Shown here: positions 1 through 64,000 of the stretch, piece by piece
Layout: each line of letters opens with the position of its first letter
Numbering within the stretch: position 1 is the first letter of the stretch
Origin: Flagellatimonas centrodinii
Lineage (GTDB): Bacteria; Pseudomonadota; Gammaproteobacteria; Nevskiales; Nevskiaceae
DNA length: 64,000 nucleotides
Direction of reading: 5' to 3'
Assembly: GCF_016918765.2 (NCBI RefSeq)
Contig: NZ_CP092104.1
Coordinates: forward strand, 2,108,001-2,172,000
Position numbers and translations under genes: made by a program
Notes under the pieces: model-generated
Databases searched by the model: none
Seen by the model: only the letters and a program-made list of their open reading frames with translations
Told to the model about the DNA's origin: nothing

Positions 1-558
1 GCCAATCGTCTCTGCGAGCGCCTGATCAAGGACGGTCTCAGCGCCGCCGCGCTGCATGGCAACAAAAGCCAGAATGCGCGCACCAAGGCGCTCGCCGGGT
101 TCAAGACCGGTGAGGTGCGGGTGCTGGTGGCGACCGACATCGCAGCCCGAGGGATCGACATCGACGAGCTGCCGCACGTCATCAATTTCGAGCTGCCCAA
201 CGTGCCCGAGGACTACGTCCATCGCATCGGACGCACCGGTCGTGCCGGCTTGACCGGCGAGGCGCTGTCGCTGGTGTCGCGTGAGGAGTTCCCGCTGCTG
301 AAGGACATCGAGCGGCTGATCAAGCGGCAGATTCCGGTGTTCGAGGTGGAGGGCTATCAACTGTCACCGCCGGGCCAGGCGCCGAAGGAAGAACCGCGCC
401 CGCCGCGGCCACAGCAGCGACGTGGTGGCGGCGGTGGCCGCCCGGGCGGTGGTGGTGGCGGGCAGGGGCCACGCAGCGGGCGTGGCGGCCGCGGCGGCGC
501 GCCGAAGAGCCAGAAAAGTGCAGAGCACCTGATGGGCAAGTCGCGCAAGGTGCATTGA
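1..558 (+). CDS. rhlE: DEAD-box RNA helicase, RhlE type (3' part only)
   Basis: Only the C-terminal part is in the window; the reading frame is open from base 1. The visible protein is most of the second RecA-like helicase lobe: [10 protein letters not shown], then [15 protein letters not shown] (motif V) and [10 protein letters not shown] (motif VI). It ends in a low-complexity Gly/Arg tail (about residues 120-175) and a short basic end. Such tails are typical of RhlE-type helicases that unwind RNA in ribosome assembly and mRNA decay and help non-specific RNA binding. The ATPase lobe with Walker A and DEAD lies upstream of the window, so assignment to RhlE rather than another DEAD-box subfamily rests on the motif V/VI context and tail. 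Confidence 0.88.
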
Positions 559-593
559 GCCGGACCGACGCCGTGCCAGCACCGTGGAATCGA

Positions 594-625
594 CGGGCAT
601 GCCTTTCCGGGGCATGCCCGTTTTT
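594..625 (+). terminator. Rho-independent terminator after the helicase
   Basis: A perfect 10-bp stem (cgggcatgcc, 594-603, with ggcatgcccg, 611-620), a 7-nt loop and a run of five T form a textbook terminator 35 bases past the helicase stop. The minus-strand rpiA gene ends at 628, so the hairpin lies between two convergent genes. Confidence 0.88.
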
Positions 626-627
626 CG

Positions 628-1290
628 TCAGGCGTTGAAGACTTCGGCGCCGTCTGCGCTGCCGATGATCAGCAGATCTGCCGGACGATGGGCGAACAGG
701 CCCACGGTGACGACACCGGGAATCTGGTTGACGGTGGTTTCCAATCCCACGGGGTCGAGGATGCGCAGGCCGCGCACGTCGAGAATGAGATTGCCGTTGT
801 CGGTGACCACGCCCTCGCGCCAGACCGGATCGCCCCCCAGTTTCACCAGCTCGCGGGCGACAAAGCTGCGGGCCATGGGGATGACTTCCACCGGCAGCGG
901 AAAGTTGCCGAGCACCTGCACCTGTTTGGAGGCATCGGCGATGCAGATGAAGCGCCGCGAGGCGCCGGCGACGATCTTTTCGCGGGTCAGTGCGGCGCCG
1001 CCACCCTTGATCAGGCGCAGATGCGGGTCGGCCTCATCGGCGCCATCCACGTAAATCGACAGGGTGCCGGCATTGTTGAGATCGACCACGGGGATCCCCA
1101 GGGCCTTCAGCCGTGCGGTGCTGGCGTCGGACGAGGAGACGGCGCCGGGGATGTCGTCCTTGCGCTCTGCCAGCAGGTCGATGAAAAAATTGACGGTAGA
1201 GCCGGTTCCGACCCCGAGCACTTCGCCGGGGACGAGATGGTCGAGGGCGGCGCGGGCCGCGTGCTGTTTGGCGAGATCTTGCGGGTTCAT
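628..1290 (-). CDS. rpiA: Ribose-5-phosphate isomerase A
   Basis: 220 aa, full length for RpiA. It interconverts ribose 5-phosphate and ribulose 5-phosphate in the non-oxidative pentose phosphate pathway in the cytosol. Family signatures are present in order: the phosphate loop [13 protein letters not shown] near residue 25, DGADEADP near residue 83 and [13 protein letters not shown] near residue 93. The start ATG overlaps the stop of the upstream yggS by four bases (ATGA), so the two are very probably translationally coupled in one minus-strand operon. Confidence 0.96.
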
Positions 1291-2003
1291 GACGGAGTTC
1301 CAGGAGGCGGAGGGCGAGCGGGACGTGAGCCGAACAGGGCGGTGCCAATTCGCACCCAGGTGGCCCCTTCGGTGATGGCGGCCGGATAGTCGTCGGACAT
1401 GCCGGCGGACAGCGTGTCGAGCGGCAGGCCATCGGCCTGCAGCGACTGCAGCAGTTGGCGCAGCCGGGCGAACGGCGCCCGTGCATCGTCACCGGGCTGC
1501 AGCGCCGCCGGCAGGGTCATCAGGCCGCGCAGGCGCAGGCCGGGCAGGCGGGCGACGGCGGCACACAGCCCCGGCAGCGCCGCCGGCGTACAGCCGGACT
1601 TGCTGGATTCGCCCGACAGATTGACCTGAACACAGACTTCGAGCGGGGCGTGCGTCGCCGGGCGTTGCGCGGACAGCCGCTGGGCAACCTTCAGACGGTC
1701 AATGCTGTGAACCCAGTCGAAGCCGGCTGCGACTTCCGCGGTCTTGTTGGATTGCAGCGGGCCGATGAAATGCCAGGTCAGTCCAAGGTCGCGCAGGGCG
1801 TCCATTTTCGGCAGGGCCTCCTGGACGTAATTTTCGCCGAAATGGCGTTGGCCAGCCTGCGCCAGAGTGCGCACCTCATCGGCGCTGCGGGTCTTCGACA
1901 CCGCGATCAGCCCGACCGACTCTGGCCTACGCCCGGCAGCGTTGGCGCAGTCGCGCAGGCGGCCACGCAGGTCGGTCAGTCGGGCGCGGTAGTCGGGCAT
2001 CAT
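1287..2003 (-). CDS. yggS: YggS family pyridoxal phosphate homeostasis protein
   Basis: 238 aa. YggS/PROSC proteins bind PLP without known catalysis and buffer the vitamin B6 pool. The PLP lysine is in [13 protein letters not shown] (about residue 37), followed by the family block [11 protein letters not shown]. The fold is the alanine-racemase-like TIM barrel. Two adjacent ATG codons (2003 and 2000) could both serve as start. It is the first gene of the minus-strand pair with rpiA and is divergent from pilT; in many gammaproteobacteria yggS also neighbours pilT, which supports the call. Confidence 0.95.
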
Positions 2004-2099
2004 CTTGCTGGGGGGGCGAAAGCGCTATAACGTCGGTTGTAAGGGAATAAGCGAGGCGGCGACCCGCCGTCACAGTGTACTGCCGGGAGAACAACGACA

Positions 2100-3134
2100 A
2101 TGGATATCGCGCAACTGCTGACCTTCGGTGTCAAGCAGGGGGCCTCGGACCTTCACCTGTCCGCGGGGGTCGAGCCGATGATCCGGGTCGACGGGGACGT
2201 CAAGCGCATCAACCTGCCGCCGCTGGAGCACAAGCAGGTGCACGACATGGTGTACGACATCATGAACGACAAGCAGCGCAAGGCCTACGACGAGTTCCTG
2301 GAGACCGATTTTTCCTTCGAGATCCCGGGGCTGGCGCGTTTCCGCGTCAACGCCTTCAACCATGCCCGCGGCTCGGGGGCGGTGTTTCGTACCATTCCTT
2401 CCAAGATCATGAGCCTGGAGGATCTGCACTGCCCGCCGATCTTCAAGGACCTTGCCGACACGCCGCGCGGCCTGATTCTGGTCACCGGGCCGACGGGCTC
2501 GGGCAAGTCGACCACGCTGGCGGCGATGGTGAACCACAAGAACGAAAGTGAGTACGGGCACATCCTCACTATCGAGGACCCGATCGAATTCGTTCACCAG
2601 TCGAAGAAGTGCCTGATCAACCAGCGCGAGGTGCACCGCGACACGCTCGGCTTTTCCGAGGCCCTGCGCAGCGCCCTGCGCGAGGACCCCGACACCGTGC
2701 TGGTGGGGGAAATGCGTGACCTCGAAACCATCCGTCTGGCGTTGACGGCGGCGGAGACCGGGCACCTCGTGTTCGGCACCCTGCATACCAGCTCGGCGGC
2801 GAAGACCATCGACCGTATCGTCGACGTCTTTCCGTCGGCCGAGAAGGAAATGGTGCGGGCGATGCTGTCGGAGGCGCTGCGGGCGGTGGTGTCGCAAACC
2901 CTGCTGAAGAAGAAGGGCGGTGGCCGCATCGCGGCGCATGAAATCATGATCGGCACCCCGGCGATCCGTAACCTGATCCGTGAGAACAAGGTGGCGCAGA
3001 TGTATTCGTCGATTCAGACCGGGCAGCGCGATGGCATGCAGACGCTCGAACAGTGCCTGCGCGACCTCGTCAAGCGCGGCATGATCACGCCCGAGGATGC
3101 CCGACGCAAGGCCAACAAGCCGCTGGATATCTAG
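2100..3134 (+). CDS. pilT: Type IV pilus retraction ATPase PilT
   Basis: 344 aa, standard PilT length. PilT is the hexameric cytoplasmic ATPase that depolymerises the type IV pilus and powers twitching. The PAS-like N-terminal domain is followed by Walker A GPTGSGKST (residues 130-138), the Asp-box region LTIEDPIEFVH, Walker B VLVGEMRDLETI and the His box GHLVFGTLHTSSA. AIRNLIRE near the C-terminus matches the conserved PilT retraction motif. Twenty-eight bases separate its stop from pilU, so the three ATPase genes form an operon. Confidence 0.97.
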   Translation: MDIAQLLTFGVKQGASDLHLSAGVEPMIRVDGDVKRINLPPLEHKQVHDMVYDIMNDKQRKAYDEFLETDFSFEIPGLARFRVNAFNHARGSGAVFRTIPSKIMSLEDLHCPPIFKDLADTPRGLILVTGPTGSGKSTTLAAMVNHKNESEYGHILTIEDPIEFVHQSKKCLINQREVHRDTLGFSEALRSALREDPDTVLVGEMRDLETIRLALTAAETGHLVFGTLHTSSAAKTIDRIVDVFPSAEKEMVRAMLSEALRAVVSQTLLKKKGGGRIAAHEIMIGTPAIRNLIRENKVAQMYSSIQTGQRDGMQTLEQCLRDLVKRGMITPEDARRKANKPLDI

Positions 3135-3162
3135 GCCGCCGACTTCACACGGAACCCAGAAC

Positions 3163-4329
3163 ATGGAACGCGATCAAGCGGTCAAGATGATGCAGCAGCT
3201 GCTCAACCTGATGAAGGAGAAGGGCGGGTCCGATCTGTTCATCACCTCGGGGTTTCCGCCAGCGCTGAAGATCAATGGCCAGATGACACCGGTGGGCGAC
3301 AAGGCGCTGCCGCCGGAAGCGGCCGCGATCATGATGCGTGCCCTGATGAACGACCGTCAGACCAAGGAATTCGAAGCCACCAACGAGTGCAACTTCGCCA
3401 TCTCGCCCCCCAATGTCGGCCGTTTCCGTGTCAACGCCTTCGTTCAGCAGGGCCGGGTCGGCGGGGTGCTGCGCACCATCCAGACCGAGATCCCCAGCTT
3501 CGAGCAATTGCGACTACCTGCCCGGTTGCAGGACATCGTGATGGAAAAGCGCGGCCTGGTGCTGATGGTGGGAGGCACCGGCTCCGGCAAGTCGACCTCG
3601 TTGGCGGCCATGGTGGGGTATCGCAACCAGCAGAGCCGCGGGCACATCATCACCATCGAGGACCCGGTGGAGTACGTGCACCCGCACGGCGGCTGCATCG
3701 TCACCCAGCGGGAGGTGGGGGCCGACACCCAAAGCTGGGACAACGCCCTCAAGAACACCCTGCGACAGGCACCGGACGTGATCCTGATCGGCGAGATCCG
3801 CACCCGCGAGACCATGGAGTACGCGATCAACTTCGCCGAAACCGGGCATCTGGTGCTCTCCACCCTGCATGCCAACAGTGCCAACCAGGCGCTGGACCGC
3901 ATCATCAACTTCTTCCCCGAGGAGCGGCGCGCGCAGTTGCTGATGGACCTGTCGTTCAACCTCAAGGCGATCATCTCGCAACGCCTGATCCGACGTGAGG
4001 CGGGGGGGCGGGTGGCAGCCATCGAGATCATGCTCAACTCGCCGCTGATCGCCGATCTCGTCTTCAAGGGAGAGATTCACGAGTTGAAGGCGGTGATGGC
4101 GCGCTCGAACGAGCAGGGGATGATCACCTTCGATCAGTTCCTGTTCAACCTGTTCGAGGCCGGCGAGATCAGCTACGAAGAGGCCCTGCGCAATGCCGAC
4201 AGCAAGAATGAGCTGCGTCTGCGCATCAAGCTTGATTCCAAGCGTGCAGCGCAGAATCTGCTTGATGATGAAGGCGTCAACAGCCTGCTGATGAAGGAAG
4301 AGGAAATCGAACGCAGGGGCCTGCGCTGA
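3163..4329 (+). CDS. pilU: PilT-dependent retraction ATPase PilU
   Basis: 388 aa from ATG 3163 (start MERDQAVKMMQQ); the frame is open further upstream into the pilT end, but that extension does not look like the family N-terminus. PilU is the accessory retraction motor that acts with PilT under load. Walker A GGTGSGKST begins at residue 137, Walker B is VILIGEIRTRETMEY and the His box is GHLVLSTLHANSANQ. The C-terminal extension past the PilT core is typical of PilU. Its stop overlaps the start of the next ATPase gene. Confidence 0.95.
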   Translation: MERDQAVKMMQQLLNLMKEKGGSDLFITSGFPPALKINGQMTPVGDKALPPEAAAIMMRALMNDRQTKEFEATNECNFAISPPNVGRFRVNAFVQQGRVGGVLRTIQTEIPSFEQLRLPARLQDIVMEKRGLVLMVGGTGSGKSTSLAAMVGYRNQQSRGHIITIEDPVEYVHPHGGCIVTQREVGADTQSWDNALKNTLRQAPDVILIGEIRTRETMEYAINFAETGHLVLSTLHANSANQALDRIINFFPEERRAQLLMDLSFNLKAIISQRLIRREAGGRVAAIEIMLNSPLIADLVFKGEIHELKAVMARSNEQGMITFDQFLFNLFEAGEISYEEALRNADSKNELRLRIKLDSKRAAQNLLDDEGVNSLLMKEEEIERRGLR

Positions 4330-5390
4330 TGCTGAAAATCCTGCCGTATCTGAAGCTGGCGGTGGAACGCAATGCCTCCGACATTTTCTTCACCTGCAAT
4401 GCGCCGGCGATGCTCAAGGTCGACGGTGATTTCCTGGCGATCGGCAAGACCACGCTCACGGCCGACTTCATCCGCGAACTCGCCCACAACCTGCTGACGC
4501 CGGAGCAACAGCAGGAGCTGCGCGACGAGTGCGAGATCGACCTCGCCACCCAGGCCGGTGGTCTCGGCCGCTTCCGCGTCAATATCTTTACCCAGCGTAA
4601 CCAGATCGGCATGGTGCTGCGTTATGTCAGGGCCGACATCCCCCAGCTCGATGATCTCGGTCTGCCGGCAACGCTGAAGGATCTGGTGATGCTCAAGCGC
4701 GGGCTGATTCTAATGGTCGGCGCGACCGGATCAGGCAAGTCGACCTCCCTGGCGGCGATGATCCACCATCGCAACCTCAACGCTGCGGGGCACATCCTCA
4801 CCATTGAAGACCCGATCGAGTTCGTCCACGGAAACCACCGCAGCATCGTCAACCAACGTGAGGTTGGCACCGACACTCGCAGTTACGAACGGGCATTGAA
4901 GAGCTCACTGCGCGAAGCGCCGGACGTAATCCTCATCGGCGAGGTGCGGACCCGCGCCACCATGGAGGCCACGCTGACCCTTGCCAATACCGGGCACCTG
5001 GCACTGTCCACCCTGCATGCCAACAATGCCTACCAGGCGCTGCAGCGGGTGATCAATCTGTATCCCGACGAGAACCGCGATCAGCTCTACATGGACCTGT
5101 CGATGACCCTGCGCGCGGTCATCAGTCAGCGACTGGTGCGGCGCAAGGACGGCAGCCGCACCGCGGCTGTCGAGGTAATGATCAATACCCCGTTTATCCA
5201 GGACCTGATCCTCAACCGTCGCATTGACGATATCCGCGAGGCCATGGCGCAGTCCTCTGACAAGGGCATGCTGAGCTTCGATAACTCCCTGTTTGCCCTG
5301 TGGAAGCGAGGCGATATCGAGGTGGAAGAGGCCCTGGCCAACGCCGATTCCCGCGCCAATCTCGAGGCGAAGATCAATTTCGGTGGCTGA
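4329..5390 (+). CDS. Third PilT/PilU-like secretion-type ATPase
   Basis: 353 aa; the ATG shares a base with the pilU stop (TGATG), implying coupled translation. All ATPase elements are intact: Walker A GATGSGKST (from residue 131), HILTIEDPIEFVH, Walker B VILIGEVRTRATMEA and His box GHLALSTLHANNAYQ. It is closer by eye to the PilU product next door (same QREVGTDT, RDQLYMDLS and AVISQRLVRR blocks) than to PilT, so a local duplication of pilU is the simplest origin. Standard pilTU loci have only two ATPase genes. Its role is unknown; a third retraction motor or a partner forming mixed hexamers is inference. Confidence 0.85.
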   Translation: MLKILPYLKLAVERNASDIFFTCNAPAMLKVDGDFLAIGKTTLTADFIRELAHNLLTPEQQQELRDECEIDLATQAGGLGRFRVNIFTQRNQIGMVLRYVRADIPQLDDLGLPATLKDLVMLKRGLILMVGATGSGKSTSLAAMIHHRNLNAAGHILTIEDPIEFVHGNHRSIVNQREVGTDTRSYERALKSSLREAPDVILIGEVRTRATMEATLTLANTGHLALSTLHANNAYQALQRVINLYPDENRDQLYMDLSMTLRAVISQRLVRRKDGSRTAAVEVMINTPFIQDLILNRRIDDIREAMAQSSDKGMLSFDNSLFALWKRGDIEVEEALANADSRANLEAKINFGG

Positions 5391-5484
5391 AACCTTTTGA
5401 AATCAACCGTCTGGTGCTCCCCGGTAGTGGCAGGCCCGCGTCCGGTCGCGGTCGCCGCTGGCGCTGCGCCGGGTGCCGTGGTGC

Positions 5485-5513
5485 TTGCAAGCCCCCGGCC
5501 ACCTCACTACAAT
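5485..5513 (+). promoter_or_regulatory. Sigma-70 promoter for rplM-rpsI
   Basis: TTGCAA (5485-5490) and TACAAT (5508-5513) are separated by exactly 17 bases, about 60 bases before the rplM start. The rest of the 185-base gap from the ATPase gene holds a GC-rich leader with no further feature that I can support. Confidence 0.7.
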
Positions 5514-5575
5514 CGCGCGCTCTTCGAGGTCCGCCCCCGGGCAGACTGAACTATTACAAACGATTGCGGTGAGTC

Positions 5576-6004
5576 ATGAAGACGGTCTTTATCAACAATG
5601 AGAACGCCCAGCGCGACTGGTACGTTCTGGATGCCGACGGGGTCACCCTCGGTCGCCTCGCCACCGAAGTGGCACGCCGCCTGCGCGGCAAGCACAAGCC
5701 GGAATACACCCCCAACGCGGACAATGGCGACTACATCGTCGTCATCAACGCGGAAAAGGTGAAGACCACCGGCAACAAGGTGCAGGACAAGATGTATTAC
5801 AGCCACTCCCAGTTCCCCGGCGGTCTGAAGTCGGTGTCGCTGGGCAAGGTGCTGGACACGCATCCCGAGCGCGCCATTCAGCACGCCGTCAAGGGCATGC
5901 TGCCGCGCGGCCCGCTGGGTTACGCGCAGTTCCGCAAGCTGAAGGTGTATGCCGGTGCCGAGCACCCGCACACCGCCCAGCAGCCCAAGACCCTCACGCT
6001 TTAA
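5576..6004 (+). CDS. rplM: 50S ribosomal protein L13
   Basis: 142 aa, exact family length. L13 binds 23S rRNA early in large-subunit assembly. Recognisable stretches are [18 protein letters not shown] at the N-terminus, [18 protein letters not shown] and [16 protein letters not shown]. It is followed after 12 bases by rpsI, the universal L13-S9 pair. A good sigma-70 promoter lies upstream. Confidence 0.99.
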
Positions 6005-6016
6005 GGCGCCCCGCAC

Positions 6017-6424
6017 ATGGTTATCAAGAAAGCTTCCGCCGAACAGAAGTACGGCACCGGTCGCCGCAAGACGGCTGCCGCTCGCGTGTTCCTCAAGCCG
6101 GGTTCCGGCGAGATGTCCGTCAACGGCAAGACCGTCGAAGACTATTTCGGCCGCGAAACCTCGCGCATGATGGTGCGTCAGCCGCTCGAACTGATCGACG
6201 GTCTGACCCGTTTCGACATCAAGGTCACCGTCAATGGCGGTGGCCCGTCCGGTCAGGCCGGTGCCATCCGTCACGGCATCACCCGTGCGCTGATCGAGTA
6301 CGACGAAACCCTGCGTGGCCCCTTGCGTGCCGCCGGCTTCGTCACCCGCGATGCCCGCGAGGTCGAGCGCAAGAAGGTCGGTCTGCACAAGGCGCGTCGC
6401 GCCACGCAGTACAGCAAGCGCTGA
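6017..6424 (+). CDS. rpsI: 30S ribosomal protein S9
   Basis: 135 aa. S9 sits in the head of the small subunit, its C-terminal tail reaching the P-site tRNA. The family block [20 protein letters not shown] and the terminal RRATQYSKR, with the tRNA-contacting last Arg, are present. It is co-transcribed with rplM and followed by a GC-rich hairpin. Confidence 0.99.
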
Positions 6425-6430
6425 TGCCGG

Positions 6431-6458
6431 AGCGGTCCGGGTTCACCCGGGCCGCTTT
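6431..6458 (+). terminator. Hairpin terminator of rplM-rpsI
   Basis: Arms 6431-6441 and 6446-6456 pair over 11 positions with one G-U pair and a 4-nt loop, then TTT. The T run is short. The hairpin overlaps the putative -35 box of the tRNA-Gln promoter. Confidence 0.55.
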
Positions 6459-6470
6459 CGTCGCTACACT
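6442..6470 (+). promoter_or_regulatory. Sigma-70 promoter for tRNA-Gln
   Basis: TTCACC (6442-6447) and TACACT (6465-6470) with a 17-base spacer, 22 bases before the mature tRNA 5' end. Four of six bases match in each box. Confidence 0.5.
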
Positions 6471-6492
6471 GCGTTGTCGGTGAGATCCCATT

Positions 6493-6566
6493 TGGGGGAT
6501 CGTCTAATGGTAGGACCCGGGATTCTGATTCCCGTTGTCTAGGTTCGAGTCCTAGTCCCCCAGCCA
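6493..6566 (+). tRNA. tRNA-Gln (anticodon CTG)
   Basis: Acceptor arms TGGGGGA and TCCCCCA pair fully; the anticodon stem CGGGA/TCCCG encloses TTCTGAT, giving anticodon CTG (reads CAG). The T arm has GTTCGAGTC. CCA is encoded (6564-6566). The U-started acceptor and the CTAATGG D-loop are typical of bacterial tRNA-Gln. Confidence 0.97.
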
Positions 6567-6577
6567 ATCTCGTGAAG

Positions 6578-6599
6578 AGCCCGCCACTGGCGGGCTTTT
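6578..6599 (+). terminator. Rho-independent terminator of tRNA-Gln
   Basis: Perfect 8-bp stem AGCCCGCC (6578-6585) / GGCGGGCT (6589-6596), 3-nt loop and TTT. It is only 21 bases ahead of the next gene's ATG. Confidence 0.8.
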
Positions 6600-6620
6600 C
6601 GCGTTCAGGAGGTGGAGGTC

Positions 6621-8702
6621 ATGGTCAGGCGTTATGGCGGTCTGGGTTTGTTGCTGCTGCCGGTGCTGTCGCTGGCGGCGGAGGGCATGTGGACACTCGA
6701 CGCGCTGCCGCGCGATGCACTCAAATCCGAATACGATTTCGTGCCGGATGCCGCGTTCGTCGACCACGTTCGTGCCGCATCGGTGCGTCTCGCCAGCGGC
6801 TGCTCCGGCGGCTTCGTATCACCCGATGGACTGGTGCTGACCAACGCCCATTGCGTGGTCGACTGCGTCCAGTCACTGTCGACTGCAGACCGTGACCTCG
6901 CCGCCAGCGGCTGGGTGGCCCGTCAGCGATCCGAGGAGTTGCGGTGCCCGGCGATGGCGGTCAACCAGCTGCAGGCCACCACCGATGTCACCGCCCGTAT
7001 TGCGGCCGCAACCGAGGGCCTGCAGGGCGAAGCGTTTGCCCGCGCACGCAATGCCGAGCAGTCCCGGATTGAAGCCGAGTGTGTCGGCGACGAGGCTGGG
7101 ACACGGCGCTGTGACGTGGTCACCCTCTATGGCGGCGGCCAGTACCAGCTGTATCGCTATCGACGTCACGCCGACGTCCGGTTGGTGTTCAGTCCGGAGA
7201 CGGCGATCGGCTTCTTCGGCGGCGACCCGGACAATTTCAGCTTTCCCCGCTTTAGCTTCGACGCCGCCCTGCTGCGGGTCTATGAAGATGATCGTCCGGT
7301 GGCGACGCCGCAGTATTTCCGTCTCAACACAGAGGGCGCGGCCGCCGGCGAGCTGACCCTGGTCAGCGGCCATCCAGGGCGAACCCAGCGCCTGCTGACG
7401 GCGTCGCAACTGCGCCGCGAGCGCGACCTTGATGTGTTGCAACGGCTTTTGCACCTCGCCGAACTGCGCGGGGTGCTGTTGCAGTACAGCCGGCTGGGAC
7501 CGGAGGCTGCGCGGGTGGCGGCCACCGACCTCATGCAGGTCGAGAATGCCTACAAGGTGCTGGATGGCCGCCTGCGGGCACTGCACGACCCGCTGTTCTT
7601 CGATCATCGTGCCGTTCAGGCCCGCGCGTTGCGTACCGCGCTGGCCGATGACCCGAAGGCCCTGGCCGCCCTGACGGCAGCCGAGCAGGGCATCGCCGAA
7701 GCGCAGACCGCCTACCGGGCGCTGTATACGCCCTACCAGTTGATCGAGCGTGGGCGCGGTTTCGAAAGCGAGCTGTTCCGGCACGCCCGCACCCTGGTCC
7801 GGGCGGCGGCGGAACGCGAGAAGCCCAATGACCGGCGTCTGCGTGGCTACACCGAGGGCGAGTTGCCGCGTCTGCGGCAGCAGGTGTTGGGGGGCGCGCC
7901 GATCACGGCGGACTATGAACGGGCGCGACTGGCGTGGTCGCTGACCAAGCTGCGCGAGCGCCTGGGGCCCGACGATGCCTTTGTCCGGCTGGTCCTGGGC
8001 AAGGCCGACCCGGCGACCGTAGCCGATCGTCTGGTGGCAGGCTCGGCGCTGGCCGACGCCACGGTGCGCCGGGCCTTGTGGGAGGGCGGTGCCGAGGCGG
8101 TGGCGGCCTCCGAAGACCCCTTCATCCAGCTGGCCCGGGCGGTCGATCCGCTGGCGCGGCAGCTTCGTCAGCGCTACGAGCACGAGGTGGAGGCGGTCGA
8201 AGCGCGCCACGGTCGGACTCTCGCCGGGCTGCGGTTCCGGGCCTATGGGACGTCGGTCTACCCGGATGCGACGTTCACGCTGCGCCTGTCCTATGGCGAG
8301 GTCCGCGGCTGGCGTGAGGGCGACGCCGAGATCGCGCCCTTCACCACGGTCATGGGTCTGTTCGAGCGTGCCACCGGCAGCCCGCCGTTTGCCCTGACAC
8401 CGCCCTGGAAGGCGGCGCAGGCGCAACTTGATCCGCAGCTGCCGTTCAATTTTGTCACCACCAACGACATCATCGGCGGCAATTCCGGCAGCCCGGTCCT
8501 CAATCGTCGTGGTGAACTGGTGGGCGTTGCCTTTGACGGCAATCGCCATTCGCTGGGGGGCGCCTACGGCTACGACCCCCTTCGCAATCGCTGCGTCGCG
8601 GTGCACAGCGCCGCCATCGTCGGCGCCCTCGGTGCCGTTTATGGTGCCGACGCGCTGGTGGCCGAACTCAATCCGTTACCGGTGCCCGCCGAAACACGCT
8701 GA
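6621..8702 (+). CDS. S46 family serine dipeptidyl-peptidase
   Basis: 693 aa from ATG 6621, which follows an AGGAGG site (6607-6612) at ideal distance; a GTG at 6612 lies inside that site and is less likely. A signal peptide (LLLLPVLSLAAEG) predicts export to the periplasm. The catalytic His is in LTNAHCVVDC (residue 77) and the Ser in GGNSGSPVLN (residue 622); GGDPDNFSFPRF is the family block around the acid. S46 enzymes (DPP7/DPP11 type) remove dipeptides from peptide N-termini, so this gene suggests growth on external protein. The preference between hydrophobic and acidic residues cannot be told by eye. Its 3' end overlaps the convergent lipoprotein gene by 35 bases. Confidence 0.93.
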   Translation: MVRRYGGLGLLLLPVLSLAAEGMWTLDALPRDALKSEYDFVPDAAFVDHVRAASVRLASGCSGGFVSPDGLVLTNAHCVVDCVQSLSTADRDLAASGWVARQRSEELRCPAMAVNQLQATTDVTARIAAATEGLQGEAFARARNAEQSRIEAECVGDEAGTRRCDVVTLYGGGQYQLYRYRRHADVRLVFSPETAIGFFGGDPDNFSFPRFSFDAALLRVYEDDRPVATPQYFRLNTEGAAAGELTLVSGHPGRTQRLLTASQLRRERDLDVLQRLLHLAELRGVLLQYSRLGPEAARVAATDLMQVENAYKVLDGRLRALHDPLFFDHRAVQARALRTALADDPKALAALTAAEQGIAEAQTAYRALYTPYQLIERGRGFESELFRHARTLVRAAAEREKPNDRRLRGYTEGELPRLRQQVLGGAPITADYERARLAWSLTKLRERLGPDDAFVRLVLGKADPATVADRLVAGSALADATVRRALWEGGAEAVAASEDPFIQLARAVDPLARQLRQRYEHEVEAVEARHGRTLAGLRFRAYGTSVYPDATFTLRLSYGEVRGWREGDAEIAPFTTVMGLFERATGSPPFALTPPWKAAQAQLDPQLPFNFVTTNDIIGGNSGSPVLNRRGELVGVAFDGNRHSLGGAYGYDPLRNRCVAVHSAAIVGALGAVYGADALVAELNPLPVPAETR

Positions 8703-9651
8703 GCCGATTGCCGATCGGGCTGACGGTGTCGCCGAGCACGCCTTTCTCGGTGATCAGGATCTCGTCGCTGCTGAACAGCGGCGGCTGGCCGCGCCGGGCC
8801 TGTGACGGAAACCGCAGGGTCAGCGGCGGCAGCGCGGCTTGGGTGTCGCCATTGGGCGCAAACAGGCGCAGACCGCCAAGGCCGAAGTCCGGCACCAGCA
8901 GGTAGGGGCCGTCGGCCGATGGCAGCAGGCTGAAGTCATCGGGCACGCCGATGAAGCTGGCGACGGTTTCGATCGGGCCGGGGCCTTCGGCGGTCCACGT
9001 CAGGCGGCGGACGCGCGCAATGTCGGGCAGCCCGCTCTCGCTGAAATAGAACTGGTCGCCGTCGGCCTGCAGGCCGTTGGGGGCGAGCATGCCACCCTCG
9101 AGCCATACCGAGACATCGGTCGCCTGCAACGGGCTGCCGGGGGCGAGCGCGACCCGCAGGATCTTGGGGTCCGGCAACGCAGTGGTCGCGACCGGCCCAT
9201 TGATGATGTAGAGCGCGTCGTCGGGCCCCACCGCCATGCCGTTGGGCGCGGCGATCCCCAGTGGCGTGATGGCGGCCAGCTGCGCCACGGCGGTCAGCGG
9301 TGCCGCATAGAGCTGTCCGTCGAAACAGGCGGCATAGAGCGTCTCGGCACGAATCGCCAGTCCGGTGAAATTGCAGCCACTGGCCGATAGCGGTGTGGCA
9401 ATCAAGCCCGATTCGGCACGGGCGACTTCGTATACATTCTCGCCGCCACTGACGAACAGCCGGCCGTCGTCGCTGAACAGCAGGTTCTCGGCGTCGGGAA
9501 TGCGCAGCAGTGTCTCGAGGCGGCCACAGCCGGTGTCGACGCAGAGATCCTGCGGCTCGGGCAGGGCGGTGTCGGTGTGGCTGTCACCCCCGCTGCAGGC
9601 GGCCAACATCGCCAGCAGGAGAACGCTGGTAATCCGGTCCCGCAGCGTCAT
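8668..9651 (-). CDS. Predicted beta-propeller lipoprotein (SMP-30/NHL-like)
   Basis: 327 aa from ATG 9651, which overlaps the thiolase stop as ATGA. A lipoprotein signal is clear: MTLRDRITSVLLLAMLAAC followed by SGGDS, with lipobox LAAC. The mature part has repeated strands such as ENLLFSDDGRLFVSG, NGMAVGPDDALYIING and NGLQADGDQFYFSESG, the pattern of gluconolactonase/SMP-30-like six-bladed propellers. No catalytic metal ligands could be assigned with confidence, so substrate and activity are unknown. It is anchored in an envelope membrane and coupled to the thiolase gene upstream, which is an odd pairing. Its last 35 bases overlap the 3' end of the S46 peptidase gene on the other strand. Confidence 0.75.
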   Translation of the reverse strand: MTLRDRITSVLLLAMLAACSGGDSHTDTALPEPQDLCVDTGCGRLETLLRIPDAENLLFSDDGRLFVSGGENVYEVARAESGLIATPLSASGCNFTGLAIRAETLYAACFDGQLYAAPLTAVAQLAAITPLGIAAPNGMAVGPDDALYIINGPVATTALPDPKILRVALAPGSPLQATDVSVWLEGGMLAPNGLQADGDQFYFSESGLPDIARVRRLTWTAEGPGPIETVASFIGVPDDFSLLPSADGPYLLVPDFGLGGLRLFAPNGDTQAALPPLTLRFPSQARRGQPPLFSSDEILITEKGVLGDTVSPIGNRLSVFRRAPVTD

Positions 9652-10838
9652 GCCGTGGGCACCTCGATCGCCACCGCCACCGCTTCGCCGCCACCGATGC
9701 ACAAGGTGGCGACGCCACGGCCGCCGCCCCGTGCCCTCAGGGCGCCGATCAGTGTGGTCAGGATGCGGGCGCCGGAGGCGCCAATCGGATGGCCGAGCGC
9801 ACAGGCGCCGCCATTGACGTTGACGCGATCATGGGAAAGGCCGTGCTCCTGCATGGCGGCCATGGTCACCACCGCAAAGGCTTCATTGATCTCCCACAGG
9901 TCGACATCGGCCACGGCCCAGCCGATTTTTGCCAGCAACTTGCGGATGGCATCCACCGGCGCCACGGTGAACTCGCCGGGGAGGCGGGCGTGGCTGCTGT
10001 GGGCGACGATCCGTGCCAGCGGGGTGGCGCCCGCCCGATCGGCTGCTGCGGCCGACATCAGCACCAGAGCTGCAGCGCCATCATTGATCGAACTGGCGTT
10101 GGCGGCGGTGATGGTGCCGTCCTTGCGGAACGCCGGCTTGAGACTGGGGATCTTGTCAGGCATGGCCTTGAACGGGCCTTCATCCCGGCGCACGGTGTCG
10201 GTACCTTTGCGACCGTGCACGTCGACCGGGGTCATCTCGAAGTCGAAGCTGCCATCTTCATTGGCGCGTCGGGCGCGGGCCAGGGATTCGATGGCGAAGG
10301 CATCCTGTTGCGCGCGGGTGTATCCATAGCGGTCGACCGCGGTCTCGGCGAACACCCCCATCGGTGTGCGCGTCTGGTAGGCGTCTTCCAGTCCGTCGAC
10401 CGCCATGTGGTCGAGCACCTCGCCATGACCGTACTTGAGGCCGGCTCGCATGCGGATCAGGTGGGGGGCATTGGTCATGCTTTCCATGCCGCCCGCCACC
10501 AGCGTCGATACGCTGCCGGCGCGGATCATGTCAGCCCCCAGCATCACCGCCTTCAGCCCCGAGCCACACATCTTGTTGATGGTCAGCGCGGTGACATGGT
10601 CCGGCAGTCCGGCCTTGCGGCTGGCCTGTCGTGCCGGCGCCTGGCCCTGTCCGGCGCCGAGCACATTGCCCATGATCACGTCTTCGACCTGCTCCGGCGC
10701 AATGCCGGCACGCGCCACCGCAGCCTTGATCGCGACCGCGCCGAGATCACTGGCGCTGAGGGTCGAAAAAGCGCCTTGCAGCGCGCCCATCGGGGTTCGC
10801 GCCAGGCCGGTGATAACGACGTCGTCGGCAGTGCTCAC
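9648..10838 (-). CDS. Acetyl-CoA C-acetyltransferase (thiolase)
   Basis: 396 aa from GTG 10838, preceded by GGAG at normal distance; an upstream ATG at 10946 would add 36 residues unlike the family start. Thiolase signatures are in place: the nucleophile Cys followed by QASRKAG, then NKMCGSGLKAVMLGADMI, the His block NVNGGACALGHPIGASG and the second Cys in LCIGGGEAVAVAIE. It condenses or cleaves acetoacetyl-CoA-type substrates in fatty acid, PHB or ketogenic amino acid metabolism. It is divergent from the leucine-dehydrogenase-like gene, consistent with branched-chain amino acid breakdown. Confidence 0.93.
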   Translation of the reverse strand: MSTADDVVITGLARTPMGALQGAFSTLSASDLGAVAIKAAVARAGIAPEQVEDVIMGNVLGAGQGQAPARQASRKAGLPDHVTALTINKMCGSGLKAVMLGADMIRAGSVSTLVAGGMESMTNAPHLIRMRAGLKYGHGEVLDHMAVDGLEDAYQTRTPMGVFAETAVDRYGYTRAQQDAFAIESLARARRANEDGSFDFEMTPVDVHGRKGTDTVRRDEGPFKAMPDKIPSLKPAFRKDGTITAANASSINDGAAALVLMSAAAADRAGATPLARIVAHSSHARLPGEFTVAPVDAIRKLLAKIGWAVADVDLWEINEAFAVVTMAAMQEHGLSHDRVNVNGGACALGHPIGASGARILTTLIGALRARGGGRGVATLCIGGGEAVAVAIEVPTA

Positions 10839-10951
10839 AGTGTTCTCCAGCAGCAATTGGGCGGGCAAGTATCGCCGATGCCGGGGCCGGCGACCCACCA
10901 GAAAGACGGGGAAACCCGGTAACCTGCCCTGCCGTCCAGCCCGCATCCGGC

Positions 10952-12001
10952 ATGACCGTCTTCGACCATCCCGATTTTGATCGCCATGAGCAGGTCGTGT
11001 TTCACCATGACCCGTCCAGCGGCCTGCGCGCCCTCATCGCCATCCACAGCACGCGCCTCGGCCCCAGTCTCGGCGGTTGCCGGATGTTTCCCTACGTCGA
11101 CGAGGCAGCCGCGCTGACCGATGTCTTGCGCTTGTCGCGGGGGATGAGCTTCAAAGCCGCGCTGGCGGGTCTGCCGCAGGGGGGCGGCAAGAGCGTCATC
11201 CTCGGTGATCCGCGTCGCGACAAGTCGCCGGCATTGCTGCGGGCCATGGGACGTGGCATCGAGCGTCTCGGCGGTGCCTATGTGGTGGCAGAGGACTCCG
11301 GCACCAACGTGGCTGATATCGAGGTGATGTCCGGGGTTACCCGCCACGTCAGTGGCCTCACCGATGCCCAAACCCGTGCCACCGGCCGCACCGGCGACCC
11401 GTCGCCGGCAACCGCCTACGGCACCCTGGTGGCGATCCGTACCGCCGTGCGCTTCGCCTTCGGTCGGGATGACCTCGAGGGGGTGCGGGTGGCGATCCAG
11501 GGTGTCGGCAATGTCGGCTACCGTCTGGCCGCGCTGTTGCATGCCGAAGGCGCCCGGCTGTGGGTGGCGGATACCCATTCGCCGGCGGTCGACCGCTGCG
11601 TGCGGGCCTTCGGCGCGGTGGCGGTTCCCGTGTCTGCGATTCATGCCCAGGCGGTCGAGGTGTTCGCCCCCTGCGCGCTCGGCGGTGTGGTCAACGACCA
11701 CACCTTGCCGCAGTTGCAGGCGCGGGTCGTGGCAGGGGCGGCCAACAACCAGCTGGCGCGGCCCGAGCACGACAGCCTGCTACAGGCGCGGGGCATACTG
11801 TATGCGCCCGATTACGTGGTCAATGCCGGTGGCATCATCGATATTCACCACCAGCGAACCGGCTATGACGCAGCGGCCGTCCGGGCCCACCTCGATCGCA
11901 TCGGTGACACCCTCAGCGACATCTTCACCAGGGCCGCAGTGCGCGGTCGCGCCACCGGGGCGGTGGCCGACGCGCTGGCCGAAGCGGTGTTCCGGCCATG
12001 A
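10952..12001 (+). CDS. Leu/Glu/Phe/Val-type amino acid dehydrogenase
   Basis: 349 aa. This family oxidatively deaminates branched-chain or aromatic amino acids to 2-oxo acids with NAD. The substrate domain shows GPSLGGCRMFPY and the catalytic Lys region MSFKAALAGLPQGGGKSVI; AEDSGTNVADIEVM is another family block. The NAD Rossmann loop is VAIQGVGNVGYRLAALL (about residue 180), and AGAANNQLARPEHD with APDYVVNAGGIID closes the active site. Leucine, valine or phenylalanine specificity cannot be separated by eye. Its stop overlaps the pncC start (ATGA). Confidence 0.92.
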   Translation: MTVFDHPDFDRHEQVVFHHDPSSGLRALIAIHSTRLGPSLGGCRMFPYVDEAAALTDVLRLSRGMSFKAALAGLPQGGGKSVILGDPRRDKSPALLRAMGRGIERLGGAYVVAEDSGTNVADIEVMSGVTRHVSGLTDAQTRATGRTGDPSPATAYGTLVAIRTAVRFAFGRDDLEGVRVAIQGVGNVGYRLAALLHAEGARLWVADTHSPAVDRCVRAFGAVAVPVSAIHAQAVEVFAPCALGGVVNDHTLPQLQARVVAGAANNQLARPEHDSLLQARGILYAPDYVVNAGGIIDIHHQRTGYDAAAVRAHLDRIGDTLSDIFTRAAVRGRATGAVADALAEAVFRP

Positions 12002-12477
12002 TCGACGTCGATGCCGATGCCATTGGTCAGGTCCTGCTGGCGCGGCGCGCCTGGTTGGCGGTGGCCGAGAGTTGCACCGGTGGCCTGCTGGCGGCGCGCC
12101 TCACCGATGTGCCGGGCGCTTCGGCATGGTTCGATCGCGGGGTGGTGACCTACTCCAACCGCGCCAAACAGGACCTGCTGGCGGTTCCCGAAGCATTGCT
12201 GGCCGCGCATGGCGCCGTCAGTGGGCCGGTCGCCGAGGCGATGGCCTCCGGTCTGCGGCGCCGTGCCGATGTCGACTGGACGGTCGCGGTCACCGGTATT
12301 GCCGGGCCGGGGGGCGGCACACCGGAGAAGCCGGTCGGGACGGTCTGGATCGCCTGGGCCGGGCCGGGCGGTGTTACCGCCCAGCGCCATCAGTTCGCGG
12401 GCGACCGGGCGGCGATCCGGCAACAAACGGTGAACATTTCGCTGCAGGGCCTGCGCGCCCGGATAACTGTGAAATAA
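11998..12477 (+). CDS. pncC: CinA C-terminal family nicotinamide-nucleotide amidohydrolase
   Basis: 159 aa, the stand-alone CinA C-terminal domain. PncC hydrolyses nicotinamide mononucleotide to nicotinate mononucleotide in NAD salvage. The motif VAESCTGGLLAARLTDVPGAS near the N-terminus and VAVTGIAGPGGGTPEKPVGTVW are diagnostic. It lies directly upstream of recA, its usual place in proteobacteria, and its stop codon lies inside the recA LexA operator. Confidence 0.94.
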   Translation: MIDVDADAIGQVLLARRAWLAVAESCTGGLLAARLTDVPGASAWFDRGVVTYSNRAKQDLLAVPEALLAAHGAVSGPVAEAMASGLRRRADVDWTVAVTGIAGPGGGTPEKPVGTVWIAWAGPGGVTAQRHQFAGDRAAIRQQTVNISLQGLRARITVK

Positions 12478-12482
12478 TACAG
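12467..12482 (+). promoter_or_regulatory. LexA (SOS) operator of recA
   Basis: CTGT (12467-12470), eight bases, ACAG (12479-12482): the CTGT-N8-ACAG consensus of the E. coli-type LexA box, 22 bases before the recA ATG. It overlaps the pncC stop TAA at 12475-12477. It implies SOS induction of recA-recX. No convincing -35 box was found around it. Confidence 0.85.
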
Positions 12483-12504
12483 GTAACCTCACTCAGGACA
12501 GACC

Positions 12505-13542
12505 ATGGACGACAACCGCAAGAAAGCCCTAGAAGCCGCCCTCTCCCAGATCGAACGCCAGTTCGGCAAGGGCGCGGTGATGCGGATGGGGGTCGACACG
12601 CGGCCGGAAGTGGAGGTGATCTCCACCGGTTCCATCACACTGGATGCCGCCCTCGGCATCGGCGGCGTGCCGCGCGGCCGCGTGGTGGAAATCTACGGCC
12701 CGGAATCATCGGGCAAGACCACCTTCGCCCTGCACGTGACCGCCGAAGCACAGAAGGCCGGCGGCGTGGCCGCCTTTGTCGATGCCGAACACGCGCTGGA
12801 TGTCGGCTATGCCGAAAAGCTCGGGGTGCAGGTGAATGACCTGCTGATCTCGCAGCCGGACACCGGCGAGCAGGCCTTGGAGATCGTCGACATGTTGGTG
12901 CGGTCCAATGCCATCGACGTGATCGTGATCGACTCGGTGGCGGCGCTGGTGCCCAAGTCGGAGTTGGAAGGTGACATGGGTGATGCCTCCGTGGGGGTGC
13001 AGGCGCGCCTCATGAGCCAGGCGCTGCGCAAGCTCACCGGTACCATCAACCGTTCGAAAACGACGGTGATCTTCATCAACCAGCTGCGCATGAAGATCGG
13101 CGTGATGATGCCGGGTCAGAGCCCGGAGACCACCACCGGCGGCAACGCGCTGAAATTCTATGCATCGGTGCGCCTCGATATCCGCCGGATCGGCGCCATC
13201 CGCAAGGGCGACGAGGTGATCGGCAATGAAACCCGCGTCAAGGTGGTCAAGAACAAGATGGCACCGCCGTTCAAGCAGGTGATCTTCGAAATCATGTATG
13301 GCGAGGGGATTTCCCGCGAAGGCGAGCTGATCGACCTCGGGGTGGAGCACAAGCTGGTCGACAAGTCCGGCGCCTGGTATGCCTACAACGGCGACAAGAT
13401 CGGTCAGGGCAAGGACAACGCCCGCAACTATCTCAAGGACCACCCCGAGATTGCCGGCGAGCTGGAGAAGACCCTGCGTGACAAGCTGGTCCCCAAGCGC
13501 AAGCGCGCGGGTGAAGAAGACGCCCCGACGCCCGCCAAGTAA
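12505..13542 (+). CDS. recA: Recombinase RecA
   Basis: 345 aa. RecA forms the ATP-dependent filament on single-stranded DNA for strand exchange and triggers LexA self-cleavage. Walker [10 protein letters not shown], Walker [13 protein letters not shown], loop L1 [21 protein letters not shown] and loop L2 [30 protein letters not shown] regions are all present, and the C-terminus is acidic. A LexA operator sits 22 bases upstream. recX overlaps its 3' end. Confidence 0.99.
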
Positions 13543-14008
13543 GCCGCTGGATGCCGCCAGCGCCCGCGAGCGGGCGCTGCGGCTGCTGGCCCGCCGCGAG
13601 CATGGCGCGCGCGAGCTGACCGCCAAGCTGCGGCAGCGTGGCGCCGATGCCGACACCGCCGAGGCCGCGGTTTCCCGCCTTGCCGAACGCGGCCTGCAGT
13701 CGGACGACCGCTATGCCGAAACGCTGGCCCGCCATCGGGCCGGGCAGGGCTATGGCCCCTTGCGGATTCGTGCCGAGCTGGCACAGGCCGGTATTGATCG
13801 CGGGCGGATCGAGCAGGTGATGGAGGACCTGCAGGTGGATTGGGCGGCGCAGGCGGCCGCCATCGTCGAGCGGCGTTTTGCGGGCGCCGCTGAGGACCGG
13901 GAGACCGGTCTGCGTGCCTGGCGTCACCTCGCCGGCCGGGGATTTTCGGCGGGTGAGATTCGGGCCGCAGTGCGCGGCTACGACCCGGACGATCCGGGCG
14001 GAAGCTGA
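13511..14008 (+). CDS. recX: Regulatory protein RecX
   Basis: 165 aa from GTG 13511 ([11 protein letters not shown]...), overlapping recA by 32 bases; no better start with a ribosome site exists downstream of the recA stop. RecX binds and caps RecA filaments. The three-helix repeat pattern is visible: [19 protein letters not shown], then [14 protein letters not shown] and [16 protein letters not shown]. Its overlap with recA fits co-expression. The exact start is uncertain. Confidence 0.88.
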
Positions 14009-14090
14009 CAGCCGCGAGGTTCCACCGGGCGGCCGTGAGTCCCGACGCGCTTTTCGCTACCCTATGCGACCTTTTTCGCTGCCCGGCCGC

Positions 14091-16700
14091 ATGAACAGCA
14101 ACGACGTCCGCGCCCGATTCCTGGCGTTTTTCGAGTCCAAGCAGCACACCCTCGTGCCCTCGGCCCCTCTGGTGCCGGGTAACGATCCGACGCTGCTGTT
14201 CACCAACGCCGGCATGGTGCCATTCAAGGACGTGTTCACTGGCCAGGACACGCGGCCGTACACGCGGGCGGCATCCAGCCAGAAATGCGTGCGCGCCGGC
14301 GGCAAACACAACGACCTCGAGAACGTCGGCTACACCGCACGGCATCACACCTTTTTCGAGATGCTGGGCAACTTCAGTTTCGGCGACTATTTCAAGGCCG
14401 ATGCCATTCCCTGGGCCTGGGAGTTCATCACCTCCCGCGATTGGCTGGGCATCGACCCCTCGCGGTTGCTGGTCACCGTCTACCACACCGACGACGAGGC
14501 CTACGGGTTGTGGAAGGACACGGTTGGTGTGCCGGCCGAGCGGATCGTCCGTATCGGTGATAACAAGGGTGCGCCTTACGCGTCGGACAACTTCTGGACC
14601 ATGGGCGAGACCGGTCCCTGCGGCCCCTGCACCGAGATCTTCTACGATCACGGCGACCACATCCCGGGTGGCCCGCCGGGCTCGCCGGACGAGGATGGCG
14701 ACCGCTGGATCGAGATCTGGAACGTGGTGTTCATGCAGTTCGAGCGGCATGCCGACGGCCGCATGACGCCGCTGCCCGCGCCCAGCGTCGACACCGGCAT
14801 GGGCCTGGAACGTATCTCGGCGCTGCTGCAAGGCACCCATGACAATTACCGCATCGACAGCTTCCGTCTGCTGATCGAGGCGATCGCCGCGCGTGCCGGA
14901 CAGGCGCCGTATGCATCGGCCTCGCAGAAGGTGATTGCCGATCACATTCGTGCCACCAGCTTTCTGCTGCTCGACGGTGTGTTGCCGGGCAATGAGGGAC
15001 GCGGTTACGTGCTGCGGCGGATCATGCGTCGCGCCATCCGTCACGGCTACAAGCTGGGGCTGAACGAGCCCTTCTTCCATGCGCTGGTGGCGCCGCTGGG
15101 CGAGGCGATGGGCGCGGGCTACCCGGAGCTGGTGGAGAAACGCGCCTGGTTGGAGCAGACCATCCGTGCCGAGGAAGATGCCTTCGCGACGACGCTCGAC
15201 AAGGGCATGAAGTTGCTCGACGAGGCGATTGCCGGGCTTGCATCCGGCGTGATCCCGGGGGCGGTGGTGTTCAAGCTGTACGACACCTACGGCTTTCCCG
15301 TTGACCTGACCGCCGACATCGCCCGTGAGCGCGCGCTGACCCTGGATCTCGACGGCTACGAGCGCGAGATGGCGGCGCAGCGCGAGCGTGCGCGCGCGGC
15401 CAGCAGTTTCAAGGCAGGCGCCAGTCTGCGGTACGAGGGTGATGCCACCTGTTTCGTCGGCTATGAGTCGTTGCGCGCCGATGCCACCGTGGTGGCGCTG
15501 TTCCGGGACGGTGAACCGGTGCCGTCGCTGCAGGCCGGCGAGCAGGGCATCGTGGTGCTCGACCGCACGCCGTTCTATGCCGAGTCCGGCGGTCAGGTGG
15601 GCGATGCCGGCCGCATCGGTACCTTTGTGGTGGACGATACTCAGAAGATCAAGGGCAGCGTGTTCGGCCACAGCGGACGGCTGGCCGAGGGCGGGCTCGC
15701 GGTGGGGGATGCGGTGACCGCCGAGGTCACCGACAGCCTGCGCCGTGCCACCATGCGCAACCACTCCGCCACCCACCTGTTGCACCGCGCTTTGCGTGAC
15801 GTGCTGGGCGAGCACGTGGCGCAAAAGGGCTCCCTGGTGGATGCCCAGCGCACCCGATTCGACTTCTCGCACCCGTCGGCGGTGACGGTGGAGGAGATCA
15901 TCGAGATCGAAAACCGCGTCAACCGTGCGGTGCTCGCCAACGTTGAGGTGGGCGCGCGGGTCATGGGCTATGACGATGCCATTGCCAGTGGTGCCATGGC
16001 GCTGTTCGGCGAGAAGTACGGGGACGAGGTGCGGGTGTTGCAGATGGGCGACTTCAGCACCGAGTTGTGCGGGGGTACCCATGTTGGCCGCACGGGCGAT
16101 ATCGGTCTGTTCAAGATCGTCTCGGAGTCGGGTGTCGCGTCCGGCATTCGTCGGGTTGAAGCAATCACCGGTGAGAACGCACTGGCCCATCTGCGCGGGC
16201 TCGACGACACGCTCAGGGCGGCCGCAGATCGGCTGCGCAGTGGCCGCGAAGACCTGATCGAGAAGATTGAGGCGCAGCTGGAGCGCGCCAAGGCGCTGGA
16301 GAAAGAGCTCGCGGCCCTCAAGGGCAAGCTCGCGGGTGCCGCCAGCGGCGACCTGGTCAGCCAGGCGCGGATGGTCGGTGACGTGCGGGTGATCGCGGCC
16401 CGAGTCGACGGTGTTGCCGGCAACGACCTGCGGGACCTGCAGGACCAGCTCAAGAACAAGCTGGGCAGCGGCGTCGTGGTGTTGGGCGCGGCGGACGGTG
16501 ACAAGGTGAGCCTGATCGCCGGCGTCACCCAGGATCTTACCCGCCGCATCAAGGCCGGTGATCTCATCAAGCATGTGGCGACCCAGGTTGGCGGCAAGGG
16601 CGGCGGACGCCCGGACATGGCGCAGGCCGGGGGGACCGATGTTGCGGCCCTGCCAGCAGCGCTGGAATCGGTTTATGCCTACGTGGAAGGCACACTCTAA
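14091..16700 (+). CDS. alaS: Alanine-tRNA ligase
   Basis: 869 aa from ATG 14091 ([17 protein letters not shown]), matching family start and length; the frame is open upstream to 13878, overlapping recX. It charges tRNA-Ala. The class II catalytic core with [16 protein letters not shown] and [17 protein letters not shown] is followed by the editing domain with zinc-type motif [12 protein letters not shown] and [16 protein letters not shown], then the C-Ala domain with a coiled segment and [15 protein letters not shown]. lysC starts immediately after its stop. Confidence 0.99.
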
Positions 16701-17927
16701 ATGGCATTGATTGTTCAGAAGTACGGTGGCACCTCGATGGGATCGGTGGAACGCATCGAGCACGTTGCCACCAAGGTGGCCGGCTTCGTTCAGCGCGGCG
16801 ATCAGGTGGTGGTGGTGGTGTCGGCGATGAGCGGCGAAACCGATCGTCTGCTGACCCTGGCGCGCTCGGTGAATCCCCGTGGCAGTCAGCGCGAGTTCGA
16901 CCAGATCGCCGCTACCGGGGAGCAGGTCACCATCGGTCTGCTGGCGCTGGCGCTTGGCAAGCTGGGGATACAGGCACGGTCCTACACCGGCTGGCAAGTG
17001 CCGATCCGTACTGATGGTGCCCACATGAAGGCCCGGATCCAGGGGATCGATCCCGACCGCCTGCGTGCCGATTGCCAGGCCGGTGTCGTGCCAGTGGTCG
17101 CCGGGTTCCAGGGCATTACCGATGCCGGTGCCGTCGCCACCTTGGGGCGCGGCGGCTCCGACACCACCGGGGTCGCCCTGGCGGCCGCGCTGGCGGCCGA
17201 CGAATGCCAGATCTATACCGATGTCGACGGTGTCTACACCACCGATCCGCGGGTCGAGCCCAAGGCGCGCCGGCTCGACCGCATCACCTTTGAGGAAATG
17301 CTGGAAATGGCCAGCCTCGGCTCCAAGGTGCTGCAGATCCGGGCCGTCGAGTTCGCCGGCAAATACAAGGTGCCACTGCGGGTGCTGTCCACGTTCAAGG
17401 ATGGCCCGGGCACGCTGATCACGTTAGAGGATTCAAAAGTGGAAGACCCCCTGATCTCCGGCATTGCCTTCAACCGCGACGAGGCCCAGCTCACCGTCAA
17501 TGGCGTGCCGGACCGGCCCGGGATCGCGGCTGCCCTGCTGGGCCCGGTCGGGGACGCCAACATCGAAGTCGACATGATCGTGCAGAACGTTGCCGCCGAC
17601 GGCAGCACCGACTTCACCTTTACCGTCCACAAGAACGACTTTGATCGGGCCACCGAGGTGATGCGCACGGTCAGCGCCGAGTTGGGCGCCAAGGGTGTCG
17701 GCGGGGCCACCGACATCGCCAAGGTGTCGGTGGTGGGGGTCGGCATGCGCAGTCATGCCGGCATTGCCAGTCAGATGTTCAAGGCGCTGGCGACTGCCGG
17801 GATCAACATCCGCATGATTTCCACCTCGGAGATCAAGATTTCGGTGGTCATCGACGAGATGTACCTCGAGTTGGCCGTGCGCACCTTGCACAAGGCCTTC
17901 GGTCTGGAGCAGCCGACCGCCGCCTGA
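16701..17927 (+). CDS. lysC: Aspartate kinase
   Basis: 408 aa, the monofunctional ACT-regulated form. It phosphorylates aspartate, the first step to lysine, threonine and methionine. The N-terminal VQKYGGTSMGSVERI, the aspartate-binding FQGITDAGAVATLGRGGSDTT and ITFEEMLEMASLGSKVLQ are typical; two C-terminal ACT domains follow (ITGVAFNRDE-like ISGIAFNRDEAQLTV and VSVVGVGMRSHAG). It begins at the base after the alaS stop. In pseudomonads csrA follows lysC; here csrA is about 41 kb away. Confidence 0.98.
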   Translation: MALIVQKYGGTSMGSVERIEHVATKVAGFVQRGDQVVVVVSAMSGETDRLLTLARSVNPRGSQREFDQIAATGEQVTIGLLALALGKLGIQARSYTGWQVPIRTDGAHMKARIQGIDPDRLRADCQAGVVPVVAGFQGITDAGAVATLGRGGSDTTGVALAAALAADECQIYTDVDGVYTTDPRVEPKARRLDRITFEEMLEMASLGSKVLQIRAVEFAGKYKVPLRVLSTFKDGPGTLITLEDSKVEDPLISGIAFNRDEAQLTVNGVPDRPGIAAALLGPVGDANIEVDMIVQNVAADGSTDFTFTVHKNDFDRATEVMRTVSAELGAKGVGGATDIAKVSVVGVGMRSHAGIASQMFKALATAGINIRMISTSEIKISVVIDEMYLELAVRTLHKAFGLEQPTAA

Positions 17928-17949
17928 GCGCCCGTTGCACGGTGCGTGT

Positions 17950-18564
17950 CTACAGGCTGCGGGTCCAGAAGGTGAGTTGCTTGTCGTCCTCTGTGTCGGC
18001 GCCGATGTCGCGCCAGCGGTAGCGACATTGCAATCCGGGTTGACGCTGGTAGCCACGCCCCTGCCAGAGTCGGTCGTTGCCGCGATAGGCGGCGGGCTTC
18101 AGGGGGTGATTGTCGTGTCGCTCCACTGCGCAGAAGGTGCTGTGGGTCAGACCCAGTGCCCGGGCATGTGCCTCCCGCAGCTCAAAAAAGGCGCGCCCGA
18201 TGCCCTGTCCGCGGGCTGTCGGAAGCAGCACCGATTCGCCGCAGTAGAACCAGGGCGCCAAGTCGATGCCGCTGGCATGAAACGGCGCCTGCATCTCCGG
18301 CGCAGCGTCGGTCAGGGGCAGGCCCGTGGTGGCGCCGACCGGACGTCCCTCACACTCCACCAGCCCGACGATCGCGCGCGGGCAGTCGCGATAGCGGGCA
18401 AGGTAGTCGCGCTCGTACCCCAGATCGCCTTCATAGAGATAGGGCCAGTCCCGGAACACGGTGATGCGCAATGCCGCCACCGCGTCGAGCCAGGGCGTCA
18501 GGGCGGCGCCGGTCAGGCGGTGCAGGTGGTAGGGGGCTGGCAGCCGGGACAGGGGTGCGGTCAT
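17950..18564 (-). CDS. GNAT family N-acetyltransferase
   Basis: 204 aa. The acetyl-CoA binding motif A is visible as GESVLLPTARGQGIGRAFFE followed by LREAHARALGLTHSTFCAVER. GNAT enzymes move an acetyl group from acetyl-CoA to an amine; the substrate here is not predictable. It converges with lysC (22-base gap) and diverges from the cytochrome b561 gene. No partner gene hints at its role. Confidence 0.82.
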   Translation of the reverse strand: MTAPLSRLPAPYHLHRLTGAALTPWLDAVAALRITVFRDWPYLYEGDLGYERDYLARYRDCPRAIVGLVECEGRPVGATTGLPLTDAAPEMQAPFHASGIDLAPWFYCGESVLLPTARGQGIGRAFFELREAHARALGLTHSTFCAVERHDNHPLKPAAYRGNDRLWQGRGYQRQPGLQCRYRWRDIGADTEDDKQLTFWTRSL

Positions 18565-18575
18565 AAGTCAGAATA

Positions 18576-18615
18576 TTTGAATGAAGATGTCAAAACAGTT
18601 CGCTTGTTTGAATGA
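18576..18615. promoter_or_regulatory. Direct repeats in the divergent GNAT / cytochrome b561 promoter region
   Basis: TTTGAATGA occurs at 18576-18584 and again at 18607-18615, 31 bases apart, close to three helical turns. Between them lies TGTCAA (18588-18593), which reads TTGACA, a perfect -35 box, on the minus strand. The spacing suggests a regulator binding two sites on one face of DNA. No regulator is identified. Confidence 0.35.
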
Positions 18616-18658
18616 CTGAGCCCCCGTACGCTGCAGCAGGTGTTCCCGGAATCCGTTC

Positions 18659-19213
18659 ATGAATACCCCGACCCCGCGCTACACCATGATCGCGATAACC
18701 CTGCATTGGGGTATCGCCCTGTTGATCTTCGGTGGCTTCGGTCTCGGTCAATACATGACCGAGCTCGCATTTTCGCCGACCAAGCTGAAATTGTTCAGCT
18801 GGCACAAATGGGTGGGGGTCACGGTCTTTGCGCTGGTGATGTTGCGGGTGCTGTGGCGGCTGTCGCACGTACCACCCGCGCTGCCGCCGGAAACCCCGGT
18901 CTGGCAGCGTCGAGTGGCCGGGGCGACCCACGGATTGCTGTACGGGCTGATGGTGTTGATTCCGCTCAGCGGATGGTTGTACTCGTCGGCGTCCGGGTTT
19001 CAGACCGTGTACTTTGGGGTGTTGCCGCTGCCGGACCTGCTGGCCCGTGACGAGCACCTGGCAGGATGGCTGAAGTGGGCACATGTGTCGCTGAACAATC
19101 TGTTGGCCGGCTTGGTGATACTGCACGTGGGTGCAGCGCTGAAGCATCAGTTTGTTGATCGTGATGGCCTGCTGTGGCGCATGCTGCCGGGTCGTTCCAC
19201 TACCGGAGAATGA
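18659..19213 (+). CDS. Cytochrome b561
   Basis: 184 aa, inner-membrane di-heme cytochrome of the bacterial b561 family. Four hydrophobic segments carry the four expected heme-ligand histidines: AITLHWGIALLIF, FSWHKWVGVTVF, GATHGLLYGLMVLIPLSGW and GLVILHVGAALKHQF. Members pass electrons from quinol to periplasmic acceptors or superoxide. The next two genes encode YceI proteins, a common partnership. Confidence 0.93.
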   Translation: MNTPTPRYTMIAITLHWGIALLIFGGFGLGQYMTELAFSPTKLKLFSWHKWVGVTVFALVMLRVLWRLSHVPPALPPETPVWQRRVAGATHGLLYGLMVLIPLSGWLYSSASGFQTVYFGVLPLPDLLARDEHLAGWLKWAHVSLNNLLAGLVILHVGAALKHQFVDRDGLLWRMLPGRSTTGE

Positions 19214-19214
19214 G

Positions 19215-19784
19215 ATGGTTTCGCCTTTTTCCTTTCACCGCGCCCGCTGGGGCGCTGCGCTGGGTGTGCTGCTGACGGCGCTGTCGCTCCAGGCCAGCAC
19301 CACCGCGGTGGTGTCGGGTCGCAGTGAAGTGGTGGCGACCTTCAAGCAGATGGGGGTGTCGGTGGAAGGCCGCTTTCAGCGGTTCGAGGGCGACATCCGG
19401 TTCGACCCGGCCGCCCCCGAAGCGGCCTCGGCGATGCTGGTGATCGACACCGCCAGCTTCGATCTCGGCCTGCCCGACTACAACGCAGAAGTACGCAAGC
19501 CCGAATGGTTCGACAGTGCTGCGCATCCGCAGGCCCGTTTCAGCGCTGACGGACTGAAGCCGCTCGGCGATCAGCGCTTCCGTGCGGACGGGACGCTGAC
19601 GCTGAAGGGCAAAACGACCCCGCTCTCGGCCGACCTGACGGTGACCGAGGGCGACGGTTATCGACGGTTCGAGGGCGAAGTGACGATCGACCGCACCCAT
19701 TACGGGATTGGTGACGACGCCTGGGACGGCGTTGTCGATGACGCCGTCCGGGTGCATTTCCGGATCGCCCAAGCGTTTGACTGA
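19215..19784 (+). CDS. YceI family periplasmic protein (first copy)
   Basis: 189 aa from ATG 19215, directly after the cytochrome b561 stop. A signal peptide (ALGVLLTALSLQAST) is present. YceI proteins are lipocalin-like beta barrels that bind polyisoprenoid chains such as quinones or their precursors. The middle of the protein has the family pattern MLVIDTASFDLGLPDYNAEV, HPQARFSADGLKPLGDQRF and LKGKTTPLSADLTV. It is shorter at the conserved N-terminus than the copy that follows. Confidence 0.85.
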   Translation: MVSPFSFHRARWGAALGVLLTALSLQASTTAVVSGRSEVVATFKQMGVSVEGRFQRFEGDIRFDPAAPEAASAMLVIDTASFDLGLPDYNAEVRKPEWFDSAAHPQARFSADGLKPLGDQRFRADGTLTLKGKTTPLSADLTVTEGDGYRRFEGEVTIDRTHYGIGDDAWDGVVDDAVRVHFRIAQAFD

Positions 19785-19832
19785 GCCGGCACCCATCCTC
19801 AATTCCCCGCTTCCCCCCGATAACCGGAGTCC

Positions 19833-20411
19833 ATGATGAAAACCCTTTTCTCGATCGTGCCCGCTGCCGCCCTGCTGAGCCTCAGTGGTGTTGCCCTGGC
19901 CGCCCCCGTGAACTACACCATCGAGCCGTCGCACACCTATCCCAGCTTCGAAGCGCCGCACATGGGCATCTCGTGGTGGCGGGGCAAGTTCAACACCACC
20001 AGCGGCACCGTGGTGCTCGACCGGGAGGCCCGCACCGGCGAGGTGAACATCACGATTGATGCCGCCAGTGTGGATTTCGGTCACGACAAGATGAACGAGC
20101 ATGCGCGCGATGCCGACTTCTTCAATGTCGCCAAGTACCCCACCATCAGCTATCGCGGCACCATCGAGTTCGATGATGGTGAGCCGGACGAGGTCAAGGG
20201 CGAACTGACGCTGCTCGGCGAGACCCGGCCCGTGGTCCTGGAATTCGAAAGCTTCAAGTGCATCGAGCACCCGTTCTTCAAAAAGGAAGTCTGTGGGGCC
20301 GATCTCGAGGCCGAGTTCAATCGCGCCGATTTCGGCATGAGCAAGTACGCCGAGGGGGCCGCCGGTGAGGTGAAACTGGCGATCCAGGTCGAGGCCTTGC
20401 GCAACGATTGA
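19833..20411 (+). CDS. YceI family periplasmic protein (second copy)
   Basis: 192 aa; the start could be either of two adjacent ATG codons (19833 or 19836), the second better spaced from CGGAG. The signal peptide ends in GVALAAP. Family core: YTIEPSHTYPSFEAPHMG, VNITIDAASVDFGHDKMNEH and FFNVAKYPTISYRG. It probably binds an isoprenoid ligand in the periplasm. The two YceI genes 48 bases apart differ clearly in sequence, so they are old paralogues rather than a recent duplication. Confidence 0.93.
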   Translation: MMKTLFSIVPAAALLSLSGVALAAPVNYTIEPSHTYPSFEAPHMGISWWRGKFNTTSGTVVLDREARTGEVNITIDAASVDFGHDKMNEHARDADFFNVAKYPTISYRGTIEFDDGEPDEVKGELTLLGETRPVVLEFESFKCIEHPFFKKEVCGADLEAEFNRADFGMSKYAEGAAGEVKLAIQVEALRND

Positions 20412-20480
20412 GGTGAATTTACCCCGGCGGGTGCGCGCGTGGATTCGCCCGCGCGCGCACCGCTGTGCCACTATCGGGGG

Positions 20481-21701
20481 ATGACCGCTCCGGCCCTGCA
20501 TGCTCCCCGAGTGAACCGACGCTTCACCCGGCACATTGATGCGGGCGAGGTGCTCTTTGATGTCGGCGAGCGGGGCCACGAGGCATTCATCGTCGCTGCG
20601 GGCGCCGTGGAGATCGTCGGCACGGTCGGCGGCGAGCGGCGCCGGTTGGCGCGACTGGGTCCCAATGAGCTGTTCGGCGAAATGGCCCTGATGGGGGACC
20701 AGACACGAACTGCGCAGGCCATCGCCTGCGAGCCAACAACCGTCTACGTCATCCCCCATGACACCTTCTCGGGCTGTCTCCACCGCGCCGATCCCCTGCT
20801 GCGTCACCTGCTGCGGCTGACCATTCTCCGCGCCCGTGCGGCCCTGCGCGACGATCTTGCGTCCCAGTTGACCCCGCCCGATTACGAGACCCTGCAGGAC
20901 GATCACCTCGATGCCGAGCGCGAGGTGGTGCTGCAGCGTCTGTTGATCGAGCAGGATCTGGCGGAAGCGCTTGATCGCGACGAATTCTCCCTGCATTACC
21001 AGCCGATCCTGCGCTTGGCCGATGGCGACGTCACGGGTTTCGAGGCGCTGCTGCGTTGGCGGCATCCCGCCCATGGCGCCGTGTCGCCCGCGGTATTCGT
21101 GCCGGTGGCCGAGGCCAGTGGTCAGATCGTGCCGATGGGGCACTGGATTATTGACACCGCCGTGGCTGCCGCCGCCCGGATTGCGGCGCGGCCGGGGCCA
21201 ACGCTGACGGTGGCGCTCAACCTGTCGATCCGGCAGTTCGATGACCCGCAGCTGTTTCCCACGATCGAGGCTGCCCTGGCCCGGCACCAGCTGGCGCCGG
21301 ACCGCCTGAAGCTGGAGATCACCGAATCGTTGGTGATGAGCAACTTCGATGCCAGCCGTGACCTTCTGCGGCGCTGCAAGGATCGCGGGATCGGCTTGTC
21401 GGTTGATGATTTCGGGACCGGGTATTCGTCCCTTTCCTACCTTCACCAGCTTCCGGTCGACACGCTCAAGCTCGACCGCTCGTTCCTCAGTGACGTGCTG
21501 ACCAACCCGGCGTCGCTGAAGATCGTCCGGGCAGTGGCGCGGCTGGCCGCAGATCTCGGGATGCAGACCGTGGCGGAGGGGGTGGAGACCACCGAGCAGG
21601 CGGAAGCCTTGAAGGCCATCGGTATCGACTGCGCCCAGGGTTTTCTCTACTCCCGGCCGGCGCCCCTTGATCAGGTGCTTGAAAGTCTGCAAAGCGCTTG
21701 A
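20481..21701 (+). CDS. Cyclic-nucleotide-binding domain fused to EAL phosphodiesterase
   Basis: 406 aa from ATG 20481. Residues about 20-125 form a CRP-like cyclic nucleotide-binding barrel; the phosphate-binding cassette reads FGEMALMGDQTRTAQA, with the Glu and Arg that contact cAMP or cGMP in the family. Residues about 160-400 form an EAL domain with all catalytic signatures: GFEALLRWR, NLSIRQF, LKLEITES, DDFGTGYSSLSYL and AEGVETTEQ. Hydrolysis of c-di-GMP to pGpG is therefore predicted, possibly gated by a cyclic mononucleotide. No membrane segment is seen. The infC promoter overlaps its stop. Confidence 0.9.
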   Translation: MTAPALHAPRVNRRFTRHIDAGEVLFDVGERGHEAFIVAAGAVEIVGTVGGERRRLARLGPNELFGEMALMGDQTRTAQAIACEPTTVYVIPHDTFSGCLHRADPLLRHLLRLTILRARAALRDDLASQLTPPDYETLQDDHLDAEREVVLQRLLIEQDLAEALDRDEFSLHYQPILRLADGDVTGFEALLRWRHPAHGAVSPAVFVPVAEASGQIVPMGHWIIDTAVAAAARIAARPGPTLTVALNLSIRQFDDPQLFPTIEAALARHQLAPDRLKLEITESLVMSNFDASRDLLRRCKDRGIGLSVDDFGTGYSSLSYLHQLPVDTLKLDRSFLSDVLTNPASLKIVRAVARLAADLGMQTVAEGVETTEQAEALKAIGIDCAQGFLYSRPAPLDQVLESLQSA

Positions 21702-21726
21702 GTGTCGGCCGTGCCACGGGTATCAT
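21698..21726 (+). promoter_or_regulatory. Sigma-70 promoter of the infC operon
   Basis: TTGAGT (21698-21703) and TATCAT (21721-21726) with a 17-base spacer, about 97 bases before the infC start and overlapping the EAL gene stop. In many relatives thrS precedes infC; here it does not, so a dedicated promoter is expected. Confidence 0.6.
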
Positions 21727-21822
21727 CCGCGGTCTTGTGCGCCCAGGGGGCGTGCGAGTGCCCCTTCGGTGTCGCGCCACAGCCGCCATCCAAGGGCCTG
21801 ATTTGACTCGGAGGAACTGAAT

Positions 21823-22341
21823 ATCGCTCAAGAACGTGATGACCGGCGCAACGGAGAAATCACCGCGCCGCGTGTACGGGTAATCGCAGACGATGGAGAA
21901 CAGGTGGGCATCATGCTCACCCGGGATGCCATCGCCAAGGCAGAAGCGGATGGTCTCGACCTGGTCGAAGTCTCCCCCAATGCCGAGCCGCCCGTCTGCA
22001 AGATCATGGATTACGGCAAGTACCTTTATCAGAAGGACAAGGCCGCGCATGCTGCGAAGAAAAAGCAGAAGATCATCCAGATCAAGGAAATCAAGTTCCG
22101 TCCCACCACCGACATCGGCGACTATCAGAACAAGATGCGCCAGATGCGCGGTTTTCTGGAAGAGGGCGACAAGGTCAAGGTCACCATCCGCTTCCGCGGC
22201 CGCGAAATGGCGCATCAGGAGCTGGGTCTGCAGTTGATGGAGCGCGTTCGAAACGAGCTGGAGGAACTGGCTGCGGTTGAGCAGTTTCCGAAGATGGAAG
22301 GTCGTCAGGCGGTCATGATGATCGCGCCGCGCAAGCGCTGA
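21823..22341 (+). CDS. infC: Translation initiation factor IF-3 with AUC start
   Basis: 172 aa if started at ATC 21823. IF-3 splits ribosomes and checks the start codon. The conserved [21 protein letters not shown]-terminus lies upstream of every ATG or GTG in frame after 21800, so those would remove the N-domain. GGAGG at 21810-21814 is eight bases from ATC 21823; a CTG at 21817 is only two bases from it. IF-3 genes classically use AUU, AUC or AUA so that IF-3 represses its own initiation. Core matches: [20 protein letters not shown] and [13 protein letters not shown]. Confidence 0.93.
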
Positions 22342-22393
22342 GCGGCACAACGGATTTTTGCGGTAGCCGCCCAACAGGGCGGGACAAGGAAGC

Positions 22394-22414
22394 CCTTCCG
22401 AACGTTTCGGAAGG
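22394..22414 (+). promoter_or_regulatory. Hairpin in the infC-rpmI spacer, possible L20 control site
   Basis: Perfect 9-bp stem CCTTCCGAA (22394-22402) / TTCGGAAGG (22406-22414) with a 3-nt loop, in the 134-base gap before rpmI. There is no T run. In E. coli L20 binds structured RNA in this region to repress rpmI-rplT; that this hairpin does so is inference. Confidence 0.4.
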
Positions 22415-22475
22415 CCCGGTCAGCTCCCACCAGGGCGGGATGTGAAGCCGGTCACATGCGGTCAAGGAGTCCAAG

Positions 22476-22673
22476 ATGCCCAAGATCAAAACGATCAAGA
22501 GTGCTGCGAAGCGCTTTGCCAAGACCGGCAAAGGCGGCTTCAAGCGCGGTCATTCCCACAAGCGCCACATCCTGACGAAGAAGTCTGCCAAGCGCATCCG
22601 CCAGCTGCGGGGGCCGACCCAGGTCGCCGCGGTGGATGTTCGGGAAGTCCGTCAGATGTTGCCGTACGCATAA
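22476..22673 (+). CDS. rpmI: 50S ribosomal protein L35
   Basis: 65 aa, exact family length, starting [21 protein letters not shown] small very basic protein of the large subunit. The second gene of infC-rpmI-rplT; the ATG is preceded by AAGGAG. Confidence 0.99.
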
Positions 22674-22688
22674 GGGGAGGATCGACAC

Positions 22689-23045
22689 ATGGCACGAGTC
22701 AAACGTGGTGTAACGGCGCGCGCGCGTCACAAGAAGGTCCTCAACAAGGCGAAGGGCTACTATGGCGCCCGCTCACGCGTGTTCCGGGTTGCCAAGCAGG
22801 CGGTCATCAAGGCCGGGCAGTACGCTTATCGTGACCGGCGCGTCAAGAAGCGCGAATTCCGGGCGCTGTGGATCGTTCGCATCGGCGCGGCCAGCGTCGA
22901 GAACGGCCTGTCCTACAGCCGATTTATCAACGGGCTGTCGAAGGCCGGGATCGGCCTGGACCGCAAGGTGCTGGCTGACCTCGCCATCCATGACAAGCCC
23001 GCGTTCGCACAGCTGGTCGAGAAGGCCAAGGTGGCGCTCGCCTGA
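22689..23045 (+). CDS. rplT: 50S ribosomal protein L20
   Basis: 118 aa, exact family length, starting [21 protein letters not shown]20 is needed early in 50S assembly and represses its own operon in E. coli. The C-terminal half has [20 protein letters not shown], typical of the family. A strong terminator follows before pheS. Confidence 0.99.
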
Positions 23046-24137
<1,092 letters not shown>

Positions 24138-24161
24138 GTCGAAACCGGGCGAATCCAGAAC

Positions 24162-26531
24162 ATGAAACTGAGTTACAACTGGCTGCGTGAGTGGGTCCCT
24201 GTCGGCGATAGTGCCGATGCCTTGGCGACCCGCCTGACCCTCTCCGGGCTTGAAGCAGAGGCGGTGCCGTTGACCGGCGCCCTGCCAGAGGGCGTCGTTG
24301 TCGGCCACATCGTCGCGGTGGCGCCACATCCCCAGGCAGACCGTCTGCAGGTCTGTTCGGTGGACGTCGGCGCAGCGGCACCACTGAGCATTGTTTGCGG
24401 TGCTGCCAATGCCCGTGAGGGGCTCCATGTGCCTTGCGCCACCGTCGGCGCGCGCCTGCCGGGCGGTCAGACGATAACGCAGGCCAAGCTCCGTGGTGTC
24501 GACAGCTTCGGCATGCTCTGCTCAGCGCAGGAGCTGGGGCTTGCAGAGAAGGCGGACGGTCTGCTGGAACTTGATGGCGACAGCCGACCCGGCACGCCGA
24601 TCGAGCAATACTTGTCATTCGATGATCAGATTCTCAATCTGGAACTGACACCGAATCGCGGCGACTGCCTGTCGATCATGGGGCTGGCGCGCGAGGTGGC
24701 CGCCATCCAGGGGGTGCAGATGCGCCGTCCGAATCTGCCGGCCGCAGTGGTGGTCGGCGACCGGCAGGCGCGCATCGATATCGCCCAGCCCGAAGGCTGC
24801 CCGCACTATGCAGGCCGGCTGATCACCCGCCTGCGGCCCGGCGTACGAACCCCGGACTGGATGCGGGAGCGGCTTCGCCGCAGTGGTATTCGCACCATCC
24901 ATCCTGTGGTCGATGTCACCAATTACGTCATGATCGAGCTGGGCCAGCCGATGCATGCATTCGACCTTGCCAAGCTTGAAGGCGGCATTCAGGTGCGGGC
25001 AGCGCGGCAAGGGGAATCGCTGACCCTGCTGAACGAGCAGGTCGTCACGCTGGACCATGGCGAGTTGGTGATTGCCGATGAGCGCCGGGCGCTGGCCCTG
25101 GCTGGTGTCATGGGCGGCGTCGATTCCGCGGTGGGTGAGGACACCACCGCCGTCTTTCTGGAGTCGGCCTGTTTCGCGCCGGCTGCGGTCGCCGGCACCG
25201 GGCGGCGCCACAAGTTGCACTCGGATTCGCTTTACCGCTTCGAGCGGGGGGTGGACCCGGGCCTGCAGCGGGCCGCGCTCGACCGGGCGAGCCAGCTGAT
25301 CGTGCAGCTGTGCGGTGGCGACGTGCATCCAGTCACCCAGAGCGGACGGCTGCAGCCGGAAACGGTCACCGTGCGGTTGCGCGCGGCGCGGGTCGAGCGG
25401 CTGCTGGGCGTTGCCATTGCGTCCAAGGACATCGAAGCCTTGCTCGGTCGGCTGGGGATGACCCTGCGTCACGACGTTGGCGGCACTTGGCAGGTGCGTG
25501 TCCCGAGTTACCGCACCGATGTCCGCGAGGAAGTGGATCTCATCGAGGAAGTCGCACGACTGCATGGCTACCAGGCGATTCCGGCGCGGCCCTATGCCGC
25601 GGCGTTGGCGGTCGGCGCTGCGCCCGAGCGACGGCAGCCGCTCGCGAGCCTGCGTGACCGTATGGTGGGGCGCGGCTGGCAAGAGGCGGTGACCCTCGCC
25701 TTTGTCGACCCGGCGGTGCAGGACGTCCTGCTGCCGGAAGGCGAGGCCGTGCGTCTCGACAATCCCCTCGCCGAGACCCTGGGTGCGCTGCGGCGGACGC
25801 TGTGGGCTGGCCTGCTGCCGGCCTGGCTGCACAACGAACAGCGTCAGCAGCGACGGGTTCGCCTGTTCGAAATGGCGGTCTGTTTCGAGCGGGTCGACGG
25901 CGTGATCGCCGAGCAGACGCGGATCGGCGGGCTGGCCACCGGGCCGGTGGTGCCGGAGCACTGGGATGGCGCGGCACGGCCCACCGACTTCTATGATCTT
26001 CGCGCCGATGTCGAGATGCTGCTGGGCGCCAATCTGACGCGCTGCCGTTTCGAAGCGGCCGCGCATCCGGCGTTGCACCCGGGCCAGAGCGCACGGATTG
26101 TGCTGGACGGGGTCGAGATCGGCTGGCTGGGGCGCCTTCACCCGCGGGTCGTGCAGGCACTGGACCTGCCGGAGGCCCCGCTCCTGTTCGAACTGGTGCT
26201 GGCGGCAGTCCGCGACATCCCGGTACCGCGTGCCGCCCCCTTGTCGGAGTTTCCCTCCAGCCGTCGCGACCTCGCGGTCGAAGTGCCCGAGGCCCTGCCC
26301 GCGGACGCCCTGCTGGCGCGTGCACGGGCGGTCGGTGGTGCGCACCTGGTGCAGGCCCGTGTCTTCGACGTCTACCGCGGCAAAGGCTTGAGCGATGGAT
26401 GCAAAAGCGTCGCGATTGGCTTGATTTTCAACGATAATTCGCGCACGCTACAGGCAGAAGACATCGACCGCGCCGCGCACGCCATCCTGGAGGATTGGCG
26501 CCAGCGGTTTGGTGCGGTGGTTCGGGGGTAG
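24162..26531 (+). CDS. pheT: Phenylalanine-tRNA ligase beta subunit
   Basis: 789 aa, full length. Domains in order: N-terminal tRNA-binding (EMAP-like) domain with [15 protein letters not shown], the B3/B4 editing domain with [20 protein letters not shown], the B5 domain, a catalytically inactive class II-like core with [16 protein letters not shown] and the C-terminal FDX-ACB anticodon domain ([16 protein letters not shown]). The editing domain hydrolyses Tyr-tRNA-Phe. ihfA follows in the usual gammaproteobacterial order. Confidence 0.99.
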
Positions 26532-26548
26532 TCAGCCGAGGGGATACG

Positions 26549-26842
26549 GTGGCGTTGACAAAGGCGGAGCTCGCAGACGCGCTGTTCGACGATCTGGGCC
26601 TCAACAAGCGCGAGGCCAAGGAGTTCGTCGATCTCTTTTTCGAGGAGATCCGGACGCGGCTGGAGGAAGGCGAAGAGGTCAAGCTGTCTGGCTTCGGCAA
26701 TTTCGAGCTGCGCGAGAAAAACCGCCGCCCCGGCCGCAATCCGAAAACCGGGGAGGAAATCCCCATTTCAGCTCGTCGGGTGGTGACGTTCCGCCCCGGA
26801 CAGAAGCTGCGCCTGCGAGTGGAAGCTGATGCGCGCGGTTGA
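26549..26842 (+). CDS. ihfA: Integration host factor alpha subunit
   Basis: 97 aa from GTG 26549, giving the family N-terminus [16 protein letters not shown] lies just upstream. IHF bends DNA by about 160 degrees as a heterodimer with IhfB. Signature [20 protein letters not shown] with the intercalating-proline arm is complete. The pheT-ihfA-merR order is the standard one. Its last 14 bases overlap the merR-like gene. Confidence 0.97.
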
Positions 26843-27221
26843 CCTCAAGACCGAGGAACTGCCGGAGATTCCGGCCAAACGCTACTTTGCCATTGGCGAA
26901 GTGGCCGAGCTCTGCGAGGTCAAACCGCATGTGCTGCGCTATTGGGAGCAGGAATTCCCGCAGCTGAAGCCGATCAAACGACGGGGCAACCGGCGCTACT
27001 ATCAGCAGGAGGACGTGCTGATGGTGCGCAAGATCCGCAGCCTGTTGTACGAGCAGGGCTTCACCATTACCGGTGCGCGGCAACAGCTGCGCGATGCGCA
27101 GCGAGCCGATGACACGGGTGGGGTCTCGCCGGCCGTGCAGGGCACCCATCAGCGCGCCAGCGAGATCCAGCATCTTCGCGATGAGCTTGAGTCCTTGCTC
27201 AAGCTGCTTCCGGGCGACTGA
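26829..27221 (+). CDS. MerR family transcriptional regulator
   Basis: 130 aa. The N-terminal winged helix-turn-helix reads [28 protein letters not shown] followed by the wing [16 protein letters not shown], diagnostic of the MerR superfamily. The short C-terminal helix lacks metal-binding cysteines. This gene regularly follows ihfA in gammaproteobacteria; its targets are not established. It overlaps ihfA by 14 bases. Confidence 0.93.
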
Positions 27222-27304
27222 GCGCCGGCGGAATCGCTTTTCATCAGGAGGCGCATTGGATACACTGCGCGCCCCTCGCATCCACGGATGCAGCGGTTGT
27301 CGGT

Positions 27305-27381
27305 CGGGGCGTAGCGCAGCTTGGTAGCGCACCTGCCTGGGGGGCAGGGGGTCGTAGGTTCGAATCCTATCGCCCCGACCA
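27305..27381 (+). tRNA. tRNA-Pro (anticodon GGG)
   Basis: 77 nt with encoded CCA (27379-27381). Acceptor CGGGGCG pairs CGCCCCG; anticodon stem CCTGC/GCAGG encloses CTGGGGG, anticodon GGG. The T arm has GTTCGAATC. Its 3' 45 bases plus nine following bases form the left attachment repeat of the integrated element. Confidence 0.97.
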
Positions 27382-27390
27382 TTTTCAACC
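27337..27390 (+). repeat. Left attachment site (attL), 54-bp direct repeat
   Basis: These 54 bases, from the anticodon loop of tRNA-Pro through nine bases past CCA, recur without mismatch at 32270-32323. The base on each side differs between copies. The integrase gene ends 29 bases away. Confidence 0.95.
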
Positions 27391-27419
27391 ACTTAGCAGC
27401 GCCATTTCTCCAGGTAACG

Positions 27420-28547
27420 CTAAGGTAACGCTTCAGTAACGCATGGCAGGGGCGGCAAGCCCCCGGTGGATACACGCTCCCACGGCACTTCATGGCCGCT
27501 GAGGTAGTGTTCGGTCATCTCCACGTGCTCATGTCCCGCAAGGCGCTGAACCTGCTCTTTGGTCCATCCCGCGTCGCGGTAGAGTGCAATCCCCAGGGAT
27601 CGAATCTCGTGGAAGCTCGGTGGGTGATCTATTCCCGAAAATCGGCCGCTGGCCTCGCGTGCGCGCTCGAATGCGCGTGTGAGCTGCTCGGGGAGCACTT
27701 GGGTGTGATGAGATCGATGCTTGGCCCGTAAGGAACGCGGGCGCGCCTTTTCCGGCAGCCGGTGAATGATGAACGGCGAGGCGATGTTGTCACGGCAGCG
27801 ACCGAGGACTACGCGCAGATCCGAGCTCACCTCGATCTCAAGCCGTTTACCGGTTTTCCGCTGCTCGATCCGTAACGTGGTGCCCAGGTCGGCGTCCCAC
27901 GTCAGAGCGCAAATATCCTCGCGCCGCTGCAGTGTGACCAGAGCCAGGTCAATGGCGTTCTGAAGCCAAGACGGAGCCGCTGCGCGGATCAACATCAGAT
28001 CCGGCCGAGTCAGCCGGGCGCGCTTCCGCTTGGCAACGGGCCGTCGTGTCGCAGCTGCGGGGTTATCGGCCCTCAACCCCTCTTCAATGGCGGTAGCGAA
28101 TAGCTCGACCAGCTGCTGGCGATACATCTGCCTGGCGCGGTCACCGTCTGATGCGACCTTAAGGAACTGAGCAACGTCAAACGGTGTGACGGCGGAGACG
28201 TCCCAATCACCAATCTTTCGCTCGATGGCGGTGAGATAGTCGGAATACGTCGCCCGAGTCTTGTCAGCCAATTTCCGACTGGAAAGCACTTCACGGCGGT
28301 GGATCTCGATCAGTGACCGCATCGAGCTTGTTTCGCCCTGGGCGATCTTGTCGAAAATGCTTGACTTAGCTGAAAACTTCAGATTCAACGCGCGGGCAGT
28401 GCTATTTGCCTCCTCGCGGCCGCAAGCCTTGCCGAAGTAGTAGTACTTCCCCGTGATCGGATGACGCCAGCGATAGCCCTTCGTCGGGTGCGTATGAAGA
28501 CCCCGTTCAAGACCGCGATTTGAAGGTCTACGAGGTGCGGGCGACAT
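27420..28547 (-). CDS. int: Tyrosine-family integrase
   Basis: 375 aa. Site-specific recombinase expected to act on the tRNA-Pro attachment site. The N-terminus has a small lambda-Int-like arm-binding domain (RGLHTHPTKGYRWRHPITGKYYYFG), then a SAM-like core-binding domain (about 95-175). Catalytic residues: Arg in LVTLQRREDICALTW, His and Arg in FHEIRSLGIAL, His in LAGHEHVEMTEHY and the nucleophilic Tyr in the same block. The set is complete, so the enzyme may be active. It overlaps the excisionase-like gene by 20 bases and lies next to attL, as in most tRNA-targeting prophages. Confidence 0.95.
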   Translation of the reverse strand: MSPAPRRPSNRGLERGLHTHPTKGYRWRHPITGKYYYFGKACGREEANSTARALNLKFSAKSSIFDKIAQGETSSMRSLIEIHRREVLSSRKLADKTRATYSDYLTAIERKIGDWDVSAVTPFDVAQFLKVASDGDRARQMYRQQLVELFATAIEEGLRADNPAAATRRPVAKRKRARLTRPDLMLIRAAAPSWLQNAIDLALVTLQRREDICALTWDADLGTTLRIEQRKTGKRLEIEVSSDLRVVLGRCRDNIASPFIIHRLPEKARPRSLRAKHRSHHTQVLPEQLTRAFERAREASGRFSGIDHPPSFHEIRSLGIALYRDAGWTKEQVQRLAGHEHVEMTEHYLSGHEVPWERVSTGGLPPLPCVTEALP

Positions 28548-28734
28548 CTCGCATCACCTTTTCCAGGATGGGGTCACCGTCCGCCTCGAAAGCGACCACG
28601 TCGACGTAGTAACGCTTACCCAAGCGGCGGTTCGGGATCTCCCCTTTGTCGGCAAGCCTACGAAGCGTCGATAGAGACGGATGTTTCCCGTCACCAAAGA
28701 AGCGCCGTTTGAAGTCTTCAAGGGTGAGGTACAT
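28528..28734 (-). CDS. Excisionase-like winged HTH protein
   Basis: 68 aa. Helix-turn-helix with PSLSTLRRLADKGEIPNRRLGKRYYVDVVAFE, the pattern of small AlpA/Xis-type DNA-binding proteins. Its position directly upstream of, and overlapping, the integrase gene fits a recombination directionality factor. The family is diverse and the assignment rests on pattern and context. Confidence 0.7.
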   Translation of the reverse strand: MYLTLEDFKRRFFGDGKHPSLSTLRRLADKGEIPNRRLGKRYYVDVVAFEADGDPILEKVMRDVARTS

Positions 28735-28740
28735 GGCTAC

Positions 28741-29019
28741 CTAGACCACAGCCTTTGCAGGTGTGTCTGTCGAACGCGGGTCATCGGCCTTCGGCTTTTC
28801 CATCACAAGAGGAGTGTGCCTGCCAGCCTCGAAAGCCATGTAGAACAGCTTAACTATGCGAATAGGGATTTCGGACTCTTCGAACGGATACTGACGACGA
28901 CAGAGCTCCATAAGGTCAGAAAGATCAGACATCGCTTGGCTTGTGAGGGCAAGACCCTCATCAAGCATGGCGTCTTCGTCGCTGAAACGCGGAATTGCGG
29001 TTACCTCGTACTGGAACAT
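28741..29019 (-). CDS. Hypothetical protein of the tRNA-Pro element
   Basis: 92 aa from ATG 29019, preceded by AAAGGAG at good distance; a longer frame to 29178 would run through the upstream HTH gene. The N-terminal half is acidic and helical (SDEDAMLDEGLALTSQAMSD), with a second helix around RIVKLFYMAFEAG and a charged Pro-rich tail. No signal peptide, membrane helix or known motif is recognised. It sits one base after the HTH gene stop and seven bases before the excisionase-like gene, so all are in one operon. Confidence 0.7.
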   Translation of the reverse strand: MFQYEVTAIPRFSDEDAMLDEGLALTSQAMSDLSDLMELCRRQYPFEESEIPIRIVKLFYMAFEAGRHTPLVMEKPKADDPRSTDTPAKAVV

Positions 29020-29020
29020 T

Positions 29021-29344
29021 TCAATTCTCCTTTCTGCTGGCAGTTCTGCTGCGGCGAGACTTGAGTGACCCGCTTTCTGGACGTGGGCCGGGTTTACGCT
29101 CAGAGCCAAGGCAGGCCTGTAGCGATGCGTAAGTGATGAACAAGCCGGTAGGGTGGTCGGCGTCATCGAGAAGCTCATATCCTTCGAGCTTTCCCGCGTC
29201 CAAGAGCTGGTGAACGCGCTGGCGAGAAACCCCGAGTTCCTTTGCTGCGCTATGGACGGAATACCCCACCGAATAGCCGTTCCGAGAGAGGCCGACCGGT
29301 TTGCCGGTGTCGCGATCGGTGATGACTCGCTGAGCTGAGGTCAC
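29021..29344 (-). CDS. HTH DNA-binding protein of the tRNA-Pro element
   Basis: 107 aa from GTG 29344, which has an excellent AAGGAGG site five bases upstream; an in-frame ATG at 29437 would add 31 residues but lies where the promoter's transcript would begin. A helix-turn-helix is visible: YSVHSAAKELGVSRQRVHQLLDAGKLEGYEL. The C-terminal tail is Arg/Ser-rich. Its operon position suggests a repressor or copy-control regulator; that is inference. Confidence 0.7.
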   Translation of the reverse strand: MTSAQRVITDRDTGKPVGLSRNGYSVGYSVHSAAKELGVSRQRVHQLLDAGKLEGYELLDDADHPTGLFITYASLQACLGSERKPGPRPESGSLKSRRSRTASRKEN

Positions 29345-29443
29345 GTCGACCTCCTTCCAGGAGGTGCTGAACATGCCGAACTCGAGCAGCTGAGAAAGTC
29401 GGAACTTGTGGACCTTGCGGCGATTGGCACTTGACATGCGTCT

Positions 29444-29472
29444 AGTATTTCATCGCGATTGACGTTCGTCAA
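29444..29472 (-). promoter_or_regulatory. Promoter with palindromic operator for the int operon
   Basis: On the minus strand TTGACG (29472-29467) and AATACT (29449-29444) have a 17-base spacer. The -35 box is half of the 14-bp inverted repeat TTGACGTTCGTCAA (29459-29472), a likely operator, perhaps for the HTH protein it would express. Confidence 0.6.
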
Positions 29473-29518
29473 GAGTGCGGGGAAAACAGCAGAATTGGCC
29501 CCTTGAGACCTTGGGGGC

Positions 29519-29544
29519 AGTCTCATTTTTGAGACTAACTTTAC
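29519..29544. repeat. Hairpin motif copy A of the tRNA-Pro element
   Basis: AGTCTCA, loop TTTT, TGAGACT (29519-29536), then AACTTTAC. The core 25 bases (29520-29544) match copy B at 31929-31953 in 21 positions, and the four differences form two compensated base pairs. It lies between the rep 3' end and the promoter of the next gene. Confidence 0.75.
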
Positions 29545-29591
29545 CGTCGGAGAGTGAGGGCAAGAGACCATCGGCGGAGGAGGAGAGGCCA

Positions 29592-30344
29592 TTAGCCGAA
29601 CTTCTTCCGGTACCAATCCGGCGCCACGAGAGGCTGCAACTCGATGACCTTGACTGGCGGGGAGAGGCGAACGACTGAACGCTGAACTGAAATATCGACG
29701 CCAGTCTTATCGAGGATTTCACGTCGATGCCGATAATAGGTCCGTCGAGCCAGCTGCAATGGCTCGCCCTCTTTCCACCGAGATAGGGTTCCAGCGGCGG
29801 CGCTGGTCAATTCTTTGGTTTCGCTCACTTGATACTCCGGGAGCTTGCGAATCTGTGATCGAGCTCGATACACACGATTCAGTTCCAGTTCGGTGATCTG
29901 CCCGAGATAACAAAGGCCGTTCTGGGTGAGGAATCGGGACTTGAGCGTGATTTCTTCACGCAGCATTCCAACGTCTTTGCACCACTGAATGACTTCCGGG
30001 TCGACGTGCTGGCCGTGTTTCCTTTTCTTGTGCTTTTCGAGCTCGAAAGCTTTGAGATAGACCTTCTGGCTGGCGTACTTGGAGCCATAGCCAAAGGTGA
30101 CAGTGGCGTGCTCAGGAAGCACAGAGCCAAGCTGGCGGCCGGCGTGATGACGAGCGAGCTGAAACAGGACCGCCTGGGCGTTGTAGTCGGAGCCTGACCA
30201 GTAGTTCACGGTAAGGTCGATACGGCTGACGCGTGCACCGGTCCAGATCCAACCCCTGTCAGCGAAACGGAGACAGTCGCCAGCGGTGAACGGCGGGAGG
30301 AAGTGCTGAGCCATCAACCGATTGATGCGGTCAATGGTTTCGTC
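29592..30344 (-). pseudogene. Replication protein, gene II/X family: 3' fragment
   Basis: The downstream 250 codons of a replication initiator cut by an IS3-family element; 30342-30344 is the duplicated target GAC. Readable matches to the phage/plasmid gene II/X family are RVSRIDLTVNYWSG, ATVTFGYGSKYASQKVYLKAFELEKHK and LREEITLKSRFLTQNGL. Gene II proteins of filamentous phages nick the double-stranded form and start rolling-circle replication. The C-terminal part (about 90 aa) is less conserved and ends LVAPDWYRKKFG. Frame and sequence are otherwise intact. Without the 5' part it is presumably inactive. Confidence 0.8.
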
Positions 30345-30349
30345 GGGTT

Positions 30350-31171
30350 CTACCCCGTAACCACGGACGGTTTGGAAAGAGCTGAAAACTTCTGATCCTG
30401 CTTGGCGACTCTACGCCGCATTCTCGGGTTGTGGAATCGCTCGATGTAGTCGAACACATCCGCCTTGGCGACATCGAGCGTCGGATACTTCACACGGTGC
30501 GTGCGCTCCCGCTTGAGCATGCCGAAGAAGCCCTCGCAGGCAGCGTTGTCTCCGCAATGGCCAACGGCACTCATTGAGCACAGCAGCGTGTTCCTGGTCA
30601 GATAGCGTTGATAGTCACTGCTGCGGAATTGGCTGCCGCGATCCGAATGTAGGATCACTGACCATCCGCCCTGACGTTGCCAGATCGCCATTTCGACGGC
30701 CCGGATCACCATCTGACGGTCCTGCCGGTGATGCATCGACCACCCGATCACGAGCTTGCTGAACAGGTCGAGGACGACGCATAGATACAGCTTGCCCTCG
30801 TCGGTTTTGATCTCGGTGATGTCGGTCACCCACTTGGTCTCGGGCTCCAAAGCATTGAAATCCCGCTCCAGCAGATTGCGCACGCCAGGTGGCGGCAGCC
30901 CCGGCTGACCGCGCGGGCCGCGCCGTTTCCTGCGCGGCCAGCCCTGCACGCCGTGCAGCGCCATCAGGCGAGCCACGCGATTGACGCTGGCAGTCTCACC
31001 TTCTTCGGCAAGATCCTCCTGCATGCGAGGCGCACCCAGAACGCCACGGCTGTCTTCGTGAAGCTCACGGATGCGTGCAAGCAGTCGATCGTTGTCGACC
31101 TGACGTGCGCTGGGCTGGCGCGTACTCCAGCCGTAATAACCGCTCGGCGACACCCGCAGGCAGCGGCACAT
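30350..31171 (-). CDS. IS3-family transposase OrfB (catalytic part)
   Basis: 273 aa from the first ATG; the true product is probably an OrfAB fusion made by a -1 frameshift, and this frame is open upstream to the slippery site at 31258-31264. The DDE integrase core is complete: first Asp in [14 protein letters not shown], second in [16 protein letters not shown], Glu in [17 protein letters not shown]. An HTH_21-like segment ([18 protein letters not shown]) precedes it. The stop codon lies inside the terminal inverted repeat. Confidence 0.95.
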
Positions 31172-31218
31172 CAGGCGAACAGGGAAATCATCGCGGCAAC
31201 GCTCGATCGCCTGATATC

Positions 31219-31506
31219 TCAGGACGACCCCTTGGCAAAGAACGTCGCCGCTTCGCGTAAAAAATCCCGCTCCTTCTTCACCCGGGCAAGCTCGCGTTTG
31301 AGCCGCGCCAGCTCCTCATCGCGGGCGGTGCCCGTGCCACCAAAGGCGACTTGCCCTTGGCTCTCAATCTCGCGCTTCCAGCGGGTTAGCAGGCTGTCCC
31401 GGATGCCCAACTCCCGGGCGACCTGCGCGCAACTCACACCCGGCTGGCGGCACTGCTCAACAGCCCCGCGCTTGAACTCCGGGCTGAACTTCCTTCGCTT
31501 CGACAT
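31219..31506 (-). CDS. IS3-family transposase OrfA
   Basis: 95 aa from ATG 31506, which follows AGGAG. The HTH_8-type domain reads [43 protein letters not shown], followed by a leucine-zipper-like helix ([22 protein letters not shown]). OrfA binds the IS ends and supplies the N-terminus of the OrfAB transposase. Confidence 0.95.
31258..31264 (-). promoter_or_regulatory. Programmed -1 frameshift site of the IS
   Basis: On the minus strand the heptamer T TTT TTA sits in the OrfA frame (31264-31258), an X XXY YYZ slippery sequence. After a -1 slip there is no stop before OrfB. This is how IS3 elements make OrfAB. Confidence 0.7.
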
Positions 31507-31568
31507 GAACACTCCTTTTGGCCATTGTCGGCCTTCTCGAAAGTGTCCGTGCTATCGGGGTAGAACCC

Positions 31569-31901
31569 GTCCCAGCGATAGCCGAAAACGTTATCCGGTC
31601 GCTGCCAACGAGCGATATTGCCGTGGAACATGACGGTAGCACCGTCACTGAGTATGAACATTCGAGAGTCGAATGAACCTTCACACTCGGCGTTGACAAG
31701 GCTCTGCCACTGAAGCTGACCATCGCGGTCGACACGGCTTGTAACACCGTCGGAAACGATAGGCAGACCCCCCCGTTCATGGAATTGACGGATGGTCAGA
31801 TAGTCGATGAACAGGGGACGCTCGGTTTCAAGCTCGAGGACCTGGCCAAAGTGGTCTTGTCGCCATCGAACGTTGTCAAGATCGACGATCTCGGCGGTCA
31901 T
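31569..31901 (-). pseudogene. Replication protein, gene II/X family: 5' fragment
   Basis: The first 111 codons, from ATG 31901 to the target-site GAC (31571-31569). It contains LFIDYLTIRQFHERGGLP, DSRMFILSDGATVMFHGNIARWQRPDNVFGY, the N-terminal pattern of gene II/X replication proteins (start of the fold, then G-N-x-x-x-W-x-x-x-D-N-x-x-G). Joined to codon GAA at 30341 the frame is continuous, giving a 360-aa protein (333 plus 750 bases, both multiples of three). In the present state it runs into the IS and stops within it. Confidence 0.8.
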
Positions 31902-31928
31902 GGGCAAACCCCGGGGTGGGTGCCATCT

Positions 31929-31972
31929 GTGCCATTTTTGGCACTAACTTTACGTGCAACTGGCACGTAAAG
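31929..31972. repeat. Hairpin motif copy B plus adjoining palindrome before rep
   Basis: GTGCCA, loop TTTT, TGGCAC, then TAACTTTAC (31929-31953). The tail runs into a second hairpin: CTTTACGTGC (31948-31957), five bases, GCACGTAAAG (31963-31972), a perfect 10-bp stem. Both lie 28-71 bases upstream of the rep start on the minus strand. They may be operators, a structured leader or a replication nick site. Confidence 0.75.
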
Positions 31973-32060
31973 GTCCTGCGCCTCCGCCGCGGGGGCGCGC
32001 GGCTGCGCCGCCTGCGCACCCCTCGACGCCGGCGTATAGAGGCAGTCCGATAGGGGGCAC

Positions 32061-32117
32061 GCGTTACCCACAGCTGCTGCTGGCTCCCTGGAGGGCCCCA
32101 GCATCTGTGGATAACGC
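32061..32117. repeat. Long hairpin with DnaA boxes, candidate replication origin
   Basis: GCGTTACCCACAGCTGCTG (32061-32079) pairs with 32099-32117 at 17 of 19 positions, 19 bases apart. The right arm holds TGTGGATAA (32106-32114), a perfect DnaA box on the minus strand (TTATCCACA); the left arm holds TTACCCACA (32064-32072), one mismatch. The surrounding 31973-32269 is GC-rich and has no gene that I can support. Confidence 0.65.
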
Positions 32118-32269
32118 TTAGTGCGGGGTGGCGTAGTGCGCGCAATGCGCGTAACGAAACCCGCTGATAAGTCCCTGAGTTTATTGGGACGGAATACCGC
32201 AGTTGACGACATGGCCAAACCTCCGAAAAGGCTTAGCGCTCTGAGAGATAGCGACGACCGGCTAACTAG

Positions 32270-32323
32270 CTGGGGGGCAGGGGGTCGTAGGTTCGAATCC
32301 TATCGCCCCGACCATTTTCAACC
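32270..32323 (+). repeat. Right attachment site (attR), 54-bp direct repeat
   Basis: Exact copy of 27337-27390, the 3' part of tRNA-Pro and nine bases beyond. It is not a complete tRNA gene: the D arm and 5' acceptor strand are missing. The host terminator of tRNA-Pro follows 18 bases later. Confidence 0.95.
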
Positions 32324-32341
32324 GTTTTCGAAACAAAAAAG

Positions 32342-32372
32342 AAAGGCCGCGCACTCCCGTGCGCGGCCTTTT
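32342..32372. terminator. Bidirectional terminator between tRNA-Pro remnant and the DUF1302 gene
   Basis: AAAGGCCGCGCAC (32342-32354), loop TCCC, GTGCGCGGCCTTTT (32359-32372). Runs of T on both strands let it serve the original tRNA-Pro transcript and the minus-strand DUF1302 gene, which ends at 32389. Confidence 0.88.
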
Positions 32373-32388
32373 CCGTCGTGGCGGAACG

Positions 32389-34929
32389 CTAGAACAGGTA
32401 CTGCACCACCGCCTGCGCAAAGTCGCGGTCGCGATAGAGGTTTTCGCTGCCAGCGCCGGTGAACCACTGGTAGCCCAAGGTCATGGAGAGCGCCGACTTG
32501 TAGCGCGTCTCGACACTGAGCGTCACGCTTTTGCGGTCCTCAACGAAGATTTCGGCGGGACCGGGTGAGGTGCCCTGGACGTCGTGTGACCAGATGAAGA
32601 AGGGCTCGAAGCTGATACCGGGGAACACCGATTCGTAACGGACGATGGCGATCACCCGATAGCCCCAGGAGAACTTGTCGACATAGGCATCGAGCGGCGC
32701 CTGGGTCGGGTTGAAGCGGAGGCCGTCAGCACCGGTGATGCAGGTGGGATTGTTGGCACCGCAGGCCTGCTGGGAGCCATTGGCGCCGCTGCCGTCGGCA
32801 CCGGCGCTGGCATGGGTGTAAATGCCGGGCCCCTCGATCTGCAGTTCATCCAGGCCAGGCAGGCTGGGAATGTGGACGAAGCCGAATTCGCTCACCAACT
32901 GGACCTGGTCGGCACCGAACGGGTTCTCGGTAGCGCCGTAGACCCGGGTGGTCCCGAGGTTGTACTGGAAGACATCGAACTCCTCCCAGCCCTGGATGTA
33001 GCTGTTGGCCGGGAATTCGCCCTGTGCGTAGCCACGGTAAGGCCCGATGAAGCTGGGGAAGGAGCGGGCGGAACCTGGCACGTGACCGAGGAACAGGTTC
33101 AACGTGTCGTTGTAGCCCAGGCCATCGTTGCCGTTTTCGACCGCATCGCTGCTGCCGAAGTTGGCACCGCCACCGGCACCCCCATGACTGCCATCGGGAT
33201 TGAAGCCGACACCCGCGCTGGTCCCGGCGCAGCCCACCGCCGGGTCATGGCAGCGGGTCAGCGTCGGATTGGCGCCGGTAAACGCCAGATCCATGATCGC
33301 CACCTGCAGTGGCTGGTTGGGCCGGTAGGCAAGCTCGCCCTGCAAGGCCAGTTCACCGAAGGTGGTGTTGAAGGAGAAGCCGAAGGTGTCGATGTCCTCG
33401 GGGTACTCGAAAATAATGGCGCCACTGTCCAGCGGGACGGCATCGTCGAACTGCGACTTGTTTTCGGGCGTCGGCGCAATATCGGTGGTCAGGCTGCCCA
33501 GCAGGTTCAGCAGCGCATTCAATCCCCCCGGCAGGTTCTGGATGCCGAGGTCGCCCAGGTTGGCTGGGTTCAGTACCAGCGGCAGCGCATCCTGCAGGAA
33601 CTGGGTGCGCGCGCCGGCCACCGTCAGGCCCGGAACGTTCTGACAGGTATTGATGAAGCTCAGCGTCGAGTTGGCGTTCTGCTGCAGAGGATTGCCCTCG
33701 GCGCGGGCACACGATGCATCGGTCGACTGGAAGCTGATGAACGGCAGGCGTGAATGCAGGCGCGAATAGTAGAAGCCGAATTCAGTGCCGTAGTTGAGGT
33801 CTTCCGCAAAGTACTTGAACGACACGCCGAACTGGCCACCGTTGCTGGCTTCGCGGTCGGGCAGGCGCCCCACCGAGGCCGAGGTCGGCGTGATTAGCGC
33901 CAGCGGGTTATCGAGGAAGTAGCCGACGCTGGCCGGATCATCCGCCGAGCCGCCGAAGCTGAGGTTGACGAAGTTGTTGATGTTGGGTGTGCCGAGGTCG
34001 ACGAACGAGAAGTAGCTGCCCGGCGGCGGGATCTCGAAGGGTTCCCAGTCGTACTGGTAGAACACCTCGGCCGTTGCGTTGTAGAACGGTTCGAAGGAGA
34101 ACAGTGCCAGGCCCACCGGCGTGAAGACTTCCTCAACGGCGAAGCCGATGCGGTACAGGTTGTTGGCGTTGACCGGGTTGATCGAGTTCAGCGAGTTCAC
34201 CGCCAGCAGTGTCGACTCCCCCCAGTTCAGCGTCTGCCGACCGATCTTGAAGCGGATCGGGTAGTTCTCGAACAGGTTGATGTCGCCGTAGATGTTGAGG
34301 TCCAGCAGCTGGAACCCGGCGCCGACCTGTTCCAGCACGTCGTCGTTGCTGCGTTCCGCCGAAAAGTTGCCGCCGGGCCCGAAGACACGCTGGAAATAGC
34401 GGTTCGATTCGGGATTGCCGGTGGTGCCGACCTGGTCCCGATTTTCGGGGGTGATGCGGTTGGTATAGCGTTCGTCCAGGCGATAGTTGACGTCGTCATA
34501 GAAGGCCAGCCAGCGGGCGAAGATGCCAAAGCCGTCCCAGGTGACGTTGAAGTCCTGGGTGATCTTGCCGATGCCGGAAATCAGGTCATGCTTGTCGTAG
34601 TTGAGATTGCCGTCATCGATGCGCATGGTCAGTGCGCCCGGGTTGGCACCCGGCGTGAGTTGCTGTGACGGGTGCAGCTGGCCGGTAAACAACCCCTGGC
34701 ACGACTGGAAACGGCCGCCGCAGACATCGGGATTCAGGTTGGCCTTGCCGATCAGGTCACTTGCCGGCGATTCCATGCGCCAGGCAGCACCCACCGTCAC
34801 CATGGTGTTCAGCGTCGCCGGCAACGACTCGCCGAACAACGGGATGTCGAACGTGATGGCGTGGGCCGGTGCCCAGACGCCTGCCGCCAGCGCCAGGCCA
34901 GCCCCCCAACGGAACCCTTGACGTTTCAT
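32389..34929 (-). CDS. DUF1302 family outer-membrane protein
   Basis: 846 aa from ATG 34929 (MKRQGFRWGAGLALAAG), after GGGAG; a GTG three codons upstream is less likely. The signal peptide ends APAHA. The protein is rich in alternating aromatic strands and ends in the C-terminal Phe (AVVQYLF), as for beta-barrel proteins. Recognisable DUF1302 stretches are RFKIGRQTLNWGESTLLAVNSLNSINPVN and GQFGVSFKYFAEDLNYGTEFGFYY. Such proteins are thought to handle hydrophobic substrates such as steroids or alkyl compounds at the outer membrane. The usual DUF1329 partner gene is not adjacent here. Confidence 0.9.
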   Translation of the reverse strand: MKRQGFRWGAGLALAAGVWAPAHAITFDIPLFGESLPATLNTMVTVGAAWRMESPASDLIGKANLNPDVCGGRFQSCQGLFTGQLHPSQQLTPGANPGALTMRIDDGNLNYDKHDLISGIGKITQDFNVTWDGFGIFARWLAFYDDVNYRLDERYTNRITPENRDQVGTTGNPESNRYFQRVFGPGGNFSAERSNDDVLEQVGAGFQLLDLNIYGDINLFENYPIRFKIGRQTLNWGESTLLAVNSLNSINPVNANNLYRIGFAVEEVFTPVGLALFSFEPFYNATAEVFYQYDWEPFEIPPPGSYFSFVDLGTPNINNFVNLSFGGSADDPASVGYFLDNPLALITPTSASVGRLPDREASNGGQFGVSFKYFAEDLNYGTEFGFYYSRLHSRLPFISFQSTDASCARAEGNPLQQNANSTLSFINTCQNVPGLTVAGARTQFLQDALPLVLNPANLGDLGIQNLPGGLNALLNLLGSLTTDIAPTPENKSQFDDAVPLDSGAIIFEYPEDIDTFGFSFNTTFGELALQGELAYRPNQPLQVAIMDLAFTGANPTLTRCHDPAVGCAGTSAGVGFNPDGSHGGAGGGANFGSSDAVENGNDGLGYNDTLNLFLGHVPGSARSFPSFIGPYRGYAQGEFPANSYIQGWEEFDVFQYNLGTTRVYGATENPFGADQVQLVSEFGFVHIPSLPGLDELQIEGPGIYTHASAGADGSGANGSQQACGANNPTCITGADGLRFNPTQAPLDAYVDKFSWGYRVIAIVRYESVFPGISFEPFFIWSHDVQGTSPGPAEIFVEDRKSVTLSVETRYKSALSMTLGYQWFTGAGSENLYRDRDFAQAVVQYLF

Positions 34930-35026
34930 CTGTGCCACTCCCGAATAGTGCAGGCGCGATCACCTGTCTGATGTTGCGTTTCAGGCCGATGCCGCTCCCT
35001 GTGGCGACGGCCGCCTCCCCAGCAAC

Positions 35027-35050
35027 CCGGGCCCGTGTTCCCGGGCCCGG
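35027..35050. repeat. GC-rich inverted repeat between the DUF815 and DUF1302 genes
   Basis: CCGGGCCCG (35027-35035) and CGGGCCCGG (35042-35050) with a 6-nt loop. There is no T run on either side. It may be a weak terminator for the ettA operon or a transcript-stabilising hairpin. Confidence 0.4.
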
Positions 35051-35085
35051 AGTCCGGCGCGCCGTGGCGCCGATTCCCCCAGTGA

Positions 35086-35862
35086 TTATGGCGCCTGAAG
35101 TCGGTGCTGTCCCGCGTGATGACGCGCGAACTGCTGCGCGACCCGGCCCGAGCGTGAGCCGCGCGACAACGCCCAGCGCAGTGCGCCCGTGCGGGTGTCA
35201 TTGTCCATCGGGGGGGCGCCCATCTGCTGCAGATGCAGGCCGACCGCCTCCAGGTACTGGTCCTGCGAGAAGGGCTGGAACGATAGCCACAGGCCGAAGC
35301 GCTCGGACAGGCTGATCTTCTCCTCGGTGGACTCCCCGGGATGCAGCTCCCCATCCTCCCAGTGGAACTCGTCGTTGTCACTGCGCACGGTGGGCAGCAG
35401 GTACCGTCGGTTGCTGGTCGCGACAATCAGCATGTTTTCGGGCGGCGCCTCAAGACCGCCGTCGAGTGCGGTCTTGAGGGCGGTCAGACGATGGTCCTGG
35501 GCGGAAACGCTGAAGTCATCGACGTAGAGCACGAACCGTTCCTGCCGTTCGCGCAGCGGCGCGACGATATCGGGCAGGTCGGTGAGGTCGTGTGGCGATA
35601 CTTCCACCAGCCGCAGGCCGCTATCACCGTAGAGGTGCAGCGCCGCCTTCACCAGCGAGGACTTGCCGGTTCCGCGGGCGCCGGTCAGTAAGGTGTGATT
35701 GGCCGGATGCCGGTGCACGAACTGCTGAAGGTTGTCGAAAAACGCCTGCTTCTGACGGTCGATACCGATCAGACTTGCCGGGTCAACCTGGTGTAGCGGG
35801 GTGACCGGGGTCAGCGCCCCCCGCGCCCAGCGAAAGGCCAGACCCTGTCCGAGGTCGGTCAT
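35086..35862 (-). CDS. DUF815 family P-loop ATPase
   Basis: 258 aa. AAA+-like ATPase with Walker A LLTGARGTGKSSLVKA (about residue 60), Walker B FVLYVDDFSV and a sensor-like MLIVATSNRRYLLP. The end RGSRSGRVAQQFARH is typical of DUF815. No function is established for the family. It overlaps the hydrolase gene upstream by four bases (35859-35862), so it belongs to the ettA-hydrolase operon. Confidence 0.9.
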   Translation of the reverse strand: MTDLGQGLAFRWARGALTPVTPLHQVDPASLIGIDRQKQAFFDNLQQFVHRHPANHTLLTGARGTGKSSLVKAALHLYGDSGLRLVEVSPHDLTDLPDIVAPLRERQERFVLYVDDFSVSAQDHRLTALKTALDGGLEAPPENMLIVATSNRRYLLPTVRSDNDEFHWEDGELHPGESTEEKISLSERFGLWLSFQPFSQDQYLEAVGLHLQQMGAPPMDNDTRTGALRWALSRGSRSGRVAQQFARHHAGQHRLQAP

Positions 35863-36647
35863 GCCGTGGCGTCCAGTATCCAGGTCGCCACGCCGGCGGG
35901 GTCATCCCACATCGGGACGTGACCCCAGCCAGCCGGGTGCGACCACTTGACGCTGGCGGGGACCCGATCGCGGCGCTGGGCGCCGCGGGTCAGCAGCCAG
36001 TCGCGGCGGCCGAAGGCAATGCTGCAAGGCACATTCAGTCGTTCCGGATGCGCCAGCGGGCCGATCGCCTCCAGCGTCGGAATGACGCCTGGCGCGGTCG
36101 CCAGATGGTGGGCCTGGGCGCGGGCGACGTCTGCCGGGATGCGGTCGCCGCGGACGCTCATTGGTACCGCCAACATGAGCCGACGCGCCAGCCCGAAGCG
36201 CAGCAGGTAATCCGCAAGACTGCTGCCCTTGCGCAGGGCGAACCGCAGGGTCCGCAGAACAGGCCGGGTATGCCAGGGGCTGTCGACCGGCCACAGGCCG
36301 GCGGGTGAAATCGCCGCGACGCTGCGCGCCCCCCCTTGAAGTGCCAGGGCCAGTGCGATGCCGCCCCCCATCGAGTTGCCGGCGACGTCAACCGGTCCGG
36401 CGATGCCGCGTCGGTCCAGTTCATGCTGCAGGGCGGTTGCCAGCGCCTCGAGCGTCGGCGTTTGATCCGGGAGCATCGGTGTGGTGCCGAACCCGGGGAC
36501 ATCCAGCGCCAGGACCCGACGATGTCGGGCCAGTGCCTCCATGACCGGCGCCCACGCCGCGTGGGTCATGCCAAGGCCGTGTAACAGGACCAGCGGACGG
36601 CCGGCGCCGCGTTCAATGCCGCCCCAGTCCGGTGCCTGCGCTGTCAT
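35859..36647 (-). CDS. Alpha/beta hydrolase
   Basis: 262 aa. The oxyanion loop is LVLLHGLGMTHAAW, the nucleophile elbow VAGNSMGGGIALALAL with the catalytic Ser, and the His is in HPAGWGHVPMWDDP. An acid is probably in CSIAFGRRDWLLTR. Substrate unknown; resembles general esterase or C-C hydrolase members. It starts two bases after the ettA stop and overlaps the DUF815 gene. Confidence 0.88.
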   Translation of the reverse strand: MTAQAPDWGGIERGAGRPLVLLHGLGMTHAAWAPVMEALARHRRVLALDVPGFGTTPMLPDQTPTLEALATALQHELDRRGIAGPVDVAGNSMGGGIALALALQGGARSVAAISPAGLWPVDSPWHTRPVLRTLRFALRKGSSLADYLLRFGLARRLMLAVPMSVRGDRIPADVARAQAHHLATAPGVIPTLEAIGPLAHPERLNVPCSIAFGRRDWLLTRGAQRRDRVPASVKWSHPAGWGHVPMWDDPAGVATWILDATA

Positions 36648-36649
36648 GA

Positions 36650-38314
<1,665 letters not shown>

Positions 38315-38348
38315 GGTCACCGCAAATGCGTTGGGGAATCGGGCGCGC

Positions 38349-38377
38349 ATTATCCGGGCCTGCCGCCGGCTTGGGAA
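38349..38377 (-). promoter_or_regulatory. Sigma-70 promoter of ettA
   Basis: Minus strand TTCCCA (38377-38372), 17-base spacer, GATAAT (38354-38349), about 35 bases upstream of the ettA ATG. Confidence 0.5.
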
Positions 38378-38488
38378 CCTCTGCGGCTCGACAGCGCCCG
38401 TAGTCAGGCGTTCGGCGGCGGGCAGGTGGGCGGTTTTACCTGCCGCATGCGCTGGCTGGCGACCGCTGCGGACGGCCTGGGCAACTGA

Positions 38489-38529
38489 TTTGATGTCAAA
38501 CGAATAATCCTATATGCTTTGACATCAAA
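38489..38529 (+). promoter_or_regulatory. MarR autoregulatory operator pair with promoter
   Basis: TTTGATGTCAAA (38489-38500) and its exact reverse complement TTTGACATCAAA (38518-38529) flank 17 bases; each is itself near-palindromic. The first contains a -35-like TTGATG (38490-38495) and TATGCT (38513-38518) is 17 bases on. The second ends on the first base of the marR ATG, so the transcript would be nearly leaderless. Confidence 0.7.
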
Positions 38530-38996
38530 TGAATTCCGTTGTCACGCCAAACGACGAGCTGACCCGTCTCGCCAGCGCCCTGCGTCGCATCGCACAGGGG
38601 CTCGACAGTCACTCCAAGCTGCTCGAAGTCCGCGCCGGCCTCACGGCGTCGCAGTTGCTCTGCCTGCAGGTCCTCGCCGTGCAGGGCAGTCTGCCGGCGA
38701 GCCGGCTGGCGGCCGCCGTGAGCCTGACACCCGGCACCATCAGCCTGGTCCTGGACCGCCTCGAAGCCAAGGGTCTTGTGCAGCGGGTGCGTTCCCCGCG
38801 CGACCGGCGGCAGTTCGATCTGGTGTTGACCGATGCCGGACGGCAGCGGATGCAGGAGGCGCCCGGGGTGCTGCCGGCGATCTTCGTCGAACGCTTCGCG
38901 ACGCTTCCTTCGAGCCGGCAGCAGCGGTTGGTGCAGACCCTAGATGATTTGACGGCGCTGATGCAGCCGTTGAAGGAGCCCACGCGCAGCGCCTGA
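38529..38996 (+). CDS. MarR family transcriptional regulator
   Basis: 155 aa. The winged helix reads LPASRLAAAVSLTPGTISLVLDRLEAKGLVQRVRSPRDRRQFDLVLTDAGR, the standard MarR pattern with the DRR wing. It has no Shine-Dalgarno site because the operator reaches to its ATG. It lies directly upstream of the NAGGN osmolyte genes (33 bases to the amidotransferase), so it is a good candidate regulator of that cluster. Confidence 0.93.
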   Translation: MNSVVTPNDELTRLASALRRIAQGLDSHSKLLEVRAGLTASQLLCLQVLAVQGSLPASRLAAAVSLTPGTISLVLDRLEAKGLVQRVRSPRDRRQFDLVLTDAGRQRMQEAPGVLPAIFVERFATLPSSRQQRLVQTLDDLTALMQPLKEPTRSA

Positions 38997-39029
38997 CGGC
39001 CTGTGCATCTCGACACAAGGAGAACCCGC

Positions 39030-40823
39030 ATGTGCGGATTCGCCGGTGAGCGCCGATTTGACGGCCGCGCCGCCTCAGTAGAATCAGTCGCCGCGATGAG
39101 CGCGGCCGTGGCCCGTCGCGGGCCGGACGCCGAGGGCGTCTATGCCCAGGGCCCGTTGGCGGTCGGACATCGCCGCCTCAAGATCATGGATCTCAGCGAG
39201 CGCGCCCAGCAGCCGATGATCGACCCGCTGTTGGGCCTGGGCGTGGTCTTCAACGGCGCCCTGTACAACCATCCCGAGCTTCGCGCTGAACTGCGGGCGG
39301 ACGGCTATCACTTCCACTCGGAAGGCGATACCGAAGTCATCCTCAAGGCCTGGCATCGCTGGGGCGAGGACTGCGTGCAGCACTTCCAGGGCATGTTTGC
39401 GTTCGCGCTCTGGGAGCGTGATAGCGGGCGGCTGGTGCTGGCCCGCGACCGCCTCGGGATCAAGCCGCTTTACTACAGTCGCGATGGCCGGCGTCTTCGG
39501 TTCGCCTCGACACTGCCGGCGCTGCTCGCCGGCGGCGATATCAGCAGCGAGATCGATCCGGTGGCGCTGCATCATTACCTCCACTTCCACGCAGTGGTAC
39601 CGGCCCCGCACACCCTGTTGGCCGGCGTGCGCAAGCTGGCGCCCGGCACGCTGCAGGTGATCGAGCCGGACGGACAGGTCCGGGAGCGTTGTTATTGGTC
39701 CCTCTCGTTTGAGCGCAATGCAGACGACACCCGGCGCAGCTTCGACGACTGGCGCGATGAAGTACTGGCGGCCACGCGCCTGGCCGTCCATCGCCGGCTG
39801 GTCTCGGATCAGCCTGTGGGGGCGTTGCTCTCGGGGGGGGTCGATTCCAGTCTGATCGTCGGACTGATGGCCGAGAACGGGGCCAACCTGCGGACCTACT
39901 CCATCGGTTTCGAGGACGTCGGCAGCGAAAAGGGCAATGAGTTCGAATACTCCGATTGCGTCGCCCAGCACTTTGCGACCCAGCACCAGCAGATCCGTAT
40001 CGACAGCCGCAATTTGCTCCGCCGTCTGCCGGAAGCCATCGCCGCCATGAGTGAACCCATGGTGTCGCATGACTGCGTAGCGTTCTACCTGCTGTCCGAG
40101 GCGGTGTCCGAGCACAGCAAGGTGGTGCAATCGGGGCAGGGCGCCGATGAGGTTTTTGGTGGCTATCACTGGTACCCGCCGTTGCTCGACAGCGCTGACG
40201 GGGCTGGCGACTATGCCCGCGGCTTCTGTGACCGCGATCAGGCCGAATATCGGCAGGTGGTGTCACCGGCACTGGCCTGTGCCGATGACGTCAGCCGCGA
40301 CTTCATCGCCCGTCACTTCGGTGCGCCCGGTGCCACGCGTCCGGTGGATCAGGCGCTGCGGATGGATACCACGGTAATGCTGGTCGATGACCCGGTGAAG
40401 CGGGTCGACAACATGACGATGGCTTTCGGGCTCGAAGCCCGGGTGCCGTTTCTTGACCACGAACTGGTCGAGCTGGCAGCCCGCATTCCCGCCGAGCACA
40501 AGCTGGCCCCGCATCTGGGCGAAGCCGGCGGCAAGCACGTGCTCAAGGAAGCGGCGCGGGCAGTGATCCCCGCGAAGGTGATTGATCGCCCCAAAGGTTA
40601 CTTTCCGGTACCGGCGCTGAAATATCTGCGAGGGGACTTTCTCGACTACACCCGGGATCTGCTCCGCAATGACGCGGCCCGTCGCCGCGGGTTGTTTCAG
40701 TCGCCCTATGTTGACACCCTGCTGGCCGACCCGGAGGCGCACATCACGCCGCTGCGCGGGTCCAAGCTCTGGCAGCTGGCCTTGCTCGAAGGGTGGCTGC
40801 AAACCCACGTCGATAGCCACTGA
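39030..40823 (+). CDS. asnO: N-acetylglutaminylglutamine amidotransferase
   Basis: 597 aa from ATG 39030, which places the nucleophile Cys at position 2 (MCGFAGERRFDG); AAGGAG lies just upstream. It is an asparagine-synthase-like protein: N-terminal glutamine amidohydrolase domain with VVFNGALYNHPELRAELRA, C-terminal ATP pyrophosphatase domain with GALLSGGVDSSLIVGLMAE. It amidates N-acetylglutaminylglutamine to NAGGN, an osmoprotectant dipeptide amide. The following two genes complete the known trio. Confidence 0.95.
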   Translation: MCGFAGERRFDGRAASVESVAAMSAAVARRGPDAEGVYAQGPLAVGHRRLKIMDLSERAQQPMIDPLLGLGVVFNGALYNHPELRAELRADGYHFHSEGDTEVILKAWHRWGEDCVQHFQGMFAFALWERDSGRLVLARDRLGIKPLYYSRDGRRLRFASTLPALLAGGDISSEIDPVALHHYLHFHAVVPAPHTLLAGVRKLAPGTLQVIEPDGQVRERCYWSLSFERNADDTRRSFDDWRDEVLAATRLAVHRRLVSDQPVGALLSGGVDSSLIVGLMAENGANLRTYSIGFEDVGSEKGNEFEYSDCVAQHFATQHQQIRIDSRNLLRRLPEAIAAMSEPMVSHDCVAFYLLSEAVSEHSKVVQSGQGADEVFGGYHWYPPLLDSADGAGDYARGFCDRDQAEYRQVVSPALACADDVSRDFIARHFGAPGATRPVDQALRMDTTVMLVDDPVKRVDNMTMAFGLEARVPFLDHELVELAARIPAEHKLAPHLGEAGGKHVLKEAARAVIPAKVIDRPKGYFPVPALKYLRGDFLDYTRDLLRNDAARRRGLFQSPYVDTLLADPEAHITPLRGSKLWQLALLEGWLQTHVDSH

Positions 40824-40837
40824 GACAGGGACGCGTC

Positions 40838-42613
40838 ATGACCACCCCTTCACGTCGACATCATCGCGCCGACGCGCGTTTGGCCCGTCGTACTGGTGTC
40901 AGTCTCGACCACTGGGCGCAGCAGGCCGGTGATCCGGCGCTGCGGCCGGACAAGCGGGACGTCAGCATCGACTGCGGCTGGGGGCATCTGCTGTTGGCGC
41001 AGACCTACGACGATGCCGCCACCGTGGCGCGCCACCTGGATGCCGAGTCGACCGGGCGTCGCAACATCGCCATCTACGTGCGTGACCCCCATGTCATTCT
41101 GGCGCAGCAACCGCAGAAGCTGTTTCTGGACCCCAGCCATACGTTTCGTTTGTGGCTCAGCAGCTGGCAGCCACGACGCCCGCGGCGGACCAGCTTCACC
41201 CTGCGACGCTTGCGCACCAAGGCCGATGCCCAGGCGATCCACCGGATTTATCAGGCACGGGGCATGGTGCCCGCCGCCCCCGAATTCGTGTGGAAGAACC
41301 GGGCCGGACGACTGCTGACCTACTTTGTTGCCGAGGATGACCGCACTGGCCAGGTGGTGGGCACGGTGATGGGTGTCGATCATGTACAGGCCTTTGACGA
41401 CCCCGAACAGGGCTCCAGCCTGTGGTGTCTCGCCGTCGATCCGACAGCGCACGCGCCGGGGGTGGGTCAGGCATTGGTCAACACCCTGGCCGCGCACTAT
41501 CAGGCGCGGGGGCGTGCCTTCATGGACCTCTCGGTCATGCACGACAACGATCAGGCCATCGGGCTTTACGAGAAAATGGGCTTCCAGCGGGTGCCGGTGT
41601 TTGCGGTGAAGTGCAAGAACGCCATCAACGAATCGCTGTTCGTGCCCCACGCGCCTGCCGGCGAACTCAACCCTTACGCCCAGATCATTGCCGATGAGGC
41701 GCTGCGGCGGGGGATCCGGGTGGATGTACTGGATGCCGAGAACGGTTACCTGCGGATGACCCTCGGCGCGCGCTCACTGGTCTGCCGTGAGTCCCTGTCG
41801 GAGCTCACCAGTGCCGTCGCCATGAGCCGCTGCCAGGACAAGCGGGTCACCTCGCGTCTGCTGGCTGGCGCCGGTCTGCGGGTGCCCGGTCAGCGAGTGG
41901 CCGATGGCAGCGCCGACGATGTGACCTTCTTGCGAAAGCTCGGGGCGGTGGTGGTGAAGCCGGCAGACGGCGAGCAGGGGGCCGGCATCAGTGTGGATGT
42001 GCGGACCAGCCGCGAACTGCGCACCGCCATCAAGCAGGCGCACCGTGTCCACGAAACGGCCTTGATCGAAGAATACTGCCCCGGTGATGACTTGCGGATC
42101 GTGGTGATCGGCTTTGAAGTGGTGGCGGCGGCGTTGCGGAAGCCGCCGGAGGTGGTGGGTGACGGCCAGCTGCAGGTGGGCGAGCTGATCGAAAAGCTCT
42201 CGCGGCGTCGGCAGGCGGCGACCCAGGGCGAATCACGGATCCCGATCGACCGAGAGACCGAGCGCTGCATCAAGCGCGATGGCTACACCATGGATACGGT
42301 GCTGCCCGCTGGCACCGTTCTGCGAGTGCGCAAGACGGCCAACCTGCACACCGGTGGTACCCTTCACGATGTCACCGATCGACTTCATCCAACGCTTCGC
42401 GATGCGGCGGTTCGGGCAGCGCGAACCCTGGAAATCCCCGTCACCGGTCTCGATTTCCTGGTGACGGCGCCCGACGCGCCGGACTACGTGATCGTCGAGG
42501 CCAACGAACGTCCCGGGCTCGCCAACCACGAGCCACAACCGACGGCACAGCGGTTTGTCGACCTGCTGTTCCCGCTCACCAGCCCGCCGGAGGACCCCCG
42601 TGCGCAAGCTTGA
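40838..42613 (+). CDS. ngg: N-acetylglutaminylglutamine synthetase (GNAT-ATP-grasp fusion)
   Basis: 591 aa. N-terminal GNAT acetyltransferase (residues about 100-270: LWCLAVDPTAHAPGVGQALVNTLAAHY, ...ENMGF-like YEKMGFQRVPVFAVK) joined to an ATP-grasp ligase (about 290-590: GAVVVKPADGEQGAGISVDV, LIEEYCPGDDLRIVVIGFEVVAAALRKPP, DFLVTAPDAPDYVIVEANERPGL). One protein thus acetylates glutamine and couples a second glutamine. It lies 14 bases after the amidotransferase gene and overlaps the peptidase gene. Confidence 0.95.
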   Translation: MTTPSRRHHRADARLARRTGVSLDHWAQQAGDPALRPDKRDVSIDCGWGHLLLAQTYDDAATVARHLDAESTGRRNIAIYVRDPHVILAQQPQKLFLDPSHTFRLWLSSWQPRRPRRTSFTLRRLRTKADAQAIHRIYQARGMVPAAPEFVWKNRAGRLLTYFVAEDDRTGQVVGTVMGVDHVQAFDDPEQGSSLWCLAVDPTAHAPGVGQALVNTLAAHYQARGRAFMDLSVMHDNDQAIGLYEKMGFQRVPVFAVKCKNAINESLFVPHAPAGELNPYAQIIADEALRRGIRVDVLDAENGYLRMTLGARSLVCRESLSELTSAVAMSRCQDKRVTSRLLAGAGLRVPGQRVADGSADDVTFLRKLGAVVVKPADGEQGAGISVDVRTSRELRTAIKQAHRVHETALIEEYCPGDDLRIVVIGFEVVAAALRKPPEVVGDGQLQVGELIEKLSRRRQAATQGESRIPIDRETERCIKRDGYTMDTVLPAGTVLRVRKTANLHTGGTLHDVTDRLHPTLRDAAVRAARTLEIPVTGLDFLVTAPDAPDYVIVEANERPGLANHEPQPTAQRFVDLLFPLTSPPEDPRAQA

Positions 42614-43766
42614 AATTGACAACGATTACATTCGCCAGGTGCTACTTGAGCTACTGGCCATTCCCAGCCCGGTCGGCTTTACCGACGAGGTTGTGCACTA
42701 CACCTGCGGCAAGCTGCGGGAGCTGGGGATTCCCTTCGAGCTGACCCGGCGAGGGGCCATCCGCGCCACCATCAAGGGTGAGACCGATCGGCCGGCCTGT
42801 GCGGTGGTGGCGCACCTCGACACCCTCGGTGCCAACGTGCGGGCGCTGAAGGACAACGGCCGCGTCAGTCTGCTCCCTATCGGCACCTGGTCCAGCCGGT
42901 TTGCCGAAGGCGGCCGGGTATCGCTGTTCACCGACACCAGTGTGCTGCGCGGGACGATCCTGCCCCTGAAGGCTTCCGGCCATGCCTTCAATGAAGGGGT
43001 CGACCACCAGCCCATCAGCTGGGACCACATCGAGCTGCGGATCGACGAGTTCTCAGAGACCCGGGAGGATCTGGTGCGTCTGGGTGTGAACATCGGCGAT
43101 TTCATTGCGGTGGATCCGCAGCCGGAAATCACCGAATCGGGTTACGTATCGTCTCGCCATCTCGACGACAAGGCCGGCGTGGCTGCGCTGTTGGCCGCCT
43201 GCAAGGCAATCGTCGAGAGCGATCTGTCGCTGCCAGTGTATTTCCATCCGATGTTCACGGTGACCGAAGAGGTGGGGTTCGGGGCCTCGGCGATTCTCGA
43301 CGAGCGGATCAGCGAGATGATCGGGATCGACATCGCCATCCCGGCGTCGGGGCAGAACTCGCGCGAACGCGGCGTCACGATTGCCATCGCCGACTCGTCG
43401 GGGCCGTTCGACTACCACCTGACCCGCAAGCTGCTGAATCTTTGCCACGACCATGGGGTTGACCATCAGCGCGACGTCTTCCCGTATTACTTTTCCGACT
43501 CGGCTGCGGCGCTGCGGGCCGGATTCGATATCCGTCACGCGCTGATCGGCTTCGGCGCCGATTCCTCGCATGGCTGGGAGCGGACCCACCTGTCGTCGCT
43601 GACGTCGGTGGCCGAGCTGTTGACCCTGTATGCGCAGAATGGCCCGGTGGTTGCGCGCGATACCAAGCCCATCGGGCCGCTCGAAGGTTTTCCGCACCAG
43701 GTCGAGCCGGCGCTGTTGGACCATGAGGTCACCTCACTGCCGCGGCCCAAGGAATTCCTCGAATAA
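42600..43766 (+). CDS. M42-family peptidase of the NAGGN osmolyte system
   Basis: 388 aa from GTG 42600, six bases after GGAGG and overlapping the synthetase gene by 14 bases. A dinuclear-metal aminopeptidase fold: VVAHLDTLGANVRAL, SRHLDDKAGVAALLAACK and VTEEVGFGASAI hold expected metal ligands and the catalytic Glu; ALIGFGADSSHGWERTH has the late His. Members of the trio probably process or recycle NAGGN, but the reaction is not settled. Confidence 0.92.
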   Translation: MRKLEIDNDYIRQVLLELLAIPSPVGFTDEVVHYTCGKLRELGIPFELTRRGAIRATIKGETDRPACAVVAHLDTLGANVRALKDNGRVSLLPIGTWSSRFAEGGRVSLFTDTSVLRGTILPLKASGHAFNEGVDHQPISWDHIELRIDEFSETREDLVRLGVNIGDFIAVDPQPEITESGYVSSRHLDDKAGVAALLAACKAIVESDLSLPVYFHPMFTVTEEVGFGASAILDERISEMIGIDIAIPASGQNSRERGVTIAIADSSGPFDYHLTRKLLNLCHDHGVDHQRDVFPYYFSDSAAALRAGFDIRHALIGFGADSSHGWERTHLSSLTSVAELLTLYAQNGPVVARDTKPIGPLEGFPHQVEPALLDHEVTSLPRPKEFLE

Positions 43767-43821
43767 GCGGGGCAGCTTCGCCTTTTGGCAGGACTCGGGT
43801 AAGCTTGCGGCCTGAATGAAG

Positions 43822-43876
43822 TGTCGCGCGAGAGACCGTCACCCGGTGACGGCACCGAAGGCGCAAACCGCCCGGG
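43822..43876 (+). repeat. Exact 55-bp copy of the first half of glycine aptamer I
   Basis: Identical to 44000-44054, 178 bases upstream of it. It has the P1 5' strand GTGTCGCGC, the GAGAGACC segment and CACCGAAGGCGCAAACC, but not the CTCAGGTA and GCGCGACAC segments that would close the aptamer. It therefore cannot fold as a full glycine sensor on its own. Confidence 0.9.
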
Positions 43877-43883
43877 TGAGACG

Positions 43884-43908
43884 GCATCGAAGCATGTCTT
43901 CGATGCCA
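43884..43908 (+). other. Perfect hairpin after the partial aptamer copy
   Basis: GGCATCGAAG (43884-43893), loop CATGT, CTTCGATGCC (43899-43908): 10-bp stem without a following T run. It replaces the sequence that would complete the aptamer. Function unknown. Confidence 0.55.
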
Positions 43909-43999
43909 TCGAACGACCCGCCAGGAGGGCGGGGCCGGGGCTGGGAAGGACGCTGAGTGTGCGCCATGGATGGCGAAGTTGACGTAAGGTATTGATAAC

Positions 44000-44173
44000 G
44001 TGTCGCGCGAGAGACCGTCACCCGGTGACGGCACCGAAGGCGCAAACCGCCCGGAATCGCTCAGGTACCCAGGAGCGCGACACCGCAGCAAAACTCTGGA
44101 GAGCGGCCGCCTCGAGCGGTCCACCGATGGGGCAGGCGCAGTGCGCCCGAACTCTCAGGTACCAAGGACAGAG
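44000..44173 (+). promoter_or_regulatory. Tandem glycine riboswitch controlling the gcv operon
   Basis: Aptamer I spans 44000-44083 with a perfect 9-bp P1 (GTGTCGCGC with GCGCGACAC), CCGAAGGCGCAAACC and GCTCAGGTACCCAGGAG. Aptamer II spans about 44094-44173 with CTCTG/CAGAG as P1, CCGATGGGGCAGG and ACTCTCAGGTACCAAGGACAG. These are the conserved parts of glycine riboswitches. gcvT begins 38 bases later; such switches turn on glycine degradation when glycine is high. The expression platform is not obvious: neither a T-run terminator nor a clear ribosome-site sequestrator is seen. TTGACG at 43979 is a possible -35 box, without a good -10. Confidence 0.95.
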
Positions 44174-44211
44174 GGGCGGGTCGCCACAACCCATCGAGTT
44201 TGCGCACCCGC

Positions 44212-45294
44212 ATGCTGAAAAAGACCGCCCTGCACCCCGAACACCTGCGCCTCGGCGCCCGCCTGGTCGATTTTGCTGGCTGGGACATGCCAATCCAGTA
44301 CGGATCGCAACTGGAGGAGCACCATGCCGTCCGGCGGCACGCGGGGATGTTCGACGTCGCCCACATGTCGGCCATCGATATCGAGGGTGCCGACGCGACG
44401 GCCTTCCTGCGGCGGATGCTGGCCAATGACGTCGCCAAGCTGACGATCATCGGCAAGGCGCTCTACAGCACCCTGCTGCGGGAGGATGGCGGTGTCATTG
44501 ACGATCTCATCGTCTACCGCACCGGCGAACAGCGCTACCGTCTGGTGGTCAATGCCGGCACCACCGACAAGGACCTGACCTGGCTGCGGTCGCAGTCGGC
44601 GGGGCACGCCCTCACGCTTCATCATCGTCAAGACCTCGGCATCCTCGCTGTTCAGGGGCCGCAGGCCCGGTCGATCGTCGCCCCGCTGCTGCCCGAGGGC
44701 CTGCCTGCCGCTGTTGCCGCGCTGAAACCGTTCTCGGCCGCTTGGGTGGACGACACCTTTGTCGGACGCACCGGTTACACCGGCGAAGATGGCGTCGAAG
44801 TCATCCTTCCGCATGCGGAGTTGGTCACCCTGTGGCGCGGGCTGGAAACCGCCGGGGTTCGACCCTGTGGTCTCGGTGCACGCGACACCTTGCGCCTCGA
44901 GGCCGGCATGAACCTGTACGGCCAGGACATGGACGAAACCGTTCATCCCCTGGCGGCTGGACTCGGGTGGACCATCGCCTGGTCGCCGGAAGATCGACTG
45001 TTCGTCGGCCGTGCCGCGCTGGAGGCCCTCCGTGGAACCGACCATTCCCACCTGATCGGACTGGTGCTGGAGGGGCGTGGGGTGCTGCGTGCACACATGC
45101 CGCTGCGCTTTGCCAACGGCGTCACCGGCGAGATCACCAGCGGCGGTTTCGCGCCGACGATGAAGGCTTCGATCGCGCTGGCGCGCGTCGGCGGCGGGTT
45201 TTCCGGTGCCTGTGAGGTGGAAATCCGCGGACAATGGCAGCCGGTGCGGGTGGTGAAGCCCCCCTTCGTTCGCCATGGCCAAGTGCTGGTCTGA
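44212..45294 (+). CDS. gcvT: Glycine cleavage system T protein
   Basis: 360 aa from ATG 44212; a TTG at 44200 in frame is the only near alternative and neither has a clear Shine-Dalgarno site. Aminomethyltransferase moves the methylene from the H-protein-bound intermediate to tetrahydrofolate and frees ammonia. Matches: [53 protein letters not shown] and [22 protein letters not shown]. First gene after the glycine riboswitch. Confidence 0.98.
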
Positions 45295-45331
45295 CCCTTT
45301 TTCTCTTGAACGTCTTAGCTGGAGCCCCCCC

Positions 45332-45721
45332 ATGAGCAACATCCCTGCTGACCTGAAGTATGTCGTTTCCCACGAGTGGGTCCGTCGTGAGGCTGACGGT
45401 ACCCTCACCATCGGTATTACCGACCACGCCCAGGCGGCGCTTGGCGACCTGGTGTTTGTCGAGGCGCCGGCGGTCGGCCGGGTGCTGTCGGCGCAGGAGA
45501 GCTGCGCGGTGGTGGAATCGGTAAAGGCGGCCAGTGATGTGTACGCGCCCGTGGCCGGTGAGGTGATTGGCGTCAACGACCGTCTCGCCGATGCGCCCGA
45601 AATTCTCAACACCGACCCGTATGGTGACGGTTGGATGTGGAAGATGAAGCCGGCAGAGGGCGCGGATATCGAGGCCCTGCTCGACGCCGCAGGTTACGCA
45701 AACGCGCTCAAGGACCAGTAA
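45332..45721 (+). CDS. gcvH: Glycine cleavage system H protein
   Basis: 129 aa from ATG 45332. The lipoyl-carrier protein that shuttles the aminomethyl group between P, T and L proteins. The lipoylated Lys is residue 65 in [34 protein letters not shown] and [13 protein letters not shown] are typical. It lies 37 bases after gcvT. Confidence 0.98.
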
Positions 45722-45761
45722 GCCGGTCGCGGTCGCCGCCCTCCATTCCAGCCCTCAAACC

Positions 45762-47126
45762 ATGCCTTTCATTCCCCATACCGAAACCGATATTCGCGAC
45801 ATGCTGGCGGTGATCGGCGCCGCCGACATCGACGCCCTGTTCGACGAGATCCCCGCGTCCCTGCGAGCAGGGTCGTTGGGCAGCGTGCCCGACGCCCTGC
45901 CGGAAATGGCGGTCAGTCAGCTGATGCGGGCGCGTGCCGCGCAGGACGTGGTCGCACTCAACTTCATCGGGGCGGGCGCCTACGAGCACCATATCCCGGC
46001 TGCTGTCTGGGAGATCACCACCCGCGGTGAGTTCTACTCGGCCTACACGCCGTACCAGGCCGAGGCCAGTCAGGGCACGCTGCAACTGCTGTACGAGTAC
46101 CAGACCATGATCTGTGCCCTCACCGGCATGGAGGTGAGTAACGCGTCGCTCTACGACGGTGCCAGTGGCCTGGGCGAGGCGCTGTTGATGGCGGTGCGCG
46201 CCAATCGTCAGAACCCGTCCGGGCGGGTGCTGATGCCGCGAACGGTGCACCCGCGCTACCGCGACGTGGTGCGGGCGACCACGTCGGCCCAGAATGTTCA
46301 GACGGTAGCGGTCGACTACGACCCCGGGCGCGGCGTCACCCTGGCCGCCGCGCTGGAGGCGCATGCCGACAGTGCGCCGACCGCGGTGGTTATCCAGCAA
46401 CCCAATTTCTTCGGCCAGCTGGAAGATGTCGATGCGCTGACCGATTGGGCACACGCCCGCGGTGCCCTGGTTGTGGCGGTGGTCAATCCGACTTCGCTGG
46501 CGCTGCTGAAGCCGCCGGGACAGTGGGGCGCCCGTGGGGCCGATATCGTCTGTGGCGAGGGCCAGCCGCTGGGCGCGCCGCTGGCATCCGGCGGGCCGTA
46601 CTTCGGATTCCTGACGGCGCGGCAGGCACTGGTGCGCGAGATGCCAGGGCGGATTGTCGGGCGCACGGTCGACCTCGACGGCAAACCCGGATTCACGCTG
46701 ACGCTGCAGGCGCGCGAGCAGCACATCCGTCGCGCCAAGGCAAAGTCGAACATCTGCACCAACCAGGGCTTGCTGGTTACCGCCGCGACGCTCTACATGA
46801 GCCTGGTCGGGCCCGAGGGCCTGGCCCGCGTTGCCGCCGCCAGCCATCACGGCACCCAGGGGCTGGTCGCGCGGCTGACCGCCCTGCCGGGCGTAACCGT
46901 TGCGTTCGAAGGGCCGCGTTTCCATGAAGCGGTCCTGCGGCTGGACCGTCCGGTGGCGCCGGTACTGGCGCGCCTTGCCGACATCGGCATTCTCGGGGGC
47001 ATCGACCTCGCGACCGATTACCCCGAACTTGGCAACGCCCTGCTGGTCTGTGTCACCGAAACCAAGACTGAAACCCACCTCGACCAGTACACGCAGGCCC
47101 TGCGTGACGTTCTGGTTACCCCGTAA
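45762..47126 (+). CDS. gcvPA: Glycine dehydrogenase (decarboxylating) subunit 1
   Basis: 454 aa, the N-terminal half of split P protein. Matches: [62 protein letters not shown] and [20 protein letters not shown]. It decarboxylates glycine together with GcvPB. The window's gcv genes use the split form, unlike the single gcvP of E. coli. The partner gene is separated by tpx. Confidence 0.97.
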
Positions 47127-47137
47127 AGGAGATGCGC

Positions 47138-47638
47138 ATGTCGACCGTAACCCTCAAAGGCAATCCGGTTCAGGTGTTTGGCGAGCTTCCCGCCAAGGGG
47201 GCGGATGCCCCCGGTTTTCGGCTGGTGGGGAGTGACCTGCGCGATCTGTCGCTGCACGACTTCGCCGGCAAGCGCAAGGTGCTGAACATCTTCCCCAGCG
47301 TCGATACACCGACGTGTGCCACCAGCGTTCGCAAGTTCAACGAGCGGGCTGCCGGGCTGGCGGATACCGTGGTCCTCTGTGTATCGGCTGACCTGCCCTT
47401 CGCGCAGGCCCGATTCTGCGGTGCCGAAGGTCTCAGCAACGTCGTCACCGCATCATTGATGCGCGGACGCAACTTTGCCAAGGACTATGGCGTGCTGGTT
47501 GAAACCGGACCCTTGGCAGGTCTTACCGCGCGCGCTGTCGTGGTGCTTGACACCGACAATCGGGTGATTCATGCCGAACTGGTCGCCGAGATCGGCGACG
47601 AGCCGGACTATGACGCCGCGTTGTCGGCGCTGGGCTGA
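47138..47638 (+). CDS. tpx: Thiol peroxidase Tpx
   Basis: 166 aa from ATG 47138, six bases after AAGGAG. An atypical 2-Cys peroxiredoxin that reduces lipid and other peroxides using thioredoxin. The peroxidatic Cys lies in [17 protein letters not shown] and the resolving Cys in [18 protein letters not shown]. It stands inside the gcv operon, 11 bases after gcvPA and 5 bases before gcvPB, so it should be under glycine riboswitch control; this placement is unusual. Confidence 0.97.
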
Positions 47639-47643
47639 GGCCA

Positions 47644-49104
47644 ATGGAACCGCTGATCTTCGAACGGTCGTCGCCGGGTCGGGCCGCCTGGGCGCAAATG
47701 CCCTCGGCGATGGCCGACACCAGCGACATCCCGGCGGCGCTGCGCCGCCGGGATCCGCCGCTGTTGCCGGAAGTCTCGGAACTGCAGGCGGTACGACACT
47801 ACACGCGGTTGTCGCGGCTGAATTTCTCCATCGACACGCACTTCTACCCGTTGGGGTCGTGCACGATGAAGTACAACCCGCGCGCCTGTAACACCCTGGC
47901 GATGTTGCCAGGGTTTCTCGGGCGCCATCCGCTGGCGCCGGAAGACCACTCCCAGGGGTTCCTGGCCTGCCTGCACGACCTGCAGGACATCCTGCGCGAC
48001 GTCACCGGCATGGCCGGCGTCAGTCTGACGCCGATGGCCGGCGCGCAGGGCGAGTTTGCCGGGGTGGCGATGATCCGTGCCTATCATGAGGCGCGAGGGG
48101 ACACCGGACGCACCGAGATTCTGGTGCCCGATGCCGCGCACGGGACCAACCCGGCGACTGCCACCATGCTGGGTTACGTGGCGCGGGAAATCCCCACCAA
48201 TGACGAAGGCGATGTCGATGTCGAGGCGCTGAAGGCGGCGGTGGGCCCGCAGACCGCCGGCATCATGCTGACCAATCCGTCGACCTTCGGCGTCTTCGAG
48301 CGACGCATCAAGGAGATTGCCGACATCGTGCACCAGGCCGGCGGCCTGCTGTACTACGACGGTGCCAACCTCAATGCCATTCTCGGCAAGGTGCGGCCGG
48401 GGGACATGGGGTTCGATGTCATCCACATGAACCTGCACAAGACCTTCTCGACGCCGCATGGCGGCGGTGGGCCGGGCGCCGGCGCCGTCGGTGTTTCCAA
48501 GCGGCTGCTGCCGTTCATGCCGATTCCCGTGGTCGGCAAGGCGGATGATGGCCGCTATCGCTGGCTGGACGAGCGCGACCTGCCGCAGAGCATTGGCCGT
48601 CTGTCCGCCTGGATGGGCAACGCCGGCGTCCTGCTTCGGGCCTATATCTATGCCCGCCTGCTGGGGCGCGAGGGGATGCATCGGGTGGCCGAATTTGCCA
48701 CCCTCAACGCCAACTACCTGATGGTGCAGTTGCGGGCACGGGGGTTCGATCTCGCATTCCCGACGCGGCGCGCCAGTCACGAGTTCATCATCACGCTCAA
48801 ACGGCAGAAGGCCGAGCTGAATCTGACCGCCACCGATATTGCCAAGCGGTTGCTGGACTACGGCTACCACGCGCCGACGATCTACTTCCCGCTACTGGTC
48901 CCCGAATGCCTGTTGATCGAACCGACCGAGACCGAAGACCGGGAGACGCTCGATGCCTTCGTCGACGCGCTTGCGGCCATCTGGGACGAGGCGAAAGTCG
49001 ACATCGGCAAGGTCAAGGGCGCGCCCTACAGTCAGCCGGTGCGGCGTCTGGATGATGTCCGCGCCGCCCGCCAGCTCGACTTGCGCTGGGTCGCACCGGG
49101 CTAG
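47644..49104 (+). CDS. gcvPB: Glycine dehydrogenase (decarboxylating) subunit 2
   Basis: 486 aa, the C-terminal half of the split P protein carrying pyridoxal phosphate. The PLP Lys is in [56 protein letters not shown]-like [16 protein letters not shown] and [19 protein letters not shown] are diagnostic. It starts five bases after tpx and closes the operon. The lipoamide dehydrogenase (L protein) gene is not in the window. Confidence 0.98.
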
Positions 49105-49106
49105 GA

Positions 49107-49125
49107 CGATGTCCAGTGGACATCG
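49107..49125. repeat. Perfect palindrome right after gcvPB
   Basis: CGATGTCCA, one base, TGGACATCG: 9-bp arms starting two bases past the gcvPB stop, without a T run. It may act as a Rho-assisted end or stabilise the gcv transcript 3' end, or be a regulator site. Confidence 0.45.
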
Positions 49126-49234
49126 ACCCCGCCAGACGGACGCACATGGAGGTGCGCCACGGGGGGCGGAAGCGTGAGCGGTATTGCCAAGGATGGCCGT
49201 CACCCACGTCATTCATCAAGAGTCTGAGTTCACT

Positions 49235-50173
49235 ATGTCGGTTCTGATCTGCGGTTCCCTGGCGTATGACACGATCATGGTCTACTCCGGCCAATTCAAA
49301 AACGCCATCCTCCCCGACAAGGTCCACATCCTGAACGTTTCGTTCCTGGTGCCCGACCTTCGCCGTGAGTTCGGGGGCTGTGCCGGCAACATCGCCTACA
49401 ACCTGTCGCTGCTGGGCGGCGACCCGCTGCCGATGGGCACCGTCGGAAAGGACTTTGATGCCTATGCCGCATGGATGGACGAACACGGCATCAGTCGGGC
49501 CCACGTGCGACAGATCGACAGCGCCTGGACGGCACAGGCCTACATCACCACTGACCTCGACGACAATCAGATCACCGCCTTCCATCCCGGCGCCATGAAT
49601 CTGGCGCACACCCAGGACATCGCCACCACCGGCGTGACGGTCGGGTCGGTCTCGCCCGATGGCCGCGACGGCATGCTGCTGCATGCACAGCAGTTCGTGG
49701 ATGCCGGCATCCCGTTCCTGTTTGACCCCGGGCAGGGGCTGCCGATGTTCAATGGCGAGGAGCTGAAGGCCTTCATTACGCAGGCCAGCTACGTGGCGGT
49801 GAACGACTACGAGGCAGAATTGCTGGTGGACCGCACCGGCTGGTCCCTGAAGCAGATCGCCGAGCGGGTGGACGCCCTGATCGTCACCCGCGGCGGCAAG
49901 GGATCGCATATCATCGCGCGCGGCAAGACGCACGAGATTCCGGTGGCCAAGGCCGAGTCGCTGGCCGATCCCACCGGTTGCGGCGACGCCTATCGTGGCG
50001 GGTTGCTGTTCGGCATCGCCAAGGGGCTGGACTGGGATACCACCGGCCGCATTGCGAGCTTGATGGGCGCGATCAAGATCGAACGTCCCGGGACCCAGAA
50101 TCATCGTTTCACCCTTGAGGCGTTCCGAGAGCGCTACGAGCAAGAATTCCGCGCGCCGTTGAACGGCCTGTGA
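49235..50173 (+). CDS. PfkB family carbohydrate or nucleoside kinase
   Basis: 312 aa from ATG 49235. Ribokinase-fold sugar/nucleoside kinase. The N-terminal PfkB pattern FGGCAGNIAYNLSLLGGDPLPMGTVGKDFDAY binds substrate; the C-terminal signature with catalytic Asp is ADPTGCGDAYRGGLLFGIAKG. It resembles bacterial adenosine-kinase-type members by eye, but the substrate is not fixed by sequence alone. It follows the gcv operon by 130 bases, with a palindrome between. Confidence 0.88.
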   Translation: MSVLICGSLAYDTIMVYSGQFKNAILPDKVHILNVSFLVPDLRREFGGCAGNIAYNLSLLGGDPLPMGTVGKDFDAYAAWMDEHGISRAHVRQIDSAWTAQAYITTDLDDNQITAFHPGAMNLAHTQDIATTGVTVGSVSPDGRDGMLLHAQQFVDAGIPFLFDPGQGLPMFNGEELKAFITQASYVAVNDYEAELLVDRTGWSLKQIAERVDALIVTRGGKGSHIIARGKTHEIPVAKAESLADPTGCGDAYRGGLLFGIAKGLDWDTTGRIASLMGAIKIERPGTQNHRFTLEAFRERYEQEFRAPLNGL

Positions 50174-50222
50174 TCCCGCCGCGTCTGCGGCCTGTTGTCC
50201 CCACCGCTCACTGGAGCCCCCG

Positions 50223-51398
50223 ATGATCGAGCTGAAGCTCAAACCCCGCGAGGACCGACGTCTCCGCGCCGGGCACCTCTGGGTGTACTCCAATGAAATC
50301 GAGGCGGCGGAGGGCTTTCGCCAAGCCGAACCCGGCAGTCTGTGCCGGGTTCTGGATGACCGCGGACGGCCGCTGGGGCTCGGCTACCTCAATCCCCACA
50401 CCTTGATCGCCGTTCGCCTGCTCACCGGCTCGGCTCAGGCCAGTATCGATGCCGACTGGTTCTCCCGGCGCCTCGAGGCCGCCCTGGCGCTGCGCGCACG
50501 GGGCCACGCCACGCCGCACTACCGTCTGGTTTTCGGCGAGGCCGACGGGCTGCCCGGACTGGTGGTTGATCGCTACGACGACCTGTTTGCCGTGCAGATC
50601 AGCACTGCCGGCATGGAACGGCTCAAACCGGCGCTGTTGGCAGCATTGCAGCGGGTGTTCTCGCCCCGTGGCATCTATTTCGCCAATGACTTGCCGATGC
50701 GCGCCACCGAGGGCTTGTCGTTGCAGGACGAAACGGTTGGCGAGGTCCCGGAGCAGGTGGAACTTGACGAGTCCGGGGTGCGCTTCCGGGTGCCCCTGGC
50801 GGGCGGGCAGAAGACCGGCTGGTTCTATGACCAGCGTCAGAATCGTGACCGCTGGGCACGCTACGCGGCGGGCGGACGGGTCCTGGATGTCTTCAGCTAT
50901 GCCGGCGGTTGGGCGCTGCGGTCGCTGGCGGCCGGCGCCGAATCGGCGACCTGTATCGACCGCTCCGAGCCGGCGTTGGCCGCGGCAGCCGACAGCGCCG
51001 GCCTCAATGGCATGTCGCTGGAGGCCCTGCAGGGCGAGGCGCTCGACGTCATGAAGCGGCTCCGCACCGACGGCCGCAGTTTCGATGTGGTGGTGGTGGA
51101 TCCGCCCGCACTGGTCAAACGCAAGAAGGACTTTCAGCACGGGCTCGAGCACTACGCGGCGCTGAACCGGGCGGCCATTCAACTGCTGGCACCCGATGCG
51201 ATCCTGATCAGCTGCTCCTGCTCACATCATGTCGCCGAGGCCGATCTGCAGCGGGTGCTGTTGCGCGAGGCGCGGACGGCGAATCGGCGCATGCAGATTC
51301 TCGAAACTGGCGCGCAGGGACCGGATCATCCGGTGCATCCCGCGATTCCGGAGACGCGCTACCTCAAGGGCATCGTCAGCCGGCTGCATACGGGATAG
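50223..51398 (+). CDS. RlmI-like 23S rRNA (cytosine-C5) methyltransferase
   Basis: 391 aa. An N-terminal PUA-like RNA-binding domain (GHLWVYSNEIEAAEG, GSLCRVLDDRGRPLGLGYLN) is followed by an EEHEE linker and a Rossmann methyltransferase with SAM site VLDVFSYAGGWALRSLAAGA, acidic loop TCIDRSEPAL and motif IV VVVDPPALVKRKKDF. In E. coli RlmI methylates C1962 of 23S rRNA; the same target is likely but not proven. SCSCSHHV carries the probable motif VI Cys. Confidence 0.92.
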   Translation: MIELKLKPREDRRLRAGHLWVYSNEIEAAEGFRQAEPGSLCRVLDDRGRPLGLGYLNPHTLIAVRLLTGSAQASIDADWFSRRLEAALALRARGHATPHYRLVFGEADGLPGLVVDRYDDLFAVQISTAGMERLKPALLAALQRVFSPRGIYFANDLPMRATEGLSLQDETVGEVPEQVELDESGVRFRVPLAGGQKTGWFYDQRQNRDRWARYAAGGRVLDVFSYAGGWALRSLAAGAESATCIDRSEPALAAAADSAGLNGMSLEALQGEALDVMKRLRTDGRSFDVVVVDPPALVKRKKDFQHGLEHYAALNRAAIQLLAPDAILISCSCSHHVAEADLQRVLLREARTANRRMQILETGAQGPDHPVHPAIPETRYLKGIVSRLHTG

Positions 51399-51461
51399 CC
51401 GCGTGACGGGCGCGATGGACGCGGTCACCGGGACGCCGCAGACGCCGGGTACAATGCGGCC

Positions 51462-52259
51462 ATGTTGACCCATCCCAACTTCGATCCCGTGGCACTGGCG
51501 CTCGGGCCGGTCAAGGTGCACTGGTACGGCCTGATGTATCTGGCCGGCTTCTATGGCGCCTGGTGGCTGGGGACGCGCCGTGCCCGCCAGCCCCACATCA
51601 ACTGGCCGCGTGAGCAGGTCACCGACCTGTTGTTCTACATCGTCATGGGGGTGATCCTCGGCGGCCGGATCGGCTACACGTTGTTCTACAACTTCGACCG
51701 GTTTCTGGCCGAGCCGCTGGTGATCCTGCGGATGTGGGAAGGCGGCATGAGTTTTCACGGGGGCCTGTTGGGCGTCGTGGTTGCCTACTTCTGGTTTGCC
51801 CGGGTGAAGAATCGCAATGTCTTCGACATTGCCGATTTCGCTGCACCGCTGGTGCCGATGGGCCTGCTGACCGGGCGAATCGGCAACTTCATCAATGGCG
51901 AACTCTATGGCGCGCCGACCCAGATGCCCTGGGGCATGGTGTTCCCGGCGGCGAGCCCCGAGCCCCGGCATCCGTCGATGCTCTACGAGGCCGGCCTTGA
52001 GGGGTTGGCCATGTTGATCATTCTGTGGTGGTTCTCGCGGAACCCACGGCCGAGAATGGCGGTTTCCGGGTTGTTTCTCGTCCTCTACGGCGTGTTCCGC
52101 TCGCTGGTGGAACTGGTCCGGTTGCCGGATGCCCATATCGGCTATCTCTACGGCACGACCTGGTTCACCATGGGCATGCAGCTGTGCGTGCCGATGCTGT
52201 TGGTCGGCGGCGCCATGCTGCTGCTGGCGTACCGACGGCCGGTCGCGCGGGAGGGCTGA
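51462..52259 (+). CDS. lgt: Prolipoprotein diacylglyceryl transferase
   Basis: 265 aa, seven-helix inner-membrane enzyme that attaches diacylglycerol to the lipobox cysteine of prolipoproteins. Key blocks: [41 protein letters not shown] and [16 protein letters not shown] with the essential Arg and the GNFIN signature. thyA starts four bases after its stop, the common lgt-thyA pairing. Confidence 0.98.
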
Positions 52260-52263
52260 GCTG

Positions 52264-53058
52264 ATGCAGGCCTATCTCGACCTGATGCGCCATGTCCTCG
52301 ACCATGGCACCGAGAAGACGGATCGCACCGGTACCGGCACCCGCTCGGTTTTCGGCCATCAGATGCGGTTTGACCTGTCGGCCGGATTTCCGCTGGTGAC
52401 TACCAAGAAGGTGCACCTGAAATCAATCATCGTCGAGTTGCTGTGGTTCCTTCGGGGCGACACCAACATCGGTTGGCTGAAAGAGCGGGGTGTCAGCATC
52501 TGGGACGAGTGGGCCGACCCGCAGGGTGATCTGGGCCCGGTTTACGGCAAGCAGTGGCGCAGTTGGCCGACGCCCGACGGCCGCCAGGTGGACCAGATCC
52601 GTGAGGTGTTGGCGCAGCTCCGTTCGACGCCGGATTCGCGCCGCATGATCGTCTCCGCCTGGAACGTCGGTGAGCTCGACAAGATGGCACTGATGCCCTG
52701 TCATGCCCTGTTCCAGTTCTACGTTGCCGATGGCCGGCTGTCGTGCCAGCTGTATCAGCGCAGTGCCGACATCTTTCTCGGTGTTCCCTTCAACATCGCC
52801 TCCTATGCATTGCTGACGATGATGATCGCGCAGGTGTGTGGCCTGCAGCCGGGCGATTTCGTCTGGACCGGGGGCGACTGTCACCTCTACGCCAATCATC
52901 TCGAACAGGCCGCGCTGCAACTGACCCGGCCGCCGAGGGCGCTGCCACGGATGGAGCTCAATCCCGCAGTGACCGATCTGTTCGCCTTCGTGCCGGAGGA
53001 CTTCACCCTGACCGGGTATGACCCGCATCCGCATATCAAGGCGCCGGTCGCGGTCTGA
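52264..53058 (+). CDS. thyA: Thymidylate synthase
   Basis: 264 aa from ATG 52264, matching the family start [15 protein letters not shown]. It makes dTMP from dUMP with methylene-tetrahydrofolate. The catalytic Cys is in [42 protein letters not shown] region, with RSxD-type [14 protein letters not shown] and the C-terminal [10 protein letters not shown]. folA, which regenerates tetrahydrofolate, follows at 75 bases. Confidence 0.99.
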
Positions 53059-53132
53059 CCGTCCGTGGGCGGCCCAGCTGCCGTTCGCCATGTTGCGCCC
53101 CGGAAGATCTCGACCTTCTTTATGCTGCGGAC

Positions 53133-53636
53133 ATGAATACACCTGATATCACGCGTCCGATCTGCCTGATCGCCGCACTGGGGCGCAATCGTGTGATTGG
53201 CCGAGACGGCGCGCTTCCGTGGCAACTGCCAGATGATCTGCGGCGGTTCAAGCAGCTCACGCTGGGGCAGCCGGTGGTGATGGGGCGGCGCACCTGGGAA
53301 TCGCTGGGGCGACCGCTGCCGGGGCGCGAAAATCGGGTGTTGACGCGCAACCCAGGCTATACCGCGCCCGGAGCGGCTGTGTTCGATACCCTCGACAACG
53401 CGCTGCTGCCGCCAAGCGAGGGCAAATTGTGGGTGATCGGCGGCGGCGACCTGTATTCGCAGGCATTGCCGCGTGCCCAGAGCCTGTATCTCACCGAGGT
53501 GGATGCGGCGCCCGACGGCGACGCCTGGTTCCCCAACTGGGACGAGACGGTGTGGACCTGCGTGTCGCGTACCCATCATCCGGCTGACGACCGACATGCG
53601 GTCGCCTTCGATTTCGCCGAGTACCAGCGCAGATGA
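53133..53636 (+). CDS. folA: Dihydrofolate reductase
   Basis: 167 aa. Reduces dihydrofolate with NADPH, closing the thyA cycle. IAALGRNRVIGRDGALPWQLPDDLRRFKQLT contains the Met20-type loop and the catalytic Asp; VVMGRRTWESLGRPLPGRENRVLTR is the NADPH site; VIGGGDLYSQALP is the C-terminal Gly pair. Its stop overlaps the ATG of the Omp85-like gene. Confidence 0.98.
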   Translation: MNTPDITRPICLIAALGRNRVIGRDGALPWQLPDDLRRFKQLTLGQPVVMGRRTWESLGRPLPGRENRVLTRNPGYTAPGAAVFDTLDNALLPPSEGKLWVIGGGDLYSQALPRAQSLYLTEVDAAPDGDAWFPNWDETVWTCVSRTHHPADDRHAVAFDFAEYQRR

Positions 53637-54877
53637 ACGTTCGCGCGGCACTGCTGCTGGTCGTGTTGCCGACCATCTTGCAGGCTGCCGAGCCCGAGGT
53701 TGTCGACATCCGTTTCGAGGGCAACACCACGACGCGTGAGGGGGTGCTGCGGCGCGAACTGGTCTGGGTCGAGGGCACAGCGCCCGATGCCGAGGCATTG
53801 GAAGATGACCGCCAGGCGCTTTTGGACCTCGGGCTGTTCCGTGAAGTGGATGTCAGTACCGATGACCTGCCCGAAGGGCGGGTGCTCACGTACCGGGTGC
53901 GGGAGAAGTACTACCTGCTGCCCTTGCCGCGAATCTCGGCGAATGTTGACGGGCGGTACAGCTATGGGGCCCAGGTTCGATGGAGCAACGTTCTGGGGCT
54001 CAACCATCGCATGGTGCTCTACGGTCAGCGCGAGAACGCCGAAACCGAGGGGGTGGGCGAAGAAGTGCAGTACGCCCTCGACTATGTGGCGCCGGCGTTG
54101 ACCGGGCGCTACGAGACGCTTGCCTTCGGGGTCAGCCATTTGAAACGGCCTGTGGAGGATGCCACCGGCATGGCGACCTACGAGGAGCGTATCGACACCC
54201 TCGGTATCAACTGGTCGCGGCAGCTGACCCAGGGACGGTCGAATCAGGGCTGGTCGGTGGGGGTGGGGCCGAGCTGGCGGCGGCAGGTGACCGCGGGCGC
54301 AACCGCGCCGCCCTCCGATGGCGAGGCCGTCGCGGTGGGCGGGCAACTGGGCTATCGCAATCTGCGCTTCAAGGTTTACAGCGACGAGGGCCTGCGTCTG
54401 GGGATCGGCGTGGATACCGCCGTGGAGGGTCTGGCGGCGGACTATGACTTCGTTCGCTGGAGGAGCGATGTCGCCTGGTTCCGGCCGCTGGGGGACACCC
54501 CGCACCAGAGTCTGCAGCTGTTTGCCGAAGTCGGTGGTTATCACGGGGGGCCGGCCAGTATCGATGCCTTCGCGCTCGGCGGCGGCGGCCAGCTGCGCGC
54601 GTTCGAACGGGATTTCATTGAGGGCGATGCCTACTATCGGTTGGCGGCGGAGTGGTTGCGTCCGTTGCATTGGCCCTGGCTGCGGACCCTGGTGGTGCTG
54701 GAGGCGGGCAACGTGTTTGAAGATGTCTCCGACGTCAGCCTGTCTCGGGTGTACACCAGTCTCGGTCTCGGTGTGCGCTTGCGCATCACGCAGTTCGTCA
54801 ATCTCGAGGTGGAACTGGGGTGGGCATTCCCGATCGGTCAGAGCGGGTCGGGTGCCGCCTTCGGCGGCCGGCCCTGA
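53633..54877 (+). CDS. Short Omp85/BamA-like outer-membrane protein
   Basis: 414 aa; ATG 53633 overlaps the folA stop. A signal peptide (LLLVVLPTILQAAE) precedes a single POTRA-like domain (VVDIRFEGNTTTREGVLRREL ... LGLFREVDV, residues about 22-95). The remainder is an antiparallel beta barrel with the Omp85 pattern ALGGGGQLRAFERDFIEGDAYYRLAAEW and a strand-rich end. BamA has five POTRA and TamA three, so one POTRA makes this a reduced member of unknown cargo. Some such proteins act in lipid or protein transport. Confidence 0.83.
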   Translation: MNVRAALLLVVLPTILQAAEPEVVDIRFEGNTTTREGVLRRELVWVEGTAPDAEALEDDRQALLDLGLFREVDVSTDDLPEGRVLTYRVREKYYLLPLPRISANVDGRYSYGAQVRWSNVLGLNHRMVLYGQRENAETEGVGEEVQYALDYVAPALTGRYETLAFGVSHLKRPVEDATGMATYEERIDTLGINWSRQLTQGRSNQGWSVGVGPSWRRQVTAGATAPPSDGEAVAVGGQLGYRNLRFKVYSDEGLRLGIGVDTAVEGLAADYDFVRWRSDVAWFRPLGDTPHQSLQLFAEVGGYHGGPASIDAFALGGGGQLRAFERDFIEGDAYYRLAAEWLRPLHWPWLRTLVVLEAGNVFEDVSDVSLSRVYTSLGLGVRLRITQFVNLEVELGWAFPIGQSGSGAAFGGRP

Positions 54878-54933
54878 CCATCGACGGGCCCATGCTGTAA
54901 ATTGGGCTCATCCTCATCATTCCGGAGATCTTC

Positions 54934-55200
54934 ATGAGCGACCTTCAGGCCGCCTTCGCCCAGGCGCAGGCTGACGTCAAGACCCTGACCAAGCGACCCG
55001 CCAACGAAGACATGCTGTTCCTCTACGCGCATTTCAAGCAGGCAGCCGAAGGGGATGTCAGTGGCAGCCGACCGGGGATGCTCGACATGGTCGGGCGTGC
55101 CAAATACGACGCCTGGGCCAAGCTCAAGGGTACGGCCGCCGATACGGCCCGTCAGGCCTATATCGACAAGGTGGGAGCGCTGCTGAAGAGCCATCGCTAG
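54934..55200 (+). CDS. Acyl-CoA-binding protein
   Basis: 88 aa, exact ACBP size. A four-helix cytosolic carrier of medium- and long-chain acyl-CoA. Typical motifs are NEDMLFLYAHFKQAAEGDV, GRAKYDAWAKLKGTAADTARQAYIDKV. Bacterial ACBPs are found in a limited set of taxa. The following four genes all handle acyl-CoA or alcohols, which fits a lipid or alkanol catabolic unit. Confidence 0.96.
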   Translation: MSDLQAAFAQAQADVKTLTKRPANEDMLFLYAHFKQAAEGDVSGSRPGMLDMVGRAKYDAWAKLKGTAADTARQAYIDKVGALLKSHR

Positions 55201-55203
55201 ATC

Positions 55204-55668
55204 GTGGCAGCCGGCATGCAGAACGCGCTGACGGCGCGGGCGGACTACCCGCGTTTCGAGTCGCTTGACACCCGTTGGAAAGACAATGACGTGTATGGGC
55301 ATGTCAACAATGTCGAGTACTACAGCTATTTCGATACGGTCATCAATCGCTACCTGATCACCGAGGGCGGTCTCGACATTCATGCCGGTGCGGTGATCGG
55401 TCTTTGCGTTGATTCACACTGCCGTTATCACGCACCGCTGGCGTTTCCCGACCGTATCGAAGCCGGGCTTCGGGTTGCTCATCTGGGTCGTACCAGCGTC
55501 CGGTACCAGATCGCGCTGTTTCGCGAGGGGGCCGCCGAGCCCGCGGCAGAGGGGGGCTTTGTTCATGTTTTTGTCGACCGCGCCACGCGGCGACCGCAGC
55601 CACCACCGGCGCCGCTGCGTGCCGCGCTTGAAGCACTGTATCGCCCCACCCAGGAGCCCTCATCGTGA
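55204..55668 (+). CDS. Acyl-CoA thioesterase, hotdog fold
   Basis: 154 aa from GTG 55204, or 150 aa from ATG 55216; neither has a strong ribosome site. The 4HBT-type pattern TRWKDNDVYGHVNNVEYYSYFDTVINRYL with the catalytic Asp region is clear. It hydrolyses acyl-CoA to free acid and CoA. It is four bases from the ACBP gene and overlaps the dehydrogenase gene by four bases. Confidence 0.9.
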   Translation: MAAGMQNALTARADYPRFESLDTRWKDNDVYGHVNNVEYYSYFDTVINRYLITEGGLDIHAGAVIGLCVDSHCRYHAPLAFPDRIEAGLRVAHLGRTSVRYQIALFREGAAEPAAEGGFVHVFVDRATRRPQPPPAPLRAALEALYRPTQEPSS

Positions 55669-56831
55669 CGATGAAAACCCGCGCCGCCGTACTGCGCCAG
55701 ATGGGCCTGCCGGCTCCGTACGCCGATTCCCGTCCACTGCAGGTCGAGACCGTGGATCTGGCCCCCCCGGCTGAGGGAGAGTTGCTGATTCGCGTGCAAG
55801 CCGCCGGCCTGTGTCATTCCGATCTGTCGGTGATCAACGGATCGCGCCCCCGGGTGATGCCGATGGTGCTCGGGCATGAGGCAGCGGGCGTGGTCGAGGC
55901 CTGCGGCCCAGGCGTGACCGACTTTGCGCCGGGGGACGCGGTGGTGTTTTCCTTTGTCCCGGTCTGTGGCCATTGCGACCCCTGCGCCAGCGGTCGTGCC
56001 GCATTGTGTGAACCGGGCGCGCGCGCCAACGTCGCAGGCAGCCTTCTGGGCGGGACCACACCCTTCACCGATTGCGGTGATGGTGCGACACTGCATCATC
56101 ATCTGGGCGTATCGGGGTTCGCCGAACGGACGGTGGTGTCCCAGCGCTCGGCGGTGAAGATCGACCCCAGCCTGCCGCCGGAGATTGCAGCGCTGTTCGG
56201 TTGTGCGGTGATGACCGGCGTCGGCAGTGTGGTCAATACCGCCCGGGTCGCGCCCGGACAGAGTGTTGCGGTATTCGGTATGGGCGGTGTCGGGTTGGCA
56301 GCCCTGTTGGGCGCCGTGGCCAGCGGCGCGTATCCGGTGGTGGCGGTCGACGTGCGCGCCGACAAGTTGGCGCTGGCCCGCGAGTTGGGTGCCACCCACA
56401 CCATTCTCGCAGCGGCCGAGATCGACGTGCCGGCGGCCATCAAGGCGGCCGTGCCCGGCGGAGTCGAGGTTGCCGTGGAGACGGTGGGCCATGAGCAGGT
56501 ACTGCTGCAGGCCTATCAGGCCACGCGTCGGGGCGGGACCACCGTGACCGTCGGCTTGCCGCATCCCTCCCGCAATTTCGTCATATCGGCGGTGAGTCTG
56601 GTGGCCGAGGAGCGGACGGTGAAGGGCTCTTACATGGGGTCCTGCGTACCCTCTCGCGATGTTCCTCGGTTCGTTGCGCTGTATCGGGCCGGCCGGCTGC
56701 CGGTCGATCGGCTGCTGACCCATACCCTGACGCTGGACCAGATCAACGAAGGCTTTGACCGGTTGGCACGCGGTGAGGCGGTACGCCAAGTGGTCCTGTT
56801 CACGGCGGAATTAACCAGAAAGGTAATATAA
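55665..56831 (+). CDS. Zinc-dependent alcohol dehydrogenase (MDR family)
   Basis: 388 aa from GTG 55665, eight bases after AGGAG; ATG 55671 is an alternative. Medium-chain dehydrogenase: catalytic zinc ligands in AAGLCHSDLSVI and LGHEAAGVVEACG, structural-zinc cysteines in CGHCDPCASGRAALC, and the NAD site VAVFGMGGVGLAALLGAV. The GSYMGSCVPSRDVPRF block places it near class III or related alcohol dehydrogenases. Substrate probably a primary or allylic alcohol or an S-hydroxymethyl adduct. A palindrome covers its stop codon. Confidence 0.92.
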   Translation: MTMKTRAAVLRQMGLPAPYADSRPLQVETVDLAPPAEGELLIRVQAAGLCHSDLSVINGSRPRVMPMVLGHEAAGVVEACGPGVTDFAPGDAVVFSFVPVCGHCDPCASGRAALCEPGARANVAGSLLGGTTPFTDCGDGATLHHHLGVSGFAERTVVSQRSAVKIDPSLPPEIAALFGCAVMTGVGSVVNTARVAPGQSVAVFGMGGVGLAALLGAVASGAYPVVAVDVRADKLALARELGATHTILAAAEIDVPAAIKAAVPGGVEVAVETVGHEQVLLQAYQATRRGGTTVTVGLPHPSRNFVISAVSLVAEERTVKGSYMGSCVPSRDVPRFVALYRAGRLPVDRLLTHTLTLDQINEGFDRLARGEAVRQVVLFTAELTRKVI

Positions 56832-56840
56832 ATTACCTTT
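56819..56840. promoter_or_regulatory. AT-rich palindrome over the alcohol dehydrogenase stop
   Basis: AAAGGTAAT (56819-56827), loop ATAA, ATTACCTTT (56832-56840), a perfect 9-bp inverted repeat containing the TAA stop. Related GGTAA/TTACC words recur to 56975 in the 159-base gap before the acyl-CoA dehydrogenase gene (TTACC at 56932, GGTAATAAT at 56963), suggesting a regulator site. No matching regulator is seen nearby. Confidence 0.45.
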
Positions 56841-56990
56841 GCGGCGCGGAAGACGATTTGGGCGTACCCGCCGAGAACTCTCGATCACACAAAGAAACCT
56901 TGACCTTGTCCGCGAACCGACAGTGGGTCTGTTACCATCCGCGCAGCGTTATACCTGCAGAGTGGTAATAATAATTTCCTTGGAGTTCTG

Positions 56991-58127
56991 ATGATCCCCC
57001 GCACCGTTTTCTCCTCTGATCACGAGGATTTTCGCCAGACCAGCCGTCGCTTCATCGAAGAAGAGATCATGCCGCATCACGAGCGCTGGGAAGCCCAGCA
57101 GCATGTGGATCGGGCGATCTGGAACCGCGCCGGTGAGCTCGGCATGTTGAACATGTCGATGCCCGAGGAGTACGGCGGATCGGGCGACCGCCTTTTCAGC
57201 GTGGTGCAGATGGAGGAGCTGGCCCGCGCCGGCGCCACCGGAATCGGCTGGCCGCTGCACAGTGAGATCGTCGCCCATTACATCAACAATTTCGGCAGCA
57301 AGGAGCAGAAGGCGCATTGGCTGCCGAAGATGGCCTCCGGCGAGACGGTCACCGCGATCGCCATGACCGAGCCCGGAACCGGGTCGGACCTGCAGGGCGT
57401 CAAGACCCGTGCGGTTGCAGACGGCGACGACTATGTCATCAATGGATCGAAGATTTTCATCACCAACGGCTATCTCTGCGATCTCGCGGTGGTGGTGGTG
57501 AAGACCGGTGACACCGGCGAGGGTGCCAAGGATATTTCCTTGATCCTTGTTGAGGCGGACCGCGAAGGTTTCAGCAAGGGCAAGCCGCTGAAGAAGGTCG
57601 GCATGCATGCGCAGGACACCTGCGAACTGTTCTTCGAGAACGTGCGCGTGCCCAAGGCCAACCTGCTTGGCCGCGAGGGCATGGGCTTCGTCATGTTGAT
57701 GCAGGAGCTTGCCTGGGAACGGTTGATCATCGCCATCACGTCCATCGCCGGTGCCGAAGCGGTGCTGGAAAAGACCATCGAGTACACCCGCAGCCGCAAG
57801 GTTTTCGGCAAGCCGGTGGCCAGCTTCCAGAACACCCGGTTCAAATTGGCCGAGCTGAAGACCGAATTGGCGATCGGACGGACCTTTGTCGACCGTTGCC
57901 TTGAACAGGTCACCAAGAAAAAGCTTGGGGTCGATGACGCCGCAATGGCGAAGTACTGGACCTCGGATCTGATGTGCAAGGTGATCGACGAGTGCGTTCA
58001 GTTGCACGGTGGCTATGGCTACATGATGGAGTATCCGGTCGCCAAGGCATGGATCGATGCCCGTGCCCAGCGCATCTATGGCGGCACCAATGAGATCATG
58101 AAGGAACTGATCGCCCGCACCCTCTAG
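56991..58127 (+). CDS. Acyl-CoA dehydrogenase
   Basis: 378 aa. FAD enzyme that makes the trans-2-enoyl-CoA in beta-oxidation. Signatures: AIAMTEPGTGSDLQGVKTRA, the FAD/substrate block VINGSKIFITNGYLCDLAVVVVKT, and the C-terminal QLHGGYGYMMEYPVAKAWIDARAQRIYGGTNEIMKELIAR with catalytic Glu. It precedes a CoA transferase by nine bases and is in the acyl-CoA gene group. Chain-length preference cannot be told. Confidence 0.96.
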   Translation: MIPRTVFSSDHEDFRQTSRRFIEEEIMPHHERWEAQQHVDRAIWNRAGELGMLNMSMPEEYGGSGDRLFSVVQMEELARAGATGIGWPLHSEIVAHYINNFGSKEQKAHWLPKMASGETVTAIAMTEPGTGSDLQGVKTRAVADGDDYVINGSKIFITNGYLCDLAVVVVKTGDTGEGAKDISLILVEADREGFSKGKPLKKVGMHAQDTCELFFENVRVPKANLLGREGMGFVMLMQELAWERLIIAITSIAGAEAVLEKTIEYTRSRKVFGKPVASFQNTRFKLAELKTELAIGRTFVDRCLEQVTKKKLGVDDAAMAKYWTSDLMCKVIDECVQLHGGYGYMMEYPVAKAWIDARAQRIYGGTNEIMKELIARTL

Positions 58128-58136
58128 GGAGTCGCC

Positions 58137-59237
58137 ATGTCTGCCAACCCGTTGCTGAAGGGCATTCGTGTCCTCGATTTGTCGCGCCTGCTGCCGGGCC
58201 CGTTCTGCTCGCTGTATCTCGCCCAGATGGGCGCCGAGGTGATCAAGATCGAGGAGCCCGGCACCGGGGACTATTGCCGCAGCTTGTCGCCCGAGATGTT
58301 CACCCTCGTCAATCGGGGCAAGAAATCGGTGGTGCTGGACCTGCGCCAGCCGGAGGATGCCGAGGCCTTCCGTCGGCTGGCCGACGATGCCGATGTCGTG
58401 CTGGAATCCTTTCGGCCCGGTGTCATGGCCAAGTTGGGCTGTGACTACGCCACCTTGCGGGCGCGGAATCCGCGTCTGGTCTATGCCGCGCTGACGGGCT
58501 ACGGGCAGACCGGCCCGTATGCCAGTCGGCCCGGGCATGACATGAACTATCGCGGCTATGCGGGCGACCTGCATCAGAACGCGCCGCTGGGTGGCGCGCC
58601 GGTGCAGGGTAACTTCCAGGTGGCAGACCTTGCCGGTGGTGCACTGACCTGTGCCGTGGGTATTCTCGCCGCGGTGATCGGCGCGCGCAGTAGCGGCGAA
58701 GGCACCTTCGTTGATGTCGGCATGATGGATGGCACCCTGGCGCTGCAGGTGGCCGCCTTGAGCGCGCAGCGCACGGTGGGGCAGGTGCCGGCGCCCAGTG
58801 CCGATGCGCTGTCCGGCGCGATGCCGAACTACAGCGTTTACGAGACCGCGGACGGCCGGTATCTCGCGGTGGGCTCGCTGGAGTTCAAGTTCTTCAAGCG
58901 CCTGCTGGAACTTGCCGACGCCACCGAGCTGTTGAAGTTGCCGTTGGTCCCCGGTCCGAAAGGGCAGCCGCTGCGCGACGCGCTGACGACGTTGTTCAGG
59001 GGGCGCACGCAAGCGCAGTGGGAGCAGTTGCTGGCCCATGAGGATACCTGTGTGTCCGGCATCCTGACCCTGGATGAGGCGCTCGACAACGAACAGGTGC
59101 GTGCACGTGGGCTGGTGCGCAGCGTCGCGGGCAAGCCGGCCATCGGCTTGCCGATCCAGTTCAGTCATGCGGAACCCGTCGAAGGCGACAGCCCGGCGCT
59201 CGGGGCGCACACCGCCGAGGTGTTGTCCCGCGGTTGA
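58137..59237 (+). CDS. CaiB/BaiF family CoA transferase
   Basis: 366 aa, class III CoA transferase. Opening LKGIRVLDLSRLLPGPFCSLYLAQMGAEVIKIEEPG and the catalytic Asp in SRPGHDMNYRGYAGDLHQ are family landmarks; members also include racemases such as alpha-methylacyl-CoA racemase, to which the YAALTGYGQTGPYASRPGHD block is similar. So either CoA transfer or acyl-CoA epimerisation is possible. Confidence 0.92.
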   Translation: MSANPLLKGIRVLDLSRLLPGPFCSLYLAQMGAEVIKIEEPGTGDYCRSLSPEMFTLVNRGKKSVVLDLRQPEDAEAFRRLADDADVVLESFRPGVMAKLGCDYATLRARNPRLVYAALTGYGQTGPYASRPGHDMNYRGYAGDLHQNAPLGGAPVQGNFQVADLAGGALTCAVGILAAVIGARSSGEGTFVDVGMMDGTLALQVAALSAQRTVGQVPAPSADALSGAMPNYSVYETADGRYLAVGSLEFKFFKRLLELADATELLKLPLVPGPKGQPLRDALTTLFRGRTQAQWEQLLAHEDTCVSGILTLDEALDNEQVRARGLVRSVAGKPAIGLPIQFSHAEPVEGDSPALGAHTAEVLSRG

Positions 59238-59487
59238 CCCACCTGTTGCGCGGATGTGAGAGTTTTGGGTGTCAACCTGAACGATCGATCTGTGCGGCGT
59301 ACACTCACCGGGTTGAACATGAATCGATACGGCAGGCAGTCTGCGGTTGCACGGCGGGCGCCCTCCGCCGGTGTCCGCCGCTCGTACGCGATCACCCTGC
59401 CGTCTGGCGCAAACCGTTTTGTCAACGTGGCCCTATCGGGCTGCGGGTGTCAGAATTAGGTCAAGAAAACCATATGGGGAAACAAAC

Positions 59488-59685
59488 ATGCTGATCCTGA
59501 CGCGGAGAGTGGGTGAGACCGTCATCATCGGTGGCGGTATCACGATCACCGTCCTCGACATCAAGGGTGGACAGGTCCGGTTGGGTGTGATGGCACCGAA
59601 GGAAGTGCCGGTGCATCGCGGTGAACTGGTGGAACGCGAGCGTGAACGCGCGGCCGCGGCCGCGGCCAACAAGCCCGAAGAATAA
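59488..59685 (+). CDS. csrA: Carbon storage regulator CsrA/RsmA
   Basis: 65 aa from ATG 59488, the exact family start [27 protein letters not shown] just upstream is the ribosome site. CsrA binds GGA motifs in mRNA leaders and controls translation of metabolism, biofilm and motility genes. [17 protein letters not shown] carries the RNA-binding strand. The 250-base gap upstream (59238-59487) contains no gene that I can support. tRNA genes follow, as in Pseudomonas, but alaS-lysC are 41 kb away. Confidence 0.98.
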
Positions 59686-59686
59686 C

Positions 59687-59706
59687 AAGGCGACAACCGC
59701 GCCTTT
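59687..59706 (+). terminator. Weak terminator after csrA
   Basis: AAGGCG (59687-59692), 7-nt loop, CGCCTTT. Only a 6-bp stem and three T; it overlaps the -35 box of the tRNA promoter. Confidence 0.4.
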
Positions 59707-59732
59707 ACCTGCGCACGGCGCGTCGCTACAAT
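59704..59732 (+). promoter_or_regulatory. Sigma-70 promoter of the tRNA cluster
   Basis: TTTACC (59704-59709) and a perfect-looking TACAAT (59727-59732) with 17 bases between, 35 bases before the first tRNA. Confidence 0.6.
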
Positions 59733-59766
59733 CGCGCCCCGCCTGAGGAGATTCTCTGGCGCCGGG

Positions 59767-59843
59767 GCGCCCGTAGCTCAGCTGGATAGAGCACCAGGCT
59801 ACGAACTTGGGGGTCGGAGGTTCGAATCCTTCCGGGCGCACCA
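59767..59843 (+). tRNA. tRNA-Arg (anticodon ACG), copy 1
   Basis: 77 nt with CCA. Acceptor GCGCCCG/CGGGCGC; anticodon stem CCAGG/CTTGG around CTACGAA, anticodon ACG (A34 edited to inosine). Confidence 0.97.
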
Positions 59844-59878
59844 CTGTTGCAGTGAGGGAGTTTCCCTCGTGTCGTCCC

Positions 59879-59970
59879 GGAGAGTTGGCCGAGTGGACGA
59901 AGGCGCTCCCCTGCTAAGGGAGTATAGGGTTTATCCCCTATCGAGGGTTCGAATCCCTCACTCTCCGCCA
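59879..59970 (+). tRNA. tRNA-Ser (anticodon GCT)
   Basis: 92 nt including CCA, with the long variable arm of class II tRNAs (ATAGGGTTTATCCCCTAT). Acceptor GGAGAGT/ACTCTCC; anticodon stem CTCCC/GGGAG around CTGCTAA, anticodon GCT. Confidence 0.97.
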
Positions 59971-59991
59971 GTTTTTTCAGGCAGATCGTGT

Positions 59992-60068
59992 GGGCTCGTA
60001 GCTCAGCTGGATAGAGCACCAGGCTACGAACTTGGGGGTCGGGAGTTCGAATCTCTCCGAGCCCACCA
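59992..60068 (+). tRNA. tRNA-Arg (anticodon ACG), copy 2
   Basis: 77 nt with CCA. D arm, anticodon arm and variable loop are the same as copy 1 (59767), but acceptor (GGGCTCG/CGAGCCC) and T stem differ with compensating changes, so both fold fully. Confidence 0.97.
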
Positions 60069-60154
60069 TTTGTCTTCTCCGTCACACCTCCACGTTTGGA
60101 CGCCAAGCCCCGAAGTCGGGCAGGCTGCGTCCCTGATTCCACGTGTGCAGGTTG

Positions 60155-61123
60155 ATGGTCTCCTCTGATCCACTCGCGGTGGCCGTGATCGGTGCCGGCA
60201 TGGCGGGCCTTGGCTGTGCCCGACGTCTGCAGCAGGCGGGCGTGATGGTTCGGGTGTTCGACAAGGGTCGACATCCCGGAGGCCGCGTCGCCAGTCGCGA
60301 TACCGCTGCGGGCAGTTGTGACCATGGCGCCCAGTTCTTTACCGGGCGAACCGACGCGTTCGTCAATCTGATGCGGTCGAGTGGCGCTGCAGCTGCACCC
60401 TGGGCGCTGCCGACGAAACCTGAGCCGTGCTGGGTCGGTGCACCAAGCATGCGCGACTTCGCGCGGTCGCTGGCGCACGGGCTCGAGGTTCACAATGGCC
60501 TGACGCTGACCGGACTGCAACGCAGGGATGACGGGTGGCAGTTGCGCCTTCGCGATCACAACGATGTCACGTCCACCGCTTCTGGCTTCGCGGCCGTGTT
60601 GCTGACGGTGCCGGCACCGCAGCTGGCGTCCCTGTTGCCGGCCGCTGCGACGCTGGATGGCAGCGATGTCCGCTACGCCCCCAGTTGGACGGTGATGCTG
60701 GCGCCCGACGGGCCGCCGCCACCGGTTCCCGCGGGACAGCGCCTGGAAGATGGCGGGCCTCTCGGCTGGGTGGCGGACGAACAGTCCAAGCCGCAGCGAG
60801 CGGGACATCCGCGGTACATCGTTCAGGCATCGGCGGCCTGGTCGGCGGCGCACATCGAGTCCACGGCCGACGCCGTCATGGCGCAGATCGGCACAGCGAT
60901 GAGGCAAATGTGGGCGGTGCCGTTCCGGGCGCTGTCCGCGCATCGCTGGCGGTACGCCCTTGCCACACACTGTGCGGACGGGCCGCAGTGGGATGACCAT
61001 CTACGACTCGGATGCGCCGGCGATGGCTTCGCAGCGGCGCGAGTGGAGTCGGCCTGGGGCAGCGGTGTTGCGCTGGCCGACATCGCCCTAGTGCATCTGG
61101 GCAGGGCCGGCGCCGGTGGCTGA
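60155..61123 (+). CDS. FAD/NAD(P)-dependent oxidoreductase, renalase-like
   Basis: 322 aa from ATG 60155 (a GTG at 60143 is possible). The dinucleotide-binding loop VAVIGAGMAGLGCARRLQQAG followed by VFDKGRHPGGRVASR binds FAD in the style of renalase and amine-oxidase-like proteins; CDHGAQFFTGR is a typical third block. The end GDGFAAARVESAWGSGVALAD is the FAD-closing motif. Substrate unknown. Its stop overlaps the UbiB-like gene. Confidence 0.88.
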   Translation: MVSSDPLAVAVIGAGMAGLGCARRLQQAGVMVRVFDKGRHPGGRVASRDTAAGSCDHGAQFFTGRTDAFVNLMRSSGAAAAPWALPTKPEPCWVGAPSMRDFARSLAHGLEVHNGLTLTGLQRRDDGWQLRLRDHNDVTSTASGFAAVLLTVPAPQLASLLPAAATLDGSDVRYAPSWTVMLAPDGPPPPVPAGQRLEDGGPLGWVADEQSKPQRAGHPRYIVQASAAWSAAHIESTADAVMAQIGTAMRQMWAVPFRALSAHRWRYALATHCADGPQWDDHLRLGCAGDGFAAARVESAWGSGVALADIALVHLGRAGAGG

Positions 61124-62390
61124 TCGCGGACGCCGAGTGCTGTGGACAGGTGCCCGATCGGCAGGACGTCTGCTGTTGAGCCGTCTGCCCGGACGTCGCG
61201 AGACGCCGTGGGCCGCGATCGGCGAGGACTGGTTCAACACCCTGGGCGAGATGAAAGGTGCGGCGATGAAGCTGGGACAGCTGGCGTCGCAGTACGCCGA
61301 TCTGCTGCCCCCTGAGCTGGCAGCGCCCCTGGCGCGCCTGCAGCGCGAGGCGGTTCCTCGTGCCTTCGCTGAGATCGATGCGGTATTACGCCAGCAATGG
61401 TCGGCGCAGGCCTGGGCCCAAATCGACTGGCTGGACCCGACCGCGATGGCGGCAGCCTCGATCGGGCAAGTGCATCGCGCGCGGCTGGTGGATGGTCGGG
61501 AGGTCGTGGTGAAGGTCCGTTACCCGGGCGTCGCCGAGGCGGTCGACGAAGATGTTGATGCACTCGGGCGTCTGTTGCGCATGGGCCGGCTGTTGCAGAT
61601 TGACCGGGCGGCGCTGGACGGGCTACTGGCCGAGGTGCGGGTCCGCTTCCGCGAGGAAACCGATTACGCGCAGGAACTGCGGCATCTGGAGAACCTCCGC
61701 GCACGCGCTGCGCATCCCGCTGTCCGCTATCCCGAGCCGGTACCCGAATTGTGCGGCGAGGCCGTCCTGGTAACCCGCTATTGTCCCGCAGATGCGCTCG
61801 CGGAGGCGGTGAGGTATCCGCAGCCGGTACGCGATCGATTGGGCACCGTGCTGCTCGAATGGTCGTTGTCGCAGGTTTTCCAGGCCGGCGTGATCCACGC
61901 CGATCCGCATCCCGGCAATTTCGGCTTCTCGATGGACGGGACGATAACGGTCTACGATTTCGGCTGCGTCAAACCGCTGGCGTCGCGGCTGCCGCCGCAG
62001 CTCTTGAAGGGGCTGTCGGCGGCGCTGGATGGCGATGTCGCCGCCCTCCACGCGGTACTCTTCGTGCTCGATGCGTTGCCGGTCGATGCCCACGATCCGC
62101 AGGTGCGGCAGCAGATCGGCACGACCTTGGCGCCCGCATATCGCGCCATGCTCGAGGTGACGGTCGATCGCCTGGTGTCGGCACCGCAATTCGACTTTGC
62201 TGACACGGAGCTCATCGACGAGGCGCGACGCGTGGTTCGCCAACACTTGCGTCTCTGGCGGTTGTTCCGGCCGGTACCGCCACTGGCCTTCGCGGCCCGC
62301 GCCGTCAGCGGCCATTACTGGATGCTGCGCGCGCTCGGCGCCCGAGTGCCGGTGGCAGGCTTGTTGCGCCATTGGTCGGATACACCCTGA
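61116..62390 (+). CDS. UbiB/ABC1 (AarF) family atypical kinase
   Basis: 424 aa from GTG 61116, overlapping the oxidoreductase gene by eight bases. ABC1 family marks: the KxGQ motif GEMKGAAMKLGQLASQYADLLPPEL, the Ala-rich loop AAASIGQVHRARLVDGREVVVKV and VIHADPHPGNFGFSMDGTITVYDFG with the metal-binding Asp. UbiB members support ubiquinone biosynthesis through ATPase activity. It lacks a clear C-terminal membrane pair, so it may be a soluble AarF-like paralogue rather than UbiB itself. Confidence 0.92.
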   Translation: MADRGRRVLWTGARSAGRLLLSRLPGRRETPWAAIGEDWFNTLGEMKGAAMKLGQLASQYADLLPPELAAPLARLQREAVPRAFAEIDAVLRQQWSAQAWAQIDWLDPTAMAAASIGQVHRARLVDGREVVVKVRYPGVAEAVDEDVDALGRLLRMGRLLQIDRAALDGLLAEVRVRFREETDYAQELRHLENLRARAAHPAVRYPEPVPELCGEAVLVTRYCPADALAEAVRYPQPVRDRLGTVLLEWSLSQVFQAGVIHADPHPGNFGFSMDGTITVYDFGCVKPLASRLPPQLLKGLSAALDGDVAALHAVLFVLDALPVDAHDPQVRQQIGTTLAPAYRAMLEVTVDRLVSAPQFDFADTELIDEARRVVRQHLRLWRLFRPVPPLAFAARAVSGHYWMLRALGARVPVAGLLRHWSDTP

Positions 62391-62487
62391 GCCGGCTCGT
62401 TGGCAGTTCGCGGTCTGGGCTACCCTGAAGGCTGCGTACCCCGACACAGGGCGGGTCGTCGTCACCGAGTCGCCCGAAGGAGACTGC

Positions 62488-64000
62488 ATGTCAGCTGAAC
62501 TGGCTCCCGATGCTGCCGGCCGCGGGCCGGCCCATGCCGCACTGATCGAGGCCGCCGCGCGGTTTGCCAAGGATGTCCCCGGAAACGTCGACTGGGTGAG
62601 TGCGTACTTTCGCACCACCGACGAAGAGATTCTTGCCGCGCTGCCGTTGGCGCAGTGCCTGGAAGCCGCCCATGCCCATCGCCGCTTCGCCGCCGTGCGC
62701 CCTCCCGGGGCCGGTCACCTGCGGGTTGATGCCACCGGCGATGGCCGTCGGATGCGTTTGTTGGTGGTCAGCCCGGATCGCCCGTTTCTGGTCGACAGCC
62801 TGCTGCTGAACTTGCGCCGGGCCGGCGCAACGATTCATTGGGTGGTTCACCCGTTGCTGGCGCTGGCGCGCACCGACGCCGCCTTGCCGGACGCTGCGGC
62901 GAATGGTCCGGTTGAATCGCTGGTGCAGGTGCTGTTCGAGCCGCCACCGACCAATTCGACCGAGGCGCTTGTCTCACGGTTGCGTCAAACCCTGCAGGAG
63001 GTCCACCAGGCGGTCGCCGACTATCCGGCCATCTGCGATCGCCTGAGGGCCCTGGCCGACGACCTGCGCGCCCTGCAGGGCGGCGCTGCGCAGGACGAGG
63101 CTGCCGCCTTCGTCGACTGGCTTGTCGACGGCCATTTCACCTTCCTCGGCCTGATGGAGACGACCCTGACCGATGCGGCGGGACGCTCCGGCTTCCATAT
63201 GCAGACCGAATCCGGGCTCGGTCTGGCCCGTCCGAACGGCCCCTTGGCCGATACCGATGCGCTGATGGCGCCCAGCGCCGAACTCGACAAGTACGCCGGA
63301 TCGACCCGGCTGGTGGTGGTGACCAAGGCCATGCGGCGCGCCACCGTGCACCACGACGAGTACCTCGACGTCATCTCGATCAAGCATCTCGGACCGCAGG
63401 GTGGCATCGGCGGCACCGTGCGCGTCATCGGCCTGTTCACCAGCGATGTCTACGACGAACGTCCCCGACATATCCCGCTGTTGCGCGCCAAGATCGGCCA
63501 GTTGCTGGACCGCGCCGGCGTTGGCCCGGGCTCCCATGCCGGCAAGCAGCTGCGCGACGTGGTGGCCATGTTGCCCCGCGACGAGTTGTGGCAGTCCTCG
63601 GAAGAGGAGCTGTATGCCCTGGCGCGGGGGGTTCATGCCCTGCGCGACCAGCCGCGGCTGCGATTGTTCCTGCGTCGTGACCGCTACGGGCGTTACTTCT
63701 CGGCACTGGTGTATGTCCCGCGAGAGCGGTATACCCGCGACTGGCGAGACCAGGTAGTCGACACCCTGATGTCCGCGCTGAGCGGGACCGAGGTTGATCG
63801 CCGGGTCGAGTTCCCGCGGGGTGGGGTTCATGCGCGCTTGCATCTGCTGATTCGTACCCCCCCGGGGACCGCATCGCCGCCCGATGTGACGGCGATCGAG
63901 GCGGCGCTGGAGGCGGCCACACGCACCTGGGCCCAGGGTCTCGAAATGGCGCTGCGACGATTGCCGGACGGCGATGCGCTGTGGCGTCGATGGGGACAGG
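62488..64000 (+). CDS. gdhB: NAD-dependent glutamate dehydrogenase, large type (5' part only)
   Basis: The frame is open from ATG 62488, after GAAGGAG, to the end of the window: 504 codons of a protein that is about 1,600 aa in relatives. The N-terminus matches the ACT-like regulatory part of bacterial L-GDH (DRPFLVDSLLLNLRRAGATIHWVVHPLLAL), then FVDWLVDGHFTFLGL, VISIKHLGPQGGIGGTVRVIGLFTSDVYDERPRHIPLLR and LFLRRDRYGRYFSALVYVPRERYTRD. The enzyme oxidises glutamate to 2-oxoglutarate. The catalytic domain is outside the window. Confidence 0.93.
   Translation, partial: MSAELAPDAAGRGPAHAALIEAAARFAKDVPGNVDWVSAYFRTTDEEILAALPLAQCLEAAHAHRRFAAVRPPGAGHLRVDATGDGRRMRLLVVSPDRPFLVDSLLLNLRRAGATIHWVVHPLLALARTDAALPDAAANGPVESLVQVLFEPPPTNSTEALVSRLRQTLQEVHQAVADYPAICDRLRALADDLRALQGGAAQDEAAAFVDWLVDGHFTFLGLMETTLTDAAGRSGFHMQTESGLGLARPNGPLADTDALMAPSAELDKYAGSTRLVVVTKAMRRATVHHDEYLDVISIKHLGPQGGIGGTVRVIGLFTSDVYDERPRHIPLLRAKIGQLLDRAGVGPGSHAGKQLRDVVAMLPRDELWQSSEEELYALARGVHALRDQPRLRLFLRRDRYGRYFSALVYVPRERYTRDWRDQVVDTLMSALSGTEVDRRVEFPRGGVHARLHLLIRTPPGTASPPDVTAIEAALEAATRTWAQGLEMALRRLPDGDALWRRWGQ

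Follow-up and report, generated by a model that had tools for sequence, protein, structure and literature searches.

Integrative elements such as ICEs and prophages can restore a gene end, with the displaced native end lying on one side and a substitute end on the other, and MITEs are short, non-coding elements present in many copies. The glycine riboswitch (Rfam family RF00504) is found in tandem form upstream of gcvT. A ghost aptamer, as it is described in PMC6944388, is an adjacent stem structure that scaffolds the aptamer. REP/BIME elements of RAYT transposases are dispersed palindromic sequences known from Gammaproteobacteria, and in the account of PMC2817692 the REP head reads GT(A/G)G and the palindrome is short. 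The ANGGAN hexaloop, with variable N positions, is a known CsrA/RsmE site (PMC7652899), and the RNAs that sequester CsrA or RsmA (CsrB, RsmY/Z and RsmU) carry GGA-loop hairpins in series. RsmU is described in PMC7694677 as a 3'-UTR RsmA sponge that is processed from one mRNA and limited to Xanthomonas.

The window, a stretch of 64,000 nt from the genome of Flagellatimonas centrodinii (G000), contains a tandem glycine riboswitch followed by gcvT, gcvH, gcvPA, a redoxin gene and gcvPB (Table 1). The redoxin gene, of the redoxin/AhpC-TSA family by Pfam, lies at 47132-47638, between gcvPA and gcvPB. On the other side of the riboswitch, positions 39003-43766 are occupied by successive genes for an asparagine synthase, a GNAT/ATP-grasp protein and an M42 peptidase (Pfam), which presumably form an NAGGN-type osmolyte operon.

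Aptamer I of the riboswitch is a true glycine aptamer, far above the RF00504 cut-off of 32 bits, and its 5' part is present twice. Positions 43821-43875 and 44000-44054 form an exact direct repeat (55/55 nt) with a start-to-start shift of 179 nt, and when the comparison is extended from 43816/43995, 58 of 60 nt are identical (97%). The repeat comprises the 5' P1 strand, P2 and part of P3. An earlier note on this DNA had reported a perfect 55-nt copy, and the copy is real, with its start one position off in that note (43821 is the first base). In a genome search with 43767-44000, the second copy was the sole match apart from the query itself (E 6.7e-22), so the repeat is not due to chance. The P1 5' strand GTGTCGCGC stands at 43821-43829 and again at 44000-44008, with its partner GCGCGACAC at 44075-44083, as the note had described; within 3.2 kb of + strand on either side of and including this site (locus L001), the partner has no second occurrence. 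In the upstream copy the 3' P1 strand is missing and the score stays below the RF00504 cut-off, so it does not qualify as an aptamer. It is followed by another sequence, called X here, and it is no ghost aptamer in the sense of PMC6944388 either. The note had overlooked that the 124 nt between the two copies belong to a dispersed repeat family, of which X is the member in the window. We consider it probable that X, a dispersed structured element, inserted here and that the half aptamer represents the left target which it displaced, with the intact riboswitch on the right; the half aptamer itself is most likely a by-product.

Table 1. Features around the half-aptamer repeat in the window (a raised dot marks the left junction of X; the first two names follow the preferred reading)
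Feature	Position	Strand	Basis
Putative displaced left target copy, 5' part of glycine aptamer I, ends in GG	43821..43875	+	Repeat comparison; RF00504 21.8 bits
Dispersed element X, probably inserted, 124 nt, left end GG·GTGAG	43876..43999	+	Covariance-model and nhmmer matches
HP1, hairpin closed by GTGAG/CGAAC, two G-A mismatches	43876..43914	+	Fold; covariation over 50 copies
HP2, loop AGGAG: GGA present, one base short of ANGGAN	43917..43933	+	Folds; alignment
HP3, CGCC-AUGGAU-GGCG, full ANGGAN loop in letters	43962..43975	+	Sequence letters; fold of copy plus X
Intact glycine aptamer I (right-hand target copy and its 3' half)	43996..44087	+	RF00504 58.8 bits
Aptamer II of the tandem riboswitch, ends approximate	44093..44185	+	By eye (GGAGAG ... 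CTCTCAGGTACCAAGGACAG); no separate Rfam call
gcvT, first gene of the gcv operon, mechanical ORF start	44200..45294	+	Pfam GCV_T, GCV_T_C

Copies of X share one plan: the left end GG·GTGAG, the covarying hairpin HP1, the letters GAACG, and then the hairpins HP2 and HP3, often with GGA loops. The three hairpins follow each other in fixed order, and the length across copies is about 105-170 nt. The window copy belongs to this family by its head, its GAACG and the complete letters of HP3, and its HP2 loop reads AGGAG. Its HP3 hairpin forms in the fold of the copy plus X and is missing from the minimum-energy fold of X alone. The left end is conserved, with the junction GG·GTGA in 85 of 91 full-length copies, a set which omits diverged copies such as those at mutL in genus g3. 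In HP1 the sequence varies and the pairing is kept, with double changes at all 15 pairs among 50 copies. The covariation score of the whole structure was 0.536 versus 0.139 in shuffles, none of 500 shuffles was as high, and the score was at most 0.096 when the structure was slid.

The spacers of G000, of a relative in the same genus (G001) and of a member of another genus in the same family (G012) align mutually, and a search with the G001 spacer gave matches in 48 of 58 family genomes, often several per genome. The covariance model R1 was built from 50 copies of X, four of them from G000. It matched the window at 43876-43974 with 67.5 bits, the window copy being one of the 50 training copies, and nhmmer gave the window X 38.1 bits with an HMM grown from seeds that also included it. 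In the covariance-model search, 49 of 58 family genomes contained X, as did 24 of 229 genomes sampled from the class, G000 being one of the 24. G000 itself had at least 34 matches at E<=0.01, with 150 of 6616 candidates scored. At least 120 stretches were found by a pattern scan of named genomes. Among the matches listed, Lysobacter, Luteimonas, Pseudoxanthomonas, Solimonas and Nevskia account for a large part, and a few belong to Xanthomonas, Stenotrophomonas, Alloalcanivorax, Pseudomonas, Halorhodospira, Sedimenticola and others. One match (L211) lies on a 6.5-kb contig labelled Verrucomicrobia, which may reflect transfer or a misassigned contig.

No Rfam family reached its cut-off on X (one chance match, 7.3 bits versus 70). 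One query against phages gave no match, and one query for plasmids gave a single Xanthomonas sacchari record. A literature search by terms and by sequence letters, with most subscription papers outside its scope, returned no description of X; three papers contain one X sequence string, and by title their subjects are unrelated. Two side observations concern the neighbourhood of X copies. A second dispersed repeat of G000 (TGTCATCGCGAGG ... CTCGCAATGACA) adjoins several of them, and X is inserted into that repeat at L259-L261 (X left end). In one X copy before ddl (L100:1240-1360), the gene upstream apparently ends in what is the left arm of HP1, as would be left by inverted copying.

The hairpin loops of X were compared with the CsrA site. 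A first count gave ANGGA in both hairpin regions of 81 of 91 full copies, and this count is biased, because the search pattern demanded A.GGA in HP2 and had fetched 59 of 92 full-length copies. Among left-intact copies not fetched by the motif, ANGGAN on at least three pairs was present in HP2 in 29 of 38, in HP3 in 21 of 38 and in both in 20 of 38, and the same windows of the flanks gave 1 and 1. Both loops were present in one of 11 left-intact copies that are not full-length. Counts of the N positions were confined to copies that fit a regular expression demanding A.GGA, which were 173 and 158 of 211. In the window copy, HP3 has a loop that is canonical in its letters, and HP2 has the GGA without an N. 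From these loops X is a candidate CsrA-binding element in part of its family. It resembles CsrB, RsmY/Z and RsmU in its serial GGA-loop hairpins, and many copies lie directly after stop codons; it differs from RsmU, as that RNA is described, in being dispersed, multi-copy and present in many genera. G000 has four CsrA genes, one of them in the window (59488-59640), just upstream of tRNA genes (59767-60065).

The arrangement found in the window recurs in the same aptamer of other genomes. A search with RF00504 gave a match in 55 of 61 genomes. Upstream of its riboswitch, G001 carries two additional partial aptamers, contained in two tandem 199-nt units with 99% identity, and G012 has one exact 76-nt copy (76/76) 252 nt upstream. 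G002, also of the same genus, has a riboswitch with neither a copy nor X beside it, and X is present elsewhere in its genome. Over 47 riboswitch loci (L003-L049, some of which share a genome), the spacer element was present in two (L033 and L035), with the window additional. A Porticoccaceae MAG, UBA12305 (L220), which was found via the spacer pattern and not via the riboswitch, also has X in the same aptamer with the same half-copy. The earlier note had named absence of the copy from all relatives as an outcome that would speak against its reading, and these genomes show that the copy is not absent from all of them. The insertion point follows CTCAGG in G001, G012 and L220, and CCGCCCGG in the window; from this different context, the window insertion is either independent or has since changed.

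By eye, the displaced partial aptamers of these relatives lack the 3' P1 strand (L033:2522-2606 and 2721-2805, L035:2316-2406, L220:3806-3901). They nevertheless exceed the RF00504 cut-off of 32, with 35, 37.5, 34 and 33.6 bits in G001, G012 and L220. This is an annotation trap, as displaced half aptamers that pass the Rfam cut-off would be labelled as extra glycine riboswitches. In G012 there are eleven matches to the glycine aptamer, and four of these lie together in about 10 kb on contig C6 (about 10376-20807).

The same form is present in protein genes: a truncated left target ending mostly in GG, then X, then a complete target. Going by their translated ends, the genes concerned include mutL, entered at QIAAGE in several genomes, as well as ddl, ruvA, ubiG and mtnC, and also ftsZ ends on the opposite strand. 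No riboswitch is involved at these genes, which leaves a reading of the copy as present to tune the switch without support. Because the same form is found at unrelated genes, the half aptamer is one case of a general insertion footprint.

How regular this footprint is was measured on copies deduplicated by context (241 to 213) or by the last 30 nt of the left flank, L (to 100); the window copy lies outside the set of 100, its HMM match beginning at model position 18. The target copy was scored as the local match between the last 60 nt before X and the right flank. A score of at least 14 was reached in 23 of 100 left-intact copies and in 3 of 2000 shuffles, and these 23 include three or more cases of X inside X. 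The other 77 of 100 stayed below the threshold, so the duplication is not a constant product. In a cruder control, where L was compared with right flanks taken from other copies, the 95% point was at 12 and the maximum at 25 (n=295), the maximum being due to targets such as mutL that recur. Of 94 copies, 50 had their longest upstream sense frame (60 codons or more) in the frame of the TGA of X, and 17 and 15 had it in the other two frames. When frames open for at least 100 codons were counted instead, the numbers were 55, 44 and 17 of 94, a less clear lead for the TGA frame. It thus seems that genes with glycine as the last residue, for which no target copy is needed, end at many of the X copies. 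Tandem X units were also found at several other loci.

An ordinary target-site duplication, in which staggered cuts copy 20-75 nt or more of the left target, all within one genome, is a possible alternative, which we regard as distinctly less likely than the displacement of a target by X. The form L-X-L'R, where L' is the copy of L on the right, is what it would leave, the variable copy length is compatible with it, and in the riboswitch cases the two copies are identical or nearly so, as in the 76/76 copy of G012. In protein genes, however, the copies differ mostly at synonymous positions. We counted 28 synonymous and 14 non-synonymous differences between L and L' over 12 alignable coding cases, of which five are mutL and not all are independent events. 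About three quarters of the differences would be expected to be non-synonymous in a decaying local duplicate, and under a random-substitution null the mean was 10.5 synonymous, with 28 reached in none of 5000 trials. Several target copies, by eye, begin at a start codon or a stop codon, and most copies of X have no duplication above the threshold, which also stands against a simple duplication.

The mutL loci bear on the same question. X lies within 500 nt upstream of mutL in 8 of 28 readable loci, from a set of 30 in which G000 and G001 were unreadable by script. In four of the five X-bearing mutL genomes of genus g3 (G063, G066, G062 and G069), the left copy resembles by eye the native mutL start of X-free relatives (G065, G004 and G072), and a different type is found to the right of X. 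G031, the fifth genome, has the right-hand type in both copies. The native look of the left copies and the foreign look of the right ones, together with the synonymous excess, suggest that X brings in a substitute for the gene end and so displaces the native end. In the riboswitch cases the near identity of the copies means that native and imported ends are indistinguishable, and that either the event is recent or the copies were homogenised.

If the half aptamer is indeed a displaced left target, an X of about 124 nt would have entered glycine aptamer I just after a GG, with the truncated target to its left and the complete target to its right, so that gcv would keep a whole riboswitch. X and a substitute gene end of its own (H) may move together as one unit (X + H). 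This unit would probably integrate either by way of homology in H or after closing into a circle at GG·GTGAG, and the old gene end would be displaced to the left. A circle integrating through a homologous end could yield the footprint and the tandem units as well. Where X is transcribed with the gene, it might add CsrA-type hairpins to the leader or the 3' UTR.

The earlier note had seen in the copy a regulatory decoy, with the upstream P1 strand competing for the single P1 partner and so retuning the riboswitch, and this we judge to be improbable. The two copies are identical and the arrangement recurs in four genomes, as a decoy would lead one to expect. In equilibrium folding, a transcript starting 0-5 nt before the copy had a probability of 0.92 for the decoy P1 and 0.00 for the true P1. 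For starts 15 and 30 nt before the copy the decoy P1 was 0.66 and 0.28, with the true P1 at 0.00 in both, but a start 54 nt upstream gave 0.00 for the decoy and 0.91 for the true P1, and at 80 nt the true P1 was 0.90, again with no decoy. Because these answers depend on the start, folding decides nothing on the decoy; a consensus scan of 43600-44210 gave neither a sigma-70-like promoter nor a terminator. With four starts each, the decoy P1 was at most 0.01 in G001 (inner copy folded) and at most 0.06 in G012. By eye, a P2 pair is lost in the outermost copy of G001, and the copy-plus-X form is also found in protein genes. Competition for P1 thus stands as thermodynamically possible in G000, depends on the start, and is near absent in the two relatives; as a tuning reading the decoy is weak, and as a conserved function it is unsupported by the folding models.

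It is also quite improbable that X is a REP-like palindrome mobilised by a RAYT (Y1) transposase. A hairpin beside a short conserved head and the occurrence of REPs in Gammaproteobacteria would agree with it. Judged by the GT(A/G)G head, the short palindrome and a cognate RAYT, however, X was not accepted as a REP element: X was at none of 15 Y1 transposase loci, and no Y1 match was found in G000, nor in the X-bearing G003 and G023, to the extent that draft assemblies do not hide genes. With the same reservation for drafts, 9 of 14 genomes, including some rich in X, had no reverse transcriptase, and integron integrase above the cut-off was missing from the X-bearing G000, G023, G165 and G288. 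Of the 14 genomes tested, 8 had an integron integrase above the cut-off, and X is present in 7 of these 8; since the model gave matches under the cut-off in each of 14 controls, only matches over it were counted. No enzyme family among these three tracks X throughout. A likeness between the GTGAG/CGAAC stem base and integron attC boxes was considered and dropped as weak.

A simple tandem duplication by slippage in the riboswitch leader, with X as old leader sequence, is very unlikely: the two 199-nt units of G001 and the tandem X units elsewhere would fit it, but X recurs as a dispersed repeat, its left junction is conserved, it has copies at unrelated genes, and the riboswitch of G002 has no X or copy adjoining it.

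Compared with the known elements, X is alike to REP/BIME elements in being dispersed, palindromic and found in Gammaproteobacteria, but it differs from them in its greater length, its three ordered hairpins, its GTGAG head and the lack of a RAYT association at the loci searched. With MITEs it shares the short, non-coding and multi-copy nature, whereas its target copy is long and in genes it often restores the gene end; no autonomous partner element turned up in the searches made here. The probable displaced native end on one side and substitute end on the other are as in ICEs and prophages, but at about 0.1-0.2 kb X is too short for an integrase gene.

What appeared as an oddity of one riboswitch is an entry point to a dispersed element that edits conserved gene ends, and the general finding is this dispersed element with its unusual target-restoring footprint. 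We tentatively suggest, as one possibility, that X represents an undescribed class of integrase-less mobile cassette, which would cross species with a substitute gene end, displace the native end, often supply the stop codon, and so provide core genes across Gammaproteobacteria (the gcv riboswitch, mutL, ruvA, ftsZ and others) with scattered CsrA-type hairpins in their leaders and 3' UTRs. X may wire some conserved genes into the CsrA network, and it may spread CsrA sites.
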